From Salipiger profundus (GTDB lineage Bacteria > Pseudomonadota > Alphaproteobacteria > Rhodobacterales > Rhodobacteraceae): a stretch of 64,000 bases of DNA. This document shows positions 1-64,000 of this stretch, in pieces. A model generated the notes under the pieces. That model searched no databases. It was not told the DNA's origin and worked only from the letters and a program-made list of their open reading frames with translations. Location: the NCBI RefSeq assembly GCF_001969385.1, contig NZ_CP014796.1, positions 3,489,501 through 3,553,500 on the forward strand, written 5' to 3'. Numbering within the stretch: the first letter of the stretch is position 1; the number at the start of each line of letters is the position of its first letter. The translations under genes were made by a program, and so were the position numbers.

Positions 1-303
1 CAGGATCTGCCCCTTGGCCTCGACCAGAAGCTCCTGCCGCTTCACGCGAATCTCGTCGGCGCCGGCCTTGTCGCCGAGGTCTGCCGCCACCTTTCGCACA
101 ACGTCCTCATGGACGGCCTCTTCGAAATCGGCCTTGATGACCTCGCGCGCGTAGGCCTCTGCATCGGTGCCGGACTTTCCGAGCATTTCCGCCGCCCAGA
201 GACCGAGAAGCTTGTTGCAGCGCGCTTCCGCGCGGAAGCTCATTTCCTCGTCATGCGCGAACTTGGATTCGAATGCTTTTTCGCGGTCGTCAAAGGCGGT
301 CAT
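1..303 (-). CDS. F1-ATPase inhibitor zeta subunit (DUF1476), partial
   Basis: The minus strand reads from ATG at 303 to the window edge, giving 101 codons that begin MTAFDDREKAFESKFAHDEE and contain RCNKLLGLWAAEMLGKSG. This matches the DUF1476 family, whose characterised Paracoccus denitrificans member is the zeta subunit that inhibits ATP hydrolysis by F1FO-ATP synthase. Family members are about 105 residues, so only the last few residues are missing at the edge. The protein is small, charged and helical, with no signal peptide. It diverges from purC, and the 157-bp gap between them holds promoter-like sequences in both directions. Identification is by remembered family sequence. Confidence 0.9.
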   Translation of the reverse strand, partial: MTAFDDREKAFESKFAHDEEMSFRAEARCNKLLGLWAAEMLGKSGTDAEAYAREVIKADFEEAVHEDVVRKVAADLGDKAGADEIRVKRQELLVEAKGQIL

Positions 304-338
304 CGGTCTGGCTCCCCCCGATAAAATAATCGCTATAC

Positions 339-367
339 TGGATATTCCACGCGGGCTTCCCGCGCAA
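339..367 (-). promoter_or_regulatory. Candidate sigma70 promoter for zeta/DUF1476
   Basis: Read on minus, TTGCGC (367-362) and TATCCA (344-339) are separated by 17 bp and lie about 36 bp upstream of the start at 303. The match to consensus is modest. Confidence 0.35.
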
Positions 368-382
368 GGCTGAAGCGTCCGC

Positions 383-411
383 TTGCGACGACGCAAGGCT
401 TGATTTATAGG
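383..411 (+). promoter_or_regulatory. Candidate sigma70 promoter for purC
   Basis: TTGCGA (383-388) and TATAGG (406-411) are separated by exactly 17 bp, about 50 bp upstream of the purC start. The -10 is good for a GC-rich genome. The call rests on motif and spacing only. Confidence 0.5.
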
Positions 412-460
412 CCTCTCAAGGACGCGGGCCGCACCCGCGGGCCGCTGTGAAAGGATTCCC

Positions 461-1222
461 ATGGCACGCCGCAAGAAGATCTACGAAGGCAAGGCGAAGA
501 TTCTCTACGAAGGCCCCGAGCCCGGGACCATCGTGCAGTACTTCAAGGACGACGCGACCGCGTTCAACGCCCAGAAGAAGGACGTGATCGAGGGCAAGGG
601 CGTGTTGAACAACCGCCTGTCCGAGTTCTTCATGAACGGGCTGAACACCATTGGTGTGCCGACCCATTTCATCAAGCGGCTGAACATGCGCGAGCAACTG
701 TGCCGCTCGTGCGAGATCATCCCGCTCGAGGTCATCGTGCGCAACTTCGCCGCCGGCTCGCTTGCCAAGCGTCTCGGACTCGAGGAAGGCACGCCGCTGC
801 CGCGCCCGGTCGTCGAGTACTGCTACAAGGACGACAAGCTGGGTGACCCGCTCGTCACCGAAGAGCACATCGCGGCCTTCGGCTGGGCCAGCCAGCAGGA
901 CATGGACGACATCCTGAGCCTCGCGCTGCGGGTGAACGACTACCTGTCGGGCCTGATGTACGGCGTCGGCATCCGCCTCGTCGACTTCAAGATCGAGATC
1001 GGTCGGGTCTACGACGGCGACTTCCAGCGCCTGATCGTGGCCGACGAGATCTCGCCCGACAGCATGCGCCTGTGGGACATCGAGACCGGGCAGAAGCTCG
1101 ACAAGGACGTGTTCCGCCGCGATCTCGGCAACCTGACCGACGCCTACACCGAGGTGGCGCAGCGTCTTGGCGTGATGCCGAAGCAGGCCACGCATGTGGC
1201 CAAGCCCAAGCTCATCAACTGA
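461..1222 (+). CDS. purC: Phosphoribosylaminoimidazole-succinocarboxamide synthase
   Basis: SAICAR synthetase ligates aspartate to CAIR with ATP in purine biosynthesis and acts in the cytosol. The 253-residue protein opens [18 protein letters not shown], the N-terminal nucleotide-binding strand pair typical of bacterial PurC. It also carries [17 protein letters not shown], the [10 protein letters not shown] segment and the [10 protein letters not shown] motif of the active site. Length and end points match the single-domain bacterial enzyme. An AAAGGA ribosome-binding site precedes the ATG. It heads a purine cluster with purS 87 bp downstream and purQ beyond an unrelated dehydrogenase. Confidence 0.97.
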
Positions 1223-1309
1223 GGTATCGGCGCGCCCTCGGGGCGTGCCGGACATTTGAACGGAAAGAGGAAAGGCCGCGGCCTTTCGCAAGCGAACGGA
1301 GTGGACGCC

Positions 1310-1540
1310 ATGAAGGCACGGGTTCATGTGATGCTGAAGGACGGCGTGCTCGATCCGCAGGGCGAGGCGGTGAAGCACGCGCTGCACGGACTGGGCTTCG
1401 ACGGCGTCGGGGGCGTCCGTCAGGGCAAGGTCATCGAGCTCGATCTGGCCGAGGGCACAGGCGAGGACGACGTGCGCGAGATGTGCGAGAAGCTGCTCGC
1501 CAACACGGTGATCGAGAGCTACGCCATCGAGATGGTCTGA
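1310..1540 (+). CDS. purS: Phosphoribosylformylglycinamidine synthase subunit PurS
   Basis: PurS is the small bridging subunit of the three-part FGAM synthase (PurL, PurQ, PurS) and is thought to help channel ammonia between PurQ and PurL. The 76-residue protein begins MKARVHVMLKDGVLDPQG and has the characteristic GLGFDGVGGVRQGKVIEL and EKLLANTVIESY segments. The ATG at 1310 was chosen over an upstream in-frame ATG at 1256 because it gives the family length and N-terminus. A palindromic terminator follows 77 bp after the stop. purL is not in this window. Confidence 0.95.
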   Translation: MKARVHVMLKDGVLDPQGEAVKHALHGLGFDGVGGVRQGKVIELDLAEGTGEDDVREMCEKLLANTVIESYAIEMV

Positions 1541-1617
1541 GCGCCGCGTCACGCGGGCAGGGGCTCCGCCTGAGGTCGTGGCTCCGGTCGCCTCTTTCGG
1601 CGCCTTCCAGGAATTTG

Positions 1618-1652
1618 AACGCCCGCGCGGGAATTGTCCCACGCGGGCGTTT
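1618..1652 (+). terminator. Rho-independent-like terminator after purS
   Basis: A perfect 10-bp inverted repeat, AACGCCCGCG and CGCGGGCGTT, encloses a 14-nt loop. The T-tract is short. It would end the purC-purS transcript before the dehydrogenase gene. Confidence 0.7.
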
Positions 1653-1806
1653 CCGTGTGTCCGGGGCAGGGCAGAGGCGCCGGCGTGAGGGAAGTGGATA
1701 TAGGCACGCGATCGCGGACGCAGGTGCAACGCCGTCTCCACCGGCGCGCTTGACACCGCAGCCCGGCTGACCTCCCCTGTGCGCGATTATCGGGAGGAGA
1801 AACACC

Positions 1807-2844
1807 ATGCGTGCAGCGGTTCTGCGAGCCTACAACGAAGACCTGTCCATGGAGGACGTGCCGCAGCCGGAGTGCCCCGAGGATGGCGTCGTCCTCAAGG
1901 TGCTGGCCTGCGGCGTCTGCCGCTCGGACTGGCACGGCTGGACCGGCGAGCACCCGCGGGTGAAGCCCGGCCAGATCCAGGGCCACGAGTATTGCGGCGA
2001 GGTCATCGAGGCCGGCCCGCGCTCGCAATGGGCGGTGGGCGACAAGCTCGTCGCGCCGTTCATCCTCTCCTGCGGAAGCTGCCCTCACTGCCGGGCCGGA
2101 AACTCCACCGTCTGCGAGGACCAGCGCCTGCCGGGCTTCGTCGAGCCGGGCGCCTTTGCCGAATACGTGGCGGTGCCGCGCGACTTCAACCTCGCGCGTC
2201 TGCCCGAGGGCATGTCGCCGACGCTTGCCGCCGGACTCGGCTGCCGGGTGACCACCGCCTGGCACGCGCTCACCGGGCGCGCCGGGCTGCAGGGCGGCGA
2301 GTGGCTCGCGGTGCATGGCACCGGTGGCGTCGGGCTGTCGGCGGCGCTTCTGGGACGGGCGCTCGGGGCGCATGTGATCGTGGTCGACGTGGTGCAGGAA
2401 AAGCTCGACCACGCGGTCGCGCTCGGCATGGATGCCGGTGTCAACGCCCGCGACGGCGATGCCGCCGAGCAGATCCGCGAGATCACCGGCGGCGGCGCAC
2501 ATGTGAGCATCGAGGCGCTGGGGATTCCCGAGACCGTCAACGCCTCGATCCGCTGCCTGCGCCCGCTCGGCCGTCACGTGCAGGTGGGCATGCCTGTCGG
2601 CCACACGGCGCGCATGGATGTCGACATGTCCGCCGTCTACCAGGGCAACCTCGCCCTTTACGGCACTCGCGGGATGCCCGCGCACAGATATCCGTCGCTG
2701 CTTGGATTGATCACGCGGGGAAAGGTGGATATGAGCCCTCTCATCGCGCGCGAGATTCCGCTCGGCCAGGCCGGGGCGGAACTGGCCGCCTTCAACGGGC
2801 CGACGCCGCCGGGCGTGGCCGTCATCACCGATTTCACCCGCTGA
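1807..2844 (+). CDS. Zinc-dependent alcohol dehydrogenase (MDR family)
   Basis: This is a cytosolic NAD(P)-dependent medium-chain dehydrogenase of 345 residues. Catalytic zinc ligands are visible as Cys38 ([10 protein letters not shown]) and His60-Glu61 (GHEYCGEV). The structural zinc lobe supplies Cys89, Cys92, Cys95 and Cys103. The Rossmann motif [13 protein letters not shown] follows. The subtype resembles zinc ADHs annotated as propanol-preferring or aryl-alcohol enzymes, but the substrate cannot be read from sequence. A GGGAGGAGA ribosome-binding site precedes the ATG. The gene sits between purS and purQ, yet a terminator lies before it, so it is probably transcribed on its own or with purQ only. 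Confidence 0.9.
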
Positions 2845-2866
2845 CCGCGGGTCAGGGAGAGCGCCC

Positions 2867-3535
2867 ATGAAAGCCGCCGTCATCGTCTTCCCCGGATCGA
2901 ACTGCGACCGCGATCTTGCCGAGGGGTTCCGCCGGGCGGGCCTTAACGTGCAGATGGTCTGGCACAAGGACACCGCGCTGCCCGAGGGCATCGACATCGT
3001 TGGCATTCCGGGCGGCTTCTCCTTCGGCGACTACCTGCGCTGCGGCGCCATCGCCGCCAACTCGCCGATCTGCAACGAGGTCAAGGCCCACGCCGACCGC
3101 GGCGGCTACGTCTTCGGCGTCTGCAACGGCTTCCAGGTGCTGACCGAGACCAAGATCCTGCCCGGTGCGCTTCTGCGCAACGGCAACCTGAAATACATCT
3201 GCCGCACCATCGGGCTCACTGTCGAGGAAAGCCAGTCGATCTTCACCCGTGGCTACAGCGCCGGCGAGACGATCCGCATCCCGATCGCGCATCACGACGG
3301 CAACTACACCGCCGACGCCGCGACGCTCGACGCGCTCGAGGCCGAGGGCCGGGTGGCCTTCCGCTACACCGACAACCCCAACGGCTCGGACCGCGACATC
3401 GCCGGCATCCTGTCGGAAAACCGCCGGGTGCTCGGCATGATGCCGCACCCCGAGCGCGCCTGCGACCCGGCGCAGGGCAACGAGGACGGTGCGCGTCTTT
3501 TCGCCAATCTGACGGCTGCCCTCGCGGAGGCCTGA
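2867..3535 (+). CDS. purQ: Phosphoribosylformylglycinamidine synthase subunit PurQ
   Basis: This is the glutaminase subunit of FGAM synthase, which releases ammonia from glutamine for PurL. The 222-residue class I glutamine amidotransferase has nucleophile Cys86 in [10 protein letters not shown] and the His194/Glu196 pair in MMPHPERA. The N-terminus [16 protein letters not shown] is diagnostic for PurQ. A CAGGGAGAG ribosome-binding site lies just upstream. It is 22 bp downstream of the zinc dehydrogenase, so it may be co-transcribed with it. PurS, its partner, is encoded upstream. Confidence 0.97.
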
Positions 3536-3572
3536 CTTGAGGGCCTGAGCGCGCGCGCGTAGTCTGGCGTCC

Positions 3573-5339
3573 ATGTCGGAAGAGACCAGAGACAAGACAC
3601 GACGCACGCGGCGCTCGGGTCCGCTCAGTTGGCGGGTGCGGGTCGCGCTCGGCGTGCTGCTGGCGTTGGCTGTGGCGACCGTCTGGGTCACCAACGTCCT
3701 CCTGACCGACCGTTTCACCGAGAGCACCCGCAACCGGGCCGAGCTGCGGCTTGCGCTCTATTCCGGCAACCTGCTTTCGGAACTGCGCCGCAACGCCATC
3801 GTGCCGCAGCTGCTGGCGCGGGATCCGGCGCTGATCGGCGCGCTGAACTCGAACGACTTCAGCCAGTCGTCGCAGCGGCTCATTTCCTACGTCGACGAAA
3901 TCGGCGCCGCCTCGCTCATGCTGCTGGACCGCGACGGGCGCACCGTCGCCGCGACCGACCGCAACCGGCTGGGCGAGCAGCACCGCAACGCGCAGTATTT
4001 CGTCGACGCGCTGCGCTCGAACACCACCGTCTTCACGACGCAGGCACGCGAGGCGGGAGGGTATTCCTTTACCTACTCGCGCCGGGTGGAAAGCCAGAAC
4101 TCGGCCATCGGCGTGATCGTGGTCGAGGTCGACCTCGCCAAGTTCGAGCGCGCCTGGGCCGGGATCACCGATGCCGTGGCGGTGCTGAACTCGGAAGGCA
4201 CAATCGTGCTTGCCACCGAGCCGCGCTGGCGGGGGCGCACCATCGAGGAGGCGCTGGTGCGCCAGTCCCCGGAAAGTGCCATCGAGCGTGCCATCAAGGC
4301 CACCGCCGACTGGACCGCGCTGCCGCCCGACGCCTACCTGTCGGGCGAGGCGGTGATGCGGGTCGACGGGCGCATCCCGTTCCGGGGCTGGACCATGGCG
4401 ACCTTCACTACCTACGCCAGCGTGCGCGAGAAGGTGAACGCGGTGCTGGCGCTCGAGATCATGGGATTCGCGCTGCTCGCGGCGCTGGCCTTCTACGCGC
4501 TGAGCCGCCGCACGGCGCTGCGCATGGCTCTGTTCCAGCGGGAATCCGCCGAGCTGCGCCGCCTTAACGCGCGGCTCCAGCGCGAAATCGCGGAGCGCGA
4601 GAAGGTGCAGAAAGACCTCGCCTCGGCCGAGCAGACGCTCGAGCAGAGCTCGAAGCTGGCCGCCCTCGGCGAGATGTCGGCCGCAGTCAGCCACGAGCTG
4701 AACCAGCCGCTCGCCGCCATGAAGACCTATCTGGCCGGCGCCCGGCTGCTGCTGCGCCGCAATCGGCCCGAAGAGGCGATGACCGCCTTCCACCGCATCG
4801 ACGACCTGATCGAGCGGATGGGGGCCATCACCCGCCAGCTGAAGTCCTACGCCCGCAAGGGGCAGGACGCGCTGAGCCCGGTGGACATGGGCGAGGCGCT
4901 GGCCTCGGCTCTGAGCATGATGGAGCCGCAGCTCAAGGCGCGCCGCGTCCGCATCACCAAGATCCTGCCCGACGAGCAGGTGCGCGTGATGGGCGACCGG
5001 ATGCGGATCGAGCAGGTTCTCGTGAACCTGCTGCGCAACGCCATCGACGCGACCAAGTCCGAGGCGCACCCCGAGATCGAGATCATCCTCGCCAGCGGCG
5101 AGACGGCGGTGCTGTCGGTGCGCGACAACGGCCACGGCATCGAGGATTTCGACGCGCTCTTCGAGCCGTTCTACACCACCAAGCAGCCCGGCGACGGCAC
5201 GGGGCTGGGGCTGGCGATCAGCTCCGGCATCGTCGCCGAGCTCGGCGGCCGGCTGACAGCACGGAACGGCGCCGAGGGTGGGGCTGTTTTCGAGATGCAG
5301 CTTCCTATCTTGAATGACAGGCCCGCCGCCGCCGAGTGA
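3573..5339 (+). CDS. dctB: DctB-like sensor histidine kinase
   Basis: This 588-residue inner-membrane kinase has TM helices at about 22-44 and 290-310 enclosing a periplasmic Cache/PDC-type sensor domain. A cytoplasmic coiled coil (about 320-362) leads to the kinase core. The phospho-acceptor is His374 in AAVSHELNQPLAAMKTY. The N box (LVNLLRNAIDAT) and the G boxes (DNGHGI, GTGLGLAISSGI) are intact. The architecture matches DctB, which senses C4-dicarboxylates and phosphorylates DctD. The next gene is a DctD-type regulator 47 bp downstream, so the two form one unit. No DctPQM or DctA transporter is in the window, so the ligand is inferred from family likeness only. Confidence 0.85.
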   Translation: MSEETRDKTRRTRRSGPLSWRVRVALGVLLALAVATVWVTNVLLTDRFTESTRNRAELRLALYSGNLLSELRRNAIVPQLLARDPALIGALNSNDFSQSSQRLISYVDEIGAASLMLLDRDGRTVAATDRNRLGEQHRNAQYFVDALRSNTTVFTTQAREAGGYSFTYSRRVESQNSAIGVIVVEVDLAKFERAWAGITDAVAVLNSEGTIVLATEPRWRGRTIEEALVRQSPESAIERAIKATADWTALPPDAYLSGEAVMRVDGRIPFRGWTMATFTTYASVREKVNAVLALEIMGFALLAALAFYALSRRTALRMALFQRESAELRRLNARLQREIAEREKVQKDLASAEQTLEQSSKLAALGEMSAAVSHELNQPLAAMKTYLAGARLLLRRNRPEEAMTAFHRIDDLIERMGAITRQLKSYARKGQDALSPVDMGEALASALSMMEPQLKARRVRITKILPDEQVRVMGDRMRIEQVLVNLLRNAIDATKSEAHPEIEIILASGETAVLSVRDNGHGIEDFDALFEPFYTTKQPGDGTGLGLAISSGIVAELGGRLTARNGAEGGAVFEMQLPILNDRPAAAE

Positions 5340-5386
5340 GCGCGCGACCGGGCCGAGACCGAAGGCAGAAAAGGCGAAAGACGAGA

Positions 5387-6721
<1,335 letters not shown>

Positions 6722-6727
6722 CCCCTT

Positions 6728-6755
6728 GGGGCGGTGCCGGGTCAGGCGCCGCCCC
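6728..6755 (+). terminator. Hairpin after dctD
   Basis: GGGGCGG and CCGCCCC form a stem 6 bp past the dctD stop. There is no T-run, so it may be an imperfect or Rho-assisted terminator. Confidence 0.5.
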
Positions 6756-7145
6756 ACGTCGCGAAGACGTCTCGGAAACGTCACGGAATCGATTCGAACC
6801 CTCGGTAACTTGCGCGTGAAGTCCGGCGCGAGCGATGCTCGCCCGAAGCCTTTCATGCCCGAGCCGGGGGTTCTGCCATGCTGATCATCGACCCTGTCCG
6901 TTTCGTCCTGTCCTGCTGCTTCCTGCCCGCGCCCAATGGAATGCTGGCGCTGCTGGTGCGGGGCAAACGGATCTACTGACGCCGCCCGAGGCGCCTTGGC
7001 CGTGTGATCGATGCCGCGCTCCGAGGCCGGCGCGACGAGGCCCCTCCGACAGCGCTTGCGCGCGTTTCGTCGGGATTTGACGAGCGCAGGGAACCAGAGC
7101 CATGAGGCGGGCGTAAACTCTCGGCAAAGCAACCGGGAGCACCAA
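6756..7145. other. Intergenic region between dctD and channel pseudogene
   Basis: About 390 bp hold no convincing gene apart from one possible 33-codon hydrophobic frame at 6878-6979. No tRNA, clear promoter or repeat was recognised. Confidence 0.5.
6878..6979 (+). CDS. Possible 33-residue hydrophobic small protein
   Basis: An ATG-to-TGA frame encodes MLIIDPVRFVLSCCFLPAPN followed by a hydrophobic stretch and a basic RGKRIY end. It could be a small membrane peptide or chance. There is no strong ribosome-binding site beyond a GGGGG run about 9 bp upstream, and I recognise no family. Confidence 0.2.
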   Translation: MLIIDPVRFVLSCCFLPAPNGMLALLVRGKRIY

Positions 7146-7580
7146 ATGTCCACGATAATCGGCATCGCCTTCCTTATCGCCACCGCCTGCATGCATCACG
7201 CCATGCTCATGGTTGCGACCTCGGTGGTGCCGGAGCGTCTGCGCCACAGCAGGCTTCTGCCAATCGTGGTGTTCAGCCTGCTTGCGGTGATCCACACCCT
7301 TCAGATCGCGGCCGGGGCGCTCCTGTTCATCGCCCTGCACCACGGTCTGTGGACCGATGCGTTCGGCGGGAGCTTTTAGGGCAAGTGGAACGACTACTTC
7401 TATTTTTCGGGGATGAACTTCACCACGCTCGGCCAGACCGGCATGAGCATCGTGGGTCCTATGCGCATCGTGGCGATGATGCAGGCGCTGGCGGGCTTCA
7501 TGGTGCTGACATGGTCGGCGAGCTTCCTCTACGCGACCTGCCGCCAGCAGTTCATCGCGGAATCCGAGGGTGACGTCTGA
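7146..7580 (+). pseudogene. Two-TM ion-channel-like protein interrupted by in-frame TAG
   Basis: From ATG 7146 (after CCGGGAGC) the frame encodes a hydrophobic protein that stops at TAG 7377-7379. The same frame then continues uninterrupted to TGA 7578-7580, giving 145 codons including the TAG. The second part resembles a K+-channel pore and following TM helix: DYFYFSGMNFTTLGQTGMS, then MRIVAMMQALAGFMVLTWSA. In channels of this type the filter normally reads TTLGYGD-like, so GQTG is also divergent. Both the premature stop and the altered filter suggest decay, although amber readthrough or a sequencing error cannot be excluded. The downstream gene begins 16 bp later. Confidence 0.65.
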
Positions 7581-7596
7581 GCGCAAGGAACCAGAG

Positions 7597-8256
7597 ATGA
7601 TCGAATGGATGTCCAACCACGCGCAACTTCTGGGGGTTGCGGTCAGTGCCGTGACGGCGGTGATCTGGGTGATCTACCTGCAGCTGCTGGTGAGCAGCAT
7701 GCGGCGACAGCGCCGCACCAATGTCGAGATCACCCGCGCCGGCGAGCCCGGCGAGGACGCGAAGTGCCTCGTGAGCAACATGGGCGCCGAACCGGTCTAC
7801 ATCAAAAGCGTGATCGTCGACGTGGTTGCGGACGGCGAACGCTACACGGCTGCGGCGACGCAGCGGCGGGAAATCACGCAGGACAAGCTCACCGACCTCG
7901 CGGAGAAGACCACCGAAGGCCCGCTTGAGAGCGGCAAGAGCCGCGACGTGGGGTCCTTCAAGGACCTCGTGAGCCGCATGATGGATTTTTGCGAGATCGA
8001 GCAGCTGAAGGACAGGATCGAGAACATCAAGATCCTCGTCGTCATGACCTCGGGGTTCAGCAAGCAGCTCGCCGCAGCCGAGCAGGAGTTCGCGGTGACG
8101 CCGGACGGGCAGGGCGGCCTCTACGTCACCCACAGCAGCGTGACCTCGACGCAGCTGCGCGGCCGGCGCGTCCGGCGCCAGATCGAGGAACGGGTGAACC
8201 GGGTGCTGCGCGAAGAGGCCGACATGATCCGGCGCACGGTGGGCGAAGAGCGCTGA
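7597..8256 (+). CDS. Membrane-anchored protein of unknown function
   Basis: I do not recognise this 219-residue protein. It has one hydrophobic segment at about residues 10-29 (LLGVAVSAVTAVIWVIYLQL). A mostly polar domain follows, with a beta-rich stretch (KCLVSNMGAEPVYIKSVIVD) and a basic, charged C-terminus (RRVRRQIEERVNRVLREEAD). This suggests an N-terminally anchored cytoplasmic or periplasmic domain. The ATG at 7597 follows a GCAAGGAA ribosome-binding site; the in-frame ATG-like start at 7570 would lack one. It lies immediately after the broken channel-like gene and may once have worked with it. It is convergent with the BetI-like gene. Confidence 0.65.
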   Translation: MIEWMSNHAQLLGVAVSAVTAVIWVIYLQLLVSSMRRQRRTNVEITRAGEPGEDAKCLVSNMGAEPVYIKSVIVDVVADGERYTAAATQRREITQDKLTDLAEKTTEGPLESGKSRDVGSFKDLVSRMMDFCEIEQLKDRIENIKILVVMTSGFSKQLAAAEQEFAVTPDGQGGLYVTHSSVTSTQLRGRRVRRQIEERVNRVLREEADMIRRTVGEER

Positions 8257-8364
8257 CCCGGGTGGGGTCACGGAACCACCGCCTGGCATCACGCAGGGGA
8301 GCCCAGCCGGGCTCGCGCGCCTGTCGAATCTTCGTCACCAGCTCCTGCGGCCCCCGAGGAGCGG

Positions 8365-9036
8365 TTAGTTCTTCGCCCTCACTCGGGCCTTGGTCAACAG
8401 CCGCGCCACCTCGGCCATGCGGGCCCGGGCGGCACGTCGCGTGTCGCTGTCCGGCAGGCGGGCGTCGAGCACCGCGTCGAGCTGTGCCCGCGCCTGTTGC
8501 TGCGTCACGCCGTCCAGGCTCAATCCGCAACGAAGCCAGATGCCGTCGATGGCCGTGGTCATCAGATCCGTAACCAGCGCGGCGTCGGACGCCGGCAACA
8601 GGCTGCGCAAAGGGCCGATCAGGTTCGACCGCATCCGCGCGTAGATCACCGTCTGGATGCGTTGGTAGACCGGCACATGCGGCACGCCCGCGCAAAGCGC
8701 GATCCAGGCGTGGGCCACCTCGGGGCGGAAGGAGGTGGGCGACAGGTTGGTCTCGATCACCGCGTAGACGCGCTCCCACGGTGTGCGGGCCTCGCCCAGC
8801 AGCAGCACCGCCTCGCGCAGCAGCTCGGCATTGGCGTGGCGCAGGGCGGCGGCCAGCAGCGCTTCCTTGGTCTTGAAGTAGTGCAGGACGTTGGCCTTGG
8901 AGGCACCGGCTTCTTCCGCCACACGCGCCAGCGAGGTGCCCTCGTTACCGTGCCGCATCAGCGCCCGATATGCCGCCGCGGCGTATTCCGCCCGCCTGAT
9001 CCGGGAAATGTCTCTGCGGCCCATGCTGGCACCCAA
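8365..9036 (-). CDS. betI: BetI-like TetR-family repressor
   Basis: The 223-residue regulator has an N-terminal TetR helix-turn-helix (TSLARVAEEAGASKANVLHYF). Its C-terminal domain matches BetI in several places: FRPEVAHAWIALCAG, MRSNLIGPLRSLLP and DGIWLRCGLSLDG. BetI represses glycine betaine synthesis and uptake genes and is relieved by choline. It is divergently arranged with a ChoX-type choline-binding protein, which fits that role. A 7-bp inverted repeat resembling BetI sites lies 35 bp upstream of the start. ATG 9036 was taken; ATG 9024 (MGRRDIS) is equally possible. betA and betB are not nearby. Confidence 0.8.
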   Translation of the reverse strand: MGASMGRRDISRIRRAEYAAAAYRALMRHGNEGTSLARVAEEAGASKANVLHYFKTKEALLAAALRHANAELLREAVLLLGEARTPWERVYAVIETNLSPTSFRPEVAHAWIALCAGVPHVPVYQRIQTVIYARMRSNLIGPLRSLLPASDAALVTDLMTTAIDGIWLRCGLSLDGVTQQQARAQLDAVLDARLPDSDTRRAARARMAEVARLLTKARVRAKN

Positions 9037-9070
9037 TCTGTCCGATCCATCCGATGACCGCTGCTAAATT

Positions 9071-9092
9071 AGATTGACTCTTCGTTCAATCT
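9071..9092. promoter_or_regulatory. Palindromic operator candidate (BetI-type)
   Basis: AGATTGA and TCAATCT form a perfect 7-bp inverted repeat around an 8-nt spacer, centred between the BetI-like gene and choX. The ATTGA...TCAAT core resembles the BetI operator as I remember it. It could control both divergent genes. Confidence 0.55.
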
Positions 9093-9152
9093 ATTCGAGC
9101 TTCACGTTTATGAACCAATCGGTCCATCTATATTCCATAAGGATCACGAACG

Positions 9153-10076
9153 ATGAAAGCCTGCCTTCCCGTCGCCGGACTTCTCGCCGTCACGACCACC
9201 GCCATGCCCGCCCTTGCAGACTGCTCGACGGTCCGTCTCGCGGAGCCGGGCTGGACCGATCTCGCGCTGACGACGGCCGTCACTCAGGTGCTGCTCGAAG
9301 GCATGGGGCATGAGACCGAAACCGAGATCCTAGGCATCCCGGTCATCTACGAGGCCATGAAGGCCGGCGATCTCGATGTCTTCATGGGCTACTGGGATCC
9401 GGCGATGGAAACCTATTTCAACGCCTACCGCGACACCGGCGAGATCGAGACCATCCACACCAACCTCGAGGGCGCCAAGTTCACCTGGGCGGTGCCGTCC
9501 TACGTGCACGAGGCCGGTGTGACCTCCTTCGCCGATCTCGCCGCGCAGGAGGACAAGTTCGGTGGCAAGCTCTACGGCATCGAGCCGGGATCGAACGACA
9601 TCATGCTCGAGATCGTCGAGAAGGACGAATTCGGCCTTGGCGACTGGGACGTGGTGGAAAGCTCCGAGCAGGGGATGCTGGCGCAGGTCGCGCGCGAGGT
9701 CCGGTCGGAAGACTGGATCGTCTTTCTTGCTTGGGCGCCGCACCCGATGAACACCAACTTCGACATCGCCTACCTCGAAGGTGGCGATGCCTGGTATGGT
9801 CCCGACTTCGGCGGGGCGACCGTCTCCACCCAGGTGCGCGAGGGCTACGTGTCCGAGTGTCCCGAGGTCGGCAAGCTGCTGACCCAGCTCACCTTCGACG
9901 TGGACATGGAGAGCGAAGGCATGGGCTACATTCTCGAAGACGGCATGCCCCCCAAGGAGGCCGCTCGCACCCTGATCGCCGCCTATCCGGACAGGCTGCA
10001 AGGCTGGCTGGACGGGGTCGAGACCGTGGACGGCGCACCGGCGCTCGCGGCAGTGAAGTCGGATCTCGGCCTGTGA
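9153..10076 (+). CDS. choX: Choline/glycine betaine ABC transporter substrate-binding protein
   Basis: This 307-residue periplasmic protein has a signal peptide cleaved near residue 22 (MPALA/DC). Aromatic residues Trp34 (EPGWTD), Trp81 (MGYWDP), Tyr117 and Trp194 (LAWAPHPMN) are placed like the aromatic box that binds the quaternary ammonium in Sinorhizobium ChoX. The LPSN-type signature MKAGDLDVFMGYWDP is typical of the choline/betaine class. Unusually, no permease (choW) or ATPase (choV) follows; the next gene is an alpha/beta hydrolase whose GTG overlaps this stop. It must therefore feed a transporter encoded elsewhere or have another role. It is likely controlled by the divergent BetI-like repressor. 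Confidence 0.88.
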   Translation: MKACLPVAGLLAVTTTAMPALADCSTVRLAEPGWTDLALTTAVTQVLLEGMGHETETEILGIPVIYEAMKAGDLDVFMGYWDPAMETYFNAYRDTGEIETIHTNLEGAKFTWAVPSYVHEAGVTSFADLAAQEDKFGGKLYGIEPGSNDIMLEIVEKDEFGLGDWDVVESSEQGMLAQVAREVRSEDWIVFLAWAPHPMNTNFDIAYLEGGDAWYGPDFGGATVSTQVREGYVSECPEVGKLLTQLTFDVDMESEGMGYILEDGMPPKEAARTLIAAYPDRLQGWLDGVETVDGAPALAAVKSDLGL

Positions 10077-10966
10077 CCAGCCTTCCGGCCGAGGACAGCT
10101 TCGCGGATCTCGGCAGCGGGCGGATCTGCTATCGGCAGGATGGCCGCTCCGACGCGCCGGCGGTGGTGCTTGTCGCTGGGCTCGGGATGCAGCTTATCGA
10201 ATGGCCGGAAGCCCTTGTGACGGCGCTGGCCCGGGAGTTCCGGGTGATCCGGCTCGACAACCGCGACAGCGGTCGGTCGGGCCGCTTCGGCGGCAGCTTC
10301 ACGCGGGTTCCGGCAGGGTTTTCCTGGTCGGAGAGCGCGCCCGGCCTCGCCGCCTACGACCTGCGCGACATGGCGCGGGACGTGTTGGACCTCGCGGATC
10401 ACCTCGGAATTGACCGCTTTGCCTGCGTCGGGTTTTCGATGGGCGGAATGATCGCGCAGATCCTGGCGGTCATGGCGCCCCGACGGGTTCGCGGCGTCGT
10501 CTCCCTGTCAAGCACGGGAGGCGATGCCTCGATCACCGCGACGCCCGAGTCCCTGCGGCTGATGGAGCGGTTCTTTCTTCCCTTCGCCTCGGAGACAGAG
10601 GCCGCGTGTGCAATTCGGCGAAGCAACGCCCATTTCTCGCTGGGGCTGATGCCAGAGGACAGCCCTGAGAACCATCAACTCGCTGCGGCGCTTGTCTGGC
10701 GCGCCGCGGACGGCGGCGGCTATCTCCGGCAGGCGCTCGCGATCACGACCACACGGCCATGGAGGCCCGAGCTTCTGGGCAGCCAGACCCCGATGCTTTT
10801 CCTTCATGGGGATCGCGACCCATGCATCGACGCGGTGTCGGCCCGCCAGCTGGCGGCAGCGTTGCCACGTGCAGGCTTCCGCTCCCATGCCGGGCTCGGA
10901 CACTGGATGGACGAGCGAACCGGCCGGGATTGCGTCGACTGGCTCACGGCACTTCGATCGGGCTGA
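10073..10966 (+). CDS. Alpha/beta hydrolase
   Basis: The protein has 297 residues from a GTG start that overlaps the choX stop (GTGA), implying translational coupling. It has the alpha/beta hydrolase nucleophile elbow GFSMGGM, an Asp in FLHGDRDPCID and a His in GLGHWMDE, forming a Ser-Asp-His triad. The oxyanion region is VVLVAGLGMQ. It resembles the esterase group that includes aclacinomycin methylesterase RdmC, but the substrate is unknown. The coupling suggests it may act on a choline or betaine ester taken up with ChoX; this is inference. No signal peptide is seen. Confidence 0.8.
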   Translation: MTSLPAEDSFADLGSGRICYRQDGRSDAPAVVLVAGLGMQLIEWPEALVTALAREFRVIRLDNRDSGRSGRFGGSFTRVPAGFSWSESAPGLAAYDLRDMARDVLDLADHLGIDRFACVGFSMGGMIAQILAVMAPRRVRGVVSLSSTGGDASITATPESLRLMERFFLPFASETEAACAIRRSNAHFSLGLMPEDSPENHQLAAALVWRAADGGGYLRQALAITTTRPWRPELLGSQTPMLFLHGDRDPCIDAVSARQLAAALPRAGFRSHAGLGHWMDERTGRDCVDWLTALRSG

Positions 10967-11386
10967 AGAAGAGGGGTGACCGAGGAAGGCGAGCGTCCTA
11001 CTCGATGGCCGCGACAAGCCGGTCGTGACATCTGGCGGCTGCATGGGACGCGGGACATCGCGCAGTGCCATGTGTTCAATCAGGTTTCGTTGCGAGTCTT
11101 TCGGCCGGGCTGGTCTGCCCCTGTCGGGGATGGTCCGGATCTTGAAACCCCAGACTTCACGTTCCGCCGTAGTCGACTCCGATCATCGTTCGGATACCGC
11201 CTATCTTTCGAGAAGTGGCCGGTTCAGAGGGCAATCAGGGGGAGATGCAACGCTTACGCTGGTTCCGAAGCTGGTGCATCCATTCCTTGTCATTGCGCGA
11301 CGGCCTCGGGAGGCCATGGCGGACATCCATGACGATCAGGATCTGAAAACCTACGAGCGAAACTGACGTCCTGTTTCGGTGAAGGG
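10967..11386. other. Intergenic region without recognised gene
   Basis: About 420 bp lie between the hydrolase and the terminator. Open frames here have atypical composition, no good ribosome-binding site and no family likeness. The segment borders the molybdenum/PQQ oxidation block and could be remnant DNA. Confidence 0.5.
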
Positions 11387-11420
11387 AAAAGCGCCGTGAT
11401 CCAAATCCCGGCGCTTTTTT
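11387..11420 (+). terminator. Strong intrinsic terminator, possibly bidirectional
   Basis: AAAAGCGCCG and CGGCGCTTTT pair around an 11-12-nt loop, followed on plus by TTTTTT. On minus the stem is followed by TTTTCCC, so it could also end the molybdenum hydroxylase transcript. Confidence 0.85.
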
Positions 11421-11478
11421 GTTGTGTGGACTTCGTTCACGGAGGCGGGCAAGCCCGCGCCCCGCATGAAGATACCTC

Positions 11479-13782
11479 TCAGACTGTCGTTCCCATGGGC
11501 AGGTGGCGCTTGCGCACGCCTGTTGCCACGAACAAGCCATTGGCAATGGCCGGTGGGACCGGCGGAACACCGGGCTCGCCCACCCCGGTCGCGTGATCGG
11601 CAAAGCTGTTCGGCATGATATGCGTCACCACCTTGCGCGGGAAGTTGTTGGCGCGGACCACATCGTAGTCGTAGAAGTTCGACTGCTGGACCGCGCCGTC
11701 TTCGTGGGTGATGCCCGAATACAGCGCCACCGTCATGCCCATCACGGCCGCGCCCTCCATCTGGCTGCGGATGCGCTCGGGGTTGGCCGCAAAGCCGCAG
11801 TCGATGGCCAGATGCAACTCCGGGACGGTGATCCGTCCATCCACGACCTTCACATGCGCGGCGCAGGCGACGTAGCTGACAAAGCTCCGATGCACGGAAA
11901 GCCCGATGCCTTCGCCTTCAGGCAGGTCCTTGCCGTAGCCGATGCCATCTGCGGCGGTCTGGAGCACAGCGGCCAGCTTGCCGGTCTGAATCGGAAAGCC
12001 GTCATACGGTTCGCCGTAGTTCCAGAACCCTTCGGGCAAGCCTTCGGAGGCCGGGTCGAAGGTGCGCGGCGCGCCGATCAGTTGCAGCCACGTGGCGAGT
12101 TGGTCCTGCCCGGTCTCTGCCGCCAGCTCCCCGACGAAAGATCCGATGGCCCAGGCGCGCGGCACGTTCGACACGGCGCGGAACCAGCCGATCCGGGTGT
12201 GGGCCGCGGCCTGCCCGTTCTCACAGCTGACATTGGCGATGTCGAAGGGCATGTCCACATGGCCCATGCCCGCTTCAACCGGAAACTGGTAGCCGGGATC
12301 CGGCGCAAAGGTCGACAGGATCGTCGGCGCGACGGAATTGTGCCGCCACGCGGTGACCTTGCCGACCTCGTCCATTCCGACCTCGATCCGTTCGGCGGAG
12401 GCGGTGTGGTAGAACGAATGTCGCACGTCGTCCTCGCGAGTCCACTGCATCCGCACTGGCGCGCCCACTTCGCGCGACAGCAGCGCCGCTTCGATCACGT
12501 AGTCTGCCTTGGACTTGCGCCCGAAACCGCCCCCGAGAAGCGTCACGTTGACCGTGACGTCCGCCGGTTCGATGCCGAGTGCCGCTGCCGTATCGGTGCG
12601 GGTGGTGTAGGGGCTCTGCACCGGGGCCCAGATTTCCAGCTTGCCAGAGGCGTAGCTGGCCAAAGCGGCGGGCGGTTCCATCGGGATGTGAGCGATGTGG
12701 TCCTGTGTGTAGGTCTGGCCAAAGGTCTTCGCAGCAGCGGACAGCGCCGCTTGGGTATCGCCCTTGTCCCGCAGAACTTTTCCACGGCCAAGCGCCGTGG
12801 CCTTCATTTCCTCCATGTAGGGGCCGGTCGAATAGCTGCCGTTCGGGCCATCGTCCCACTCGACCTTGATCATCTCGCGCGCCTTGATCGCCGTGAAGGT
12901 GTTCTTGGCAACCACGGCCAGACCGCCGAGCGGCGCGAACTTGGCCGGAGCCTTCCATTCCGGCAACTCGTAGACGCCAACCACGCCTGGCATCGCCAGC
13001 GCGTCCGCGGCGTCATAGGAGACAAGCCTGCCTCCGACCACCGGCGGACGGATGGCCATCGCCACCTTTGCGCCCGGAAGGGTCACGTCGGCACCATAGA
13101 CCGCCTTTCCAGTGGTGATGTCGTGCAGGTCGGTGATCTGCACCTCGCCCTTGCCGATATAGCGGAACTCGCTCTCGGTCTTGTACGCGATCTCCTCATG
13201 CGCCGGTACGGGCTGGGCCATGGCCGCCTCCGCGAACTCGCCGAAGTCTGCGGACTGTCCGTCGGGGCCGGTGATCGCATGCATTTCGACCGTTACCTGC
13301 GACGGGTCGACGTTCCATTCCGCAGCCGCCGCACGCTGCAGCATCGTGCGCACCGAGCCGCCGATCTTGCGCGCCGCCTGGATATGGTGGCGCATCGAAC
13401 GCGATCCGTCGGTGTCCTGGTTGCCGTATTTCGGCTCATCGCCGGGCGCCTGCACGATCTTCACGCGCGACCAGTCGGCCTCCATCTCGTCGGCCATGAC
13501 CATTGGGAGCGACGTCCGGCTGCCGGTGCCCATCTCGGAGCGATGTGCTGTCAGCGTCACGGTTCCGTCGGCGTCGATCGCGACGAACACGAGCGGATCG
13601 TCCACGACTCCGTTGGGCATGCCCACAGCGCCGGTTTCCCATGTCGGGAAGGCTTCCCCGCGGGTCGCGAAGACGCCCAGCGCAAAGGCGGCAGTGCCGC
13701 CGAGGAAGGCGCGGCGAGACATCGGGCGGACGGTGAGCGTTTCGGCGACGGCGGGGGTGAAATCCTTCAGATACTGTAACAC
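11479..13782 (-). CDS. Tat-exported molybdopterin hydroxylase large subunit (IorB-like)
   Basis: This 767-residue xanthine-oxidase-family catalytic subunit belongs to the isoquinoline 1-oxidoreductase/membrane aldehyde dehydrogenase type. A twin-arginine signal (MSRRAFLGGTAAFALGVFA) starts near residue 21, so it folds in the cytosol and acts in the periplasm. Cofactor loops include SEMGTGSRTSLPMVMADE and LLGGGFGRKS. The catalytic Glu lies in GVGEPGVPPVPPAIANG at the C-terminus. The start is a GTG at 13782, 3 bp after the small-subunit gene. Likely reaction: oxidation of an aldehyde or N-heterocycle with electrons passed to its 2Fe-2S partner. The adjacent PQQ alcohol dehydrogenase favours an aldehyde. 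A second copy of this gene pair lies at 17670-20313. Confidence 0.88.
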   Translation of the reverse strand: MLQYLKDFTPAVAETLTVRPMSRRAFLGGTAAFALGVFATRGEAFPTWETGAVGMPNGVVDDPLVFVAIDADGTVTLTAHRSEMGTGSRTSLPMVMADEMEADWSRVKIVQAPGDEPKYGNQDTDGSRSMRHHIQAARKIGGSVRTMLQRAAAAEWNVDPSQVTVEMHAITGPDGQSADFGEFAEAAMAQPVPAHEEIAYKTESEFRYIGKGEVQITDLHDITTGKAVYGADVTLPGAKVAMAIRPPVVGGRLVSYDAADALAMPGVVGVYELPEWKAPAKFAPLGGLAVVAKNTFTAIKAREMIKVEWDDGPNGSYSTGPYMEEMKATALGRGKVLRDKGDTQAALSAAAKTFGQTYTQDHIAHIPMEPPAALASYASGKLEIWAPVQSPYTTRTDTAAALGIEPADVTVNVTLLGGGFGRKSKADYVIEAALLSREVGAPVRMQWTREDDVRHSFYHTASAERIEVGMDEVGKVTAWRHNSVAPTILSTFAPDPGYQFPVEAGMGHVDMPFDIANVSCENGQAAAHTRIGWFRAVSNVPRAWAIGSFVGELAAETGQDQLATWLQLIGAPRTFDPASEGLPEGFWNYGEPYDGFPIQTGKLAAVLQTAADGIGYGKDLPEGEGIGLSVHRSFVSYVACAAHVKVVDGRITVPELHLAIDCGFAANPERIRSQMEGAAVMGMTVALYSGITHEDGAVQQSNFYDYDVVRANNFPRKVVTHIMPNSFADHATGVGEPGVPPVPPAIANGLFVATGVRKRHLPMGTTV

Positions 13783-13785
13783 GGC

Positions 13786-14238
13786 TCAGATCCCCGCGCT
13801 GGCGAGGCGCACGGCCTCGACGATGCGTTGATAGCAGCCACAACGGCAGACGTTGCCGGCCATGGCCTCCAGAATTTCATGATCGCTCGGCTTCGGGTTT
13901 TCTTTGAGAAGCGCAGCGGCCTGCATGATCTGACCTGACTGACAGAAGCCGCATTGCGGAACGCTCAGATCGCGCCAGGCCACCTGGATAGGATGGTTGC
14001 CTTCGGGGTGCAGGCCCTCGATGGTCGTGACCTCCCCGTCGGCGGCATCATCAAGCGTCTTCTGGCACGAACGTTCGGCCTTCCCGTTCAAATGCACCGT
14101 GCACGAGCCACATAGGCCGGCGCCGCAGCCATACTTGGCCCCGGTGAGGCTAAGATCATCGCGCAGCACCCAGAGAAGGGGTGTATCCCCCGATGCGTCG
14201 ATCTGTCTTGTTTCTCCATTGACCGTAAGTCGTACCAT
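13786..14238 (-). CDS. 2Fe-2S small subunit of molybdenum hydroxylase (IorA-like)
   Basis: The 150-residue protein has two [2Fe-2S] domains typical of the small subunit of xanthine-oxidase-family enzymes. The plant-ferredoxin-like site has CGAGLCGSC plus a downstream Cys, and the helical second site has CGFCQSGQ and CRCGCYQR. It has no signal peptide and would be co-exported with its large subunit. The ATG at 14238 (MVRLTVNGETRQIDASGD) matches paralogues; an upstream in-frame start would add 43 unrelated residues. It is the first gene of a two-gene minus-strand operon with the large subunit 3 bp downstream. It diverges from the PQQ dehydrogenase. Confidence 0.93.
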   Translation of the reverse strand: MVRLTVNGETRQIDASGDTPLLWVLRDDLSLTGAKYGCGAGLCGSCTVHLNGKAERSCQKTLDDAADGEVTTIEGLHPEGNHPIQVAWRDLSVPQCGFCQSGQIMQAAALLKENPKPSDHEILEAMAGNVCRCGCYQRIVEAVRLASAGI

Positions 14239-14706
14239 GCGTGTTCCTCCCTGGCGGCGTCTGGACGCCATTGCTTGGCCGGTGCGTTTGCGCGACATGG
14301 ATGACGGCTGGCGCACCCCTTCAGTTTCCTCCGCGTCAAGTATTGGCAAAGCGCAGGTTGCGATCAAGCGTCCGGTCGCGCGCTCGGCCCACAGAGAGGT
14401 TCTTCAAAATCTTCCTATGGTTGCCAGAGGGTGGGCCTGCGAACAGCTTCGTTGACTCGTCAATGTGCCGTTTCCTAGCTTTTTCAAAGCAATCCCGGTC
14501 GTTTTTGGGTGGGGAAGTTGCAGTGTTATTGGAGGAGTCACTGCCGCAATAGTTGTGTCTCCCTGCATGTCAGGCGGGGGACGCGGCCGCACCACGACCG
14601 GATTTGCGCAAAGGAGGAGATCGATGTTCCGGCGCAGGCGGATGACCGTCTTGCGCGATCAGGCCGCTGCATCCGCATCAGCCTTCGGAACAAAAGGGAG
14701 GACATC
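14239..14706. other. Divergent regulatory region before the PQQ dehydrogenase
   Basis: 468 bp separate the minus-strand molybdenum operon from the PQQ dehydrogenase start. A purine-rich ribosome-binding site (AAAAGGGAGG) lies just before ATG 14707. The middle is lower in GC than its surroundings, as expected of a control region. I found no unambiguous -35/-10 pair or palindrome, and in-frame upstream starts for the dehydrogenase would remove its signal peptide. Confidence 0.5.
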
Positions 14707-16389
14707 ATGAAGAAAACGCTTTTGGCGTTGTCAGTGTCGGCTGTGGCACTGACCGGCGCAGCGCATGCGCAAAGCGCGTCGGATCTTGCGGCCGACGCGC
14801 AGACCACCGACGAGATCATCACATACGGCATGGGGTACGGGCAGCAGCGTTACAGCTCGCTTGACCAGATCAACGCAGACAACGTGTCGTCGCTGGCGCC
14901 GGTCTGGACGCTCAGCCTTGCGGATACGAATTCGAACGAGACGTTCCCAATTCTGCATGACGGCACCTTCTATGTCACGACGCATGACGCGACCGTGGCG
15001 ATCGATGCCATGACCGGCAAACAGAAGTGGAAGACTTATTCCGACTATCCGTCCGACGCCAAGCGCATCCTCTGCTGCGGTGTGCACAACCGTGGCGTTG
15101 CCATCTACGAGGGCAAACTGTTCCGCGGCACGCCCGATGCGCATGTGATCGCGCTGGATGCTGAAACCGGCGAGGAGCTCTGGCGTACCCGTTCCGACGA
15201 CTACAAGCTGGGCCATAACTTCACCGCAGCGCCGCAGATCGCCGATGGCGTAATCATCCTGCCGGTGGCCGGCAGCGACTATGGCATTCGCGGCTATATC
15301 GAGGGATACGATCCCGAAACCGGCGAAAAACTGTGGCGGACCTACACCATTCCCGGGCCGGGCGAGCAGGGGCACGAGACCTGGGAAGGCGGCGGCGATG
15401 CCTGGCAGCACGGCGGCGCTGGCGGCTGGATCACCACCTCGTACGATCCGGAACTGAACCTGATCTACATGGGCACCGCCAATGCCTCGCCGTTCAATGC
15501 GTCCGTGCGGCCGGGGGACAATCTGCATACTTCGTCGATCCTGGCCATCGAGCCGAAGACCGGCGAAATCAAGTGGCACTACCAGACCTCCCCACATGAT
15601 GCCTTCGATTACGACAGCATGAACGAGAACGTGCTTGCCGATATCGACGGCCGCAAGGTGCTGATGCATGCCAACAAGAACGGCTTCCTTTACACGCTCG
15701 ACCGCGAGACCGGAGAGCTGATCGCCGCCAATCCCTTCATGGGCGAAGGGCAGATCAACTGGGCGGACGGCATCGATCTGGAGACCGGGCGCCCCAATCA
15801 CACCGAAGTCTACCATAAGGCCGTTTCGGGTGAGCAGGTGACGGTTCAGCCCGGATATCTCGGCGGCAAGAACTACGCGCCGATGTCCTACGACCAGAGC
15901 ACCGGCAACGTTTACATCAATACCCTGATCCTGCCGTTCAACCACAAGAACGCGGAACCGGTCTATACTCAGGGCGTGATGTACGTCGGTGTCGATATGT
16001 CGTTCGGCGTGCCGGAAGACGGTCATGCAGGCGATACCGTCGCGATCAACCCGATGACGGGCGAGGTCGCCTGGCGTCAGGAACTGGGCGTGCCGCGATG
16101 GGGGGGCATCGCCAGCACAGCCGGGGGCGTTGTCTTTACTGGTGAACTGACCGGCGAATTCAGTGCGCTCGATGCGGCCACCGGCGAGGTCCTGTGGTCC
16201 TACCAGACAGGCTCGGCGGTCAGCGGTCAGCCGGTGGTCTGGGAAAAGGACGGGCGCCAGTTCGTGACGGTCGGAAACGGGGGCGGGGCGACTTATGACC
16301 TTGTTTCCGGTGACGACCGGATCGCGAACGTTCCGCCCGGAGCGAGCATATGGACCTTTGCCCTGCCCGAAGGAGGGCAGGACGGATGA
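14707..16389 (+). CDS. PQQ-dependent alcohol dehydrogenase with lanthanide-type active site
   Basis: This is a 560-residue periplasmic quinoprotein of the methanol/ethanol dehydrogenase family, with a Sec signal peptide cleaved near residue 21-22 (AHA/QSA). It shows the beta-propeller W-docking repeats (TGEELWR, TGEKLWR, TGEVLWS), the adjacent-cysteine pair Cys123-Cys124 next to PQQ, and SYDPELNLIYMGTANASPFN. Catalytic Asp301 is followed by Asp303 (SPHDAFDYDSMN). An Asp at the +2 position is the published hallmark of lanthanide-dependent XoxF/ExaF enzymes, whereas calcium MxaF has Ala. The usual metal-ligand Glu (GAEYGVRG-like) is Asp191 here (SDYGIRG). Its stop overlaps the next gene (ATGA), a cytochrome/binding-protein fusion. 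Substrate unknown; an alcohol is expected. Confidence 0.88.
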   Translation: MKKTLLALSVSAVALTGAAHAQSASDLAADAQTTDEIITYGMGYGQQRYSSLDQINADNVSSLAPVWTLSLADTNSNETFPILHDGTFYVTTHDATVAIDAMTGKQKWKTYSDYPSDAKRILCCGVHNRGVAIYEGKLFRGTPDAHVIALDAETGEELWRTRSDDYKLGHNFTAAPQIADGVIILPVAGSDYGIRGYIEGYDPETGEKLWRTYTIPGPGEQGHETWEGGGDAWQHGGAGGWITTSYDPELNLIYMGTANASPFNASVRPGDNLHTSSILAIEPKTGEIKWHYQTSPHDAFDYDSMNENVLADIDGRKVLMHANKNGFLYTLDRETGELIAANPFMGEGQINWADGIDLETGRPNHTEVYHKAVSGEQVTVQPGYLGGKNYAPMSYDQSTGNVYINTLILPFNHKNAEPVYTQGVMYVGVDMSFGVPEDGHAGDTVAINPMTGEVAWRQELGVPRWGGIASTAGGVVFTGELTGEFSALDAATGEVLWSYQTGSAVSGQPVVWEKDGRQFVTVGNGGGATYDLVSGDDRIANVPPGASIWTFALPEGGQDG

Positions 16390-17648
16390 TCAGATATATC
16401 GCGATCCTGCTCATGCTGGCACTTCCCGTAGCGCCAGCGATGGCCGACACGATCGACGACCGGGTGACGGCGGGAAAGAGCGTGTATCAGCGTACCTGCA
16501 TCCGCTGTCATGGCGCCAACCTTCGGAACTCGGGCAACCAGTCCTTCGACCTGCGCAAGTTTCCGGCCGAGCAGTTCACCCGCTTCGAGGACTCGGTCAA
16601 GAATGGCAAGCGGCGCATGCCGCCTTGGGGCGATATCCTGTCGGACGAGGACATCAAGGCGCTCTGGGCGTATGTTGCCACCCACGCCGGCACTCAGGAC
16701 ATCCCCCAGGAGGCCATGGCCCCTTTCGAGGATGAAGAGCACAGTGGCCTGACGGAGGATCCGTCAGGCACCACATTCGACACGGTCAGGGCTGACACCC
16801 TGACCGTTTGCGTTTCACGCAATGGCAGCGCCATGTCCGGCTGGCGGCACGAGAGCGGCGTCGGTCTGGATTACCGCATGTCCGTCGCACTGGCCGAGGC
16901 GCTCGACCTGGACTTTCGGCCGCTCTGGTATGAGGCCGACGGCGGCGGCAACCCCATTCTTGAACCCTCGGCGCTGTTGTCTGCGGATTTGTGCGACCTG
17001 GTGGCAGGGCATCCGTTGATTTCCAGCGCCGTGGGGGCGCCAAGTGTCGCACGCGGTCGTATGCCTGAATGGATGGGCCGTCCGGACAAGACGGACCCGC
17101 GCCGGATAACGGTCGACCTCGAAACGCTCGCCGTCAGTTCGCCTTTTCGGCGCGAAGAGCTCGGACTGGTTTTCGCGCCGTCCGCCAAGGTTGCCGACGA
17201 CGCGTCGTTGAATGACCTGGGCGGTCTCACCGTGGGCTATCAGGGCGATACGGTGGCCGAGGTCATCATCCGCCTCGGCGCGCAGGATGACGTGCGGGAT
17301 GCATCCCGCTCATACCCAGCCGGAGCCGCCTTCCTGTGGCGCCTGGAAACGGGCGAGATCGATGCCGCGCTGGTCGAGGTCAGCGCCTATGACTTCATGC
17401 TCCGCCAGAATGCCATCTCAAAGCTGCGGCTTGGCAGCTGGCGCCATGGCTTCGGGATCAACGTGGGCTATGCCATGCTCGCCGAACAGAATGACCTGCG
17501 TGCGGCCGTGGACGATGCGCTTGCCGATCTCGTGCAGTCGGGGGTTGCGGCGGATCTCGCCGCGCTCGACCAGCTTCACTACATCGCGCCAAAGGAACCG
17601 GCCATGCTGCCGTCCGTGAGCCTTGCGCAACTCACAGCTTTCCACTGA
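16386..17648 (+). CDS. Fusion of cytochrome c (XoxG-like) and periplasmic binding domain (XoxJ-like)
   Basis: The 420-residue protein is translationally coupled to the PQQ dehydrogenase. Residues 1-20 are a signal peptide. Residues about 25-115 form a class I cytochrome c with heme site Cys38-Ile-Arg-Cys41-His42 and probable axial Met78 (RRMPPWG). After a linker, residues about 138-410 form a family-3-type solute-binding domain (LTVCVSRNGSAMSGWRHES, then VGLDYRMSVALAEALDLDF). In lanthanide methanol dehydrogenase loci, xoxG (cytochrome acceptor) and xoxJ (binding protein) are normally separate genes after xoxF; here both activities are in one chain. Role inferred: electron acceptor and activation or maturation partner of the upstream enzyme. 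Confidence 0.8.
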   Translation: MIRYIAILLMLALPVAPAMADTIDDRVTAGKSVYQRTCIRCHGANLRNSGNQSFDLRKFPAEQFTRFEDSVKNGKRRMPPWGDILSDEDIKALWAYVATHAGTQDIPQEAMAPFEDEEHSGLTEDPSGTTFDTVRADTLTVCVSRNGSAMSGWRHESGVGLDYRMSVALAEALDLDFRPLWYEADGGGNPILEPSALLSADLCDLVAGHPLISSAVGAPSVARGRMPEWMGRPDKTDPRRITVDLETLAVSSPFRREELGLVFAPSAKVADDASLNDLGGLTVGYQGDTVAEVIIRLGAQDDVRDASRSYPAGAAFLWRLETGEIDAALVEVSAYDFMLRQNAISKLRLGSWRHGFGINVGYAMLAEQNDLRAAVDDALADLVQSGVAADLAALDQLHYIAPKEPAMLPSVSLAQLTAFH

Positions 17649-17669
17649 CCTCAGAAAAGGCGTTTCGGA

Positions 17670-18131
17670 ATGTCGATCAAGCTCAGCATAAATTTTTCCA
17701 ACGTGACCGTCGATGCCGACCCGGACATGCCCCTTCTGTGGGCCATTCGTGACAAGCTTGGCCTGACGGGCACCAAGTTCGGCTGCGGCGTTGGTGCCTG
17801 CGGTGCCTGCACGGTCCATATCGACGGCGTTGCGGTCAGATCCTGCCAGACACCCGTCGGCGATGTGGGTGACGGCAAGATTACCACGATCGAGGCGGTC
17901 TCGGGCAAGACCGGGGCGGCGGTGCAACAGGCTTGGGCCGAAATGGACGTGGTGCAATGCGGCTACTGTCAGTCTGGCCAGATCATGCAGGCGGTTGGGC
18001 TTCTGACCGAGAACCCGCGTCCGACCGCGCAGGAAATCGAAGACGGCATGTGGGGCAATGTTTGTCGCTGCGCCACGTATCAACGCATCCGTGCAGCCGT
18101 GGCGCGCGCGTCTGACATCCTGGAGGCCTGA
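17670..18131 (+). CDS. 2Fe-2S small subunit of second molybdenum hydroxylase
   Basis: The 153-residue IorA-like protein has two [2Fe-2S] sites: CGVGACGAC plus a following Cys, and CGYCQSGQ with CRCATYQR. It parallels the minus-strand small subunit at 13786-14238 but is clearly divergent from it, so the two pairs are not a recent duplication. It starts 21 bp after the cytochrome fusion, in the same direction and probably the same transcript. It has no export signal of its own and would travel with the Tat-targeted large subunit encoded 2 bp downstream. Confidence 0.93.
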   Translation: MSIKLSINFSNVTVDADPDMPLLWAIRDKLGLTGTKFGCGVGACGACTVHIDGVAVRSCQTPVGDVGDGKITTIEAVSGKTGAAVQQAWAEMDVVQCGYCQSGQIMQAVGLLTENPRPTAQEIEDGMWGNVCRCATYQRIRAAVARASDILEA

Positions 18132-18132
18132 A

Positions 18133-20313
18133 ATGACCGTGACACTTTCCCGCCGCCGCTTCCTGGCATCCGCTACCGCCGGCGCTTTCGTGATCGGGGC
18201 CGCTCCGAATGGGGCGCTGGCCTTCGGTGCCCCGCCCAAGGTCGCCGGGTTCACACCCTTCATCCGCATCGACAGCGACAACCGGATCACCGTGATCGTC
18301 AAGCATTTCGAGATGGGGCAGGGCACCTCGACCGGCCTTCCGGCACTGGTGGCCGAGGAGTTGAACGCCGATCTCGGTGCCATCATCGTCGAGTTCGCGC
18401 CGGTCGATCCGGCCTACAACAACCTCTTGATGGGGGCGCAGTTGACGGGCGGCTCCACCGCCATGGCGAACAGCTACATGCAATACCGCAAGGCCGCCGC
18501 CGCCGCGCGCGATGTTCTGCTCGAGGCCGCCGCACAGGAGTGGGGCGTCGCGGCCCAAGGTCTCGCGCTCGACGATGGAACAATCCGGGGTGCGGGCAGG
18601 TCGGGCGAGATCGGTGAATTCGTCGAAGCCGCCGCGCGCCTGGACTTGCCGCAGGAGCCGGTGCTCAAGGATCCGTCGCAATTCCGGCTGATCGGCAATG
18701 CCAGCGCGCGGCGCAAGGATACGCCCTCCAAGGTGAACGGCAGCGCCAAGTTCGGCATGGATGTGCAACTGGCGGATCAGATCATTGCCGTGATGATCCG
18801 CCCACCTCGTCTTGGCGCGAGACTGACAAGCTTTGACGCGTCGGGTGCGGAAGCGGTCAGGGGCTTCATCGGGGCAAGGCCGCGCGATGGCGGAAACGGG
18901 GTCGTGGTCTTGGCCGAGGATACCTGGGCAGCGTTTCAGGCGCGTGCGGCAATCACCACCGAATGGGATTTCTCCGGCACCGACGGCCGCAGCCAGGACG
19001 CAATTCGCGCGGACATGCTGAACAAGGTCCGGACGACACCGGAATTCGAGGCTCGAGCCGACAAGCCCCGCCATGAAGTCGCCGCGACAATCGACGGCGC
19101 TGCGAATATGGTCGAAGGCGAGTATTTCTTTCCTTCGCTGGCCCATGCGCCGATGGAGCCGATCAACTGCACGGTCGAGCCGGATGGCAAAGGGGGCGTT
19201 GTGCTGCACGACGGATGCCAGTTCCCCACCCAGGCTCAGGCGCTGGTGGCGGCGACGCTCGGGCTCGATCCCGCAAAGGTTGCGATCAAGACCTACTATG
19301 CCGGAGGATCCTTCGGTCGCCGCGCCAACACGGATGCCGATTACCAGGTCGAGGCCGCCGAAGCGTTCCAGCTGAGCGGCGGGGACAGGCCGGTCAAGCT
19401 GGTCCATTCGCGCGAGGATGACATTACCGGCGGCTACTACCGTCCTGCCTTTGCGCACCGGGTGCAGGTCGGCCTGGACGCCGAAGGCCGGATCGTCGGA
19501 TGGGATCACCAGTTGGCCGGCCAGTCGATCATCAAGGGAACACCGTTCGAAGAGGCGCTCGCGCAAGGCGGTGTCGATGCGCTATCGGTCGAAGGGGTCC
19601 GCGATACCGGCTATGCCGTTGGCGACATGTTCGTCGGTCTGACGGATGAAGAACCGCTGTCCAAGGTCCTCTGGTGGCGGTCGGTCGGACACAGCCACAC
19701 CGCCTACGCGATGGAAACCATGATGGACAAGGCCGCCCGCGCCGTTGGTGCGGACCCGGTCGCCTTCCGCCTCAGGCATCTGGCCGGTGACGGTGCGGAC
19801 CAAAAGCGCTTGTCAGGCGTTCTGAAGGCGGCGGCAGAGGCCTCCGGCTGGGATACGCCGGCCCCGGAAGGCCGGGCGCGCGGTGTTGCAGTACACAAGT
19901 CCTTCAATTCTTATGTGGCCGAGGTCGTCGAGGTTTCGCAAGCAAACGGCGCCATCCGGATTGAGAAAGTCACCTGCGCGGTGGATTGCGGCGTGGCGGT
20001 GAACCCCGACATCATCAGGGCCCAGATGGAAAGCGGCATCGGCTACGGGCTCGGCCATGTCATGCGCGACGCGATCACCTTTGCGGATGGCGCTGTGGAG
20101 CAGCGCAACTTCCCCGACTACGAGCCGCTGCGGGTGTCCGACATAGGCGAGATCGACGTGGTCATCGTGCCCTCGGAGGAGGCTCCGACCGGCGTTGGCG
20201 AGCCGGCGGTCCCGCCGTCCGGTCCGGCACTGGCGAACGCCATTGCCGCGCTGATGCCGGATGCGTCTCTGTCGGCGCTGCCGCTCGAAGCGCACGGGAT
20301 CCGGTTCGCCTGA
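18133..20313 (+). CDS. Tat-exported molybdopterin hydroxylase large subunit (second copy)
   Basis: This 726-residue IorB-like subunit begins MTVTLSRRRFLASATAGAFV, a clear twin-arginine signal. Molybdopterin loops include FEMGQGTSTGLPALVAEE and YAGGSFGRRAN, and the active-site Glu is in GVGEPAVPPSGPALANA. The ATG at 18133 gives the Tat signal directly; upstream in-frame starts overlap the small-subunit gene. It is the last gene of the probable operon of PQQ dehydrogenase, cytochrome fusion, 2Fe-2S subunit and this subunit. That order predicts oxidation of an alcohol to an aldehyde by the quinoprotein and of the aldehyde to an acid here. Substrate specificity is unproven. Confidence 0.88.
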   Translation: MTVTLSRRRFLASATAGAFVIGAAPNGALAFGAPPKVAGFTPFIRIDSDNRITVIVKHFEMGQGTSTGLPALVAEELNADLGAIIVEFAPVDPAYNNLLMGAQLTGGSTAMANSYMQYRKAAAAARDVLLEAAAQEWGVAAQGLALDDGTIRGAGRSGEIGEFVEAAARLDLPQEPVLKDPSQFRLIGNASARRKDTPSKVNGSAKFGMDVQLADQIIAVMIRPPRLGARLTSFDASGAEAVRGFIGARPRDGGNGVVVLAEDTWAAFQARAAITTEWDFSGTDGRSQDAIRADMLNKVRTTPEFEARADKPRHEVAATIDGAANMVEGEYFFPSLAHAPMEPINCTVEPDGKGGVVLHDGCQFPTQAQALVAATLGLDPAKVAIKTYYAGGSFGRRANTDADYQVEAAEAFQLSGGDRPVKLVHSREDDITGGYYRPAFAHRVQVGLDAEGRIVGWDHQLAGQSIIKGTPFEEALAQGGVDALSVEGVRDTGYAVGDMFVGLTDEEPLSKVLWWRSVGHSHTAYAMETMMDKAARAVGADPVAFRLRHLAGDGADQKRLSGVLKAAAEASGWDTPAPEGRARGVAVHKSFNSYVAEVVEVSQANGAIRIEKVTCAVDCGVAVNPDIIRAQMESGIGYGLGHVMRDAITFADGAVEQRNFPDYEPLRVSDIGEIDVVIVPSEEAPTGVGEPAVPPSGPALANAIAALMPDASLSALPLEAHGIRFA

Positions 20314-21011
20314 TCGCCCCCGGCCAGACCGGCCGGGCGAGCTCCACCAGAAGGCCGCTTCGAAATTTCCCGAGGCGGCGCAGGGCAAGCACGGCCGGTC
20401 TGACGCTTTGAGGACTGTCATGAGCGCGACGCGTGGGGCAGCGCGACTTCCTTGCGCACCATGGCGGAAATGGCAATTTTCGTCGGTTTACCTACGCATA
20501 TGAGTTGGGTGTTCCCGGCTTCGAGAGTCCAAATACAAACGGCGGGCCGTAATTGGCTCGCCGAATGGCCGTGTGCCTGCCCTCGTCATCCTGACGCGCC
20601 TTGGTGCGTGACCTTTACTCTCGAAGACGCGCCCCTGCGGATGAGGGAAACACAGCTGGATATTCTCACAAGAAGCGAGTGGCCACAGTCAGCATGCCGG
20701 TTCGGACCGGTTGCGATTGTCAATTCTGGGTAACCTCAGGCGTCCGGACGATCCGCGCCCGAGGCTTTTTGATCCTCGCTCGAGGGGGCTGTGATGCGAC
20801 GGAGCTCCGGTACGTTTCCCTCACTGCCTTTTACGCACCGCGCGCTCGCGGACCTCAGGGGGAAAACTTGCCCGTTGTCTCGCTCATGAGGCTCAACCTT
20901 ACTCGGGAGGCGGAGTCTCCGGAAAATTTGGCGCGGTTCACTTCCAGCCCGGCTAGCGCACTGCTGCATCAGACATGCTCTGAGGGAATAACAAAGTATT
21001 GTGGGGGGTAT
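20314..21011. other. Long intergenic region before tRNA-Gly
   Basis: About 700 bp hold no supportable gene. A GC-rich inverted repeat with no T-run (20315-20339) directly follows the large-subunit stop and may act as a weak terminator. The rest has lower GC and mixed composition, like the segment at 10967-11386 on the other side of the oxidation block. Confidence 0.5.
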
Positions 21012-21085
21012 TGGAGCGGGTGAAGGGAATCGAACCCTCGTCGTAAGCTTGGGAAGCTTCTGCTCTACCATTGAGCTACACCCGC
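21012..21085 (-). tRNA. tRNA-Gly (CCC anticodon)
   Basis: The minus strand reads GCGGGTGTAGCTCAATGGTA at the 5' end, an anticodon loop TTCCCAA, a GGTTCGATTCC T arm and an encoded 3' CCA. The 7-bp acceptor stem GCGGGTG/CACCCGC is perfect. The loop gives anticodon CCC. The 3' end faces the molybdenum/PQQ block. Confidence 0.95.
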
Positions 21086-21095
21086 CTTGAACCCG

Positions 21096-21124
21096 TGATT
21101 ACTTCAGCCGCGCGTGGCTGACAA
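21096..21124 (-). promoter_or_regulatory. Promoter for tRNA-Gly
   Basis: On minus, TTGTCA (21124-21119) and TAATCA (21101-21096) are 17 bp apart, 10 bp from the tRNA 5' end. The same TTGTCA -35 with a 17-bp spacer precedes tRNA-Ser at 32777. Confidence 0.55.
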
Positions 21125-21282
21125 GCGGTTGTTTCGGCGGTGCGCGAGACGACCCGCCGATGCCGCGCCGCGGCGGGCAAATGCGCCTTGCACACAAGGG
21201 CGCGGACGCATAGAAGACCGCAAATTCGACAGAGGAAAGGCGGCACTGCAAAAGCGGCCGCAAGAGAACCAAGGAAGATGGT

Positions 21283-22614
21283 ATGCAGGTCACCGAGACG
21301 CTGAACGAAGGGCTCAAGCGCGCCTACGAGCTTATCCTCACCGCCGAGGAGCTGGACGCGAAGGTCAACGCCAAGCTCAAGGAAGCGCAGCCCGAGATCG
21401 AGATGAAGGGCTTCCGCAAGGGCAAGGTGCCGATGCCGCTGCTCAAGAAGCAGTTCGGCCAGCGCCTGATCGGCGAATCCATGCAGGAAGCCGTCGACGA
21501 GGCGATGTCGAAGCATTTCGAGGACAGCGGCGACCGTCCGGCGCTCCAGCCCAAGATCGAGATGAAGAACGAGGACTGGAAAGAGGGCGACGACGTCAAT
21601 GTCGAGATGTCCTACGAGAAGCTCCCCGAGGTGCCCGAGGTCGACATGTCGGCCATCGAGGTCGAGAAGCTCGTGGCCAAGGCCGATGATGGGGCCGTCG
21701 ACGAGGCTCTCGCCTCGCTCGCCGAGACCGCGCAGGACTACAAGGACCGCGACGAGGGCGCGGAAGCCGTCGACGGCGATCAGGTCGTCATCGATTTCGT
21801 CGGCAAGGTCGACGGCGAGCCCTTCGAGGGCGGTGCTGCCGAAGACTACCCGCTGGTGCTGGGCTCGAACTCCTTCATCCCGGGCTTCGAAGAGCAGCTC
21901 GTCGGCGTGAAGGCCGGTGACGAGAAGGCCGTCGAGGTTTCCTTCCCCGAGGAATACGGCGCAGAGAACCTCGCCGGCAAGGCAGCCGTCTTCGACGTGA
22001 CCGTGAAGGCCGTCAAGGAGCCCGTCGCCGCCGAGATCGACGACGAGATGGCCAAGAAGTTCGGTGCCGAGGATCTCGAGGCGCTGAAGGGCCAGATCCG
22101 TGAGCGCCTGGAAGCCGAATATGCCGGCGCCGCGCGCCAGGTGATGAAGCGCGAGATGCTCGACAAGCTCGACGCGCTCGTGAGCTTCGACCTGCCGCCG
22201 AGCCTCGTGGACGCGGAAGCCAAGCAGATCGCCCACCAGCTCTACCACGAAGAGCACCCGGAAGATCACGGTCACGATCACGGCGAGATCGAGCCGACCG
22301 ACGAGCACGTCAAGCTCGCCGAGCGCCGCGTGCGCCTTGGCCTGCTGCTCGCCGAGATCGGCCAGAAGGCTGAAGTCGAGGTCACCGATGCCGAGATGAC
22401 CCAGGCGATCATGAACCAGGCTCGCCAGTATCCGGGCCAGGAGCGCGCCTTCTTCGACTTCGTGCGCCAGAACCAGCAGATGCAGCAGCAGCTGCGCGCG
22501 CCGATCTTCGAGGACAAGGTCATCGACCACATCGCCGAGCAGGCGCAGGTGACCGAGAAGGAAGTCTCGAAGGAAGAGCTGCAGACCGCCGTCGAGGAAC
22601 TCGACGACGAGTAA
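21283..22614 (+). CDS. tig: Trigger factor
   Basis: This ribosome-bound chaperone and peptidyl-prolyl isomerase has 443 residues. The N-terminal ribosome-binding domain carries a [17 protein letters not shown] motif (family signature GFRxGKxP). The FKBP-type PPIase domain runs roughly from 160 to 245 ([17 protein letters not shown] and [18 protein letters not shown]), followed by the helical C-terminal arms. The C-terminal region holds a His/acid-rich insertion ([16 protein letters not shown], about residues 325-340) that could bind metal. It is monocistronic, with an intrinsic terminator 43 bp after the stop. Confidence 0.97.
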
Positions 22615-22656
22615 GCCTTCGGCCGGCGCGCGTGTTGCGCCGCCAGTGACAAGAAA

Positions 22657-22690
22657 AGGGCCGTCTCCTGATCCGGAGGCGGCCCTATTT
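22657..22690 (+). terminator. Intrinsic terminator after tig
   Basis: AGGGCCGTCTCC and GGAGGCGGCCCT form a 12-bp stem with one wobble pair around a 6-nt loop, followed by ATTT. Confidence 0.8.
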
Positions 22691-22709
22691 GTGTCTGAGA
22701 GACTGATGA

Positions 22710-23075
22710 TCAATCGGTCTTGAGGCTGTCCTCGGACATCGACCGCAGCAGGTCGATCACTGCGCGCCGGCGGTCCGGCATGAGACCGCGCACGAGCGCG
22801 GCAACGGTCCGGACATCCTGTTGAAGGGCCGGGTCTCTCGTCTCGGCGCAGGCGTGTTTCGGCCTCTCCGGATCGTCGAAGAATGTCTCCATCGGAACCG
22901 AGAACACCTGCGCGATGGCGGCGAGATGCGCCGCAGGAACGCGACCGGTTCCGGTTTCATATCGATAGATCTGCTGGGGATGTGCCCCGACCCGTTTGGC
23001 CAGGTCCGCCTGGGTTAGTCCCATCTCGTGGCGGAGTGTGCGCATCTTTCTGGAGATGCGTTCTTCCGAAGTCAT
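22710..23075 (-). CDS. XRE-family helix-turn-helix regulator
   Basis: The 121-residue protein has an N-terminal XRE/Cro-type DNA-binding domain: MGLTQADLAKRVGAHPQQIYRYETG with the usual Q and YE positions, through VPMETFFDD. The C-terminal half (about 75-121) is a short helical, charged segment ending in LIDLLRSMSEDSLKTD-like sequence, with no ligand domain that I recognise. It is convergent with tig and faces the AT-rich stretch 23080-23220. Its target is unknown. Single-gene regulators of this size often repress themselves; no palindrome was pinned down here. Confidence 0.85.
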   Translation of the reverse strand: MTSEERISRKMRTLRHEMGLTQADLAKRVGAHPQQIYRYETGTGRVPAAHLAAIAQVFSVPMETFFDDPERPKHACAETRDPALQQDVRTVAALVRGLMPDRRRAVIDLLRSMSEDSLKTD

Positions 23076-23272
23076 TCGTCGTCCTCATTACTATCGTCTT
23101 TATCTAATCACGGCGGAATGGTCAGCAAAAACAGAAGGTTGTGAAAATTTTTTGGTCAATGAGCCTAACTTAGATCGAACCGGCTTTAGGAAAAGTATAA
23201 ATCTGCGCAGCAGGGCTGAATCCCGTCACGGCAGGTCGTGGGCACGTCGATGCGAGACGCGCTCACGAGGTA

Positions 23273-23303
23273 CAAAAAAACCGCGCCGAAGACCGGCGCG
23301 GTT
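23273..23303 (-). terminator. Intrinsic terminator of the rpsF-rpsR-rplI operon
   Basis: On minus the perfect stem AACCGCGCCG/CGGCGCGGTT with a 5-nt loop is followed by seven T residues, 30 bp past the rplI stop. Confidence 0.9.
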
Positions 23304-23332
23304 CTCTTGTTTCTGGCGATGTGAGCGAGGGC

Positions 23333-23953
23333 TCAGCTTTCGCGCTCTTCCTCGGCCTGACCCTCGGGGGTCTCGACAAGGTCGGAATCTTCGGAGGTTG
23401 CGCCACCGATGTCGTCGAAGAGCTCGGAGATCTCGAATTCCGCCTGGGCTTCTTCCTCGGCAGCGAGTTCCTGGATCGACTTGCCCGACGCCTGCAGCTC
23501 GGCCTCTTCGGGCGAACGCGCGACGTTGAGCTCGATGGTGACCATCACCTCGGGGTGCAGGTGCACCTCGACCTCGTGAAGGCCCAGCTCCTTGATGGGC
23601 TGACGGATGATGACCTGCTTGCGGTCCACCGAGAAGCCGGCTTCCGATGCGGTCTCGGCGGCGTCACGGGTGGTGACGGAGCCGTAGAGGTTGCCGCCGT
23701 CGGAGGCCTGGCGAATCACGACGAACTGCTCGCCCTCGAGCTTCTCGGCGAGCGCCTCGGCTTCCTTGCGGGTCTCGAGGTTGCGCGCTTCGAGCTGGGC
23801 TTTCTGGGCTTCGAACTGCTCGACGTTCTCTTTCGAGGCGGTCAGCGCCTTGCCCTGCAGCAGCAGGTAGTTGCGGGCATAGCCGGGACGAACGTCGACG
23901 ACGTCGCCCATCTGGCCGAGCTTGGCCACGCGTTCCAGAAGGATAACTTGCAT
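23333..23953 (-). CDS. rplI: 50S ribosomal protein L9
   Basis: The protein begins [20 protein letters not shown], has the [17 protein letters not shown] motif that binds 23S rRNA, and continues through the long connecting helix to the C-terminal domain ([10 protein letters not shown], then [17 protein letters not shown]). At 206 residues it is longer than the about 150-residue E. coli protein. The extra length is an acidic tail ([20 protein letters not shown] and beyond), as seen in other alphaproteobacteria. It is the last gene of the operon and is followed by a strong terminator. Confidence 0.97.
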
Positions 23954-23966
23954 GGGTCGGGCCTCC

Positions 23967-24194
23967 TTATTTCACGACGTAGGGCAGGAGAGCGAGGAAC
24001 CGGGCGCGCTTGATCGCACGGGCCAGCTCACGCTGCTTCTTGGAGGACACTGCGGTGATGCGCGACGGCACGATCTTGCCGCGCTCAGAGATGTAGCGCT
24101 GCAGCAGCTTGGTGTCCTTGTAGTCGATCTTGGGTGCATTGTCGCCCGAGAAGGGGCAGACCTTGCGGCGGCGGAAAAACGGTTTTGCAGCCAT
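23967..24194 (-). CDS. rpsR: 30S ribosomal protein S18
   Basis: The 75-residue protein has the S18 core [20 protein letters not shown], then [20 protein letters not shown] and the terminal [10 protein letters not shown]. It binds S6 on the platform of the small subunit. It lies between rpsF and rplI, the conserved bacterial order, with 13-25 bp gaps. Confidence 0.97.
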
Positions 24195-24219
24195 GGGTTA
24201 CGTCCTCTTCCTCAGGTGA

Positions 24220-24573
24220 TCAGTTGCGGCCGCGACGGTTGTCGCGCTCGTCACGCTTCTGCATCTGGATCGACGGGCCGTCATCGTGCTCGTCAACCTT
24301 GATGGTCAGAACGCGCATGACGTCGTCGTGCAGGCGCATCAGACGCTCCATCTCCTGCACGGCGGTCGCGGGTGCGTCCGTGCGGAGGAAGGCGTAGTGA
24401 CCCTTGCGGTTCTTGTTGATCTTGTAGGCCATCGTCTTGACGCCCCAGTACTCGGAGTTGACGACGCTGCCGCCGTTGTCCGAAAGCACGGTGCTGAAAT
24501 GTTCGACGAGGCCCTCGGCCTGCGCGTTGGACAGGTCCTGACGCGCGATAAAGACATGCTCGTAAAGCGGCAT
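24220..24573 (-). CDS. rpsF: 30S ribosomal protein S6
   Basis: The 117-residue protein begins MPLYEHVFIARQDLSNAQAE and carries YWGVKTMAYKINKNRKGHY, both typical of S6. The ATG at 24573 gives the conserved N-terminus; an upstream in-frame start at 24636 adds 21 unrelated residues. The C-terminus is basic and charged. It is the first gene of the rpsF-rpsR-rplI operon. A sigma70-like promoter lies about 105 bp upstream. Confidence 0.96.
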   Translation of the reverse strand: MPLYEHVFIARQDLSNAQAEGLVEHFSTVLSDNGGSVVNSEYWGVKTMAYKINKNRKGHYAFLRTDAPATAVQEMERLMRLHDDVMRVLTIKVDEHDDGPSIQMQKRDERDNRRGRN

Positions 24574-24677
24574 GTGTGCTCCATTTCTATCAAAGGCGCA
24601 TTTCATAGGGCAGGCGTCCTCTCCGCTCCTGCCCACGAGAGACTGCGCGGTTCACGTATCTCGCGGAGGGATGCGCC

Positions 24678-24705
24678 CCTATACACCTCTGAGCGACAGG
24701 ATCAA
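24678..24705 (-). promoter_or_regulatory. Candidate promoter of the rpsF operon
   Basis: On minus, TTGATC (24705-24700) and TATAGG (24683-24678) are separated by 16 bp. The leader to the rpsF start would be about 100 nt. Confidence 0.4.
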
Positions 24706-24833
24706 GCGTCGAGGTGCAGCGTCGTGCATTCGCCGTTCTGCCCGCGATTTTTCGCCTGAGCGCCAAGATCCTGCCCGGTTTCGCGAAAATGGTGAACAAG
24801 AACTTAACAAGACCTGAGGAGGAGGAGGCCGCC

Positions 24834-25094
24834 ATGACCGCCGAAACCACCGAAATTCCGTGCCCGTCCATCATTTCCGAGGAGACGCTTCCCTTGGTGG
24901 GACGTCTCGCGCTCGTGATCCTCGGGGCGGGGCTGCTGGTCGCGTCGCTCGCTTTGTGGCTCGCACCGGGCGCGACTGCCGCGGGCGAGCTCGTGGTGAT
25001 GAAGCTCGGGCTTTCCGGTTTCCTGTCCGCGCTCGGGATCTGCGCGCTGGTCGGTGGATGGGGGCGGCGGGTCGGACCTTACCGGGACGCCTGA
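24834..25094 (+). CDS. Small membrane protein of unknown function
   Basis: The 86-residue protein has two predicted TM helices: LVGRLALVILGAGLLVASLA (about 21-42) and a segment around 55-73 (LGLSGFLSALGICALVGG). It ends in a basic tail (RRVGPYRDA). A very strong ribosome-binding site (GAGGAGGAGG) lies 7-16 bp before ATG 24834, which decides the start. I recognise no family or motif that reveals function. It is transcribed divergently from rpsF and in the same direction as the YceI gene 127 bp downstream. Confidence 0.65.
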   Translation: MTAETTEIPCPSIISEETLPLVGRLALVILGAGLLVASLALWLAPGATAAGELVVMKLGLSGFLSALGICALVGGWGRRVGPYRDA

Positions 25095-25221
25095 ACGCCG
25101 CGCACAGGTATCTGTTCGATTTTCAACAGGGTCTGTGGATCTGACGCGAATTGCGGCAACGCGGCAATGCCCCATGTTTGGATCATCGAAACAACGCATC
25201 CAAATCGAACGGAGCCCTTGC

Positions 25222-25794
25222 ATGAAATCCATCGTTCTCGCCGGCCTGATCGCCGCAACACCGCTTGCCGCCGCAGCCGCCTCCGAGACCTACACGCTCG
25301 ACTCCGGCCACAGCCAGATCGTGTTCAGCTACAACCACCTCGGCTACTCGACCGGCTACGGCATGTACTCGGGTTTCGAAGGCACCATCGAATATGACGC
25401 GGAAGAGCCGGCGGCGTCCTCGGTGGAAGTGTCCTTCCCGGTGAACTCGATGATCACCGGCTGGGAGCCGCGCTTCGAGCACTTCATGAGCGACGATTTC
25501 TTCGGTGCCAGCGACGATGACATGGTGACCTTCACCTCGACCTCGATCGAAGTGACCGGCGAGAAGACCGCCGAGATCACCGGCGAACTGACCCTCAACG
25601 GCGTGACCAAGGAAGTCGTTCTCGACACGACGCTGATGCAGGCCGGCGAGCACCCGATGGAAGGCAAGCCCTGGCTCGGTTTCAACGCGACCACGACCCT
25701 GCTGCGGTCGGATTACAACGTCGGCGCCTACGCGCCCTACGTGAGCGACGAGGTCGAGGTCGAGATCTCGCTCGAGGCCATGAAGGCCGAGTAA
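25222..25794 (+). CDS. YceI-family periplasmic protein
   Basis: The 190-residue protein has a signal peptide (MKSIVLAGLIAATPLAAAAA/SETY) and the YceI fold hallmarks: YTLDSGHSQIVFSYNHLGYS at the start of the barrel, then EVSFPVNSMITG and ITGELTLNGVTKEVVLDT. YceI proteins are lipocalin-like barrels that bind isoprenoid-type lipids; some are induced by base or acid stress. Ligand here is unknown. The ATG at 25222 follows GGAGCCC; a frame extension upstream to 25054 lacks a signal peptide and overlaps the previous gene. A strong terminator follows. Confidence 0.92.
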   Translation: MKSIVLAGLIAATPLAAAAASETYTLDSGHSQIVFSYNHLGYSTGYGMYSGFEGTIEYDAEEPAASSVEVSFPVNSMITGWEPRFEHFMSDDFFGASDDDMVTFTSTSIEVTGEKTAEITGELTLNGVTKEVVLDTTLMQAGEHPMEGKPWLGFNATTTLLRSDYNVGAYAPYVSDEVEVEISLEAMKAE

Positions 25795-25868
25795 GACCCT
25801 CGTCCGTGAACCGCCCGACCCGGCGGTGAGCCTTTAATGAGTGATCGTTTGACCCGTTTTCCCGTGTG

Positions 25869-25900
25869 CCCCGGAGTGCTTTCGAGCCTCCGGGGTTTTT
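25869..25900 (+). terminator. Intrinsic terminator after the YceI gene
   Basis: CCCCGGAG and CTCCGGGG form a perfect 8-bp stem around an 11-nt loop, followed by TTTTT. Confidence 0.9.
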
Positions 25901-25918
25901 CGTTGAATGGGCGCTGCT

Positions 25919-25980
25919 TTGGGGGCGCTGCCCCCGTCCGCGTGCCGCGGACTCCCCCGGGATATTTCCTGCCAGAAGAA
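25919..25980. repeat. Tandem-hairpin intergenic repeat (REP-like)
   Basis: Two perfect palindromes are adjacent: GGGGGC-gct-GCCCCC (25921-25935) and GTCCGCG-tgc-CGCGGAC (25936-25952). They are followed by a CCCCCGGGATATTT...CCAGAAGAAG tail. I recall near-identical intergenic elements in many Rhodobacteraceae genomes. Only one copy is in this window. Confidence 0.6.
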
Positions 25981-25994
25981 GGCCCGGGCGGCGG

Positions 25995-26669
25995 TCAGCG
26001 GTCGGGCTGCGTGGCGCGGTAGTCCGAGAGCCGCTTTCCGGGCTCATCGACGAAGAGGCCGGGCAGGGGGGTGAGCGTCTCGATCCGGTCGAGGCGGAGG
26101 CTCTCGAAGCCGCCCGAGGTCTCGTTCCAGGCGATGCAGATCCAGATCCGGCCCCAGTAATCGAGGTGCAGCGGCCGGATGTCCTGCGGAGCCGGCCGAT
26201 CAGCAAGGGTGAGGCGCAGCTTCTGGCGGGCCCGGATGGCGGCGCGCACCGCGGGCATGTGGCGAAAGCCCTGCGCCGCGCCCTCGAACGGGTAGCTGGC
26301 GAAACCGAAGGCGCCGGGGGCGGCGCCGTCCTCGGGCAGCACGGCGTCGATCTTCTGCGACAGGCTGCGCGCCGCTTCGGCCAGTTCGGGCAGCTCGGCC
26401 GAGCCCGCACCGACGGCGGCGAGGCCGAGGTGGAGCACCTCGAGCTCGGTTTCGGTGAGGTTCAGCGGCGGCAGGGTGAGGCTTTCGCGCGCGCGGTAAC
26501 CTTGCCCCCGCGTCCCGTCGATCGGAATGCCGGAGGCGGCGAGCGTGTCCATGTCGCGGTAGATGGTGCGCACCGAGACACCGAACGCGTCTGCGAGCGC
26601 CTCGGCGGTATGGAGGCGCCCGTCCTTGAGGCGCTGCATGAGGCCGGCGAGGCGGTCGGATTTCTTCAT
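25995..26669 (-). CDS. YafY-type HTH and WYL-domain transcriptional regulator
   Basis: The 224-residue protein begins MKKSDRLAGLMQRLKDGRLH with a DeoR-like winged helix (ALADAFGVSVRTIYRDMDTL). A WYL-type domain follows (LHLDYWGRIWICIAWNETSG, where WYL proteins typically have a W-Y-L core), then a short tail. These proteins are usually local regulators, sometimes of DNA-damage or stress genes. ATG 26669 was chosen over 26732 because it begins exactly at the conserved RLxxLxxxL helix. It diverges from tatA, but a link to Tat is not implied by family. Confidence 0.85.
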   Translation of the reverse strand: MKKSDRLAGLMQRLKDGRLHTAEALADAFGVSVRTIYRDMDTLAASGIPIDGTRGQGYRARESLTLPPLNLTETELEVLHLGLAAVGAGSAELPELAEAARSLSQKIDAVLPEDGAAPGAFGFASYPFEGAAQGFRHMPAVRAAIRARQKLRLTLADRPAPQDIRPLHLDYWGRIWICIAWNETSGGFESLRLDRIETLTPLPGLFVDEPGKRLSDYRATQPDR

Positions 26670-26867
26670 CGCGAGTCGGTCCGTGACAGGGGGCACGGTG
26701 CGCAGTCTGCGCTCCTGACAGAATAGTGTCAAAGAGCGGGTGGGAAAGCGGGTCTTGCGCGGGTCTCGCGTGGCTTTCGCGCTTTTCGGGGCGCGCGCGA
26801 GGGCCTAGGGATCAGGACAGGATCTGGACAGGGCATCGCAGAGCTGCCCGCGAGAGGAGAAGACAAC

Positions 26868-27086
26868 ATGCTCAACAACATCGGCCTTCCCGGCCTTCTG
26901 CTGATCGCCGTCGTGGTGCTGGTTCTGTTCGGCCGCGGCAAGATTTCCAACCTCATGGGTGAGGTCGGCAAGGGCATCACCGCCTTCAAGAAGGGCGTGA
27001 GCGAGGGCTCCAAGGAGCTCGAGGACGACAAGGCCGAGGGCGCCCGTGACGTGACGCCCGCGGAAGACGAAAAAGACAAGGTGTAA
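26868..27086 (+). CDS. tatA: Sec-independent translocase protein TatA
   Basis: The 72-residue protein has an N-terminal TM helix ([20 protein letters not shown]) followed by the FGRGKI hinge, an amphipathic helix and an acidic-basic tail. It is the pore-forming component of twin-arginine translocation. The GAGAGGAGA ribosome-binding site is strong. It heads a tatABC operon with a 6-bp gap to tatB. At least the two large molybdenum hydroxylase subunits in this window carry Tat signals and would need this system. Confidence 0.96.
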
Positions 27087-27092
27087 GCCCGG

Positions 27093-27590
27093 ATGCTGGA
27101 TCTTGGATGGTCCGAGCTTCTGGTCATCGGCATCGTCGCGCTGATCGTCGTCGGCCCCAAGGACCTGCCGGTGCTGTTCCGCAACCTCGGCCGGTTCATG
27201 GGCAAGGCCCGCGGCATGGCGCGCGAATTCTCGCGCGCGATGAACGACGCCGCGGACGAGAGCGGCGTGCGCGACGTTGCGAAGACCTTCAAGAGCGCGA
27301 CGAACCCGATGGGTTCGGCGATGGACAGCGTGAAGGATGCGGCGCGGGGCATGACCGACCCGAGGCCGCCGTCGAAGACCGCCGGGCTCAAGGAAGATCC
27401 CGGCGCGAAGGAAGCCGCGGCGCCCGATCCCGAGCGCGAAGCGGCGAAGCGCCGGATCGAGGCGAGCGCCGCACGCAGCGCTGCGGACCGGCAGCGGCGC
27501 GAGGCCGAGGCCGCCGCGAAGCGGGCCGAGGAATCGGCGGCCAAGGCGGCCGAACTGGAAGAGTCGCTGAAAAAAGATGGTGAGGCATGA
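27093..27590 (+). CDS. tatB: Sec-independent translocase protein TatB
   Basis: The 165-residue protein opens [20 protein letters not shown] and has the conserved [14 protein letters not shown] hinge and amphipathic helix. A long Ala/Glu/Arg-rich helical tail (about 105-160) probably forms a coiled coil. TatB with TatC forms the receptor complex for twin-arginine signals. The stop overlaps the tatC start (ATGA), showing translational coupling. Confidence 0.96.
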
Positions 27591-28579
27591 GCCAGGCAGA
27601 CCATGACGAGATCGAGGACAGCTCGGCGCCGCTGATCGAGCATCTTGCGGAGCTGCGAACGCGGCTCATCCGCTCGGTGATCGCCTTCATCATCGGGATC
27701 GTGCTGGCCTTTACCGTGGCGGAGCCGATCCTGCAGTTCCTGCTGGGACCGATCGAGGAAACCCTGCGCACCTTGGGCGACCCGTCGCCGACGATGCAAT
27801 ACACCAGCCCGCAGGAATACCTGTTCACGCTGTTCCGCATCTCGATGGTGTTCGGCTTCGCGCTGGCCTTCCCGGTGATTTCCTACCAGCTCTGGCGCTT
27901 CGTGGCGCCGGGGCTCTACAAGTCCGAGAAGGGCGCCTTCCTGCCCTTCCTCGTGGCCTCTCCGGTGATGTTCCTGCTGGGCGCGAGCTTCGCGCATTTC
28001 GTGGTGACCCCGCTGGCGATGGCCTTCTTCCTCGGCTTCGCGGACGTCTCGTCGATCTTCGCGAACCTCGTCTCGACCGCGGCCGACCGGGTGGCCGACG
28101 GCGTGTCGGGCGTGCCCGCGACCTCGGAACCGGCGATGGTTCCCGAAACTGTCGAGGGCATCAAGATCACCTTCTTCGGCAAGGTGAACGAGAGCCTCGA
28201 CATCACGCTGAAGTTTATCATCGCCTTCGGGCTGTGCTTCCAGCTGCCGGTGCTGCTGACGCTTATGGGCAAGGCCGGGCTGGTCTCGGCCGAGGGGCTC
28301 GGATCGGTGCGCAAGTACGCCGTGGTGGCGATCCTGGTGCTCGCTGCGCTGGTGACGCCGCCGGACGTGACCACGCAGGGCATTCTCTTCGTGGTGGTCT
28401 ACGGGCTCTACGAGGTGTCGATCTTCCTGGTGCGCATGGTCGAACGCAAGCGCGAGGCCGAGCTGCGCGAGCAGGGCCTCTGGTTCGAGGACGAGCCGGA
28501 CACCGAGAACGATCCGATGTTCAAGGAGTTCGACGAGGACGACGACGAACCGGAAGATGACGAGGACCGGTCCAAGTGA
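27587..28579 (+). CDS. tatC: Sec-independent translocase protein TatC
   Basis: This 330-residue polytopic protein has the N-terminal signal-recognition motif [17 protein letters not shown] and about six TM helices, including the [13 protein letters not shown] region. The C-terminal TM region contains [20 protein letters not shown]. It is longer than the about 255-residue E. coli protein. A periplasmic insertion lies around residues 155-190, and there is a strongly acidic C-terminal tail ([17 protein letters not shown]). The tail is probably cytoplasmic. The stop overlaps the start of the next gene (ATGA-type), so the DUF815 ATPase is in the same operon. Confidence 0.96.
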
Positions 28580-29427
28580 GCAAACCGACCCTGAAACGTA
28601 TCGCGGCGGCGCTGGAGCGTATGGCTCCAGCGCCGCTCGCGGCCCCCGACTTCGACGCGGCCGAGGCCTTTGTCTGGCACGTCGATCCGGACCGGCTGGA
28701 GCCGGTGGCGCAGGTCAACCGCGTGCCGCTCGAGCTGCTGCTGGGCATCGACCGCACTCGTGACACGCTGTTCCAGAACACCGCCCAGTTCGCGCGCGGC
28801 CTGCCGGCCAACAACGCGCTGCTCTGGGGGGCGCGGGGGATGGGCAAGTCGAGCCTGGTCAAGGCGGTCTGCGCCGAGATCCGGGCGAAGGGCGATGACC
28901 TGAAGCTTGTCGAGCTGCAGCGCGAGGATCTTGGCTCCGTGTCGCGGCTGCTGAACCTGCTGAGGCGCTCGGACAAACGCTTCGTGCTGTTCTGCGACGA
29001 CCTGTCGTTCAGCCATGACGACCAGCATTACAAGAGCCTCAAGGCGGTGCTCGATGGCGGCATCGAGGGCCGGCCGGACAACGTGCTGTTCTACGCCACC
29101 TCGAACCGGCGGCACCTGATGCCGCGGGACATGATCGAGAACGAGCGCGGCTCGGCGATCAACCCGTCGGAATCGACCGAGGAAAAGGTCTCGCTTTCGG
29201 ACCGCTTCGGCCTGTGGCTGGGGTTCCACCCCTGTTCGCAGGACGAGTATCTCGACATGATCCGGGGCTATTGCGCCGCCTACGGCGTCGCGGTCGCCGA
29301 GGACGAGTTGCGGGCCGAGGCGATCGAGTGGCAGGCGACGCGTGGGGCGCGCTCGGGCCGGGTGGCCTGGCAGTTCTTCACCGATCTCGCTGGTCGCAAG
29401 GGCGTCTCGCTGGGCCTGGCGGGCTGA
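28576..29427 (+). CDS. DUF815-family AAA+ ATPase
   Basis: The 283-residue cytosolic protein has a Walker A (LLWGARGMGKSSLVKAVCAE), a Walker B-like FVLFCDDLSF and the DUF815 block FYATSNRRHLMPRDMIENE. The preceding DRFGLWLGFHPCSQDEYLDM is also characteristic. DUF815 proteins are AAA+ ATPases of unknown role, commonly next to tat or nearby housekeeping genes in alphaproteobacteria. Overlap with tatC suggests co-translation, but no mechanistic link to Tat is established. The operon ends with a strong terminator at 29536-29575. Confidence 0.85.
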   Translation: MSKPTLKRIAAALERMAPAPLAAPDFDAAEAFVWHVDPDRLEPVAQVNRVPLELLLGIDRTRDTLFQNTAQFARGLPANNALLWGARGMGKSSLVKAVCAEIRAKGDDLKLVELQREDLGSVSRLLNLLRRSDKRFVLFCDDLSFSHDDQHYKSLKAVLDGGIEGRPDNVLFYATSNRRHLMPRDMIENERGSAINPSESTEEKVSLSDRFGLWLGFHPCSQDEYLDMIRGYCAAYGVAVAEDELRAEAIEWQATRGARSGRVAWQFFTDLAGRKGVSLGLAG

Positions 29428-29535
29428 GAGGCGCGCGCCTCCGGGCGCTCCCGCCCACCCGACCCCGCACCCGGAGGCGCGCGCGTCCCGGCATGGAGAG
29501 GGTCGGCTTGTCCAATCTGGTTTGAAAACTGCAAA

Positions 29536-29575
29536 GAGGCGCCTGAGGGGCAGGTCTGCCCTCGAGGCGCCTTTT
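29536..29575 (+). terminator. Intrinsic terminator after the tat operon
   Basis: AGGCGCCT repeats as the two arms of an outer stem, with an inner stem of GAGGGGCAG and CTGCCCTC (one bulge), followed by TTTT. Confidence 0.8.
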
Positions 29576-29687
29576 CGAGTGTGGGGGCGGGCCGCTCCGC
29601 CTCAAGGACGCCTTGCGGCGCCGCCTCCGGCGGTCGCGCCTGTCGGGCACGCTCCTTGACCCGGAGCCGCCCGACGGCGTTCTGCGA

Positions 29688-30902
29688 TCACCGCAGGAAT
29701 GTCATCGGATCGACGCTGTCGAAGCCCTTGCGGACCTCGAAGTGCAGGAAGCTCGGGTCGCCCGCGCGGACCTTGCCGATGCTCTGGCCGCGGCTGACCG
29801 CGTCGCCCTTCTGCACGCTCAGGTTGTCGACGTGGGTGTAGATCGACAGCACGTCGTCAGGGTGGCGGATGACCACGATCTGCACGTTCTCGGTGTTGGT
29901 GGTGATCGCCGCGACCTTGCCGCTGGCCGCCGCCTTCACCGCGGTGCCTGCCGGCGCCGAGATGTCGATGCCGTCGTTCCTGCCCTTGCTGTACTCGCGG
30001 ATGATGCTGCCGCTTACCGGCATCGACATCGACGCGTTGGCGCTGCTTTCCTGAGCGGCCTCCTCCTGACCGATTTCGGCAACGGGTTTTGCCGCGACCT
30101 CCTGCTCGGCCTTTGCCGCAGTTTCGGCGACCGAGGGCTGGTTGCTGGGCAGCGGCTGCGAGGCCGAGGGCGGTTGCGGCGTCGGCGAGCCCGCGCCGGG
30201 GGCCGTCGTCGGTTCCGGGGTGCTGCGCGGCGCGCTGGCGGTCTGCTCGACCACCGGGATCAGGAGATACTGGCCCTCGCGCAGGGTGTAGCCGCTGTCG
30301 AGGCCGTTCCATTCGGCCAGCGAACGCGGGGTGACGTTGTAGAGCCGCGCGATGGTATAGGCGGTCTCGCCCCGGGCCACCTTGTGGCGGACCGGTTCGA
30401 CCCCGGCCTGCGCGGCGGGCTGGTTCGACCGCTGCGTCTGCGTCGCCGGTGCGCTGTCGATGGCATTGCTTGCGAGCGTGGTGATGTCGACGTCGGCGGC
30501 GGGCCGGATCGGACCGGTGGTCGTGGCGCCCGTCGCGGGCGACGGCTCGGACACCCGGCGGGGCAGGGCGACGATCTCGCCGTCGCGCAGCGTGTCGGAG
30601 GGCTGCACGCCGTTGTAGCGCGCCAGCTCGCCCGCCGGCAGGCCGACGCGGCCGGCGACGTCGCTGATCGTGTCGTTACGACGGGCCACGGCAACCTGGT
30701 AGTTCGGATAGGAGATCACGCCGCGATTGTCGGGCTGCGGCCGGTCCCCCATCGCCGAGAGCGCGGCCTCGCTGGTGTCGACCGGGCCGCCCATGCGGCC
30801 GCGCATGTCATAGTCGATCGGCCCCGAGCAGGCACCGAGAGCTGCGACCAACGCCAGGGGGGCGCCGAGACGAAGGGGAAGGGGGCGAAAAATGCTGTCC
30901 AT
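29688..30902 (-). CDS. NlpD-like LysM/M23 lipoprotein, catalytically degenerate
   Basis: The 404-residue envelope protein has a lipobox (LVAALGACSG) after a signal helix. Two LysM peptidoglycan-binding modules follow (about 65-112, VARRNDTISDVAGRVGLPAG; about 170-215, HKVARGETAYTIARLYNVTP), then a Pro/Ser/Gln/Glu-rich linker. The C-terminal domain (about 295-400) is of M23/LytM type. Zinc ligands appear lost: the usual HxGxD reads NDGID, and the HxH motif reads FLHF. This is the pattern of EnvC/NlpD-type amidase activators rather than active endopeptidases. It lies downstream of surE-pcm, the same neighbourhood as nlpD in many proteobacteria. Role inferred: activator of cell-division amidases. 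Confidence 0.85.
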   Translation of the reverse strand: MDSIFRPLPLRLGAPLALVAALGACSGPIDYDMRGRMGGPVDTSEAALSAMGDRPQPDNRGVISYPNYQVAVARRNDTISDVAGRVGLPAGELARYNGVQPSDTLRDGEIVALPRRVSEPSPATGATTTGPIRPAADVDITTLASNAIDSAPATQTQRSNQPAAQAGVEPVRHKVARGETAYTIARLYNVTPRSLAEWNGLDSGYTLREGQYLLIPVVEQTASAPRSTPEPTTAPGAGSPTPQPPSASQPLPSNQPSVAETAAKAEQEVAAKPVAEIGQEEAAQESSANASMSMPVSGSIIREYSKGRNDGIDISAPAGTAVKAAASGKVAAITTNTENVQIVVIRHPDDVLSIYTHVDNLSVQKGDAVSRGQSIGKVRAGDPSFLHFEVRKGFDSVDPMTFLR

Positions 30903-30970
30903 CTCGATGTCCTCGGATGCGCCCCTTGTCCCGGGGCGTCACGTCTAGTCATGTCAAAACGCCGGAGAGG

Positions 30971-31615
30971 TCAGCTGTCCTTGGCCAGCCCCTCAACCAG
31001 CGGTACGAAGCGCACGGGGCGCAGCTCGTCGTAGTCGTAGCCCTGTTCGGTCCGCGTTACGCGGATCAGGCGCTGGACGGCGTCGGACTGCCCCACCGGC
31101 AGGACCATGATACCGCCGATGCGCAGCTGGGCCAAGAGCGGGCCGGGCGGATCTTCGGCGGCTGCCGTGACGAGAATGCGGTCGAACGGCGCCTGGTCCG
31201 GCAGTCCGAAGCTGCCGTCGGCGGTAAAGGCGGTGATGTTGGAGAGGTCGAGCGTGTCGAACACCCGCCGCGCCTCGGCCACGAGCCGCCGATGCCGGTC
31301 GACCGTGTAGACCCTGCGCGCGAGCTGGCTGAGGATCGCCGCCTGGTAGCCGGAGCCCGTGCCGACCTCGAGCACCTTCTCGCGCCCCGACAGTTGCAGC
31401 GCCTGGGTCATCAGCCCGACGACCGACGGCTGCGAAATGGTCTGGCCGCAGGGGATCGGCAGCGGCATGTCCTCGTAGGCGCGCTCGGTGAAATAGCCGG
31501 TGACAAAGGCACCCCGGTCGATCTTTTCCATCGCCTGCAGCACGCTTTGCTCGGTCACCCCCTGCGAGCGCAGCGCGAAGACGAACTGCATCTTGGCCTC
31601 GGCGTCGAAACTCAT
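30971..31615 (-). CDS. pcm: Protein-L-isoaspartate O-methyltransferase
   Basis: The 214-residue SAM-dependent enzyme methylates isoaspartyl residues in damaged proteins. It has [20 protein letters not shown], the SAM-binding motif [15 protein letters not shown] and the post-motif [20 protein letters not shown]. Its ATG overlaps the surE stop (ATGA), so the two are translationally coupled. The order surE-pcm-nlpD-like is a widespread conserved gene string. Confidence 0.96.
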
Positions 31616-32397
31616 GCGAAGGCGTCCTTCAGCCCGTCGAAGGCGTCATGCGCAGTGAAATCCGCCCGCATCGGTGTGACCGAGACATAGCCCCCGAGGT
31701 TGGCGTCGGCATCGCTGTCGGGCGTCGCCGCGGCCCGCTGGTCGCCGCCCCGGATCCACAGGAAGCGGCGCCCCGAGGGCGACAGGTGCGGCTCGGTCGA
31801 GAACGATGTGCCGTGCCGCTTGCCCTGCCTGGTGAGGCGCACGCCCTTCACGGCATCGGCGCTGCAGGGCGGGAAGTTCACGTTCCAGAACATCGGGTAG
31901 TCCTGAACCTGCGCGGCGGGCGCGGCGAGAATCTGCCGGATGACCGCCGCGCCATGCGTGGCGGCGGCCTCGAAGGGGTTCTCGAGATCGCGCGTGGCGG
32001 GTCCGAGATACTGCGACAGCGCGATCGCCGGCAGACCCTGCAGCGAGCCCTCGAGCGCGCCGCCGAGCGTGCCCGAGTAGAGCACGTTCTCGGCCGAGTT
32101 GTTTCCGCGGTTCACACCCGACAGCACGAGGTCCGGGCGCGCGTCCTTCATCACGTCATGCACGCCCGCGAGCACGCAATCGGCGGGGCTGCCCTCGGCC
32201 GCCCAGCGGCGGGGGCCCATCTCGACGATCATCATCGGGTGGGTGTAGCTGATGCAATGCGCGACCCCTGACTGCTCGAAGGCGGGGGCGACGGTCCAGA
32301 CCTCGCCATCCGGGCCGGCGATCTCTGCGGCGATGGTCTCCAGAACGGCGAGCCCGGGCGCGTTGATCCCGTCGTCGTTGGTGATGAGAATGCGCAT
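31612..32397 (-). CDS. surE: 5'/3'-nucleotidase SurE
   Basis: The 261-residue metal-dependent survival-protein phosphatase opens [16 protein letters not shown], whose DD pair binds the metal. It also has the [20 protein letters not shown] motif. SurE removes phosphate from nucleoside monophosphates. The ATG at 32397 was chosen because family members begin exactly at MRIL; a longer frame reaches back to 32532 but is rich in Arg and Pro and lacks homology. First gene of the surE-pcm-nlpD-like string. Confidence 0.96.
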
Positions 32398-32740
32398 GAA
32401 GACCCCCGTGTTTGGCTCTGCATAGGCAAAGTGGTGCAGGGGGGCAAGCCGGGCTACCCGCTTGCCGCCGAGCCGGTGCCTTCGGGCAACGCTTGCCGTG
32501 TCGGGCCGGTCCCGGCGGGCTTCGGAGCTCAACTTTTCGGGGGAGGCCCGCGCCCGACGGCCGCGTGGCCGCAGCCGGTCGGGGCGACCGGTTCGTGCGG
32601 GGCCCGAGGCTGCGGCCGGCGGAAGACCACGAGACCCTGGGGGCGCTTCGCTCCAGCGCCTGAGCGCGCATCTTCACACCCCTCGAGAGCGGTGCATCCG
32701 ACCGCCCTGCACGGCGTCGAAAATTCCTGAAGAAAAGTGC
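32398..32740. other. GC-rich intergenic region between surE and tRNA-Ser
   Basis: About 340 bp hold no gene that I can support. Open frames here are composition artefacts. The surE promoter is presumably inside but was not resolved. Confidence 0.45.
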
Positions 32741-32769
32741 TTGTCACTCTCCGGCTGACCGCATAGACA
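32741..32769 (+). promoter_or_regulatory. Promoter for tRNA-Ser
   Basis: TTGTCA (32741-32746) and TAGACA (32764-32769) have a 17-bp spacer and end 7 bp before the tRNA 5' end. The -35 is identical to that before tRNA-Gly. Confidence 0.5.
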
Positions 32770-32776
32770 CGCCGGC

Positions 32777-32866
32777 GGAGACGTGGCCGAGTGGTCGAAG
32801 GCGCTCCCCTGCTAAGGGAGTAGGCCCGGAAGGGTCTCGAGGGTTCGAATCCCTTCGTCTCCGCCA
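32777..32866 (+). tRNA. tRNA-Ser (GCT anticodon)
   Basis: This 90-nt class II tRNA has acceptor stem GGAGACG/CGTCTCC, D arm TGGCCGAGTGGTCGAAGGC, anticodon loop CTGCTAA (GCT), a long variable arm (TAGGCCCGGAAGGGTCTC) and GGTTCGAATCC T arm. The 3' CCA is encoded. Confidence 0.97.
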
Positions 32867-33118
32867 TTTTCCTCGCTAACGTTGGCCTGAGGTCCGGACC
32901 GTTTTACGGTGTGCCGTGGTGGTTCGGAATTGATCGATCATGGATCGGCTCTGCGCGCGAAACCGGGCGGACCTTGCGCCGAAACGCGTCCAGCCACGTT
33001 GAGGCGCTTTCATGTTGTTGGCATCCGACGCTCGGTTACAGCTTCGTCGTCTCGTCTGCAGTGGGCCGGCTCGCGGGAGCTCTGCCTGCCAAGACTGGAC
33101 GCCCCGGGTTGGCACGTC

Positions 33119-34018
33119 TTACTTGGGCAAGTCGAACAGCCGGCGGGGGCCGGGGCGCCAGAGCCTTACTTCGAAGGGAACGGGGGCTGCGCGGCTCTTC
33201 AGGGCGACCACGGCCTCACGGGTGAAATGCGCGCCGCCGGACGCAAGCGCCTCGGCGTGGATGCGGTAGAGACCCGAGCCGCGCACCGGGGCGCCGGGGG
33301 GCGTCACGAGCAGCGCAGGCGTTTCGGTCAGTTGCGACATGGCTCTGCCGGGAGCGGAAAATGGTGTCTGCAGGGTGGAGGCGGTGGCATCCATCGCAAG
33401 GCGGACCAGCGGTGGCGCCGATGCGAGCACGGGTCTCGCGCGTCCGGTGTAGACCGTAACCACCGGTGCGATCTGCTCCAGAAGCTCGGGCGCGATGCCC
33501 GGCACGTTGCCGAGGTCGCCCACGCCGGAAAAAGCGGAGGCCGGACGCAGCCCCGTGCCGCCGACGCGGGCGGCCTCGGTCCGGCGCGCCTCGCGGTAGG
33601 CGGTCGTGGCGGCGGCAATACGCTCGGGGTCGGCCGCGCCGGCGGCGTCGAAGAGGCCTGCGAGCAACGCCTCCGATGCCTGGTTGATATCGATGCGTCC
33701 AAGCTCGTCCGAGACCTCGACGCGCAACTCGGCGTCTCCGAAGCGCCAGCCGTAGATCCCGCCGTCGGTGCGCCACGTTCCGGGCGCGGCGGCGATTTCG
33801 TAGAGCGCGCGGCGAAGCCCTGCGTCGGCCGCAAGCTCGGCATGAGTCGCGTCGGTGACGTTGCGAACCAGCTGCAGGTCGCCGCGTGAAAGACGCGTGA
33901 CGCTGCCCGCGACCAGCGCGAGGATCACCGCGGTCCAGAGCACCATGACAAGCGCAAGCCCGCGCTGGCCCGCGCGCGTCGGGCGCCAGAAGCGGTGCCT
34001 GTGGTCTGTCCCGGCCAT
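33119..34018 (-). CDS. gspK: Type II secretion minor pseudopilin GspK
   Basis: The 299-residue protein has a basic leader (WRPTRAGQRG) followed by the pseudopilin helix LALVMVLWTAVILALVAGSV. The helix lacks Glu at +5, which is normal for GspK, the tip subunit of the pseudopilus. The large globular domain contains ELGRIDINQASEALL and NVPGIAPELL, the helix-hairpin-helix-like GspK hallmarks. ATG 34018 gives the leader; longer frames upstream overlap the divergent prepilin peptidase. It is separated from the main gsp operon by the prepilin peptidase gene on the other strand. Confidence 0.88.
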   Translation of the reverse strand: MAGTDHRHRFWRPTRAGQRGLALVMVLWTAVILALVAGSVTRLSRGDLQLVRNVTDATHAELAADAGLRRALYEIAAAPGTWRTDGGIYGWRFGDAELRVEVSDELGRIDINQASEALLAGLFDAAGAADPERIAAATTAYREARRTEAARVGGTGLRPASAFSGVGDLGNVPGIAPELLEQIAPVVTVYTGRARPVLASAPPLVRLAMDATASTLQTPFSAPGRAMSQLTETPALLVTPPGAPVRGSGLYRIHAEALASGGAHFTREAVVALKSRAAPVPFEVRLWRPGPRRLFDLPK

Positions 34019-34080
34019 GATCCTCGATGCCCGATGGACCGGGCAGGTCTCTTGCCCGGTGTGCGACCCGAGGATACTCC

Positions 34081-34830
34081 ATGGACATGGGCGGCTCAAT
34101 CTTCCTGCTTGTCGCAGCTCCCTTCGTGGGCAGCTTCCTCGGCGTGCTTGTCGAGCGTCTGCCCGTGGGCCGGCCGGTGGTGATGGGACGGTCGCACTGC
34201 GATGCCTGCGGACACGCGCTGGGGCCGCTGGAGCTGCTGCCGGTGGTGAGCTGGCTGCTGTCGCGACGGCGGTGCCGCCATTGCGGGGCGCGGTTGTCGC
34301 TCTTCTACCCGATGATCGAGCTTGCCGCCTCGCTCGTGGCGGCATGGGCGCTGGTCGTCGTGCCGTGGCCGCTTGCCGCTGCCACGGCGGGCCTGGGATG
34401 GGTGCTTCTGGCGCTCGCCGAGATCGACCTCCGCCACCTGATCCTGCCCGATGTCCTGACACTGCCGCTGATGCTCGCGGGGCTGGTGCTTGCCGCTTTC
34501 ACGCCGCAGATGCAGCTTGCGGATCACCTTGTCGGCGCGGTCGCGGGCTTCCTCGTCCTCTGGCTGGTAGCGACGCTCTACCGGCGGCTGCGCGGTCGCG
34601 AGGGGCTGGGGCTCGGCGATGCCAAGCTCTTTGCTGCCGCCGGCGCCTGGGTCGGCTGGCAGGGGCTTGCCTCGGTGCTGCTGATCGGGGCCGTGGGCGG
34701 GCTGCTCTGGGCGATTGCCGCCGTGGCCGTCGGACGGGGCAGGGCGCCGCACGAGCCGTTGGGCTTTGGGCCGTTCCTTGCCGCCGGTCTCTGGCTCACC
34801 TGGCTCTACGGACCGCTGGGGCTGTCGTGA
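34081..34830 (+). CDS. gspO: Type IV prepilin peptidase (GspO/PilD)
   Basis: This 249-residue polytopic aspartic protease cleaves and N-methylates pseudopilins. The cytoplasmic zinc-binding loop has CDACG and CRHCG. The catalytic Asp residues are in ALAEIDLRHLILPD and GLGLGDAKLFAA (the GxGD motif). ATG 34081 gives the short N-terminus before the first TM helix (IFLLVAAPFVGSFLGVLVER). It lies on the strand opposite to the rest of the gsp genes, 62 bp from gspK and 3 bp tail-to-tail with gspD. It should process gspG, H, I, J and K here. Confidence 0.92.
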   Translation: MDMGGSIFLLVAAPFVGSFLGVLVERLPVGRPVVMGRSHCDACGHALGPLELLPVVSWLLSRRRCRHCGARLSLFYPMIELAASLVAAWALVVVPWPLAAATAGLGWVLLALAEIDLRHLILPDVLTLPLMLAGLVLAAFTPQMQLADHLVGAVAGFLVLWLVATLYRRLRGREGLGLGDAKLFAAAGAWVGWQGLASVLLIGAVGGLLWAIAAVAVGRGRAPHEPLGFGPFLAAGLWLTWLYGPLGLS

Positions 34831-34833
34831 CGC

Positions 34834-36972
34834 TCAGCGCAGCAACCGCACGCGCTGCCGCAACTCCTGTGCCACTTCCCAGGCCTGCGCGGGATTGCGG
34901 ATCACCCGCGGCGTGATGAGCACCAGAAGCTCGGTCCGGTCGCCGCTGCGCGAGTTGGTCTTGAACAGGTTGCCGAGCCCCGGCACGTCCTTGAGCACCG
35001 GCACGCCACTTTCCCCGCGCGAGGACCGGTCTCGGATCAACCCGCCGAGCCCCACCGTGGCGCCGCTCTGCACCGCGACGGTGCTCTGGATGCGGCGCTG
35101 CTGGATGGTCGGCGACTGGATCGTCGAGGCCGAGGTGCCCGACGGGTCGCTGACTTCCTGAAGGATGTCGAGCGTGACGAGCCCGCTGGCGTTGACGCGC
35201 GGGGTGACCTCGAAGATCACGCCGGTGTCGACGTATTGAACCGAGTTCACAACCACCGCGTCGGCGTTGTTGGTCGAGGTCGCGCTCTGGGTCAGCACCG
35301 GCACCTGGTCACCGATCTGCAGCCGTGCCGACTGGTTGTCGAGCACCATCAGCTGCGGCGACGAGACCACCTGCACCTCGGTGATCTCCGACAGGGCGCT
35401 CAGCACCGCCTGCGCGTCGGGGTTGCGGTAGCTGAGGTTCGAACCGGGATAGGCCGCGCCGATGGCGCCGGTCGCGGTGTTGGCCCAGTTGATGTTGTAG
35501 TTGCCCTGCGACAGCGCCCACTGGACCCCGTATTTCAGGTCGTCGTTCAGCGTGACCTCGGCGATGGTCGCCTCGATCAGAACCTGCAGCGGCATCACGT
35601 CGATCCGGTCGAGCACGTCGCGCACCAGCCGGATCTGCTCGGAGGTGGCCATGATGACCAGCGCGTTGTGGCGGTCGTCGGCCACGACGCGGATGCCCGA
35701 GGTCGAGGTGCCGCCCGACCCGCGCGCCTCTGCCGCGGCGAGCGCGGGGGCCGCTTCGGCGACGATTTCGGCGGTGGCCGCCTCGTTGCCCTCGACACTT
35801 GCCGAGGTCTGCAGCAACGCAGGCTCCAGTCCCGGGGCCACGCGGCCTGCGTCGGCGCCGGCACTGCTGACGGTGGTCGCGCCGAAGGCCTGCGACAGCA
35901 CCGAGGCCAGCTCGACCGCGCGGCTGTTCTTGGCGTAATAGACGAAGGTCTGCATCCCGGCGCGGGTGTCGGCCTTGTCGAGCCGGTCGACCCAGCGCCC
36001 GACACGGGCCAGCGTCGACCGCTGCCGCGAGACCACCAGCACCGCGTTCAGCCGGTTGACGGGCAGGAAGCGCACGGCCTCTCCTTCGCTTTCGAACATG
36101 GTCTGAAGCTCGCCCACGATGCTCTCGGCACTGGCGCGCTGCACCGGGAAGAGGGCAAAGGACTTGTCCGCGAGCACGTCCACATCGAGCACCGAGGCAA
36201 GCTCCATGATCGCCCGCGCCTCGGTTTCGGGACCGGTGAAGATCATGATGTTGCGGGTGGTGTCGACGGCAAGCTGGCTGCCTTCGCCGACCTGGCCGGT
36301 GACCACCTCCGAGACCGAGGCAGCCGAGGCATGCGACAGCGGGATGACATAAACCCCCGCGCCGCGTCCGATCGGGTGGCTGCCCGGCGTGACCACGGTC
36401 TTGGGCAGATTCCTGACCGCATCGCGCGGCACGATGTGGTAGACGCCCTGGTCCTCGATCATGGCGGCGCCGTGCAGCGCGAGAATGTTCTCGAGCATCG
36501 GGATCACGGTCGCACGCGGGATCGCATCGGTGGTGCGGGCGGTCACGGTGCCGCTGACGCGCTCGTCGAAGACATAGGGCACCTCGAGCGTCTCTCCGAG
36601 CACTGCGTCGACGACCTCGCGGATGCTGGCTTCGACGAAGTTCAGCGTCATGTTGCGGCCGGCGGCGTCGGTGTCGACCCGCAGCATCGGCCCGCCGCCC
36701 CAGGTCCGGCTGCCGCCGCCGTAGTCGTAGACATCGCGGGTGAGCGCGTCGCGGCCCTGCGCGCCCATGCGGGCGAACCCGACCGAGCGCAGCCCGGCCT
36801 GCGGGTTGTCCGGCTCCGACACGGAGACAGGTCGCGGCACACCCAGGGTCCGGAAGCCGTATTTCTCCTGGACCTCGGAGCAGCCGATGAGGGCCACCCC
36901 CGCGAGACTCCAGATCATCGCGGTACGCAGCGACCTGCGCGCAAATACCGCCCACGCTTGGCTGATGTGCAT
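34834..36972 (-). CDS. gspD: Type II secretion secretin GspD, predicted lipoprotein
   Basis: This 712-residue outer-membrane secretin has an N0 domain (about 95-175, MTLNFVEASIREVVDAVLGE), N1-N3 domains (PLSHASAASVSEVV, FPVQRASAESIVGEL, FVYYAKNSRAVELASVLSQA) and the C-terminal secretin core (VSSPQLMVLDNQSARLQIGD and VPVLKDVPGLGNLFK). The N-terminus has a lipobox, VALIGCSEV, with Cys31, so it is predicted to be lipidated like the self-piloting secretin HxcQ. No pilotin gene (gspS) is visible, in keeping with that. The gene is 165 bp downstream of the gspC-like gene, so it may have its own promoter. Confidence 0.93.
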   Translation of the reverse strand: MHISQAWAVFARRSLRTAMIWSLAGVALIGCSEVQEKYGFRTLGVPRPVSVSEPDNPQAGLRSVGFARMGAQGRDALTRDVYDYGGGSRTWGGGPMLRVDTDAAGRNMTLNFVEASIREVVDAVLGETLEVPYVFDERVSGTVTARTTDAIPRATVIPMLENILALHGAAMIEDQGVYHIVPRDAVRNLPKTVVTPGSHPIGRGAGVYVIPLSHASAASVSEVVTGQVGEGSQLAVDTTRNIMIFTGPETEARAIMELASVLDVDVLADKSFALFPVQRASAESIVGELQTMFESEGEAVRFLPVNRLNAVLVVSRQRSTLARVGRWVDRLDKADTRAGMQTFVYYAKNSRAVELASVLSQAFGATTVSSAGADAGRVAPGLEPALLQTSASVEGNEAATAEIVAEAAPALAAAEARGSGGTSTSGIRVVADDRHNALVIMATSEQIRLVRDVLDRIDVMPLQVLIEATIAEVTLNDDLKYGVQWALSQGNYNINWANTATGAIGAAYPGSNLSYRNPDAQAVLSALSEITEVQVVSSPQLMVLDNQSARLQIGDQVPVLTQSATSTNNADAVVVNSVQYVDTGVIFEVTPRVNASGLVTLDILQEVSDPSGTSASTIQSPTIQQRRIQSTVAVQSGATVGLGGLIRDRSSRGESGVPVLKDVPGLGNLFKTNSRSGDRTELLVLITPRVIRNPAQAWEVAQELRQRVRLLR

Positions 36973-37137
36973 GTGTTCTACTCGACTGCCTCTCGGTGCC
37001 GCGCGCTCTCCGGCACGTCGGACCTATTCAAGAACGGTAACATGACCGTGGGGCACCTGTCCATTCTCGCGGAAGTCAACGCCACGGCCGGCGAATTTTC
37101 GAATTACATCTTATGATGGATTTCAGATGCACCTTGT

Positions 37138-37647
37138 TCACGGCTTGTATGAGAGCGTGAGCGTCGTCCTCCGGCCGTCGCGCGCGAAGTCGACCGCGTT
37201 CGGATGGATTTCCATCAGCGTCCAGCCGTCCAACTCCTCGCCGGGAGCGATGTAGACCGGGCCGCCGGGACCTGCCTGCAGGATCGCCTTGCGCGCCTCG
37301 CCCACGCCCACGATGCCACGCAGGGTGGCGCGCAGCGGACGCGTCGGGGCCGGTGCGCTGCGGGGCGAGTCCTCCGGCGCGGCGACCTCTTCGACGGTGG
37401 CGCCGGGCGGGCGGCGCAGCGGCGAGAACAGCGGCTTGTCGCGCACCGCGGTGAACCGGGCGAGCGGCGGCAGGGGCTGCGCGGGCAGGGCGGCAAGCCG
37501 GTCGGCATCCTCGGCGGCCTGCCTGCGGACCACGGCCTGCCATTCCTGCGGCACGCGGGTCATCTCGCGGTGAAGGGTCCAGCCGGCGGCGCCGGTCGCA
37601 AGCAACGCCAGCACCAAGGGCACGAGACTGCGCAGCGCGATCATCAT
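37138..37647 (-). CDS. gspC: GspC-like type II secretion inner-membrane protein
   Basis: The 169-residue bitopic protein has a TM helix at about 4-24 (LRSLVPLVLALLATGAAGW), a Pro-rich periplasmic linker and a C-terminal homology-region-like domain (LRATLRGIVGVGEARKAIL to the end). Its place between gspM and gspD, and the DKPLFSPLRRPP motif before the linker, fit GspC/GspN-type proteins that link the inner platform to the secretin. It is shorter than classical GspC and has no PDZ domain. The start overlaps the gspM stop. Exact subfamily is uncertain. Confidence 0.7.
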   Translation of the reverse strand: MMIALRSLVPLVLALLATGAAGWTLHREMTRVPQEWQAVVRRQAAEDADRLAALPAQPLPPLARFTAVRDKPLFSPLRRPPGATVEEVAAPEDSPRSAPAPTRPLRATLRGIVGVGEARKAILQAGPGGPVYIAPGEELDGWTLMEIHPNAVDFARDGRRTTLTLSYKP

Positions 37648-38225
37648 GGCGACACCTCCGGCGACAGGTAGCCGTGGACCTCGAGCTCGACCGCGAGCGC
37701 CAGCTCGGCGCCGTCGCGCGCCGCCGCCCGTCCGCCGGCGGCGGTCGAGATGTCGAGCCGGTCCACGAAGAGATAGGGCTTGCCGGTCTCGAGCGCGTGG
37801 AGCACCTCGACGAAATCGTCATGCGCGGTGTTCAGCACCACCTTCACGCCGATGCGGGTGAGCCCGTCCTCCTCGACGGTTTCGAGGCTCTGCACGCTGC
37901 GCAGGCCGCCACCATGGCCGGCGACGGTCTCCTTCACGTGCTGCTGCACGGCGGCAGCGGCGAGGGGGCCGGTTTCGCCGCGGATGTAGAGGTCGCTGTC
38001 CGCGATCCGGTCGGCAAGCGCCGCGATCCGTTCCTCGTAGACCAGCCGGTCGGGGCTGCGCAAACTCAGGCGCTGAACCATGTCGCGCGAGTGGGCAAGT
38101 TGATCGCGGGTGTCGCGGACCTTGGCCATCACCGGCAGGACGATCACGAGGGCCAGCACGGCGATCGCCCCGGCAAGCAGGGCAAGTGCGAGAAGACGGC
38201 TCAGGAGCGGCGAGGCGTGTTTCAT
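37644..38225 (-). CDS. gspM: Type II secretion protein GspM
   Basis: The 193-residue bitopic inner-membrane protein has one TM helix (about 9-33, LLALALLAGAIAVLALVIVL). A periplasmic coiled coil (KVRDTRDQLAHSRDMVQRL) and a ferredoxin-like domain (about 95-190, containing LETGKPYLFVDRLDI) follow. This matches the shorter GspM type. It overlaps gspL upstream and the gspC-like gene downstream by 4 bp each. It partners GspL in the assembly platform. Confidence 0.85.
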   Translation of the reverse strand: MKHASPLLSRLLALALLAGAIAVLALVIVLPVMAKVRDTRDQLAHSRDMVQRLSLRSPDRLVYEERIAALADRIADSDLYIRGETGPLAAAAVQQHVKETVAGHGGGLRSVQSLETVEEDGLTRIGVKVVLNTAHDDFVEVLHALETGKPYLFVDRLDISTAAGGRAAARDGAELALAVELEVHGYLSPEVSP

Positions 38226-39316
38226 TGCGACACCGGCGCGGCGACCACTGTCGCCTCCAGGCTGAAACGTTCCTTGCCCTGCTGTCGGTCCATGGTCAGC
38301 GGCGAGGTGAACCTCGCCCCGTCCAGAAGGTCCGAGCCTTCGACGCGCCGCAGCATGGCCGAGGGGTCGGCGGAGTAGCCAGAGAGCTCGAGCCGGTCGT
38401 CGCGGATCGACCAGCCGGTCAGCCAGTCGGTTTCGGGCAGCACCCGGGACAGCTCGTCGAGCACGGCAATGGTCATCGGCTCGCGCTGCTTCCTCGTGGC
38501 CACTTCGGTGGCGAGGGCGGCGAGCCGCTCGGCGCGGTCGCGCAGGGCATTGGCCGCGCCGGCCTCGGTGCGCAGCGCGGTGGCGCGCGCGTCCAGCCGG
38601 GCGATCTCGTCGGTCTGCCGGTCGATCCACATGACCAGCGTGACGGCGGCGAGCGCGAGGGCCGTCATCGTCAGCGCGGCGGTGGCGCGCGGCACGATCC
38701 GGCTCGGGTGCGGTCGCTCGGCCTCGGCGAGCAGGTTGAACCCGTCGGGCGCGCTGTCCGAGTCGGCGGGGCCGGTGACACGGTCGGGCCGAAGCTCCAG
38801 CGACCGGGCGCGCTGCATGGCCTCGGTCACGTCCTCTCGGCGGGCAACCAGCAGCCGCACCCGCAGCCTTTCGAGATCGGCATCGCTGTCGGTGACGGCG
38901 TAGTCAAAGGCGGCCTCTCCGGCGGGAAACGGCGTGAAGGCGTCGAGTTCGAAGGCCAGCGCCTCGTGCAGGTTGTCGGCGGCCTCGACCGGCAGATCGA
39001 CCTCGGTCTCCAGCGCGCGGGCACGGGGCAGGCGCAGGGTCACCCGCCGCATGGTGCGCCGGCCGAGCAGGTTCCGAAGCCCCGCGGTGGCGGCGCGCGG
39101 ATCTTCGGGGTCGTATTCCACATGGCCGAGCGGACGCAGGCCGTCGGCCCCGCGCAGGCCGACCGCCACGTCGTTGCCGGAGAGCGCCAGTTCGAGCGTG
39201 TCCGTGGTTCCGAACAGCACGGTCGCGACGCGCGTCGGGAGGCAGCCGCGCAACTCGCGGCCCCACCACGACAGGAAGCCCTGGCCGATGGTCTGAAGGG
39301 TCGACATCTCGTTCAC
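38222..39316 (-). CDS. gspL: Type II secretion protein GspL
   Basis: This 364-residue protein has an actin-like cytoplasmic domain in the first about 200 residues, a TM helix at about 220-240 (ATAALTMTALALAAVTLVMW) and a PilN-like periplasmic domain. It recruits the GspE ATPase to the inner membrane. The sequence EVDLPVEAADNLHEALAFEL is typical of PilM/GspL-like domains. Start 39316 (MNEMST) was taken; ATG 39307 is equally possible. It sits between gspJ and gspM in the operon. Confidence 0.85.
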   Translation of the reverse strand: MNEMSTLQTIGQGFLSWWGRELRGCLPTRVATVLFGTTDTLELALSGNDVAVGLRGADGLRPLGHVEYDPEDPRAATAGLRNLLGRRTMRRVTLRLPRARALETEVDLPVEAADNLHEALAFELDAFTPFPAGEAAFDYAVTDSDADLERLRVRLLVARREDVTEAMQRARSLELRPDRVTGPADSDSAPDGFNLLAEAERPHPSRIVPRATAALTMTALALAAVTLVMWIDRQTDEIARLDARATALRTEAGAANALRDRAERLAALATEVATRKQREPMTIAVLDELSRVLPETDWLTGWSIRDDRLELSGYSADPSAMLRRVEGSDLLDGARFTSPLTMDRQQGKERFSLEATVVAAPVSQ

Positions 39317-39332
39317 ACTCCTTTCCCCGGCC

Positions 39333-39947
39333 TCACATGCCCGGCGCCACGGCGAAGGGCGGCCACAGCCGCTGCGGGTCGGTAAAGGCGACCTCGAGGG
39401 TCACCAGCGACAGCGCCCCTTCGCGGCTCTCCCAGCGGTCGGACCAGCCGCGCTGCGAGGCATCGGGCCGCGCACCGTAATAGCCGATGTCGAGCCCGCT
39501 CACGCCCTCGAGCAGCACGCGCTCGCCCTGTGCGGCCTCGCCGCCGGTGGCCGTGGCGCTGCCGCTCACCTGCTGCCAGCCAAGCCGGACCTCGGCACCC
39601 TCGGCGTCGTGCCACAGTCGGAACAGGTAAAGACCCGAGACCGCCGGGCCTGCCTGCCACTCGGAGACGAAGCGCATCGCGTGGGCCTCGCCCTGCAGCG
39701 GCAGCGCGGCGGTGTCCGCGTCCCGGTAGAGCCCGGCCGGTGCCGAGAGGTCGCCCAGCCTGCGCCGCAGGAAGGACTGCGTGAGCGCCACCCGGTCGCG
39801 ATGGTCCGAAACCTCGGCCACGCGCTCCCAGCTGCGCGCGCCGAACTGGAAGCCGCCGAGCATCAGCGTGCCGAGCAGCGCCAGCAGCGTCAGTGCCACC
39901 AGCAACTCGACCAGCGTGAAACCGGCATCGTGGCGGTCAGCGTCCAT
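39333..39947 (-). CDS. gspJ: Type II secretion minor pseudopilin GspJ
   Basis: The 204-residue protein has a short leader and the pseudopilin motif DAGFTLVELLVALTLLALLG with Phe at +1 and Glu at +5. The globular domain contains LTQSFLRRRLGDLSAPAGLY and GVSGLDIGYYG, as in GspJ. It overlaps the upstream gspI gene by 11 bp. It belongs to the pseudopilus tip complex with GspI and GspK. Confidence 0.9.
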   Translation of the reverse strand: MDADRHDAGFTLVELLVALTLLALLGTLMLGGFQFGARSWERVAEVSDHRDRVALTQSFLRRRLGDLSAPAGLYRDADTAALPLQGEAHAMRFVSEWQAGPAVSGLYLFRLWHDAEGAEVRLGWQQVSGSATATGGEAAQGERVLLEGVSGLDIGYYGARPDASQRGWSDRWESREGALSLVTLEVAFTDPQRLWPPFAVAPGM

Positions 39948-40314
39948 GCCAGCCTCCGAGCTTCAGCGTGCGCAGCGTCAGCGCCGGGCCGTTGCCGCCC
40001 GCGACCGTGAGCACCACGTCATAGGCGGCAAAGGGCGTGTCGCCGGTCTCCGAGAGCGGGCGCACCGTTGCCGACCACGGCTCGCCGGTGGCGAGCGTCC
40101 CGGTCCAGAGCGGCTCGCGCAGGGACAGGTCGGCGCCGATGCGGTCGAGGATCGAGCGCGCCTCAAGCACCCGCGCGGTGGCCCGGTCCGCGGCGCGTTC
40201 CTGCATCATGCCACTCGAAAGCGCGCCGGAAACGCTTGTCAGCGTCACCGCGAGGATGGCGAAGGCGACCAGCACCTCGATCAGGGTGAACCCGCTGTCA
40301 GCTCTCCGTGTCAT
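39937..40314 (-). CDS. gspI: Type II secretion minor pseudopilin GspI
   Basis: The 125-residue protein begins MTRRADSGFTLIEVLVAFAI, a pseudopilin leader and helix with Phe+1 and Glu+5. Its size and the compact C-terminal domain fit GspI, which nucleates the pseudopilus tip. It overlaps gspH (17 bp) and gspJ (11 bp), indicating tight translational coupling. Confidence 0.9.
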   Translation of the reverse strand: MTRRADSGFTLIEVLVAFAILAVTLTSVSGALSSGMMQERAADRATARVLEARSILDRIGADLSLREPLWTGTLATGEPWSATVRPLSETGDTPFAAYDVVLTVAGGNGPALTLRTLKLGGWHGR

Positions 40315-40780
40315 GGACCCTCACCGTGCCGTCGAACCAGTCGATCCCGACCGTGTAATCCGCGGACCCGCGCCGGAGCCGGACCTCGCCGCCGGTCGAG
40401 GTGCCGTCGGGGTAGAACCGCACGCGACCCCGTGCTTCGTCGAGCCGCTCGCGCGTGGCAGTGAGCAGGGTGAGTGCCGTGCCCTCGGGCAGGAAGCTGG
40501 CCGGACCGGCGCTGCCGGTGCGGAAGAGCCGCCGCTCGACATCGATCAGCACCACCGTCTCGCGGTTGTCGCGCAGGGCGGCGCTGCGGGCCGCACGCAG
40601 CGCGGTCCCGAGATCCTGCGCTGCCGCGCGCAGTTCGAGCCGTGGCGCGACGCGGTCGAGCATCGGCGTGGCCAGTGCCGCCACCGCCGCCATCACCGTC
40701 ATCACGACCAGCAGCTCGACCAGCGTGAAGCCACCGGCCGTGCCGGTCCCGACGCATCTGCCGTTACCAGCTCGTGACAT
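40298..40780 (-). CDS. gspH: Type II secretion minor pseudopilin GspH
   Basis: The 160-residue protein starts at ATG 40780 (MSRAGNGRCVG), overlapping the gspG end by 17 bp. The pseudopilin motif is AGGFTLVELLVVMTVMAAVA. The globular part includes LGTALRAARSAALRDNRETV, the usual GspH region. In-frame ATGs at 40810 and 40795 would lengthen the leader without better ribosome-binding context. Confidence 0.88.
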   Translation of the reverse strand: MSRAGNGRCVGTGTAGGFTLVELLVVMTVMAAVAALATPMLDRVAPRLELRAAAQDLGTALRAARSAALRDNRETVVLIDVERRLFRTGSAGPASFLPEGTALTLLTATRERLDEARGRVRFYPDGTSTGGEVRLRRGSADYTVGIDWFDGTVRVHDTES

Positions 40781-41216
40781 CCGCGTTCTCTCCATCGCCG
40801 CCCTCGGCACCGTCCGCGCCGAGGCTCCAGAGGTCGAAGGGGCCGTGGTCCCCCGGCGCGCGATACTCGTAGGCGCGCCCCCAGGGGTCGGTCAGCGCGT
40901 CGGCCTTGCGCAGGTAGGGGCCGTTCCAGCCCGCCGCCCCGCCGCGTGGCGCCTCCATCAGGGCTGCGAGCCCCTCGTCGGTCGAGGGGTAGTGCCCGAC
41001 GTCCAGCGCGTAGAGATCGAGGATCGAGGTCAGCCGGTTCACCTGCACCCCGGCCGCGTCGGCCCGTGCGCCGCCGAGGTACTTGATCGCCTGCGGCACT
41101 GCGAAGGCCGCGATCAGCGACAGGATGAGCAGCACCACCAGCAGCTCGACCAGCGTCATGCCGCGCTCGCCCTTGCGGGGCGTGGTGCTGCGGGGCGTAA
41201 GAGCCGTGTCTGTCAT
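40764..41216 (-). CDS. gspG: Type II secretion major pseudopilin GspG
   Basis: The 150-residue major pseudopilin has a leader ending in Gly and the helix MTLVELLVVLLILSLIAAF with Glu at +5. Position +1 is Met, where Phe is usual. The GspG globular hallmarks are clear: ALDVGHYPSTDEGLAALM and WNGPYLRKADALTDPWGRAY, with calcium-site acids near the C-terminus. It is processed by the prepilin peptidase at 34081. The gene follows gspF after 18 bp. Confidence 0.94.
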   Translation of the reverse strand: MTDTALTPRSTTPRKGERGMTLVELLVVLLILSLIAAFAVPQAIKYLGGARADAAGVQVNRLTSILDLYALDVGHYPSTDEGLAALMEAPRGGAAGWNGPYLRKADALTDPWGRAYEYRAPGDHGPFDLWSLGADGAEGGDGENADVTSW

Positions 41217-41234
41217 CGTCTTGTCCTCCGGTGG

Positions 41235-42455
41235 TCACATCGCGAGATCGTAGGAGCCGAGGATGGCCCCCAGCATCGAGCCCACGATGAAGGCAATCAC
41301 CGCGCCGAGCAGGATGGTCACCCCCGGCGCGAGCAGGGCCAGCGCGCGTTGCAGCGCGCGCTCGACCTCGGTGTCGTAGATGTCGGCGACCTGCAGCAGC
41401 ATCGGGTGCAGCTCGCCGCTTTCCTCGCCAACCTCGATCAGCTGCAGCGCCAGCGGCGGGAACAACCCGCTGCGGCGCATCGGCCTGGCCAGCCCCTCGC
41501 CGCGCGCAAGCGGCCCCGCGAGCCGGCGCGCGGCCTCGGCCACGGCGCGGTTCGACAGGGTGCCGGCGGCAACGCCGATGGCCTCGATCAGCACGACGCC
41601 ATTGGCCCGCAGCGTGCCGAGACTGCGGCAGAAGCGGGCGGTCTCGATCCGCCGCAGCAGCCCGCCGATCACCGGCGCCCGCAGCATCCAGCCATCGAGC
41701 CGGCGCCGGTTGCGCTCGCCGAGGCCGATGCCCCGGAGCGCCAGCAGCAGGACCAGCAGGCCCGCCGCCAGCAGCCAGCCCCAGCGGCTCACGGTCTCGG
41801 AGGCGGCAAAGACGATACGGGTCGAGAGCGGTGGTTCGATGCCGCTTTCCTCGAACATCGGCTGGAACTCGGGCACCACGTAGACCAGCAGCACCACGAG
41901 CGAGAGGCCGGTCAGCGCGAGCACCAGCATCGGGTAGGTGAGCGCCGAGCGGACGCTGGCCTTCAGCGCCTCGCGCCGCTCGAGCATGGTGCCGAGCCGG
42001 GTGAGCACGTCGACCATGACGCCACCGGACTCGCCGGCGCGGATCATGCCGATGTAGAAGGCGGGAAAGATCGTGGGCCGTGCCTCCATCGCCTGCGCGA
42101 GCGGGCTGCCGCCCCGGATCGCCTCGAGCAGCCCGCCGGCAACGCCGCGCAAGGGCCCGTCGTCGAGGATGCGGTCGAGCATCGACAGCGCCCGGTCCAC
42201 CGGCAGCCCGGCACCGAGCAGGATGGCGAACTCGCGGGTGAACAGCATCAGGTCCTTGTCCGAGACGCGGCGCCGGCGGAACAACCCGCCGAAGAGCGTG
42301 CGGCGCGCGGCAGCCTCACGCCCCGGTTGGACCTGCAGCGGCACCATGCCCTGGCCACGCAGCACCCCGATGGCGCCGGCGCGGCTGTCGCTGTCGACCT
42401 GGCCCACGACCACCTCGCCGCCCCGCACCAGTGCCTTGTACTGGAACCGCGCCAT
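41235..42455 (-). CDS. gspF: Type II secretion inner-membrane protein GspF
   Basis: The 406-residue polytopic protein carries two GspF domains: KDLMLFTREFAILLGAGLPV at the start of the first (about 68-190) and ETARFCRSLGTLRANGVVLI at the start of the second (about 270-395). There are three TM helices (about 170-190, 222-240, 378-400). It forms the platform on which pseudopilin assembly turns. It is 3 bp from gspE. Confidence 0.95.
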   Translation of the reverse strand: MARFQYKALVRGGEVVVGQVDSDSRAGAIGVLRGQGMVPLQVQPGREAAARRTLFGGLFRRRRVSDKDLMLFTREFAILLGAGLPVDRALSMLDRILDDGPLRGVAGGLLEAIRGGSPLAQAMEARPTIFPAFYIGMIRAGESGGVMVDVLTRLGTMLERREALKASVRSALTYPMLVLALTGLSLVVLLVYVVPEFQPMFEESGIEPPLSTRIVFAASETVSRWGWLLAAGLLVLLLALRGIGLGERNRRRLDGWMLRAPVIGGLLRRIETARFCRSLGTLRANGVVLIEAIGVAAGTLSNRAVAEAARRLAGPLARGEGLARPMRRSGLFPPLALQLIEVGEESGELHPMLLQVADIYDTEVERALQRALALLAPGVTILLGAVIAFIVGSMLGAILGSYDLAM

Positions 42456-42458
42456 GGC

Positions 42459-44171
42459 CTAGCCCTCCCGCGTCGTGCGCATGACTTCCTCGAGGGTCGT
42501 CACGCCCTGCACGACCTTGGCGAGACCGTCCTCGAACATGGTGCGCATGCCCTCGGCAACGGCGGCCTGGTGCAGCTCCTGCGCCTCGGCGTGGCGCAGG
42601 ATCAGGCTGCGGATCGGGTCGGTCATCGGCAGCACCTCGACCAGCATGGTGCGACCGAGGTAGCCCTTGCCGCGACAGGCCTCGCAGCCGCAGGCGCGAT
42701 AGAGGGTGATGCCGTCGCGACCGGCGTCGGGTGTGTACCGGTCGAGCCCGAACTGCTCGACGATCTCCGGCAGCGCGGTGTAGGGCGCGCGGCAGTGCGG
42801 ACAGAGCCGGCGCACCAGCCGCTGCGCGGCCAGCCCCTCGAGCGTCGAGGTCAGCAGGTAGTCCTCGACGCCCATTTCGAGAAAGCGGGTGATGGCGCTC
42901 GCGGCGTCGTTGGTGTGCAGCGTCGACAGCACGAGGTGGCCGGTCAGCGCCGCCTGCGCCGCGATGCGGGCGGTCTCGGCGTCGCGGATCTCGCCCACCA
43001 TGATGATGTCCGGATCCTGCCGCAGGATCGAGCGCAGCACCGCGGCGAAGGTCAGCCCGACCGAGGGTTTCACCTGCACCTGGTTCACGCCCTCGAGCTG
43101 GTATTCCACCGGGTCCTCGACGGTGACGAGCTTGCGCCCTTCGCTGTTGATCGCACTGAGCGCGGCGTAGAGCGTGGTGGTCTTGCCGCTGCCGGTGGGG
43201 CCGGTGACCACGAAGATGCCGTGCGGCGCCGTCAGGATGGTGTCGAGCATGCCGCGCGCCGGCGCCTGAACCCCGAGCGCGTCGAAGTCGAGCGCCACCG
43301 CGTCGCGGTCGAGCAGGCGCAGCACCATCGACTCGCCGTGCATGACGGGCAGGGTCGAGACCCGGATGTCGATGGACTTGCCGCGCACCACGGTCTTGAT
43401 GCGACCGTCCTGCGGCAACCGGTGCTCGGCGATGTCGAGCCGGGCCATGATCTTGAGCCGCGACACCACGGCGGCGCGCTGGCGGTCGGGCAGGCGGGCC
43501 TCTTCCTGCAGAACCCCGTCGATACGGTAGCGCACGCGCAGTGTGTGCTCGTGCGGCTCGATGTGGATGTCCGAGGCGCGCGCCTCGACCGCGCGCGCGA
43601 TCAGCCCGTTCACCAACTGGACCACCGGCGCCTCGCTGGCGAGATCCTTGAGCCGCTCGACGTCGACCTCGGCGGTCTCGGCATCGGGGGCGGTGCCGTT
43701 GGCCACATCCTGCGGCGCGGCATAGAGCCGGTCGATGGCGTTCTCGATCAGCGCGGGCTCGGCGACCGCCACGGTCACCGGGCGCCCGGCGGCCAGTTCG
43801 AAGGCCTCGATCGCGAACCGGTCGAGCGGGTCGGCCATGGCCACGAGGTAGCCTGCGTCGGTCTCGGCCATCGGCAGCATCCGTCGCGCGCGCAGGAAAC
43901 GCGCGCTCATGTGCTCGAGCCCCAGCGGATCCGTGGGAAGGTCGGCGACGGAGACCTGTCGCAGCCCGAGCAGGCCGGCAAGTTCCGCCGCGAGGTCGCG
44001 CTCCTGCACGAGCCCGAGCCGGGTGAGCACGTCGGGCAGGTTGCGCCCGCCGCTGCGCTCGAGCAGCCGCATCGCGCGGTCGAGACCCGCGCGGTCGAGC
44101 TTGCCCGATGCGACGAGCGCCTCGCCGAGCGCCCGCTGCACGTCGTCGATATTGCGGTCCATCGCGGACAT
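42459..44171 (-). CDS. gspE: Type II secretion ATPase GspE
   Basis: The 570-residue cytoplasmic ATPase drives pseudopilus assembly. An N-terminal MshEN/N1E domain precedes the NTPase core with Walker A GPTGSGKTTT, the Asp box DPDIIMVGEIRDAETA, the His box LTGHLVLSTLHTNDA and a four-cysteine zinc motif (LCPHC, then CGCEAC). ATG 44171 was chosen as the first start consistent with family length; a frame extension to 44261 is Arg-rich and lacks homology. It heads the operon and diverges from the 1227-residue exported protein. Confidence 0.95.
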   Translation of the reverse strand: MSAMDRNIDDVQRALGEALVASGKLDRAGLDRAMRLLERSGGRNLPDVLTRLGLVQERDLAAELAGLLGLRQVSVADLPTDPLGLEHMSARFLRARRMLPMAETDAGYLVAMADPLDRFAIEAFELAAGRPVTVAVAEPALIENAIDRLYAAPQDVANGTAPDAETAEVDVERLKDLASEAPVVQLVNGLIARAVEARASDIHIEPHEHTLRVRYRIDGVLQEEARLPDRQRAAVVSRLKIMARLDIAEHRLPQDGRIKTVVRGKSIDIRVSTLPVMHGESMVLRLLDRDAVALDFDALGVQAPARGMLDTILTAPHGIFVVTGPTGSGKTTTLYAALSAINSEGRKLVTVEDPVEYQLEGVNQVQVKPSVGLTFAAVLRSILRQDPDIIMVGEIRDAETARIAAQAALTGHLVLSTLHTNDAASAITRFLEMGVEDYLLTSTLEGLAAQRLVRRLCPHCRAPYTALPEIVEQFGLDRYTPDAGRDGITLYRACGCEACRGKGYLGRTMLVEVLPMTDPIRSLILRHAEAQELHQAAVAEGMRTMFEDGLAKVVQGVTTLEEVMRTTREG

Positions 44172-44459
44172 GGCCTGCCGATCCCCTTTTGCCAGAGGCG
44201 TCTTTCGTCGTGGCTTCTCCGGTTCGTGCCCACCGTCCCGGGCTGCACGTCGCGAAGGCATCGGGCATGCAGCCCGGTGCCAGCCTTGGATAACAATATC
44301 TGAATATGGAGGCGTCCGTCTTGATCGTCGTCAATGCCGCAAGCGCGGCAAAGCGATTGGATTCAGGGTATGGGGCAGAGCACGGCGTGCGTCGAACGCG
44401 TCCTCCCTGTTCCGAGTGTCACGACGTGTGAAAGAGAGACAAGAGGGGGATCATTCGCG

Positions 44460-47400
44460 ATGAGACAACGATCGCTATTGCTCTGCGGCACGGCAGCCTT
44501 GCTGCTCGCCTCGAGCATCCCGGGTCTCGCCGATGACGGCGAGAACACCATCAAGCGGCTGACGGGAACGCGGGTCGACAACCAGTTGACCGTGCAACCC
44601 GACGAGGTCTTCGGTTCGGAGATCCCCGAGGCCGAACATGCCTTCACCGACATGCTGCAGTTCTACGTTCCGACGCAGCGCGCAAGCGGGCTCGTGGAGC
44701 CGATCGAATACTTCGACGTGGACGGCAACCTCGTGGAAACGCTCGAGACGGCCAAGCCGCTCGTGAACGTGTTCCTCTATGGCCCCGCCGTCGAGGTCGA
44801 GGGCACCGCCTTCCTGCACAGCTTCATGGACAGCTTCGCGGCGGTCAGTCTCGATGACGGCGAGACATGGAAGACCACCAACCTGTCGCAGTCGGCGGAT
44901 CAGACCTCGTTCACGCTGGGAACCTCCAAGCATGGCGGCAACCACGCGGTGAGCGATTCCGTGTTTCTCGAAAGCGCGGAGTGGATCGAGCGCAACAAGA
45001 ACGTCGGCCGTCTGAACATCGTGGGCGAGGTCGACAACGACGACGGCGTGAAGCGCGTCCAGATCATCAACGCCGATACCGGCGATGACGTCTTCGCCTT
45101 CAACGTCCGCAACAACACGACCGAGTTCGATCTGGAACGCGTGGTCCGCGCCGAGAACGCGCCCTGCCGCATCGCGGCGGTGGTGGACGGCGAAGTGAGC
45201 GCGCCGGTCCCGGTAAGCTATTCCGAGGAGACGGAGGCACAATGCAGCGGCCTCGACCTGACGGAATACCCCGGTGGCGCCTACAGCATCGCGCAGGCCA
45301 GTTCCGGCAACAAGGCCATGGTCGCCTGGACCAGCCGCTACTGCCAGCAGGGGCAGCCGGGCTACTCGATCGCGTGGGACGGCACCGACGAGGGACTCTC
45401 GGACGAGCAACTCGCCAAGCGGACCGCGCTGGAAACCCTGCTGGATGTCGATGTGAGCCAGGACCTCTACCTGACGGACCTGTTCGGGGTCGCCGGGTCG
45501 CAGGGCTCGATCGACTTCGCCGAGGAGGACTATCCGCAGGCCGGCGAGGTGCCCTTCGGCTGCCTCTGGACCTCGCGCGGGGTGCTTCTGCCCGGTGACG
45601 ATCCACGAACCGAAGACACCGAAGAGACGCACATGGTCTGGACCAAGCCCGAGCGGCTGACCTCCGGCCGCCGCGATCCCTACCGGGTCGAGGTCCATGC
45701 GCTTGAAGGCGCGGGCTTCGTGATGACCTGGCAGGAAGACCCCGACGGGCTGCGTCCCGGACAGGGCGAAGGCCCGGGCGAAGGCTGGAGCGGTGCCGTT
45801 GCGCACAGCCAGACCGATGTCTGGTACAGCTTCCTGCCGTGGGAATATGCCAACCTCGTCGAGAACCCCGAAGATCCGGCGGGCACGCCGGTGAACCTTG
45901 CCGACCATGACCTGACGGCCACGGGCCGGCCCCAGGCCTACGTGCCCTGGGCCGTGCCGATGCGCCTGACCAACAACAACAAGTGCACGGTCGACAAGTA
46001 CTGGGATCCCAAGGATCCGCTCGACCCCGAGCTGTTCAGCTACTGCAACTACGCCGTGGCGCAGGACTACGGGCTGCAGAACTTCTGCCAGGACACCGCC
46101 AACATCCCGCAGGGACAGAACGACGAACTCGGTCTGATCTGCGTGAACGACGACGGCCTGCCGAACCTCGCCAACACCGCCGCGACCCGGCCGCGCACCT
46201 CGCTGCAGGGCTACGACTCGGACGGTGACGGCAAAACCGACAGCGGCTGGGTGATCGTCGCGACGGAGGAATCGAAGGGTCTCGGCCGCTTCGCCTTCTG
46301 GCCGGACGGCACGCCCTGCGACGAGGACGCCACCGATGACCCCGATTGCTCGGCCGACATCGGCAAGAACCAGTGGTACTTCAGCTTCGACATGGGGGCA
46401 CCTGCCACCTCGGATACCGCCGCTCATCCGAACGGGCTCGTGCAGAGCCTCGTCAGCCAGGGCAACCTGCTCAACCAGCCGGAAATCGACTGGCGCACGG
46501 GCGAGTTCTACCCGGTGCTGAACACGGTCCAGATGTGGGACTTCGGCGACTACAACTACGATCTCTACAACACCGAGATCGCGCGTCGCTCGAGCCTGCT
46601 CGCGCAGGGCATCGCCAAGGGGGTGAACTCCGAAGGCGGCACCGTGGCCATCCCGTCGTGGAAACAGGGCGCGATGCGCCAGGGCGGACCGGCCGACACC
46701 ATGTTCCGGCGGATCAAGGTCGATGCGCAGACATATGTCGAAGGGCTGGACAACAACCCCTACGCCTTCTCCAACGTGGTCTGTGACCCGGTGGGCGGCG
46801 TCGGCGGCTGGATCCTGACGGACGGGTCGAACCCCTACTACCCGGAGGGCATCTGCACGGCTTCCCCGACGAACCTGTCGGCGGCCATTCCCGACACCTG
46901 CATCGACACCGCGTCGGATGCGACGATCGACTGCCCGACCGTGGACTTCACCTCCTCGACCTACGGACAGCTCGTGTTCCCGCAGAATGACCCGGCCGGA
47001 CCGATCCTGCAGGGCTACGCACAGGGCGAAGGCGACACCACCAAGGTGCTCACCTGGCACCAGTGCCCGTCGGACGGCACGCAGATCAGCGGCGACTTCG
47101 ACGGCGTGACCTGTGACACCGACAATCGCGACGACGTGTTCGCCACGATGAACGACCAGAGCTGGTACAACCCGCTCGACGTGTCCAAGGGCCACCGCGG
47201 CTTCCTCGACGGGGATTTCGTGATGTACCTCTACGCGTGGTCGCCGAACTGGCGTCTGAATGCCCGTGGCAACGACCGCTACGACCTTTACGTCCGCCGG
47301 TCGTTCGACGGCGGGGACACCTGGACCACGCTGCCCGCGTCGTTCACCGCCAGCAATGGCGCGCTCTACGTGGGTGACGGCACGGTGACCTGCCAGGTCT

Positions 47401-48143
47401 ACCGGTCCGAGGAAAGCCAGGTGTCGCAGTCCGTCGAGCCGATGATCTGTTCCGAGTACGGCGCAGGCGTGGCCGAGGCGGCGCGCAACGTCACCCAGCA
47501 TCACAACATGCGGATCACCACGCTCGATCCGAGGTATGCGCCCACGGGTGGCCCGCGTCAGGTCAGCATCATCGAGGGTGAATGCGTCAACCTTGAAGAC
47601 CCGACCATCGACGGCAGCGTGATGACCTGCGTCGATCCGCGGACCGGCGAGAGCGAACTGCGCGACCCGTCCCGCTACTTCATGGTCTTCGAGACCGGCG
47701 ACAACAGCACCGTCGAAGAGGGCGAAGCCGAACCGCTCGACCTGTTCTACGGACGTGGCGAAAGCTTCGGCGACGACTACACCGTCTGGGCCGAGACCGA
47801 CACCGCATCCGCCGACGCGACCTTCTGCTACCCGTCGAACCCGCAGGGGGACGACACGGTCTCCGAGGTGGTCGAAGGCAGCGGCTTCTGCAACGAGTTC
47901 GATCGCCTGAACTCTGCCGGTGATACCCACTCGAGCGAGGCCGACCTGGAAGCCAAGCAGGACGGCAGCAAGCTCTACGGCGCCTGGTCGCAGTGGGTCT
48001 TCGAGGACGACAGCATGGAACACATCGTCGAGTCGGAAGCCATGGCGCGCCGCGTCTGGTGGATCGACGACTACATCTCGTCCGAGAACGCCTGGACGCT
48101 GCCGGGAACCAACTCGGCGATGGCCGACAGGCCGGTCAAGTAA
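44460..48143 (+). CDS. Large exported Asp-box protein, candidate T2SS substrate
   Basis: This 1227-residue protein has a signal peptide (MRQRSLLLCGTAALLLASSI, cleaved near GLA/DDG). Asp-box motifs of the BNR/sialidase type are visible at about residue 130 (SLDDGETW) and 947 (SFDGGDTW), suggesting a beta-propeller fold. It is rich in Asp, Asn, Gly, aromatic residues and Cys (many pairs around 500-570 and 770-900), as expected of an extracellular disulfide-bonded protein. I see no C-terminal anchor. It vaguely recalls large proteins called choice-of-anchor O in databases, but that is from memory. It diverges from gspE across 288 bp and ends at a terminator, so it is a natural candidate substrate of the adjacent T2SS. 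Function unknown. Confidence 0.75.
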   Translation: MRQRSLLLCGTAALLLASSIPGLADDGENTIKRLTGTRVDNQLTVQPDEVFGSEIPEAEHAFTDMLQFYVPTQRASGLVEPIEYFDVDGNLVETLETAKPLVNVFLYGPAVEVEGTAFLHSFMDSFAAVSLDDGETWKTTNLSQSADQTSFTLGTSKHGGNHAVSDSVFLESAEWIERNKNVGRLNIVGEVDNDDGVKRVQIINADTGDDVFAFNVRNNTTEFDLERVVRAENAPCRIAAVVDGEVSAPVPVSYSEETEAQCSGLDLTEYPGGAYSIAQASSGNKAMVAWTSRYCQQGQPGYSIAWDGTDEGLSDEQLAKRTALETLLDVDVSQDLYLTDLFGVAGSQGSIDFAEEDYPQAGEVPFGCLWTSRGVLLPGDDPRTEDTEETHMVWTKPERLTSGRRDPYRVEVHALEGAGFVMTWQEDPDGLRPGQGEGPGEGWSGAVAHSQTDVWYSFLPWEYANLVENPEDPAGTPVNLADHDLTATGRPQAYVPWAVPMRLTNNNKCTVDKYWDPKDPLDPELFSYCNYAVAQDYGLQNFCQDTANIPQGQNDELGLICVNDDGLPNLANTAATRPRTSLQGYDSDGDGKTDSGWVIVATEESKGLGRFAFWPDGTPCDEDATDDPDCSADIGKNQWYFSFDMGAPATSDTAAHPNGLVQSLVSQGNLLNQPEIDWRTGEFYPVLNTVQMWDFGDYNYDLYNTEIARRSSLLAQGIAKGVNSEGGTVAIPSWKQGAMRQGGPADTMFRRIKVDAQTYVEGLDNNPYAFSNVVCDPVGGVGGWILTDGSNPYYPEGICTASPTNLSAAIPDTCIDTASDATIDCPTVDFTSSTYGQLVFPQNDPAGPILQGYAQGEGDTTKVLTWHQCPSDGTQISGDFDGVTCDTDNRDDVFATMNDQSWYNPLDVSKGHRGFLDGDFVMYLYAWSPNWRLNARGNDRYDLYVRRSFDGGDTWTTLPASFTASNGALYVGDGTVTCQVYRSEESQVSQSVEPMICSEYGAGVAEAARNVTQHHNMRITTLDPRYAPTGGPRQVSIIEGECVNLEDPTIDGSVMTCVDPRTGESELRDPSRYFMVFETGDNSTVEEGEAEPLDLFYGRGESFGDDYTVWAETDTASADATFCYPSNPQGDDTVSEVVEGSGFCNEFDRLNSAGDTHSSEADLEAKQDGSKLYGAWSQWVFEDDSMEHIVESEAMARRVWWIDDYISSENAWTLPGTNSAMADRPVK

Positions 48144-48188
48144 CCGACGCCGGGCCGGTCGTCAGAACCGGCCCCGCAAAGACCATTA

Positions 48189-48219
48189 GACGGGTCGCCT
48201 TCGGGCGGCCCGTCCTTTT
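48189..48219 (+). terminator. Intrinsic terminator after the Asp-box protein gene
   Basis: GACGGGTCGCC and GGCGGCCCGTC (one wobble) enclose a TTCG tetraloop and are followed by CTTTTG. Confidence 0.85.
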
Positions 48220-48396
48220 GCGTATCGCCGTGATCCTTGCCGCCGCGCTGGGCGCGGCGCTGTTCGCCGGTCCAGGCGCGAAGGACAGGCCGTCGAACGC
48301 TTGTCCGTGCGCAGGGTCCCGTTCTCATGGTCCTTGCAACGTGAACCTCGGCGCTGGGCGACTAGGTTGCGATGCCGTTCCCGTTTCTCGTAGGCA

Positions 48397-49338
48397 TCAC
48401 GCCAAAGAGCCCCTGCGGGTTCCGGCGTATCGCGACGGGCTCGTGCCCATGGTCTGCCGAAAGGCGGTGGCGAAGGCCGGGGCGCTTTCGTAGCCGGCAA
48501 GTCGCGCGGCCTCGGCGACCGTCGCCCCGGTGTCGAGCGCCTCGGCCGCGCGCTCCATCCGCAGCGCCCGCAGGCGGGTCAGCACCGGGGCGCCATGCGC
48601 GCGCCGGAAGAGGCGCCGCATGGTGGACTGGCTGACACCGCCCGCCGCCGCGATCTCGGCAAGCGCGGGCAGGGGGCCGGGGCGCGCGGCCAGCGCCTCC
48701 ATCCTTGCCAGCTTGTCCCGTTCATGCCCCCGCAGACCGGTCTGCCCCGGCGCAAGGCGCGCCATCGCACGGCTGACCAGCCGCATGGCAAAGGCCTCTC
48801 GCTCGAAGATTTGCAGTGCGCCGTTCTCTGCGCCGCCCGCGAGCAGCGCCTCGGCGTCCGCGATGTCCTGCGGCAATGCCGGCCAGCGTTCGTCTCGCCG
48901 GGGCCCGCCCTGCATGAACGCCTGCCGCGAGATCCCCCGTTCGGCGAGCCAGTCCCATGAGACGAGGACCGTCACCTTGCGCAGGCGCTGGCCATGCTCG
49001 AAGCGCCGATGGAACGCCGCCGGCCGGTCGAGCGCGCTGAACACGATCTGCGGAGGCCGCCCCGGTGCGCGGCCGAAGGTCAGCGGCGCGCCGTCCAGCC
49101 ATGCCGAGACGCTGCCCTCGAGCATCAGGTGCAGCGCGACGTTGGCGGGGCGTATGAGCCGGGTTTCGAAACTCGCTTCGACGAAGGTGTCCTGAAGGTT
49201 GATGCAGAGGCCCGACGGCAACGATGTCCCGACGCGCGCGCCGCTCAGCACGACGCGCTCTGGCGGCAGCGTCGTGGCGAAATCCTCGATACCGCTGCGC
49301 AGTCCGCGGTCGATGTCTGCAAGCGTGATCCGGTTCAT
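48397..49338 (-). CDS. AraC-family regulator, PchR-like
   Basis: The 313-residue protein has an N-terminal sensor half (about 1-200, VALHLMLEGSVSAWLDGAPL) and a C-terminal AraC double helix-turn-helix (about 225-310, LPALAEIAAAGGVSQSTMRR, then AAEALDTGATVAEAARLAGY and the FATAFRQTMGTSPSRYA signature). It resembles PchR-type regulators that activate a siderophore receptor when the cognate ferrisiderophore is present. The divergent gene is a TonB siderophore receptor, which supports this. ATG 49338 gives a sensible N-terminus; upstream in-frame sequence to 49416 is basic and unlikely. Three 10-bp repeats at 49428-49457 are candidate binding sites. Confidence 0.88.
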   Translation of the reverse strand: MNRITLADIDRGLRSGIEDFATTLPPERVVLSGARVGTSLPSGLCINLQDTFVEASFETRLIRPANVALHLMLEGSVSAWLDGAPLTFGRAPGRPPQIVFSALDRPAAFHRRFEHGQRLRKVTVLVSWDWLAERGISRQAFMQGGPRRDERWPALPQDIADAEALLAGGAENGALQIFEREAFAMRLVSRAMARLAPGQTGLRGHERDKLARMEALAARPGPLPALAEIAAAGGVSQSTMRRLFRRAHGAPVLTRLRALRMERAAEALDTGATVAEAARLAGYESAPAFATAFRQTMGTSPSRYAGTRRGSLA

Positions 49339-49427
49339 CCGTGCCGGTCCCCGATTTTGGCGTTTCGGAAAAGGTTTCTGACCGGCTCGCGAAGGGGACC
49401 CGCTGGCTAGCTCCATCCCTACACCCT

Positions 49428-49457
49428 AGAAACTGATAGAAACAGTCAGAAAATGAG
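49428..49457. promoter_or_regulatory. Three 10-bp phased repeats, candidate AraC-family operator
   Basis: AGAAA occurs at 49428, 49438 and 49448, exactly one helical turn apart, within units AGAAACTGAT, AGAAACAGTC and AGAAAATGAG. They lie between the divergent AraC-type gene and the receptor and end about 11 bp before the receptor start. Direct, phased repeats are typical of AraC-family sites. Confidence 0.55.
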
Positions 49458-49467
49458 GGGCAAGGTG

Positions 49468-51573
49468 ATGACATCGCTCAGCCATCCATCCACGCGCGTC
49501 GCGCTCCTGCTTACGACCGCGCTGTCGACGCCCGCCGTTGCGCAGGACAGCGTCTATCTCGGCGAGCTGCAGATCGACGGGGCCAGTTACGAAACCGAGG
49601 ATAGCAACAGCTACACCACCGACCTGATCTCGGTCGGGGAGAAGGCGACGATGGGACCGCGCGAGGTGCCCCAGTCGACCACGGTGATCACGCGCAAGCA
49701 GATCGAGGACGGCGGCTATACCGCGCTCGAGGATGCGCTGGCCGACACGCCGGGCATCATGATCCTCAATAACGATACCGGCCGCTCGTCGATCTTCTCG
49801 CGCGGCTACGAGTTCGACTATCTCTATTTCGATGGTCTTCCCGCGCCGGTGAGCTCGATCTACGGCACCCAGCCCGACCTTTCCATCGTCGACCACGTCG
49901 AGGTGCTCAAGGGACCGGCGGGTCTGTTCATCGGCACCGGTGAGCCGGCGGGCTCGATCAACATGCGGCTCAAGCAGGCCACGGCGACCGAGCTCAAGGG
50001 CTACACGACGCTCTCGGCCGATTCCAATGGCCAGGGGCGCGTCGAGGTCGACGTGTCGGACGCGCTGAACGAGGACGGCACCCTGCGCGGCCGCTTCGTC
50101 GCCGCCTACGGTGACGGCGAGAGCTTCGTCGACGGGGTCGAGAACGGGGTCCAGAGCTACTACGGCACGCTGGCGTGGGACGTGACGCCCGACACCGAGC
50201 TGACGTTTTCGCTGAGCCACATGGAGCGCGACATCGCGCCCTTCAACGGGCTGCCGGCCTATGCCGACAACGACCTGATCTGGACCGATGTCGATGCGAC
50301 CACCGCGCCCGACTGGAACGACTTCGACAATGAAACCACCGACGCGGTGCTGGCCGCCGAGCATTTCCTTGCGGGCGGCGGCCGGGTGAAGTTCTCGATG
50401 CGCCGGTCGTGGCAGGATGCCGACATGCTCTACGGCTACTCGGGCTCCTCGGCTGATGCGGACAACACGATCTCGTCGCTGTCGTGGCTGGCGCGCGAGT
50501 TCGATCAGGACAGCCTCGCGCTCGACCTGCACGCCGAGCTGCCGTTCGCCCTGGGTGGCTGGGACGCCACCGCCATCGTCGGTGCCGACTGGCAGAAGGT
50601 CGAAAGCACCATGTCGGGCGCGCGTGGCTCGATCTCCGGCAGCTGGGACCTCGACGACTGGAACGCAGGCGCCATCGCAAAGCCCGCCTACAGCTACAGC
50701 AGTCGCACCGAGACCGAGACCACCTCGACCGGCCTTTACAGCCAGGTTCGTGTGAAGCCGATCGACGCGCTGACGCTGATCGGCGGGGCCCGGCTGAGCT
50801 GGTACGATGGCACCGTGGACACGACCAACCTGTCGACCGGGGCAGTGTCCTCGGAGAGCTACGACGTCGAGGCCAAGGTGACGCCCTTCGCCGGTTTCAC
50901 CTACGACGTGACCCCCGAGGCCACGGTCTACGGCAGCTATTCCGAGATCTTCATCCCTCAGTCCGAGGTGGACAGCGGCGGCGACCTGCTGGACCCGATC
51001 GAGGGGCGGCAGTACGAGCTCGGCGTGAAGGCCCGGCTGGCCTATGGTCTGGACGTGTCCGCGGCGCTCTTCGACCTGCGCGAGGTCAATCGCCCGCTGC
51101 AGATCGTCGGCGAGAACTACTACGAGGCGGAAGAAGAGGTCTCTTCTCGCGGGATCGAGCTGGAGGCCGCGGGCGAGGTGATGCCCGGTCTGCACCTCGC
51201 GGCGGGCTACACCTACACCGACACCGAGTATCTCAACGGCGCCAACGAGGGCGACGCCTTCTCGACCTACACGCCCGAGCACATGTTCAAGCTCACCGGC
51301 AGCTACGACTTCACCGAGGGCGCGCTCGAGGGCTGGAGCTTCGGCGGACGGGTGACGCGGATGTCGGAGTTCTCCTCGCGCGGGGTCGAGGCTCCGGCCT
51401 ACACCACGGTCGATCTCATGGCGTCGAAGAGCTGGGACAACGGGCTGGTGATGCGCGCCGGTGTCGATAACGTGTTCGACGAGGAATATTATTCCCGCGT
51501 CGGCAGCGCGACGGTGTTCAACTTCCGCGGCGAGCCGCGCACCTTCAACGTCTCGCTCACCAAGTCGTTCTGA
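49468..51573 (+). CDS. TonB-dependent siderophore receptor
   Basis: This 701-residue outer-membrane protein has a signal peptide (LLTTALSTPAVA/QDS) and a plug domain (PQSTTVITRKQIEDGGYTAL to VEVLKGPAGLFIGTGEPAGS, the siderophore-receptor signature). A 22-strand barrel follows, ending in the C-terminal motif ...FNVSLTKSF with terminal Phe. The TonB box region is near residues 26-40. ATG 49468 has a GGGGCAAGG ribosome-binding site; ATG 49453 has none. It probably takes up a ferrisiderophore under the control of the divergent AraC-type regulator. Ligand unknown. A strong terminator follows. Confidence 0.93.
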   Translation: MTSLSHPSTRVALLLTTALSTPAVAQDSVYLGELQIDGASYETEDSNSYTTDLISVGEKATMGPREVPQSTTVITRKQIEDGGYTALEDALADTPGIMILNNDTGRSSIFSRGYEFDYLYFDGLPAPVSSIYGTQPDLSIVDHVEVLKGPAGLFIGTGEPAGSINMRLKQATATELKGYTTLSADSNGQGRVEVDVSDALNEDGTLRGRFVAAYGDGESFVDGVENGVQSYYGTLAWDVTPDTELTFSLSHMERDIAPFNGLPAYADNDLIWTDVDATTAPDWNDFDNETTDAVLAAEHFLAGGGRVKFSMRRSWQDADMLYGYSGSSADADNTISSLSWLAREFDQDSLALDLHAELPFALGGWDATAIVGADWQKVESTMSGARGSISGSWDLDDWNAGAIAKPAYSYSSRTETETTSTGLYSQVRVKPIDALTLIGGARLSWYDGTVDTTNLSTGAVSSESYDVEAKVTPFAGFTYDVTPEATVYGSYSEIFIPQSEVDSGGDLLDPIEGRQYELGVKARLAYGLDVSAALFDLREVNRPLQIVGENYYEAEEEVSSRGIELEAAGEVMPGLHLAAGYTYTDTEYLNGANEGDAFSTYTPEHMFKLTGSYDFTEGALEGWSFGGRVTRMSEFSSRGVEAPAYTTVDLMASKSWDNGLVMRAGVDNVFDEEYYSRVGSATVFNFRGEPRTFNVSLTKSF

Positions 51574-51619
51574 AGGGCCGGCCGGCTCTTGCCGCCAACG
51601 AACCATACCCACATCAGCA

Positions 51620-51647
51620 GGGAGCGCGGCAGGCCGCGCTCCCTTTT
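51620..51647 (+). terminator. Intrinsic terminator after the TonB receptor
   Basis: GGGAGCGCGG-cagg-CCGCGCTCCC is a perfect 10-bp stem followed by TTTT. Confidence 0.9.
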
Positions 51648-51817
51648 GCGTTTCGTCCCGTTCCACCCGCAGGCAGGGCCGACGGGCGGGCTGGCGAGGT
51701 CATTCGCGGCCCTCGGCCGGCAGGAAACGGCGCGCATTCGAGAATGACGCATTTGCCGCCGGGCATCGACGGGTTATCTTGCAGCGCACGCGTCACACTT
51801 CCACGAGGCAGCAGCAC

Positions 51818-52243
51818 ATGCCACGCACGGTCGCCACATCTCCGACCAAGCCCGCCGAGGGCACGGGCCGTCTCCGGCTCGTCTGGATCGCTTTCGGCTG
51901 GGCTGCGCTCGGGCTCGGCGTGGTGGGCATCGTGCTGCCGCTGCTGCCAACCACGCCGCTCGTGCTGCTTGCCGCCGCCTGTTTCGGGCGGGGCAGCCCG
52001 CGACTGCGGACCTGGCTGATCGAGCACCCAAGGCTGGGTCCGTCGATCCATGACTGGGAACGGCATCGCGCCATTCCGCGCCGGGCCAAGCGCGCCGCGA
52101 TCATCGCCATGGCGGGCTGCATCGCACTGTCGATCGGGCTGGGGCTCTCGACGCTCGCCATCTCGATCCAGGCGGTCTGCCTGTCGGGCGCGGCGCTCTT
52201 CATCCTGACCCGGCCCGAACCGCCGACGCGCAACCGCTCCTGA
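51818..52243 (+). CDS. DUF454 (YbaN-type) inner-membrane protein
   Basis: The 141-residue protein has TM helices at about 22-60 (RLVWIAFGWAALGLGVVGIV and LLPTTPLVLLAAACFGRGSP, the DUF454 signature) and about 92-130. The segment between them, RTWLIEHPRLGPSIHDWERH, is also diagnostic. The function of the family is unknown. ATG 51818 gives the family length; an open frame extends upstream but crosses the preceding terminator. It is convergent with the nqr operon. Confidence 0.88.
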   Translation: MPRTVATSPTKPAEGTGRLRLVWIAFGWAALGLGVVGIVLPLLPTTPLVLLAAACFGRGSPRLRTWLIEHPRLGPSIHDWERHRAIPRRAKRAAIIAMAGCIALSIGLGLSTLAISIQAVCLSGAALFILTRPEPPTRNRS

Positions 52244-52278
52244 CCGACTTTGCCCGGCCTAGGCAGGCCATCCGCATC

Positions 52279-52313
52279 GACAAAACAAAAACGGGGAGGC
52301 CGAAGCCTCCCCG
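52279..52313 (-). terminator. Intrinsic terminator of the nqr operon
   Basis: On minus, ACGGGGAGGC-TTCG-GCCTCCCCGT is a perfect 10-bp stem with a TTCG loop followed by TTTTTGTTTTG, 26 bp past the nqrF stop. Confidence 0.9.
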
Positions 52314-52338
52314 TTCGCGTCTCGTGATGTGATCCGGC

Positions 52339-53562
52339 TCAGCCGCCGAAGTCGTCAAGCATGATGTCTTCCCGGTCGACGCCGAGATCGAGCAGCATGT
52401 TGATGACCGACTGGTTCATGATCGGCGGACCGCACATGTAGAACTCGCAGTCCTCGGGGTTCGGGTGATCCTTGAGGTATTCCTCGTAGAGCACGTTGTG
52501 GATGAAGCCGGTGTAGCCCTTCCAGTCGTCCTCGGGCAGGGCGTCGGACAGCGCGACGTGCCATTCGAAGTTCGGGAATTCCTCGGCCAGCTGGTCGAAA
52601 TCCTCGACGAAGAACATCTCGCGCTTCGAGCGGGCGCCGTACCAGAAGGTGATCTTGCGGTCGCGGTTCTCGAGGCGCTTGAGCTGGTCGAAGATGTGCG
52701 AGCGCATCGGTGCCATGCCGGCACCGCCGCCGATGAAAACCATTTCCTTGTTCGTGTCGCGGGCGAAGAATTCGCCGAACGGGCCGGAAATGGTGACCTT
52801 GTCGCCGGGCTTGAGGTTGAAGATGTAGGACGACATCTGCCCCGGCGGGATGCCGGTGGTGCCCGGCGGCGGCGAGGCGACGCGGACGTTGAGCATGATG
52901 AGCCCCTTTTCGTCGGGGTAGTTCGCCATGGAATAGGCGCGCTCGATCGGCTCGTCGACGGTGGACTCGTACTGCCACAGATTGAACTTGTCCCAATCCG
53001 GGCGGTATTCTTCCTCGATGTCGAAGTCCTTGTAGGACAGCTTGTGCGCGGGCGCCTCGATCTGGATGTAGCCACCGGCGCGGAAGTTCACGTCCTCGCC
53101 CTCGGGCAGCTCCAGCACGAGGTTCTTGATGAAGGTCGCGACGTTCTCGTTGGAACGCACGGTGCATTCCCACTTCTTGACGCCGAAGACCTCTTCGGGG
53201 ACCTCGATCTTCATGTCCTGCTTGACCGCAACCTGGCAGGACAGGCGGTCGCCGCAGGCGGCTTCGCGCTTGGTGATGTGGCTCTCCTCGGTGGGCAGGA
53301 TCGACCCGCCTCCCTCGAAGATGCGCACCCGGCATTGTGCGCAGGTGCCGCCGCCGCCGCAGGCGGAGGGCACGAAGAGCTTCTGTGCCGCCAGCGTCTG
53401 CAGCAGCTTGCCGCCCGCCGGGACCGAGATGGTCTTTTCGTCGTTGATGGTGATGTTGACGTTGCCCGAGGACACCAGCTTGGACCGGGCGGCGATGATG
53501 ATGGTCACCAGCGCCAGCACGATCAGGGTGAAAAGGACGACGCCAAGGCTGAACGTTAGCAT
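52339..53562 (-). CDS. nqrF: Na+-translocating NADH:quinone reductase subunit F
   Basis: NqrF is the NADH-oxidising subunit. Its 407 residues comprise an N-terminal TM helix, a [2Fe-2S] domain ([12 protein letters not shown] plus a later Cys), an FAD-binding domain ([12 protein letters not shown]) and an NAD-binding domain ([16 protein letters not shown], then [17 protein letters not shown]). All redox motifs are intact. It is the last gene of the nqrABCDEF operon and is followed by a strong terminator. Confidence 0.97.
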
Positions 53563-53581
53563 TTCCTGACTGTCTCCCGCC

Positions 53582-54190
53582 TCAGAGTTTCACGCCGCTG
53601 AAGGACATGAAGGCCATCGCCATCAGACCCGCGGTGATGAAGGTGATGCCGAGACCCTGCAGCCCGTCGGGGATGTCGGAGTACTTCAGCTTCTCGCGCA
53701 CGCCGGCCATGGCGGTGATCGCCAGCGCCCAGCCGAAGCCCGAGGACAGGCCGTAGGTCATTGCCTCGGGGAAGTCGTAGGCGCGTTCGACCATGAACAG
53801 CGAGCCACCGAGGATGGCGCAGTTCACCGTGATGAGCGGCAGGTAGACACCCAGCGCGTTGTAGAGCGGCGGGAAATACTTATCGAGCACCATCTCGAGG
53901 ATCTGCACCAGCGCGGCGATCACCCCGATATAAGAGATCAGGCCGAGGAAGGTCAGGTCCACGTCCGGGAAGCCGGCCCAGGCCAGCGCGCCGGGGGCAA
54001 GAAAGTAGTTCAGGATGAGGTTGTTCGCCGGCACCGTGATCGCCTGCACGACCATCACCGAGATGCCGAGCCCGATCGCGGTGGCGATCTTCTTCGACAC
54101 GGCCAGGAAGGTGCACATGCCGAGGAAGAACGACAGCGCGAGGTTCTCGACGAAAACCGCCTTTACGGCGAGGGAAACGAGCCCTTCCAT
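53582..54190 (-). CDS. nqrE: Na+-translocating NADH:quinone reductase subunit E
   Basis: The 202-residue integral membrane protein has about six TM helices. It contains [20 protein letters not shown] near the N-terminus, which carries one of the Cys residues that coordinate the membrane iron center with Nqr[21 protein letters not shown] lies near the C-terminus. The start abuts the nqrD stop. Confidence 0.97.
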
Positions 54191-54843
54191 CAGTGTGCCT
54201 CCACCGTCTGGATCTTGTATTCACGCTCTTCGTTCTGCGCCGGCTTCCAGGTGCGGACCGCCCAGATCAGCAGGCCGATCACGAAGAAGGCCGAGGGCGG
54301 CAGCAGCAGCAGACCGTTGGGCACGTACCAGCCGCCGTTGTTGACCGTCGGCAGGATGGTGATGCCGAAGAGCGACCCCGAGCCCAGAAGCTCGCGGATG
54401 ACGCCCACGGTCATCAGGATGAGCCCGTAGCCGAGCCCGTTGCCGACGCCATCGATGAAGCTGTCCACCGGCGGGTTCTTCATGGCGAAGGCCTCGGCAC
54501 GGCCCATCACGATGCAGTTCGTGATGATCAGGCCGACGAAGACCGACAGCGTCTTGGAGATCTCGTAGGCGAAGGCCTTGAGCAGCTGGTCGACCACGAT
54601 GACGAGGCTCGCGATGATGACCATCTGCACGATGATCCGGATCGAGCCGGGGATCTGGTTGCGCAGCGCCGAGATGAACATCGACGAGAAGCCCGTCACC
54701 AGCGTCACCGCGATGGCCATGACGAAGGCCACCTTGAGCGACGAGGTCACCGCGAGCGCCGAGCAGATGCCCAGCACCTGCAGCGTGATCGGGTTGTTGT
54801 CGATCAGCGGATCGACAAGTTGCGATTGGCGTTTGTGGGCCAT
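54190..54843 (-). CDS. nqrD: Na+-translocating NADH:quinone reductase subunit D
   Basis: The 217-residue paralogue of NqrE has about six TM helices. [20 protein letters not shown] carries a conserved membrane Cys, and [20 protein letters not shown] the other. A short cytoplasmic tail with [19 protein letters not shown] is characteristic. It overlaps both nqrC and nqrE by one base. Confidence 0.97.
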
Positions 54844-55652
54844 CAGATCTCTCCTGCCTTAAGCCGCTCGAGGAAGGGCTCGTAGCCCTGCTCGCCCATC
54901 CAGAAGCGGACAAGGTTGTCGACACCGCGCGAGGTCAGGGTCGCCCCGGCCAGCGCGTCGATGTAATACTCACGCCCCGCCGCGGGGGGCTGCTTGGCCA
55001 CGGTGATCTGCAGCACGCCGTCTTCGTCGCGCAGCTTCTTGCCGTTCCAGAGCGCCTTCCAGCGGGGGTTGTCGACCTCGGCGCCAAGGCCGGGGGTCTC
55101 GCCCTGCTGGTAGAACTGCAGGCCGAAGATGTCGTTGCCGTTCTCTTCCAGCGCGATGAAGCCGTAGAGCGTCGACCACAGGCCGTAGCCCTCGATCGGC
55201 AGCACCACCTTGTCGATCTCTCCGGCGTCGTCGCGCAGGATGTAGATCATCTGGAAATACTGCTGCTGACCGCCGAGCCCCGCCGGGTCCTCGTCGAGGG
55301 CCCGCACGATGGCCGGGTCGCTCGAGGTGGCGAGCTCGTCGAAGGTCTCGATATCGTAGTCCTCGGTGAACTCGCCGCTCGACAGGTCGAGCACATGCGG
55401 CTCGAAGGCCTCGAAGGCCTCGGCGACCGGCACGTTCGGATCGTAGACGCCGGCGACCTCGAGGATGTTCATGCGCTTGTCGCGTTGGCTGTTCGCTTCC
55501 TGGATGGGGCGCAGCGCCACGGCCGCGGCCGACACGATCATCGAGGCGACGAGGCAGAGCGCCACGGCCACGAAGACGGTCTTGCCGACGTTGTCCGGCG
55601 GCGTGTCGAGGAAGCGACGGAGAAGTCCCTTGTTCTGGGTGGTCTCAGGCAT
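54843..55652 (-). CDS. nqrC: Na+-translocating NADH:quinone reductase subunit C
   Basis: The 269-residue protein has an N-terminal TM helix (about 20-42) and a periplasmic FMN-binding domain. The covalent FMN site reads [15 protein letters not shown]; the acceptor Thr is present, but the usual SGAT is [24 protein letters not shown] and [15 protein letters not shown] are typical. FMN is attached by the ApbE transferase encoded divergently at 58362. The start overlaps nqrB by 8 bp. Confidence 0.96.
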
Positions 55653-56844
55653 TGCGCTTGGCCCTCCGCTTGATGTTGGCCTGAACGACGAAGTAGTCGA
55701 TCAGCGGCGCAAAGACGTTGCCGAACAGGATGGCGAGCATCATGCCTTCCGGGAAGGCCGGGTTGATGACGCGGATCATCACCACCATGAAGCCGATGAG
55801 CGCGCCGTAGATGTAGCGGCCGGCGTTGGTGTGGCTCGCCGAGACGGGCTCGGTCACCATGAACGCGAGACCGAAGGCATAGCCGCCCACGACAAGGTGC
55901 CAGTACCAGGGCATCGCGAACATCGGGTTGCTGTCCGAGCCGATCAGGTTCAGCAGCGTCGAAAAGCCGATCATGCCAAGCAGGCAGCCGACGATCAGCC
56001 GCCAGTTGGCGATCCTGGTGACCAGCAGGAACGCGAGCCCGACCAGCGCCGCGAGGGTCGAGGTCTCGCCGATGGAGCCCTGGATCGTGCCGATGAAGGC
56101 CTCGAGCCAGGTGATGCCGTGCTGGGGCAGGGCGGTGTAGCCGTCGCTGGCACCCACCGCGAGCGCGGTTGCGCCCGAGTAGCCGTCGACCGGGACCCAG
56201 ACGCTGTCGCCCGACATCTGCGCGGGATAGGCGAAATACAGGAACGCCCGGCCTACCAGTGCGGGATTCAGGAAGTTCTTGCCGGTGCCGCCGAACACTT
56301 CCTTGCCGATGACCACGCCGAAGATGATGCCGAGCGCGACCTGCCAGAGCGGCGCGGTGGCCGGCATGATCAGCGCGTAGAGCATCGAGGTCACGAGAAA
56401 GCCCTCGTTGACCTCGTGGCCGCGCACGACGGCGAAGATCACCTCGAAGATGCCGCCGGCGATCAGCGTGATGATGTAGATCGGCAGGAAATACATCAGC
56501 CCGTGCAGGATGTTGGCCAGCGGGTTCGCCGGGTTGAAGCCGATGCCAAGCGCGTCGATGATCGCCGCGCGCCAGCCCGAGGCGCCGTATTCGGCGATCG
56601 CCTGGTTGGTCTGAAGCCCGGTGTTGTAGAGCCCGAAGAGGATGCAGGGGATCGTCGCGATGACCACGTAGGTCATGATCCGCTTCATGTCGATGTAGGA
56701 GCGGGCATGGGGCGCGACGGTCGTGACCGTCTTGGGGGTATAGATGAAGCTTTCCACCATCTCGTAGATGGCGAAGTATTTCTCGTACCGGCCGCCCTTG
56801 GTGAAATGCGGCTCGATCCGATCAAAGAAATTGCGCAGACCCAA
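55645..56844 (-). CDS. nqrB: Na+-translocating NADH:quinone reductase subunit B
   Basis: The 399-residue polytopic subunit has about ten TM helices and carries covalent FMN and riboflavin. The FMN acceptor motif VDGYSGATAL is intact. MGLRNFFDRIEPHFTKGGRY at the N-terminus and GKNFLNPALVGRAFLYFAYP are diagnostic. It is 3 bp downstream of nqrA. NqrB forms the main sodium path. Confidence 0.97.
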   Translation of the reverse strand: MGLRNFFDRIEPHFTKGGRYEKYFAIYEMVESFIYTPKTVTTVAPHARSYIDMKRIMTYVVIATIPCILFGLYNTGLQTNQAIAEYGASGWRAAIIDALGIGFNPANPLANILHGLMYFLPIYIITLIAGGIFEVIFAVVRGHEVNEGFLVTSMLYALIMPATAPLWQVALGIIFGVVIGKEVFGGTGKNFLNPALVGRAFLYFAYPAQMSGDSVWVPVDGYSGATALAVGASDGYTALPQHGITWLEAFIGTIQGSIGETSTLAALVGLAFLLVTRIANWRLIVGCLLGMIGFSTLLNLIGSDSNPMFAMPWYWHLVVGGYAFGLAFMVTEPVSASHTNAGRYIYGALIGFMVVMIRVINPAFPEGMMLAILFGNVFAPLIDYFVVQANIKRRAKRNA

Positions 56845-56847
56845 GGC

Positions 56848-58191
56848 CTACCCCTCCTTTTCGATCTTGGTGAGGCTGTCGCGCAGGGCGATGCCGTATT
56901 CGTATTTCGCCGGGCAGGCGAAGCCCACGAGGCCGAGGTCCTCTTCGTCGAGCTCCAGCGCGCCGAGCGCCTGCGCCTGGTCGGTGTCCATCACCAGCAA
57001 GGCCCGCAGAAGCTGCGTCGGCAGGAAATCCTGCGGCATCAGGCGCTCGAACGTGCCGATCGGCACCATGGCGCGGCGGCCGCCGTTGAGGTTCGACGTC
57101 AGTGCGTAGAGCTTGCGGGTGAAGGCCGAGCCCAGCACCGGCTGAACCGCGTATTTCGACGGCATCGGACGGATCCAGCCCATCGGGATCTGCTCGCGGT
57201 CTTCCTTGATCAGCGTGATCTGCCGCGCGTAGCGCCCGAGGTAGGCGCTGGGACCGTCGCCCATGCGGCCCGACAGGATCGAGCCCGAGATCACGCGTAC
57301 CGGCTGCTTGGTGTTCAGGTCGTCGGCGCAGAGATCGGTCATCGAGGCGCCGGCGACGGTGCGCACCAGCCGCGGCCGGCGGCAGAGCGGCCCCGAAAGC
57401 GCGATGATCCGCGACGAGTCGAGGCGCCCGGTGTCGAGCAGTTTCCCGATCGCGATCACGTCGTGGTAGCCGATCGTCCAGACCGTCTTCTCGGTGGAGG
57501 GCGGCTCGAGGAAGTGCATGTGCGTACCGGCAAGGCCCGCCGGGTGCGGCCCCGAGAAGCCCGCCACGTAGACACCCGAGATCCCCGCGCCGGGCACCTC
57601 GGAATCGGCGTCCTGACACAGGTATGTGTGGCCATCCGTCAGATGCGTGATCGCTTGAAGGCCGTGGTAGAAGGCCTTGGAATCCTGCGCGATAATCTCG
57701 GCGGCATCACCGCTGAGCGGCTCGCTGTCCATGGCGGTCACGTAGATCGCGGCGGGGCGCGTTTCCGGGTCCGGCACCTTGGAATAGGGGCGCGTGCGGA
57801 ACGAGGTCCAGAGACCCGCCGCGCAGAGCCGCTCGGTGATGCCCTCGGCGGTGTGCGGGTCGCCCAAGCCCGAGAAATCCACCGGCTCGGCGGCCTGCGG
57901 GTCGATCTCGATCTCGACACTGATGAGCCGTCGCCGGGCACCGCGGTTGATCGCCTTGATCCGTCCGGAGACCGGGGCGGTGATCTGCACCTGCGGGTTG
58001 TCCTTGTGCGTGAGAATCGGCGCGCCGGCTCCGACAGCATCGCCCTCCTGCACGGAAAGGCGCGGCTTCAGCCCGATGTAGTCCTCACCCAGAATGGCGA
58101 CGGTCCGGACGGCCGGGGCGTCTTCGATCCCGCCGTCGGGTGCCCCCAGCACCGGAACATCGAGACCTTTTCTTAAGGTAAATCGCTGCAC
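56848..58191 (-). CDS. nqrA: Na+-translocating NADH:quinone reductase subunit A
   Basis: The 447-residue peripheral cytoplasmic subunit has a RnfC-like barrel-sandwich region (LSVQEGDAVGAGAPILTHKD), the GLWTSFRTRPYSKVPDPE block and PMPSKYAVQPVLGSAFTRKL. It contributes to the quinone-binding region. It is the first gene of the operon and faces apbE across 170 bp, in which I found no decisive promoter pair. Confidence 0.96.
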   Translation of the reverse strand: MQRFTLRKGLDVPVLGAPDGGIEDAPAVRTVAILGEDYIGLKPRLSVQEGDAVGAGAPILTHKDNPQVQITAPVSGRIKAINRGARRRLISVEIEIDPQAAEPVDFSGLGDPHTAEGITERLCAAGLWTSFRTRPYSKVPDPETRPAAIYVTAMDSEPLSGDAAEIIAQDSKAFYHGLQAITHLTDGHTYLCQDADSEVPGAGISGVYVAGFSGPHPAGLAGTHMHFLEPPSTEKTVWTIGYHDVIAIGKLLDTGRLDSSRIIALSGPLCRRPRLVRTVAGASMTDLCADDLNTKQPVRVISGSILSGRMGDGPSAYLGRYARQITLIKEDREQIPMGWIRPMPSKYAVQPVLGSAFTRKLYALTSNLNGGRRAMVPIGTFERLMPQDFLPTQLLRALLVMDTDQAQALGALELDEEDLGLVGFACPAKYEYGIALRDSLTKIEKEG

Positions 58192-58361
58192 GTCTTAATC
58201 GTCCTGTCCATTTTTCGCGGTCTTATGCGCCGCGGCGCGGCATTTTGGAAGGTCCTCAATATGTTTTGTGTCGTTTAATGTTGAATCACCCCGCGAACTC
58301 GCTCAGAAGCCCAGCATCTGATCGTCGATCGCGACGCAATCCTTCATCGGAGAAAAGACCC

Positions 58362-59393
58362 GTGGCCGAACAATTCCTCCTTTCACGCCGTAGCTTCATC
58401 GCCATGCCGCTCGCGCTTGCCGCATGCAAGAAGGGCTGGTCCGTGCTGGAGCTCTCGGGGCTGACCATGGGCACCGGCTATTCCGTGATTGCCGTCGACC
58501 ATACCAAGTCGGTCGACAAGGTCGAGCTTCAGGCCGCCATCGACGCGAGCCTTGCAAAGGTCAACGCGCAGATGTCGAACTGGGACGACGCGTCGGAAAT
58601 CTCGCGCTTCAACGCCTCGCGCGCCGCGGCCCCCGTGGCCGTCTCGCCGGAGCTTGCGCAGGTGATGAAGGCCGCGCAGGAAGTGAACGAGGGCAGTGAT
58701 CGCCGTTTCGACGTCACCGTCGGCCCGCTGATCGACCTCTGGGGCTTCGGCGCGCGCGGCACACGTGCCGACACGCCGGGCGACACGGAAATCGCCGACG
58801 CGCTGGCCTGCTGCGGCCAGCACGAGATCATGCGCGTGGGCGACGGCGCCCTGCAGAAGGCCCGCCCCGAGGCCGAGGTTTACCTGTCGGCCATCGGCAA
58901 GGGCTTCGGCGTCGACGAGATGGCGCGCACCCTCGCGCGCTTCGGCGTGACCGATTACATGGTCGAGATCGGCGGCGACCTCTACACCGCTGGCCTCAAC
59001 CCCGACGGCCGCCCCTGGCAGATCGGCATCGAGACGCCGCAGGCCTTCGACCGTGGCGTGCAGGAGATCGTCGGCGTGTCGAACCTCGGCGTGGCGACCT
59101 CGGGCGATTACCGCAACTTCTTCGACGCGGATGGCCAGCGCTACTCGCACATCATCGACGCGACCACCGGCCGTCCGGTCACGCACCAGACCGCCTCGGT
59201 CACCGTGCTGACCGAGAACGCCATGCTCGCCGACGCCTGGGCCACCGCGTTGCTGGTGCTCGGCCGCGAGCGCGGGCTCGAGATCGCAAATGATCGTGAC
59301 ATGGCCGTGCTCTTCATTGAACGCGGCCCCAACGCGGGCGACAAGGGCACCGTGACCACCGCCAGCGAGCGCTACAAGACGCTGCAGGCCTGA
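58362..59393 (+). CDS. apbE: FAD:protein FMN transferase ApbE
   Basis: The 343-residue enzyme attaches FMN through a phosphodiester to Thr residues of NqrB and NqrC. It starts at GTG 58362 after CGGAGAAAAG. The N-terminus has an arginine pair and lipobox (SRRSFIAMPLALAACKKG), so it is predicted to be a lipoprotein facing the periplasm, where NqrC's FMN lies. Motifs include LTMGTGYSVIAVD, FDVTVGPLIDLWGFG, YLSAIGKGFGVDEMA, MVEIGGDLYTAG and the metal-site ENAMLADAWATALLVLG. It diverges from nqrA and precedes nqrM. Confidence 0.94.
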   Translation: MAEQFLLSRRSFIAMPLALAACKKGWSVLELSGLTMGTGYSVIAVDHTKSVDKVELQAAIDASLAKVNAQMSNWDDASEISRFNASRAAAPVAVSPELAQVMKAAQEVNEGSDRRFDVTVGPLIDLWGFGARGTRADTPGDTEIADALACCGQHEIMRVGDGALQKARPEAEVYLSAIGKGFGVDEMARTLARFGVTDYMVEIGGDLYTAGLNPDGRPWQIGIETPQAFDRGVQEIVGVSNLGVATSGDYRNFFDADGQRYSHIIDATTGRPVTHQTASVTVLTENAMLADAWATALLVLGRERGLEIANDRDMAVLFIERGPNAGDKGTVTTASERYKTLQA

Positions 59394-59434
59394 TCCGCGT
59401 CTGAACCAACCCGCCGCCGCAAGGAGTGTCCGGC

Positions 59435-59677
59435 ATGTCGACCTTCCTTCTCGCCTTCGGGCTCCTGATGATCGTGATGCTGGGCATGGCGCTCGGCGTC
59501 ATCTTCAACGGACGCACCATCAAGGGCAGCTGCGGCGGGCTGAACGCCATTGCCGACGCCGATCACTGCGTGGTCTGCAAGAAGGAAATCGACCCGGACA
59601 GCCCGCTGCGCGACAGGCTCAGCTGCCCCCGCGCGCGGCGCATGGTCGAGGACATGGAGCGCGAAGCGGCCTCCTGA
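59435..59677 (+). CDS. nqrM: Na+-NQR maturation protein NqrM
   Basis: This 80-residue protein has an N-terminal TM helix (LLAFGLLMIVMLGMALGVIF) and conserved Cys residues in KGSCGGLN, CVVCKKE and LSCPRAR. This is the NqrM (DUF539) pattern; NqrM is needed to insert the membrane iron center between NqrD and NqrE. ATG 59435 has an AAGGAG ribosome-binding site 9 bp upstream. It follows apbE by 41 bp, so the maturation factors form their own transcript opposite the structural genes. Confidence 0.93.
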   Translation: MSTFLLAFGLLMIVMLGMALGVIFNGRTIKGSCGGLNAIADADHCVVCKKEIDPDSPLRDRLSCPRARRMVEDMEREAAS

Positions 59678-59728
59678 CCGGTCTCTGCGCGGCATTTCTC
59701 GAAAAGATCCGACCGTGCGCGGCGCGCC

Positions 59729-59908
59729 TTAGCTACCGAGCGGCAGGAAGCCGAGCGTCAGCAGCGCCACCGCCGCGACCGCCCCGAACAGCCAGAGCTG
59801 CCAGCGCGGGCCCTCGGCCTTCCAGGTGCGGCGATACTGGTAGCCCGCGAGGCAGGCGATCACGAACAGCACCGTGGCCACGGCGGGTGAGAGCGAAAGC
59901 TCGGACAA
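59729..59908 (-). CDS. Small membrane protein of unknown function
   Basis: A minus-strand frame encodes about 59 residues with two TM helices (SPAVATVLFVIACLAGYQYR and WQLWLFGAVAAVALLTLGFL) joined by a basic, Trp-containing loop (RRTWKAEGPR). A TTG at 59908 with GAAGG about 8 bp upstream is the likeliest start; the frame is open to an ATG at 59974, which would overlap the ribosome-binding region of the divergent CBS gene. Family not recognised. Confidence 0.5.
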   Translation of the reverse strand: MSELSLSPAVATVLFVIACLAGYQYRRTWKAEGPRWQLWLFGAVAAVALLTLGFLPLGS

Positions 59909-59987
59909 AAGACGACCTTCTCGACAAAGCGCGTTTACTCGTGCGCTGATTGCACTAACCTCAATCGGGATCAAGGGAGGTCACGCG

Positions 59988-60509
59988 ATGCCTGCTTCAT
60001 ACCAACCGGAAACCCGTGGCGACGGCGACGAGCAGAAAAGCGTCAGCCAGTCGCTCGAGACGAACCTGAAGGCCGCCGAGACGACGGTGCGCCATATCCT
60101 CGACCAGAAGGGCGGCGAGGTCATCTCGATCCGGCCCGATGCCACCATCGGCGCGGCGGTGGAACTGCTGCGCGACCGCAAGATCGGCGCAGTCGTGGTC
60201 ACCGACGAGAGCGGCGCGCTGACCGGGATCCTGTCCGAGCGCGACATCGTCCGCCGTCTTGCCGACACGCCGGGGCAGACCCTGCCACAGACGGTCGCCG
60301 AACTGATGACGCCCGACCCGCAGACCTGCGCGCCCGACGAGTCGCTGGTAAGGTTGCTGCGACGCATGACCGACGGCCGATTCCGCCACATGCCGGTGGT
60401 CGAAGAGGGCGCGATGATCGGCATGGTGTCGATCGGCGACGTGGTGAATTTCCGTCTCACCGCGCTGGAATACGAGGCTCTGCAGCTCAAGCAACTGATC
60501 GTCGGCTGA
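59988..60509 (+). CDS. CBS-domain pair protein
   Basis: The 173-residue cytosolic protein has two CBS domains. The first is about 45-100 (DATIGAAVELLRDRKIGAVV and ILSERDIVRRLAD), and the second about 108-165 (CAPDESLVRLLRRMTDGRFR and MIGMVSIGDVVNFRL). CBS pairs bind adenosyl ligands and sense energy state. Stand-alone proteins of this kind are common in Rhodobacteraceae, and their role is usually unknown. GGGAGG lies 7 bp before ATG 59988. A terminator follows. Confidence 0.92.
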   Translation: MPASYQPETRGDGDEQKSVSQSLETNLKAAETTVRHILDQKGGEVISIRPDATIGAAVELLRDRKIGAVVVTDESGALTGILSERDIVRRLADTPGQTLPQTVAELMTPDPQTCAPDESLVRLLRRMTDGRFRHMPVVEEGAMIGMVSIGDVVNFRLTALEYEALQLKQLIVG

Positions 60510-60533
60510 CCTTTCCGGATTGCCGATGACGCC

Positions 60534-60560
60534 ACGGCCTGCCCTCGGGCGGGCCGTTTT
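60534..60560 (+). terminator. Intrinsic terminator after the CBS gene
   Basis: ACGGCCTGCCC and GGGCGGGCCGT (one wobble) enclose a short loop and are followed by TTTTC. Confidence 0.8.
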
Positions 60561-60659
60561 CATGTGCGGTTCGGTCCGAAATTTTTGCGTCATCTGAATG
60601 AACTGCGGCATTGTGTCGCCGCGTTTCCGTGATAGCCTCTCTCTCAGGGAGGACAATCA

Positions 60660-60824
60660 ATGACGTTATTTATGGTGGGCCTGTCCATAGGCCTTCTGAT
60701 CACCGCACCGCTCATCATTCTCGCACTGGTCGCAGGCGTCAGTTCACGCCGGACCGCACGGCGTGACGCGCCGGCGGCAAGCGCGGCGGTGCTGCCCTTT
60801 GCCCCGGTACGGGGGCGGGCCTGA
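60660..60824 (+). CDS. 54-residue small membrane protein
   Basis: ATG 60660 follows a good AGGGAGGA ribosome-binding site. The peptide has one clear TM helix (FMVGLSIGLLITAPLIILAL, about 4-25), then a basic turn (SSRRTARRD) and an Ala/Pro-rich tail ending RGRA. This is a typical single-pass small protein with cytoplasmic C-terminus. No family recognised. A terminator-like hairpin lies about 95 bp downstream. Confidence 0.5.
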   Translation: MTLFMVGLSIGLLITAPLIILALVAGVSSRRTARRDAPAASAAVLPFAPVRGRA

Positions 60825-60917
60825 GAGTCTCGGATCGACGGTCGCACCCTTGAGGAGGGGCGCGGTCAGGGTCTGAGACCAGCAGCCGGATCGGCTTCGG
60901 AGATCACAGGACGACAT

Positions 60918-60950
60918 ACGGCGCCGGGACACTCTTCCGGCGCCGTTTCT
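60918..60950 (+). terminator. Intrinsic terminator-like hairpin
   Basis: ACGGCGCCGG and CCGGCGCCGT form a perfect 10-bp stem followed by TTTCT. It would end the small membrane protein transcript before the SDR gene. Confidence 0.75.
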
Positions 60951-61070
60951 CCGTGCATCAATGGCGGGACGTGACCAATCTACCGTCGTTCCGACAGCGG
61001 GTCCGGGGCGCCGGATTGCCGTCATGCCCCGAGGGCGGCACAAGGGCGGCACTGGAACAAGGACGAACGG

Positions 61071-61772
61071 ATGACGAAGAAGATCATGCTGCTGACCGGC
61101 GGCTCCCGCGGAATTGGACATGGAATCGCGCTCGAGGCCGCGCGCCGTGGCTGGTTCGTGTCGCTTGGGCTACGGGATGCCTCGGGCCTGCCCGAAGGAT
61201 TGGACGCAAGCTCGGCCGAGGCGGTGCCTTACGACGCCAGCAAGGGAGGCGAGGCAGACTGGGTGGCGGGCGTCATGGAGCGTCATGGCCGGATCGACGC
61301 CGTAGTGGCCTGCGCCGGGCTCTTCACCCCGGACAGCATCGTCACCGACGATGACGTAGGCGTTCACGAGCTCTTCGAAGTCAACGCCCATGCCCCGCGC
61401 CGACTGGCAGCGGCGGCCTGGGAGCCGCTCGCGACGTCAGGCGAGGGGCGGGTGATCGTCATGGCCTCGCTGTCGGGAAAGCGTGTGAAAAGCGCCGGGT
61501 CGGCGCTCTATTCCTTCTCGAAGTTCGCCGCGGTCGGGCTGGCCCACGCGCTGCGTCACGAAGGCTGGGAAAAGGGCATTCGCGCCACCGCGATCTGTCC
61601 GGGTCTCGTGGCCACCGACATGGGAGAGACCGCCTCCGGTGGTGATTATCCGACCGCCGCGATGACGCAGGTCGAGGACCTCGCGCGGCTCACGCTCGAC
61701 ACCATCGCGCTGCCGGGCACGCTCTCGCAGGCCGAGGTCGCGGTGAACTGCCAGCCCGACGGCATTCACTGA
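61071..61772 (+). CDS. Short-chain dehydrogenase/reductase
   Basis: The 233-residue NAD(P)-dependent enzyme has the cofactor motif LLTGGSRGIGHGIAL near the N-terminus, VVACAGLF (NAG-type), the catalytic Ser region VMASLSGKRV and the catalytic Tyr-Lys pair in ALYSFSKFA. The substrate cannot be inferred. The sequence after the Rossmann Gly motif, ARRGWFVSLGLRD, does not give a clear NADP preference. It is convergent with ridA across a minus-oriented terminator. Confidence 0.9.
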   Translation: MTKKIMLLTGGSRGIGHGIALEAARRGWFVSLGLRDASGLPEGLDASSAEAVPYDASKGGEADWVAGVMERHGRIDAVVACAGLFTPDSIVTDDDVGVHELFEVNAHAPRRLAAAAWEPLATSGEGRVIVMASLSGKRVKSAGSALYSFSKFAAVGLAHALRHEGWEKGIRATAICPGLVATDMGETASGGDYPTAAMTQVEDLARLTLDTIALPGTLSQAEVAVNCQPDGIH

Positions 61773-61830
61773 CCCGGCGCGTACCTGTCGTACCCGAGCC
61801 GAGAGCGCGGCGACGCCACATGCAGCCATG

Positions 61831-61862
61831 AAAAAGGGGCCGCGCCGGGATGGCGCGGCCCC
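61831..61862 (-). terminator. Intrinsic terminator after the RidA gene
   Basis: On minus, GGGGCCGCGCC and GGCGCGGCCCC form a perfect 11-bp stem followed by TTTTT. It lies between the convergent RidA and SDR genes and fits the minus strand best. Confidence 0.85.
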
Positions 61863-61885
61863 TGTGTCTTTGCCGGGAGGGCGGA

Positions 61886-62230
61886 TTACTTCGCGGCGGT
61901 GACGACGATCTCGACGAGCACGTCCTTGCCAAGCTCGGCCACGCCGATGAAGGCGCGGACGGGCAGCTGCTCGGGCGAGAGCCACTCGGTCCAGGCCTCG
62001 TTCAGACCGTCCTTCTGCGAGAAGTCGGTCGCGTAGATCATGGCCGAAAGGATCTTGTCCTTCGAACTGCCGGCCTGCTCGAGCAGCGCCTCGATCTTGG
62101 CGCAGACCTCTTCCGTCTGGCCCTTCATGTCCTTGCTGCGGTCGTCGGCGACGACGCCGCCGATGTAGACGGTGCCCGCGTGTTCGACGATGCGGTGGTG
62201 GATCTTGGTCTGGACGGAACGGGTGATCAT
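61886..62230 (-). CDS. RidA-family protein
   Basis: The 114-residue protein belongs to the RidA/YER057c/UK114 family, whose archetype hydrolyses reactive enamines and imines. It has HRIVEHAGTVYIGGVVADD and AFIGVAELGKDVLVEIVVTA at the C-terminus. The canonical RidA active-site Arg in the C-terminal third reads PVRAFIGV, consistent with an Arg at that position. It lies downstream of a LysR-type regulator on the same strand, which may control it with the divergent binding-protein gene. Confidence 0.9.
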   Translation of the reverse strand: MITRSVQTKIHHRIVEHAGTVYIGGVVADDRSKDMKGQTEEVCAKIEALLEQAGSSKDKILSAMIYATDFSQKDGLNEAWTEWLSPEQLPVRAFIGVAELGKDVLVEIVVTAAK

Positions 62231-62373
62231 GGATCTCTCCTTGTTGCGGCCGCGGGGCCGATGTGAACGGCCCCGTGCTGTCGCGACGGGGCCTTGCGCG
62301 GCATCATTCCCGCAGGGCGTGCAAGCCGCAAATGAGAAAAGATCGAAACCCCATCACCCAGGGTTATGCGGTG

Positions 62374-63327
62374 TCAGTAGATCGGCAGAGGAGGCAAGGC
62401 CGCGACAGCCTCGGGGGCCGGGCGGAAGCGCGCCTCGATCCGGTCGAGTTCCTCGCGGATCTGGGTCAGCAGGAGGCCGGAGAGCATGGAAAGCGGCTCG
62501 TGCGTCCGGGTGTAGAGCCACATTTCCTTCGCGGGCTTGGGCCAGACCGGGCGAAAGGTAAGCTGTTCCTCGCTCCAGCCGAGCGTGGCCAGTGCCGGCA
62601 CCAGCGCAACGCCCTGTCCCTCGGCGACGAAGGTGCAGGCGGTGTCGGCCATCTGCACCCGGATCACCGGGTCGATGTCTTCGCCGACCTGCCGGAAGGC
62701 CTCGGCGGTCACGGTGGTCGAAAGATCGTCGCGTCCGAGCGAGATGAACCGTTCCCGCGCGATCTCGCGCAGGTCGATGACGGGCTTGCGGGCAAGCGGA
62801 TGACCGGGCGGAAGCGCGCAGACCATCGAGGTTTCGCGGAAGATCCGGCAATCGAGCCCCGAATGGCTCGTCGGGATGAGCGAGATGCCGAAATCCGCGA
62901 CGCCCGTCAGCATCGACTCGTAGATCGCCCGCGAGCTGCGGGTTTCGATCGACAGGCGGACATCGGGACGGGCATCCAGGAAAGACGAAGCGATGAGCGG
63001 CAGGAACCGGAGGCTGAATGCGGGGTATGCCAGCACCGCGATCTCGCCCCGTTCGAGCTCGCGGATCGAGCGGGCGATGTTCTCGACACGGGCGACCCCG
63101 GTCAGCAGCTTCTCGGTCTCCAGGTAGAGCCGTTGCGCTTCGGATGTCGGATGCAGGCGACCGCCCGCGCGTTTGAAGAGCGCGAAGCCGCAACTGTCCT
63201 CGAATCCACGAATCAACTTCGTCACCGCCGGTTGGCTGATGAAGAGCGATTCCGCTGCGCGTGTAACGGAGCCGCACTTAATCACGGCGTTGAAGGCTTC
63301 GATTTGCCGCATATTTGCCCGCGCCAT
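62374..63327 (-). CDS. LysR-family transcriptional regulator
   Basis: The 317-residue protein has an N-terminal winged helix (MRQIEAFNAVIKCGSVTRAA, then LFISQPAVTKLIRGFE) and a LysR substrate-binding domain (about 95-295, GEIAVLAYPAFSLRFLPLIA and CALPPGHPLARKPVIDL). ATG 63327 has GGAGAAAAC upstream; a longer frame reaches 63372 but overlaps the likely operator. It diverges from a PotD-like binding protein, so it probably regulates that uptake system. Ligand unknown, but polyamine- or amino-acid-related compounds are plausible from context. Confidence 0.9.
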   Translation of the reverse strand: MARANMRQIEAFNAVIKCGSVTRAAESLFISQPAVTKLIRGFEDSCGFALFKRAGGRLHPTSEAQRLYLETEKLLTGVARVENIARSIRELERGEIAVLAYPAFSLRFLPLIASSFLDARPDVRLSIETRSSRAIYESMLTGVADFGISLIPTSHSGLDCRIFRETSMVCALPPGHPLARKPVIDLREIARERFISLGRDDLSTTVTAEAFRQVGEDIDPVIRVQMADTACTFVAEGQGVALVPALATLGWSEEQLTFRPVWPKPAKEMWLYTRTHEPLSMLSGLLLTQIREELDRIEARFRPAPEAVAALPPLPIY

Positions 63328-63350
63328 GTTTTCTCCATAACCAGTTGGAA

Positions 63351-63361
63351 TGGGTGACCCA
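63351..63361. promoter_or_regulatory. Short palindrome in the LysR/transporter intergenic region
   Basis: TGGGT-g-ACCCA is a perfect 11-bp palindrome between the divergent LysR gene and the binding-protein gene. It is shorter than a usual LysR box, so this is tentative. Confidence 0.25.
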
Positions 63362-63436
63362 AGTAAACTCATTTGAAAGCGCGGGCAATCCGCCGCTTCA
63401 TCAAGGCGTCACATACAACCAACAGGGACACCCGTG

Positions 63437-64000
63437 ATGAACAAGAAACTGGCACTTGCAGCCGTTCTGGGGCTGACCACCGCGCTTCCGGCCATGGCGC
63501 AGGACAAGACGCTGACCGTGGGCGGCTACGGCGGCTCGTTCGAGACGCTGATGAAAGAGCTCATCATCCCCGAATTCGAGAAGGCGCATGACGTCAGCAT
63601 CGCCTTCGTGCCCGGCAACTCGACCGAGAACCTCGCGCGGCTTCAGGCACAGCGCAACTCGCAGGAACTCGACGTCGTGATCCTCGACGACGGTCCGATG
63701 TACCAAGCCGACGCGCTCGGTTTCTGTGCGCCGATCGAGGACACCGAGGCCAAGGCAGACGTCTACGACATCGCGCGTCTCGGCGAGAACTCGATTGGTG
63801 TGGGCTTTGTCGCCACCGGCTTCACCTACAACACCGAGTGGTTCGAGCGCGAGGGCTGGGAGCCGCCGAAGAGCTGGCTCGACCTCCAGGACGAGAAATA
63901 CGAGGGTATCCTGTCCATTCCGCCGATCACCAACACCTACGGCCTGCACACGCTCGTGATGGCCGCGCGCCTTGCCGGCGGTGGCGAAGAGGACATCGAC
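63437..64000 (+). CDS. PotD-like ABC transporter substrate-binding protein, partial
   Basis: The first 188 residues are visible before the window ends. A signal peptide (MNKKLALAAVLGLTTALPAM/AQ) leads into DKTLTVGGYGGSFETLMKEL and PEFEKAHDVSIAFVPGNSTE, which match the spermidine/putrescine family of periplasmic binding proteins. FVATGFTYNTEWFEREGWEP is also typical. It is probably the first gene of an ABC transporter operon continuing to the right and controlled by the divergent LysR gene. The substrate could be a polyamine or a related amine. Confidence 0.88.
   Translation, partial: MNKKLALAAVLGLTTALPAMAQDKTLTVGGYGGSFETLMKELIIPEFEKAHDVSIAFVPGNSTENLARLQAQRNSQELDVVILDDGPMYQADALGFCAPIEDTEAKADVYDIARLGENSIGVGFVATGFTYNTEWFEREGWEPPKSWLDLQDEKYEGILSIPPITNTYGLHTLVMAARLAGGGEEDID

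Follow-up and report, generated by a model that had tools for sequence, protein, structure and literature searches.

A PQQ-dependent alcohol dehydrogenase of Salipiger profundus with a D-x-D motif, an aspartate in the column of a metal-ligand glutamate, and a fused cytochrome c-J partner

Genes at the locus

The window, i.e. the whole 64-kb stretch of DNA analysed here, corresponds to C1:3489501-3553500 of the 5.42-Mb genome of Salipiger profundus, which is rated 100% complete. A type I PQQ-dependent alcohol dehydrogenase of 560 amino acids is encoded on the forward strand at 14707..16389. It has a signal peptide (by eye), and no heme domain was found in it. The frame of 560 codons starts with an ATG at 14707, preceded by AGGGAGGA at 14695-14702, and ends with a TGA at 16387-16389. 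That this gene encodes a quinoprotein alcohol dehydrogenase, as originally predicted, is confirmed: the ORF is as given there, and the product, which has the propeller fold of the TIGR03075 family (methanol/ethanol family PQQ-dependent dehydrogenase), scores 588.2 bits against that model, above the curated cut-off of 480.05.

The start of the next gene, 16386..17648 on the same strand, lies within the stop codon of the dehydrogenase gene (ATGA). Its product is a fusion of a monoheme cytochrome c with a XoxJ-like periplasmic-binding domain. Behind a signal peptide (by eye) there is one CXXCH cytochrome domain, with the heme motif CIRCH at 16497-16511 (forward strand), and then the binding domain, called J below, at about 16770-17645 (forward strand). 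The two domains share one frame, as in a cytochrome cGJ-like fusion.

Two genes for a molybdenum enzyme follow, also on the forward strand. The first, 17670..18131, encodes the 2Fe-2S small subunit of a xanthine-oxidase-family oxidoreductase (PF01799, PF00111) and the second, 18133..20313, a molybdopterin large subunit (PF02738, PF20256; start by inspection) with the twin-arginine motif SRRRFLAS (by eye). A second, divergent pair is found on the reverse strand, with a 2Fe-2S small subunit at 13786..14238 (PF01799, PF00111; start by inspection) and, assigned by domain profiles, a large subunit at 11479..13782 with the twin-arginine motif SRRAFLGG (by eye). The two large subunits are 31% identical, and the best PDB match of both is 8gy3_C, an aldehyde dehydrogenase large subunit (4.7e-64 for 18133..20313 and 1.6e-80 for 11479..13782). 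A 2Fe-2S subunit together with a MoCoBD subunit carrying a Tat motif (by eye) fits a molybdenum aldehyde dehydrogenase, of a class which we take to be AldFGH/IorAB-like. Promoter and terminator scans gave a yield no higher than that of shuffled sequences.

The metal site of the dehydrogenase

Asp301-Tyr302-Asp303 (15607..15615, forward strand) comprises the catalytic base, Asp301, and, as Asp303, the additional Asp of lanthanide type. The original prediction placed Asp301 and Asp303 in the metal column and stated that calcium enzymes have Ala, Ser or Thr at the second position, and the alignments bear out both points. Both residues align with the D-F-D of PedH (phmmer), while the same column reads D-F-S in ExaA, D-F-T in the quinohemoprotein alcohol dehydrogenase (qhADH) 1kv9 and D-Y-T in 1kb0. 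With the genome's own XoxF (D-Y-D) as a bridge, it reads D-Y-D in 6dam and 4mae, D-F-D in 6oc5 and D-Y-A in 1lrw and 4tqo. MxaF thus has Ala, ExaA Ser and qhADH Thr, and in the window enzyme the metal-column residue two positions past the catalytic base is itself Asp, a mark of the lanthanide class.

By itself the Asp-Tyr-Asp tripeptide is little evidence, since its codon pattern is seen five times in the window, where 1.1 would be expected, and two of 100 shuffles reach five. A chance motif is nevertheless rejected, as the alignment puts the Asp pair in the metal columns. The motif is not peculiar to the window gene. It is common to the whole clade as sampled, with both Asp present in 94 of 94 loci examined and in all 120 homologs listed of 6045 matches (residue-column counts are from a 217-row alignment in which some genes are entered twice). 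The metal-ligand Asn, Asn259 (15481..15483, forward strand), is likewise Asn in 94/94 loci and in 120/120 of the homologs listed of 6045. Cys123-Cys124 (15073..15078, forward strand) aligns with the vicinal Cys pair of PQQ alcohol dehydrogenases, which is Cys in 120/120 of the same listed homologs and in 76 of the 94 loci. Within the genome, D-x-D is found in the three best-matching quinoproteins, i.e. the window enzyme, XoxF (L019 5722-7527) and a PedH-type enzyme (L018 4977-6740). A 772-residue ORF in L020 also has D-Y-D, seen outside any alignment.

The third acidic ligand is where the window enzyme departs from its relatives. Solved lanthanide enzymes have the metal ligands Glu, Asn, Asp and Asp, the Glu being Glu172 in the XoxF of SolV and Glu199 in PedH (the part of PMC11845868 consulted). 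Each of the 10 PDB chains compared has Glu in this column, whereas the window enzyme has Asp191 (15277..15279, forward strand). Among the 120 homologs listed of 6045 there are 117 Glu and three Asp, the latter in the window protein itself (P0001), in its Salipiger P9 counterpart (P0002) and in P0003. Across the 94 loci we count Glu in 90, Asp in three (the window; L148, which holds the P0002 gene; and L082, whose enzyme is a 43% relative of the window enzyme) and Gly in one (L083). The full ligand set of the lanthanide class is therefore not complete here, as Asp191 takes the place of Glu. No description of such a Glu-to-Asp ligand change was found in the open-access literature among the matches listed (titles and abstract starts). 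Asp191 would preserve the charge of the site, but probably not its shape; the structure model of the dehydrogenase scores below 50 at residues 190-192 and is too poor there for ligand geometry.

PedH is the best PDB match of the dehydrogenase (phmmer, 4.4e-122), followed by ExaA and quinohemoprotein alcohol dehydrogenases and then by XoxF. The score against PedH is 412 bits, compared to 846 bits for the PedH-type enzyme of the same genome. PedH is also the nearest structure, and the Ca-type ExaA is almost equally near in fold.

The metal-column residues make the window enzyme a genuine candidate for rare-earth use, and we consider lanthanide use likely. We know of no assay of any enzyme from its clade. 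The biochemically confirmed lanthanide users are only XoxF-type and type 2b enzymes (ExaF, PedH), according to PMC11996626. That ocean survey takes D-x-D as a predictor of lanthanide use by assumption. This assumption may fail, because D-x-D is also reported for m-GDH, an enzyme able to bind Ca, Mg, Zn or Sr (PMC11996626). The example of m-GDH also lends weight to a different reading, in which the enzyme is calcium-dependent or metal-promiscuous despite D-x-D and Asp191 makes the site suit a divalent ion again. PedH itself appears able to coordinate Ca as well (PMC11845868, in the part consulted), the change from Glu to Asp at 191 is a real departure, and ExaA is nearly as near in fold as PedH. 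However, three carboxylates are retained, so that the charge favouring a trivalent ion would be kept, and the nearest structure is still PedH. We regard a calcium-dependent or promiscuous enzyme as a serious possibility, although a minority one, and continue with the lanthanide reading.

The cytochrome c-J fusion and the cassette

Of the 94 loci, 50 reach 588 bits or more against the window enzyme, and in 47 of these the dehydrogenase gene is followed on its own strand by a cytochrome and a J domain. This cut-off, which leaves 44 loci below it, was set after the table had been inspected. The three exceptions are L047 and L056, both at a contig end, and L156, which shows neither cytochrome nor J up to the end of its contig about 1.2 kb further on. 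The J model used for these counts, which derives from fusion proteins and may overlook a distant J, found none in the 44 lower-scoring loci. In a Rokuibacteriota record (L089 11685-12371), a XoxJ-like gene outside the modelled J family lies directly behind a 41% relative of the dehydrogenase. The 47 cassette loci are not independent, as 29 of them are titled Bradyrhizobium. In several relatives the operon continues with pedA1/A2-like, ABC exporter or pqqBCDE genes (named by eye). We found no description of the cassette in the open-access literature, among the matches listed (titles and abstract starts).

In the Bradyrhizobium loci, cytochrome and J occupy separate frames. They share a single frame in seven of the 47 loci, six of them distinct when L027 and L151, whose contigs are equally long, are counted once: the window, L148, L149, L105, L151 and L028. 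In L151 (10410-11951, and also in L027) two cytochrome domains precede J in the single frame. A protein search found at least nine fusion relatives over the full length, the window's own protein included. This is an undercount, as the search scored no more than 7993 candidates and the loci yielded additional fusions.

The cytochrome of the fusion has no match to TIGR03874, to which the genome's own XoxG scores 245 bits. The target J has no match to TIGR03871 or TIGR03870 at E 10 and so fails the TIGR03871 cut-off of 212, while the genome's own XoxJ reaches 295.5 bits. The J domains of relatives match these two models weakly (0.018 for P0124; 0.0015 and 0.088 for the Bradyrhizobium locus L037). 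With hhalign, a profile of 54 J domains (some entered twice) aligns to a XoxJ profile over 275 columns (98.9%, E 1.2e-17). Among the controls, a choline-binding protein and one receptor family stay below 1% and a second receptor family reaches 45%. A Cys pair in this alignment is invariant in 54/54 J rows and 21/21 XoxJ rows. By profile homology and this Cys pair, J is related to the XoxJ/MxaJ/PedG type.

It could be argued that J is an ordinary amino-acid-binding receptor that was fused by chance and is no maturation partner. Its best profile matches in the PDB are indeed amino-acid-binding proteins (1.7e-15, compared to 2.6e-4 for the XoxJ structure 6onp). The best 50 fold matches of the fusion model, which is of modest quality (pLDDT 62.8), are of the same type; XoxJ is absent among them, which is informative neither way. 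A XoxJ-like role for J therefore rests on context and on the profile link. Both speak against an ordinary receptor, as no permease or ATPase is present in the four-gene operon, J recurs behind the dehydrogenase in those 47 of the 50 best-scoring loci, and its Cys pair aligns with that of XoxJ. We find a chance-fused receptor unlikely, and favour a XoxJ/PedG-like partner of the dehydrogenase.

Phylogeny, genome context and proposed role

In a 67-row tree (midpoint root, some long-branch rows, ExaF left out), the window enzyme falls in a 38-row clade with support 100/100, which extends to Bradyrhizobium, Betaproteobacteria and Acidobacteria. This clade adjoins the ExaA/PedH clade (100/100) at 93/80, below the starred level. 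The PedH-type enzymes of the genus itself are within the ExaA/PedH clade and the window enzyme is outside it. The XoxF/MxaF clade (100/100) is separate as well. By this tree, the enzyme groups with neither XoxF nor PedH.

The window enzyme, P0002 and P0003 form one branch (100/99). At 26 positions these three lack the residue common to at least 90% of 128 close rows; a 27th listed position, a gap in two of the three, is left out of this count. Among the 26 are position 191, position 263 with Phe or Tyr in place of Trp, and position 324 with Lys in place of Arg; from known structures, we take these three to be at or near the active site. Lys324 (15676..15678, forward strand) is at a presumably PQQ-contacting position at which Arg is the rule in close homologs (R 116, K 3, H 1 among the 120 homologs listed of 6045). 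As a rarity it was rejected, since Lys is found in 24 of the 94 loci.

So many changed positions could mean that this Asp191 lineage is decaying, or has lost the metal and PQQ chemistry and taken another role. However, the frame is open, and the catalytic Asp, the Asn, the Cys pair and the second Asp are all retained. Compared to the Salipiger P9 gene, dN is 0.196 and dS 1.17, i.e. dN/dS is about 0.17, which suggests purifying selection on the dehydrogenase gene; for the fusion gene dN/dS is 0.34. Both ratios are rough because dS is above 1 and near saturation. Decay or a lost chemistry thus seems very unlikely to us, and a working dehydrogenase is preferred.

The original prediction described an organism without any other methylotrophy gene in the window; for the genome this does not hold. 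It carries a xoxF-xoxG-xoxJ cluster (L019 4281-10125, C1 about 1.268-1.274 Mb), a PedH-type enzyme whose gene is preceded by a small cytochrome-like one (by eye; L018, region 4430-6740) and pqq genes. Next to xoxFGJ are genes for a cytochrome c550, S-formylglutathione hydrolase and GSH-formaldehyde dehydrogenase (by eye), and the strain looks able to oxidise methanol. The pqqABCDE genes and the lanthanide TonB receptor that the prediction proposed to look for fared differently: pqqC was located at about C1:1.24 Mb, and pqqA, B, D and E adjoin it (by eye), whereas the five TonB receptors from a PF00593 search include none that could be tied to lanthanides. One of these five, next to an AraC-type regulator, is in the window at 49453-51573. 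A PF13202 search gave four EF-hand matches, none recognised as lanmodulin.

A methanol dehydrogenase equivalent to XoxF and serving methylotrophy, to which the PQQ-cytochrome-J order would fit by its likeness to xoxFGJ, is rejected as highly improbable: the enzyme is outside the XoxF/MxaF clade (100/100), a true xoxFGJ is at another site in the genome, and the window gene adjoins aldehyde-oxidase-type genes.

We suggest that the locus oxidises alcohols to acids in the periplasm, probably by a lanthanide-PQQ enzyme and then a molybdenum enzyme, via the fused cytochrome; this reading is favoured with some confidence. In it, Asp191, Asn259, Asp301 and Asp303 would form the metal site, most likely holding a light lanthanide. 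The PQQ dehydrogenase would form an aldehyde from a primary alcohol, with methanol probably not its main substrate, and the single-heme cytochrome domain encoded by the overlapping fusion gene would receive the electrons. The J domain may act as XoxJ or PedG do, in maturation of the apo-enzyme or in docking of the dehydrogenase to the cytochrome. The aldehyde would then be oxidised to the acid by the co-encoded Mo/2Fe-2S enzyme, which carries a twin-arginine export motif.

The gene order PQQ dehydrogenase, fusion, small subunit, large subunit recurs in Salipiger P9. Most other loci are without a Mo large subunit in the stretch examined, so a molybdenum enzyme is no general component of the cassette. 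A likely TRAP transporter (L148 1382-4412; by eye), which could import the acid product, adjoins the cassette of Salipiger P9.

A similar two-step oxidation from alcohol to acid is known from acetic acid bacteria, with a PQQ alcohol dehydrogenase (8gy2, from Gluconobacter oxydans by its structure record) and a Mo aldehyde dehydrogenase (8gy3, presumably also acetic-acid-bacterial). Unlike in that system, the window has both kinds of enzyme in one gene cluster, and the neighbouring window ORFs examined include none recognised as a multiheme cytochrome subunit.

The enzyme class is already known; what differs here is the metal site and the fused partner. With the type 2b enzymes PedH (Pseudomonas putida) and ExaF the window enzyme shares D-x-D, the vicinal Cys pair and a type I organisation with a separate cytochrome, and PedH is its best match in sequence and structure. 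However, PedH is in a separate clade at 100/100 (ExaF is not in the tree) and has Glu199 where the window enzyme has Asp191, and the window cytochrome, unlike in the PedH/ExaF system, is fused to J. A XoxJ-like protein beside a PQQ alcohol dehydrogenase other than XoxF is not new, because the ped cluster encodes the XoxJ-like PedG, which accompanies PedE/PedH (PMC12997753, in the part consulted). The XoxF-XoxG-XoxJ system likewise co-encodes a D-x-D dehydrogenase, a cytochrome and a J-type binding protein, but the window enzyme is not a XoxF by the tree and its J is too distant for TIGR03871. Cytochrome cGJ of Methylacidiphilum, a genus from a different phylum, has by its description a similar layout, in which a single polypeptide contains both cytochrome c and J and serves a PQQ dehydrogenase. 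There the partner is XoxF, whereas the window fusion is paired with a different dehydrogenase. In the Methylacidiphilum strains SolV and Kam1, XoxG is described as "exceptionally" fused to XoxJ (PMC8170126, in the excerpt consulted).

More tentatively, it can be speculated that the locus represents a D-x-D branch whose site has been rebuilt on Asp191, Asp301 and Asp303, with its own fused acceptor and maturation protein and a metal choice unlike that of XoxF and PedH, so that rare-earth alcohol oxidation and molybdenum aldehyde oxidation would be linked in one operon. We hold this wider proposal to be possible, though doubtful. If true, the three-Asp branch may, for example, use another lanthanide size range, or both calcium and lanthanides.

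The Asp191 change and the fused partner are the most useful features of the locus. A clade that keeps D-x-D while one of its branches is without the Glu carboxylate is a natural experiment on which ligands decide the metal choice, and on D-x-D alone as a lanthanide predictor. The cytochrome-J fusion offers a ready test of J protein function.

Close copies of the dehydrogenase are rare in the taxa around S. profundus. Counting this genome, a threshold of E 1e-150 gives 3/295 sampled genomes in the family, and one of E 1e-140 gives 6/390 in the order and 7/385 in the class. In the genus, two of 20 genomes have one (this genome and one at 73%), and the next best matches are PedH-type, at most 45%. 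Five of the PQQ genes (L077, L082, L098, L099 and L101) are in records titled Bordetella parapertussis MAG, names that look misassigned. An Rfam scan of window 9000-22000 found nothing but a tRNA: this tRNA-Gly gene, at 21012-21085 and 0.7 kb past the cassette, could mark the edge of an island.
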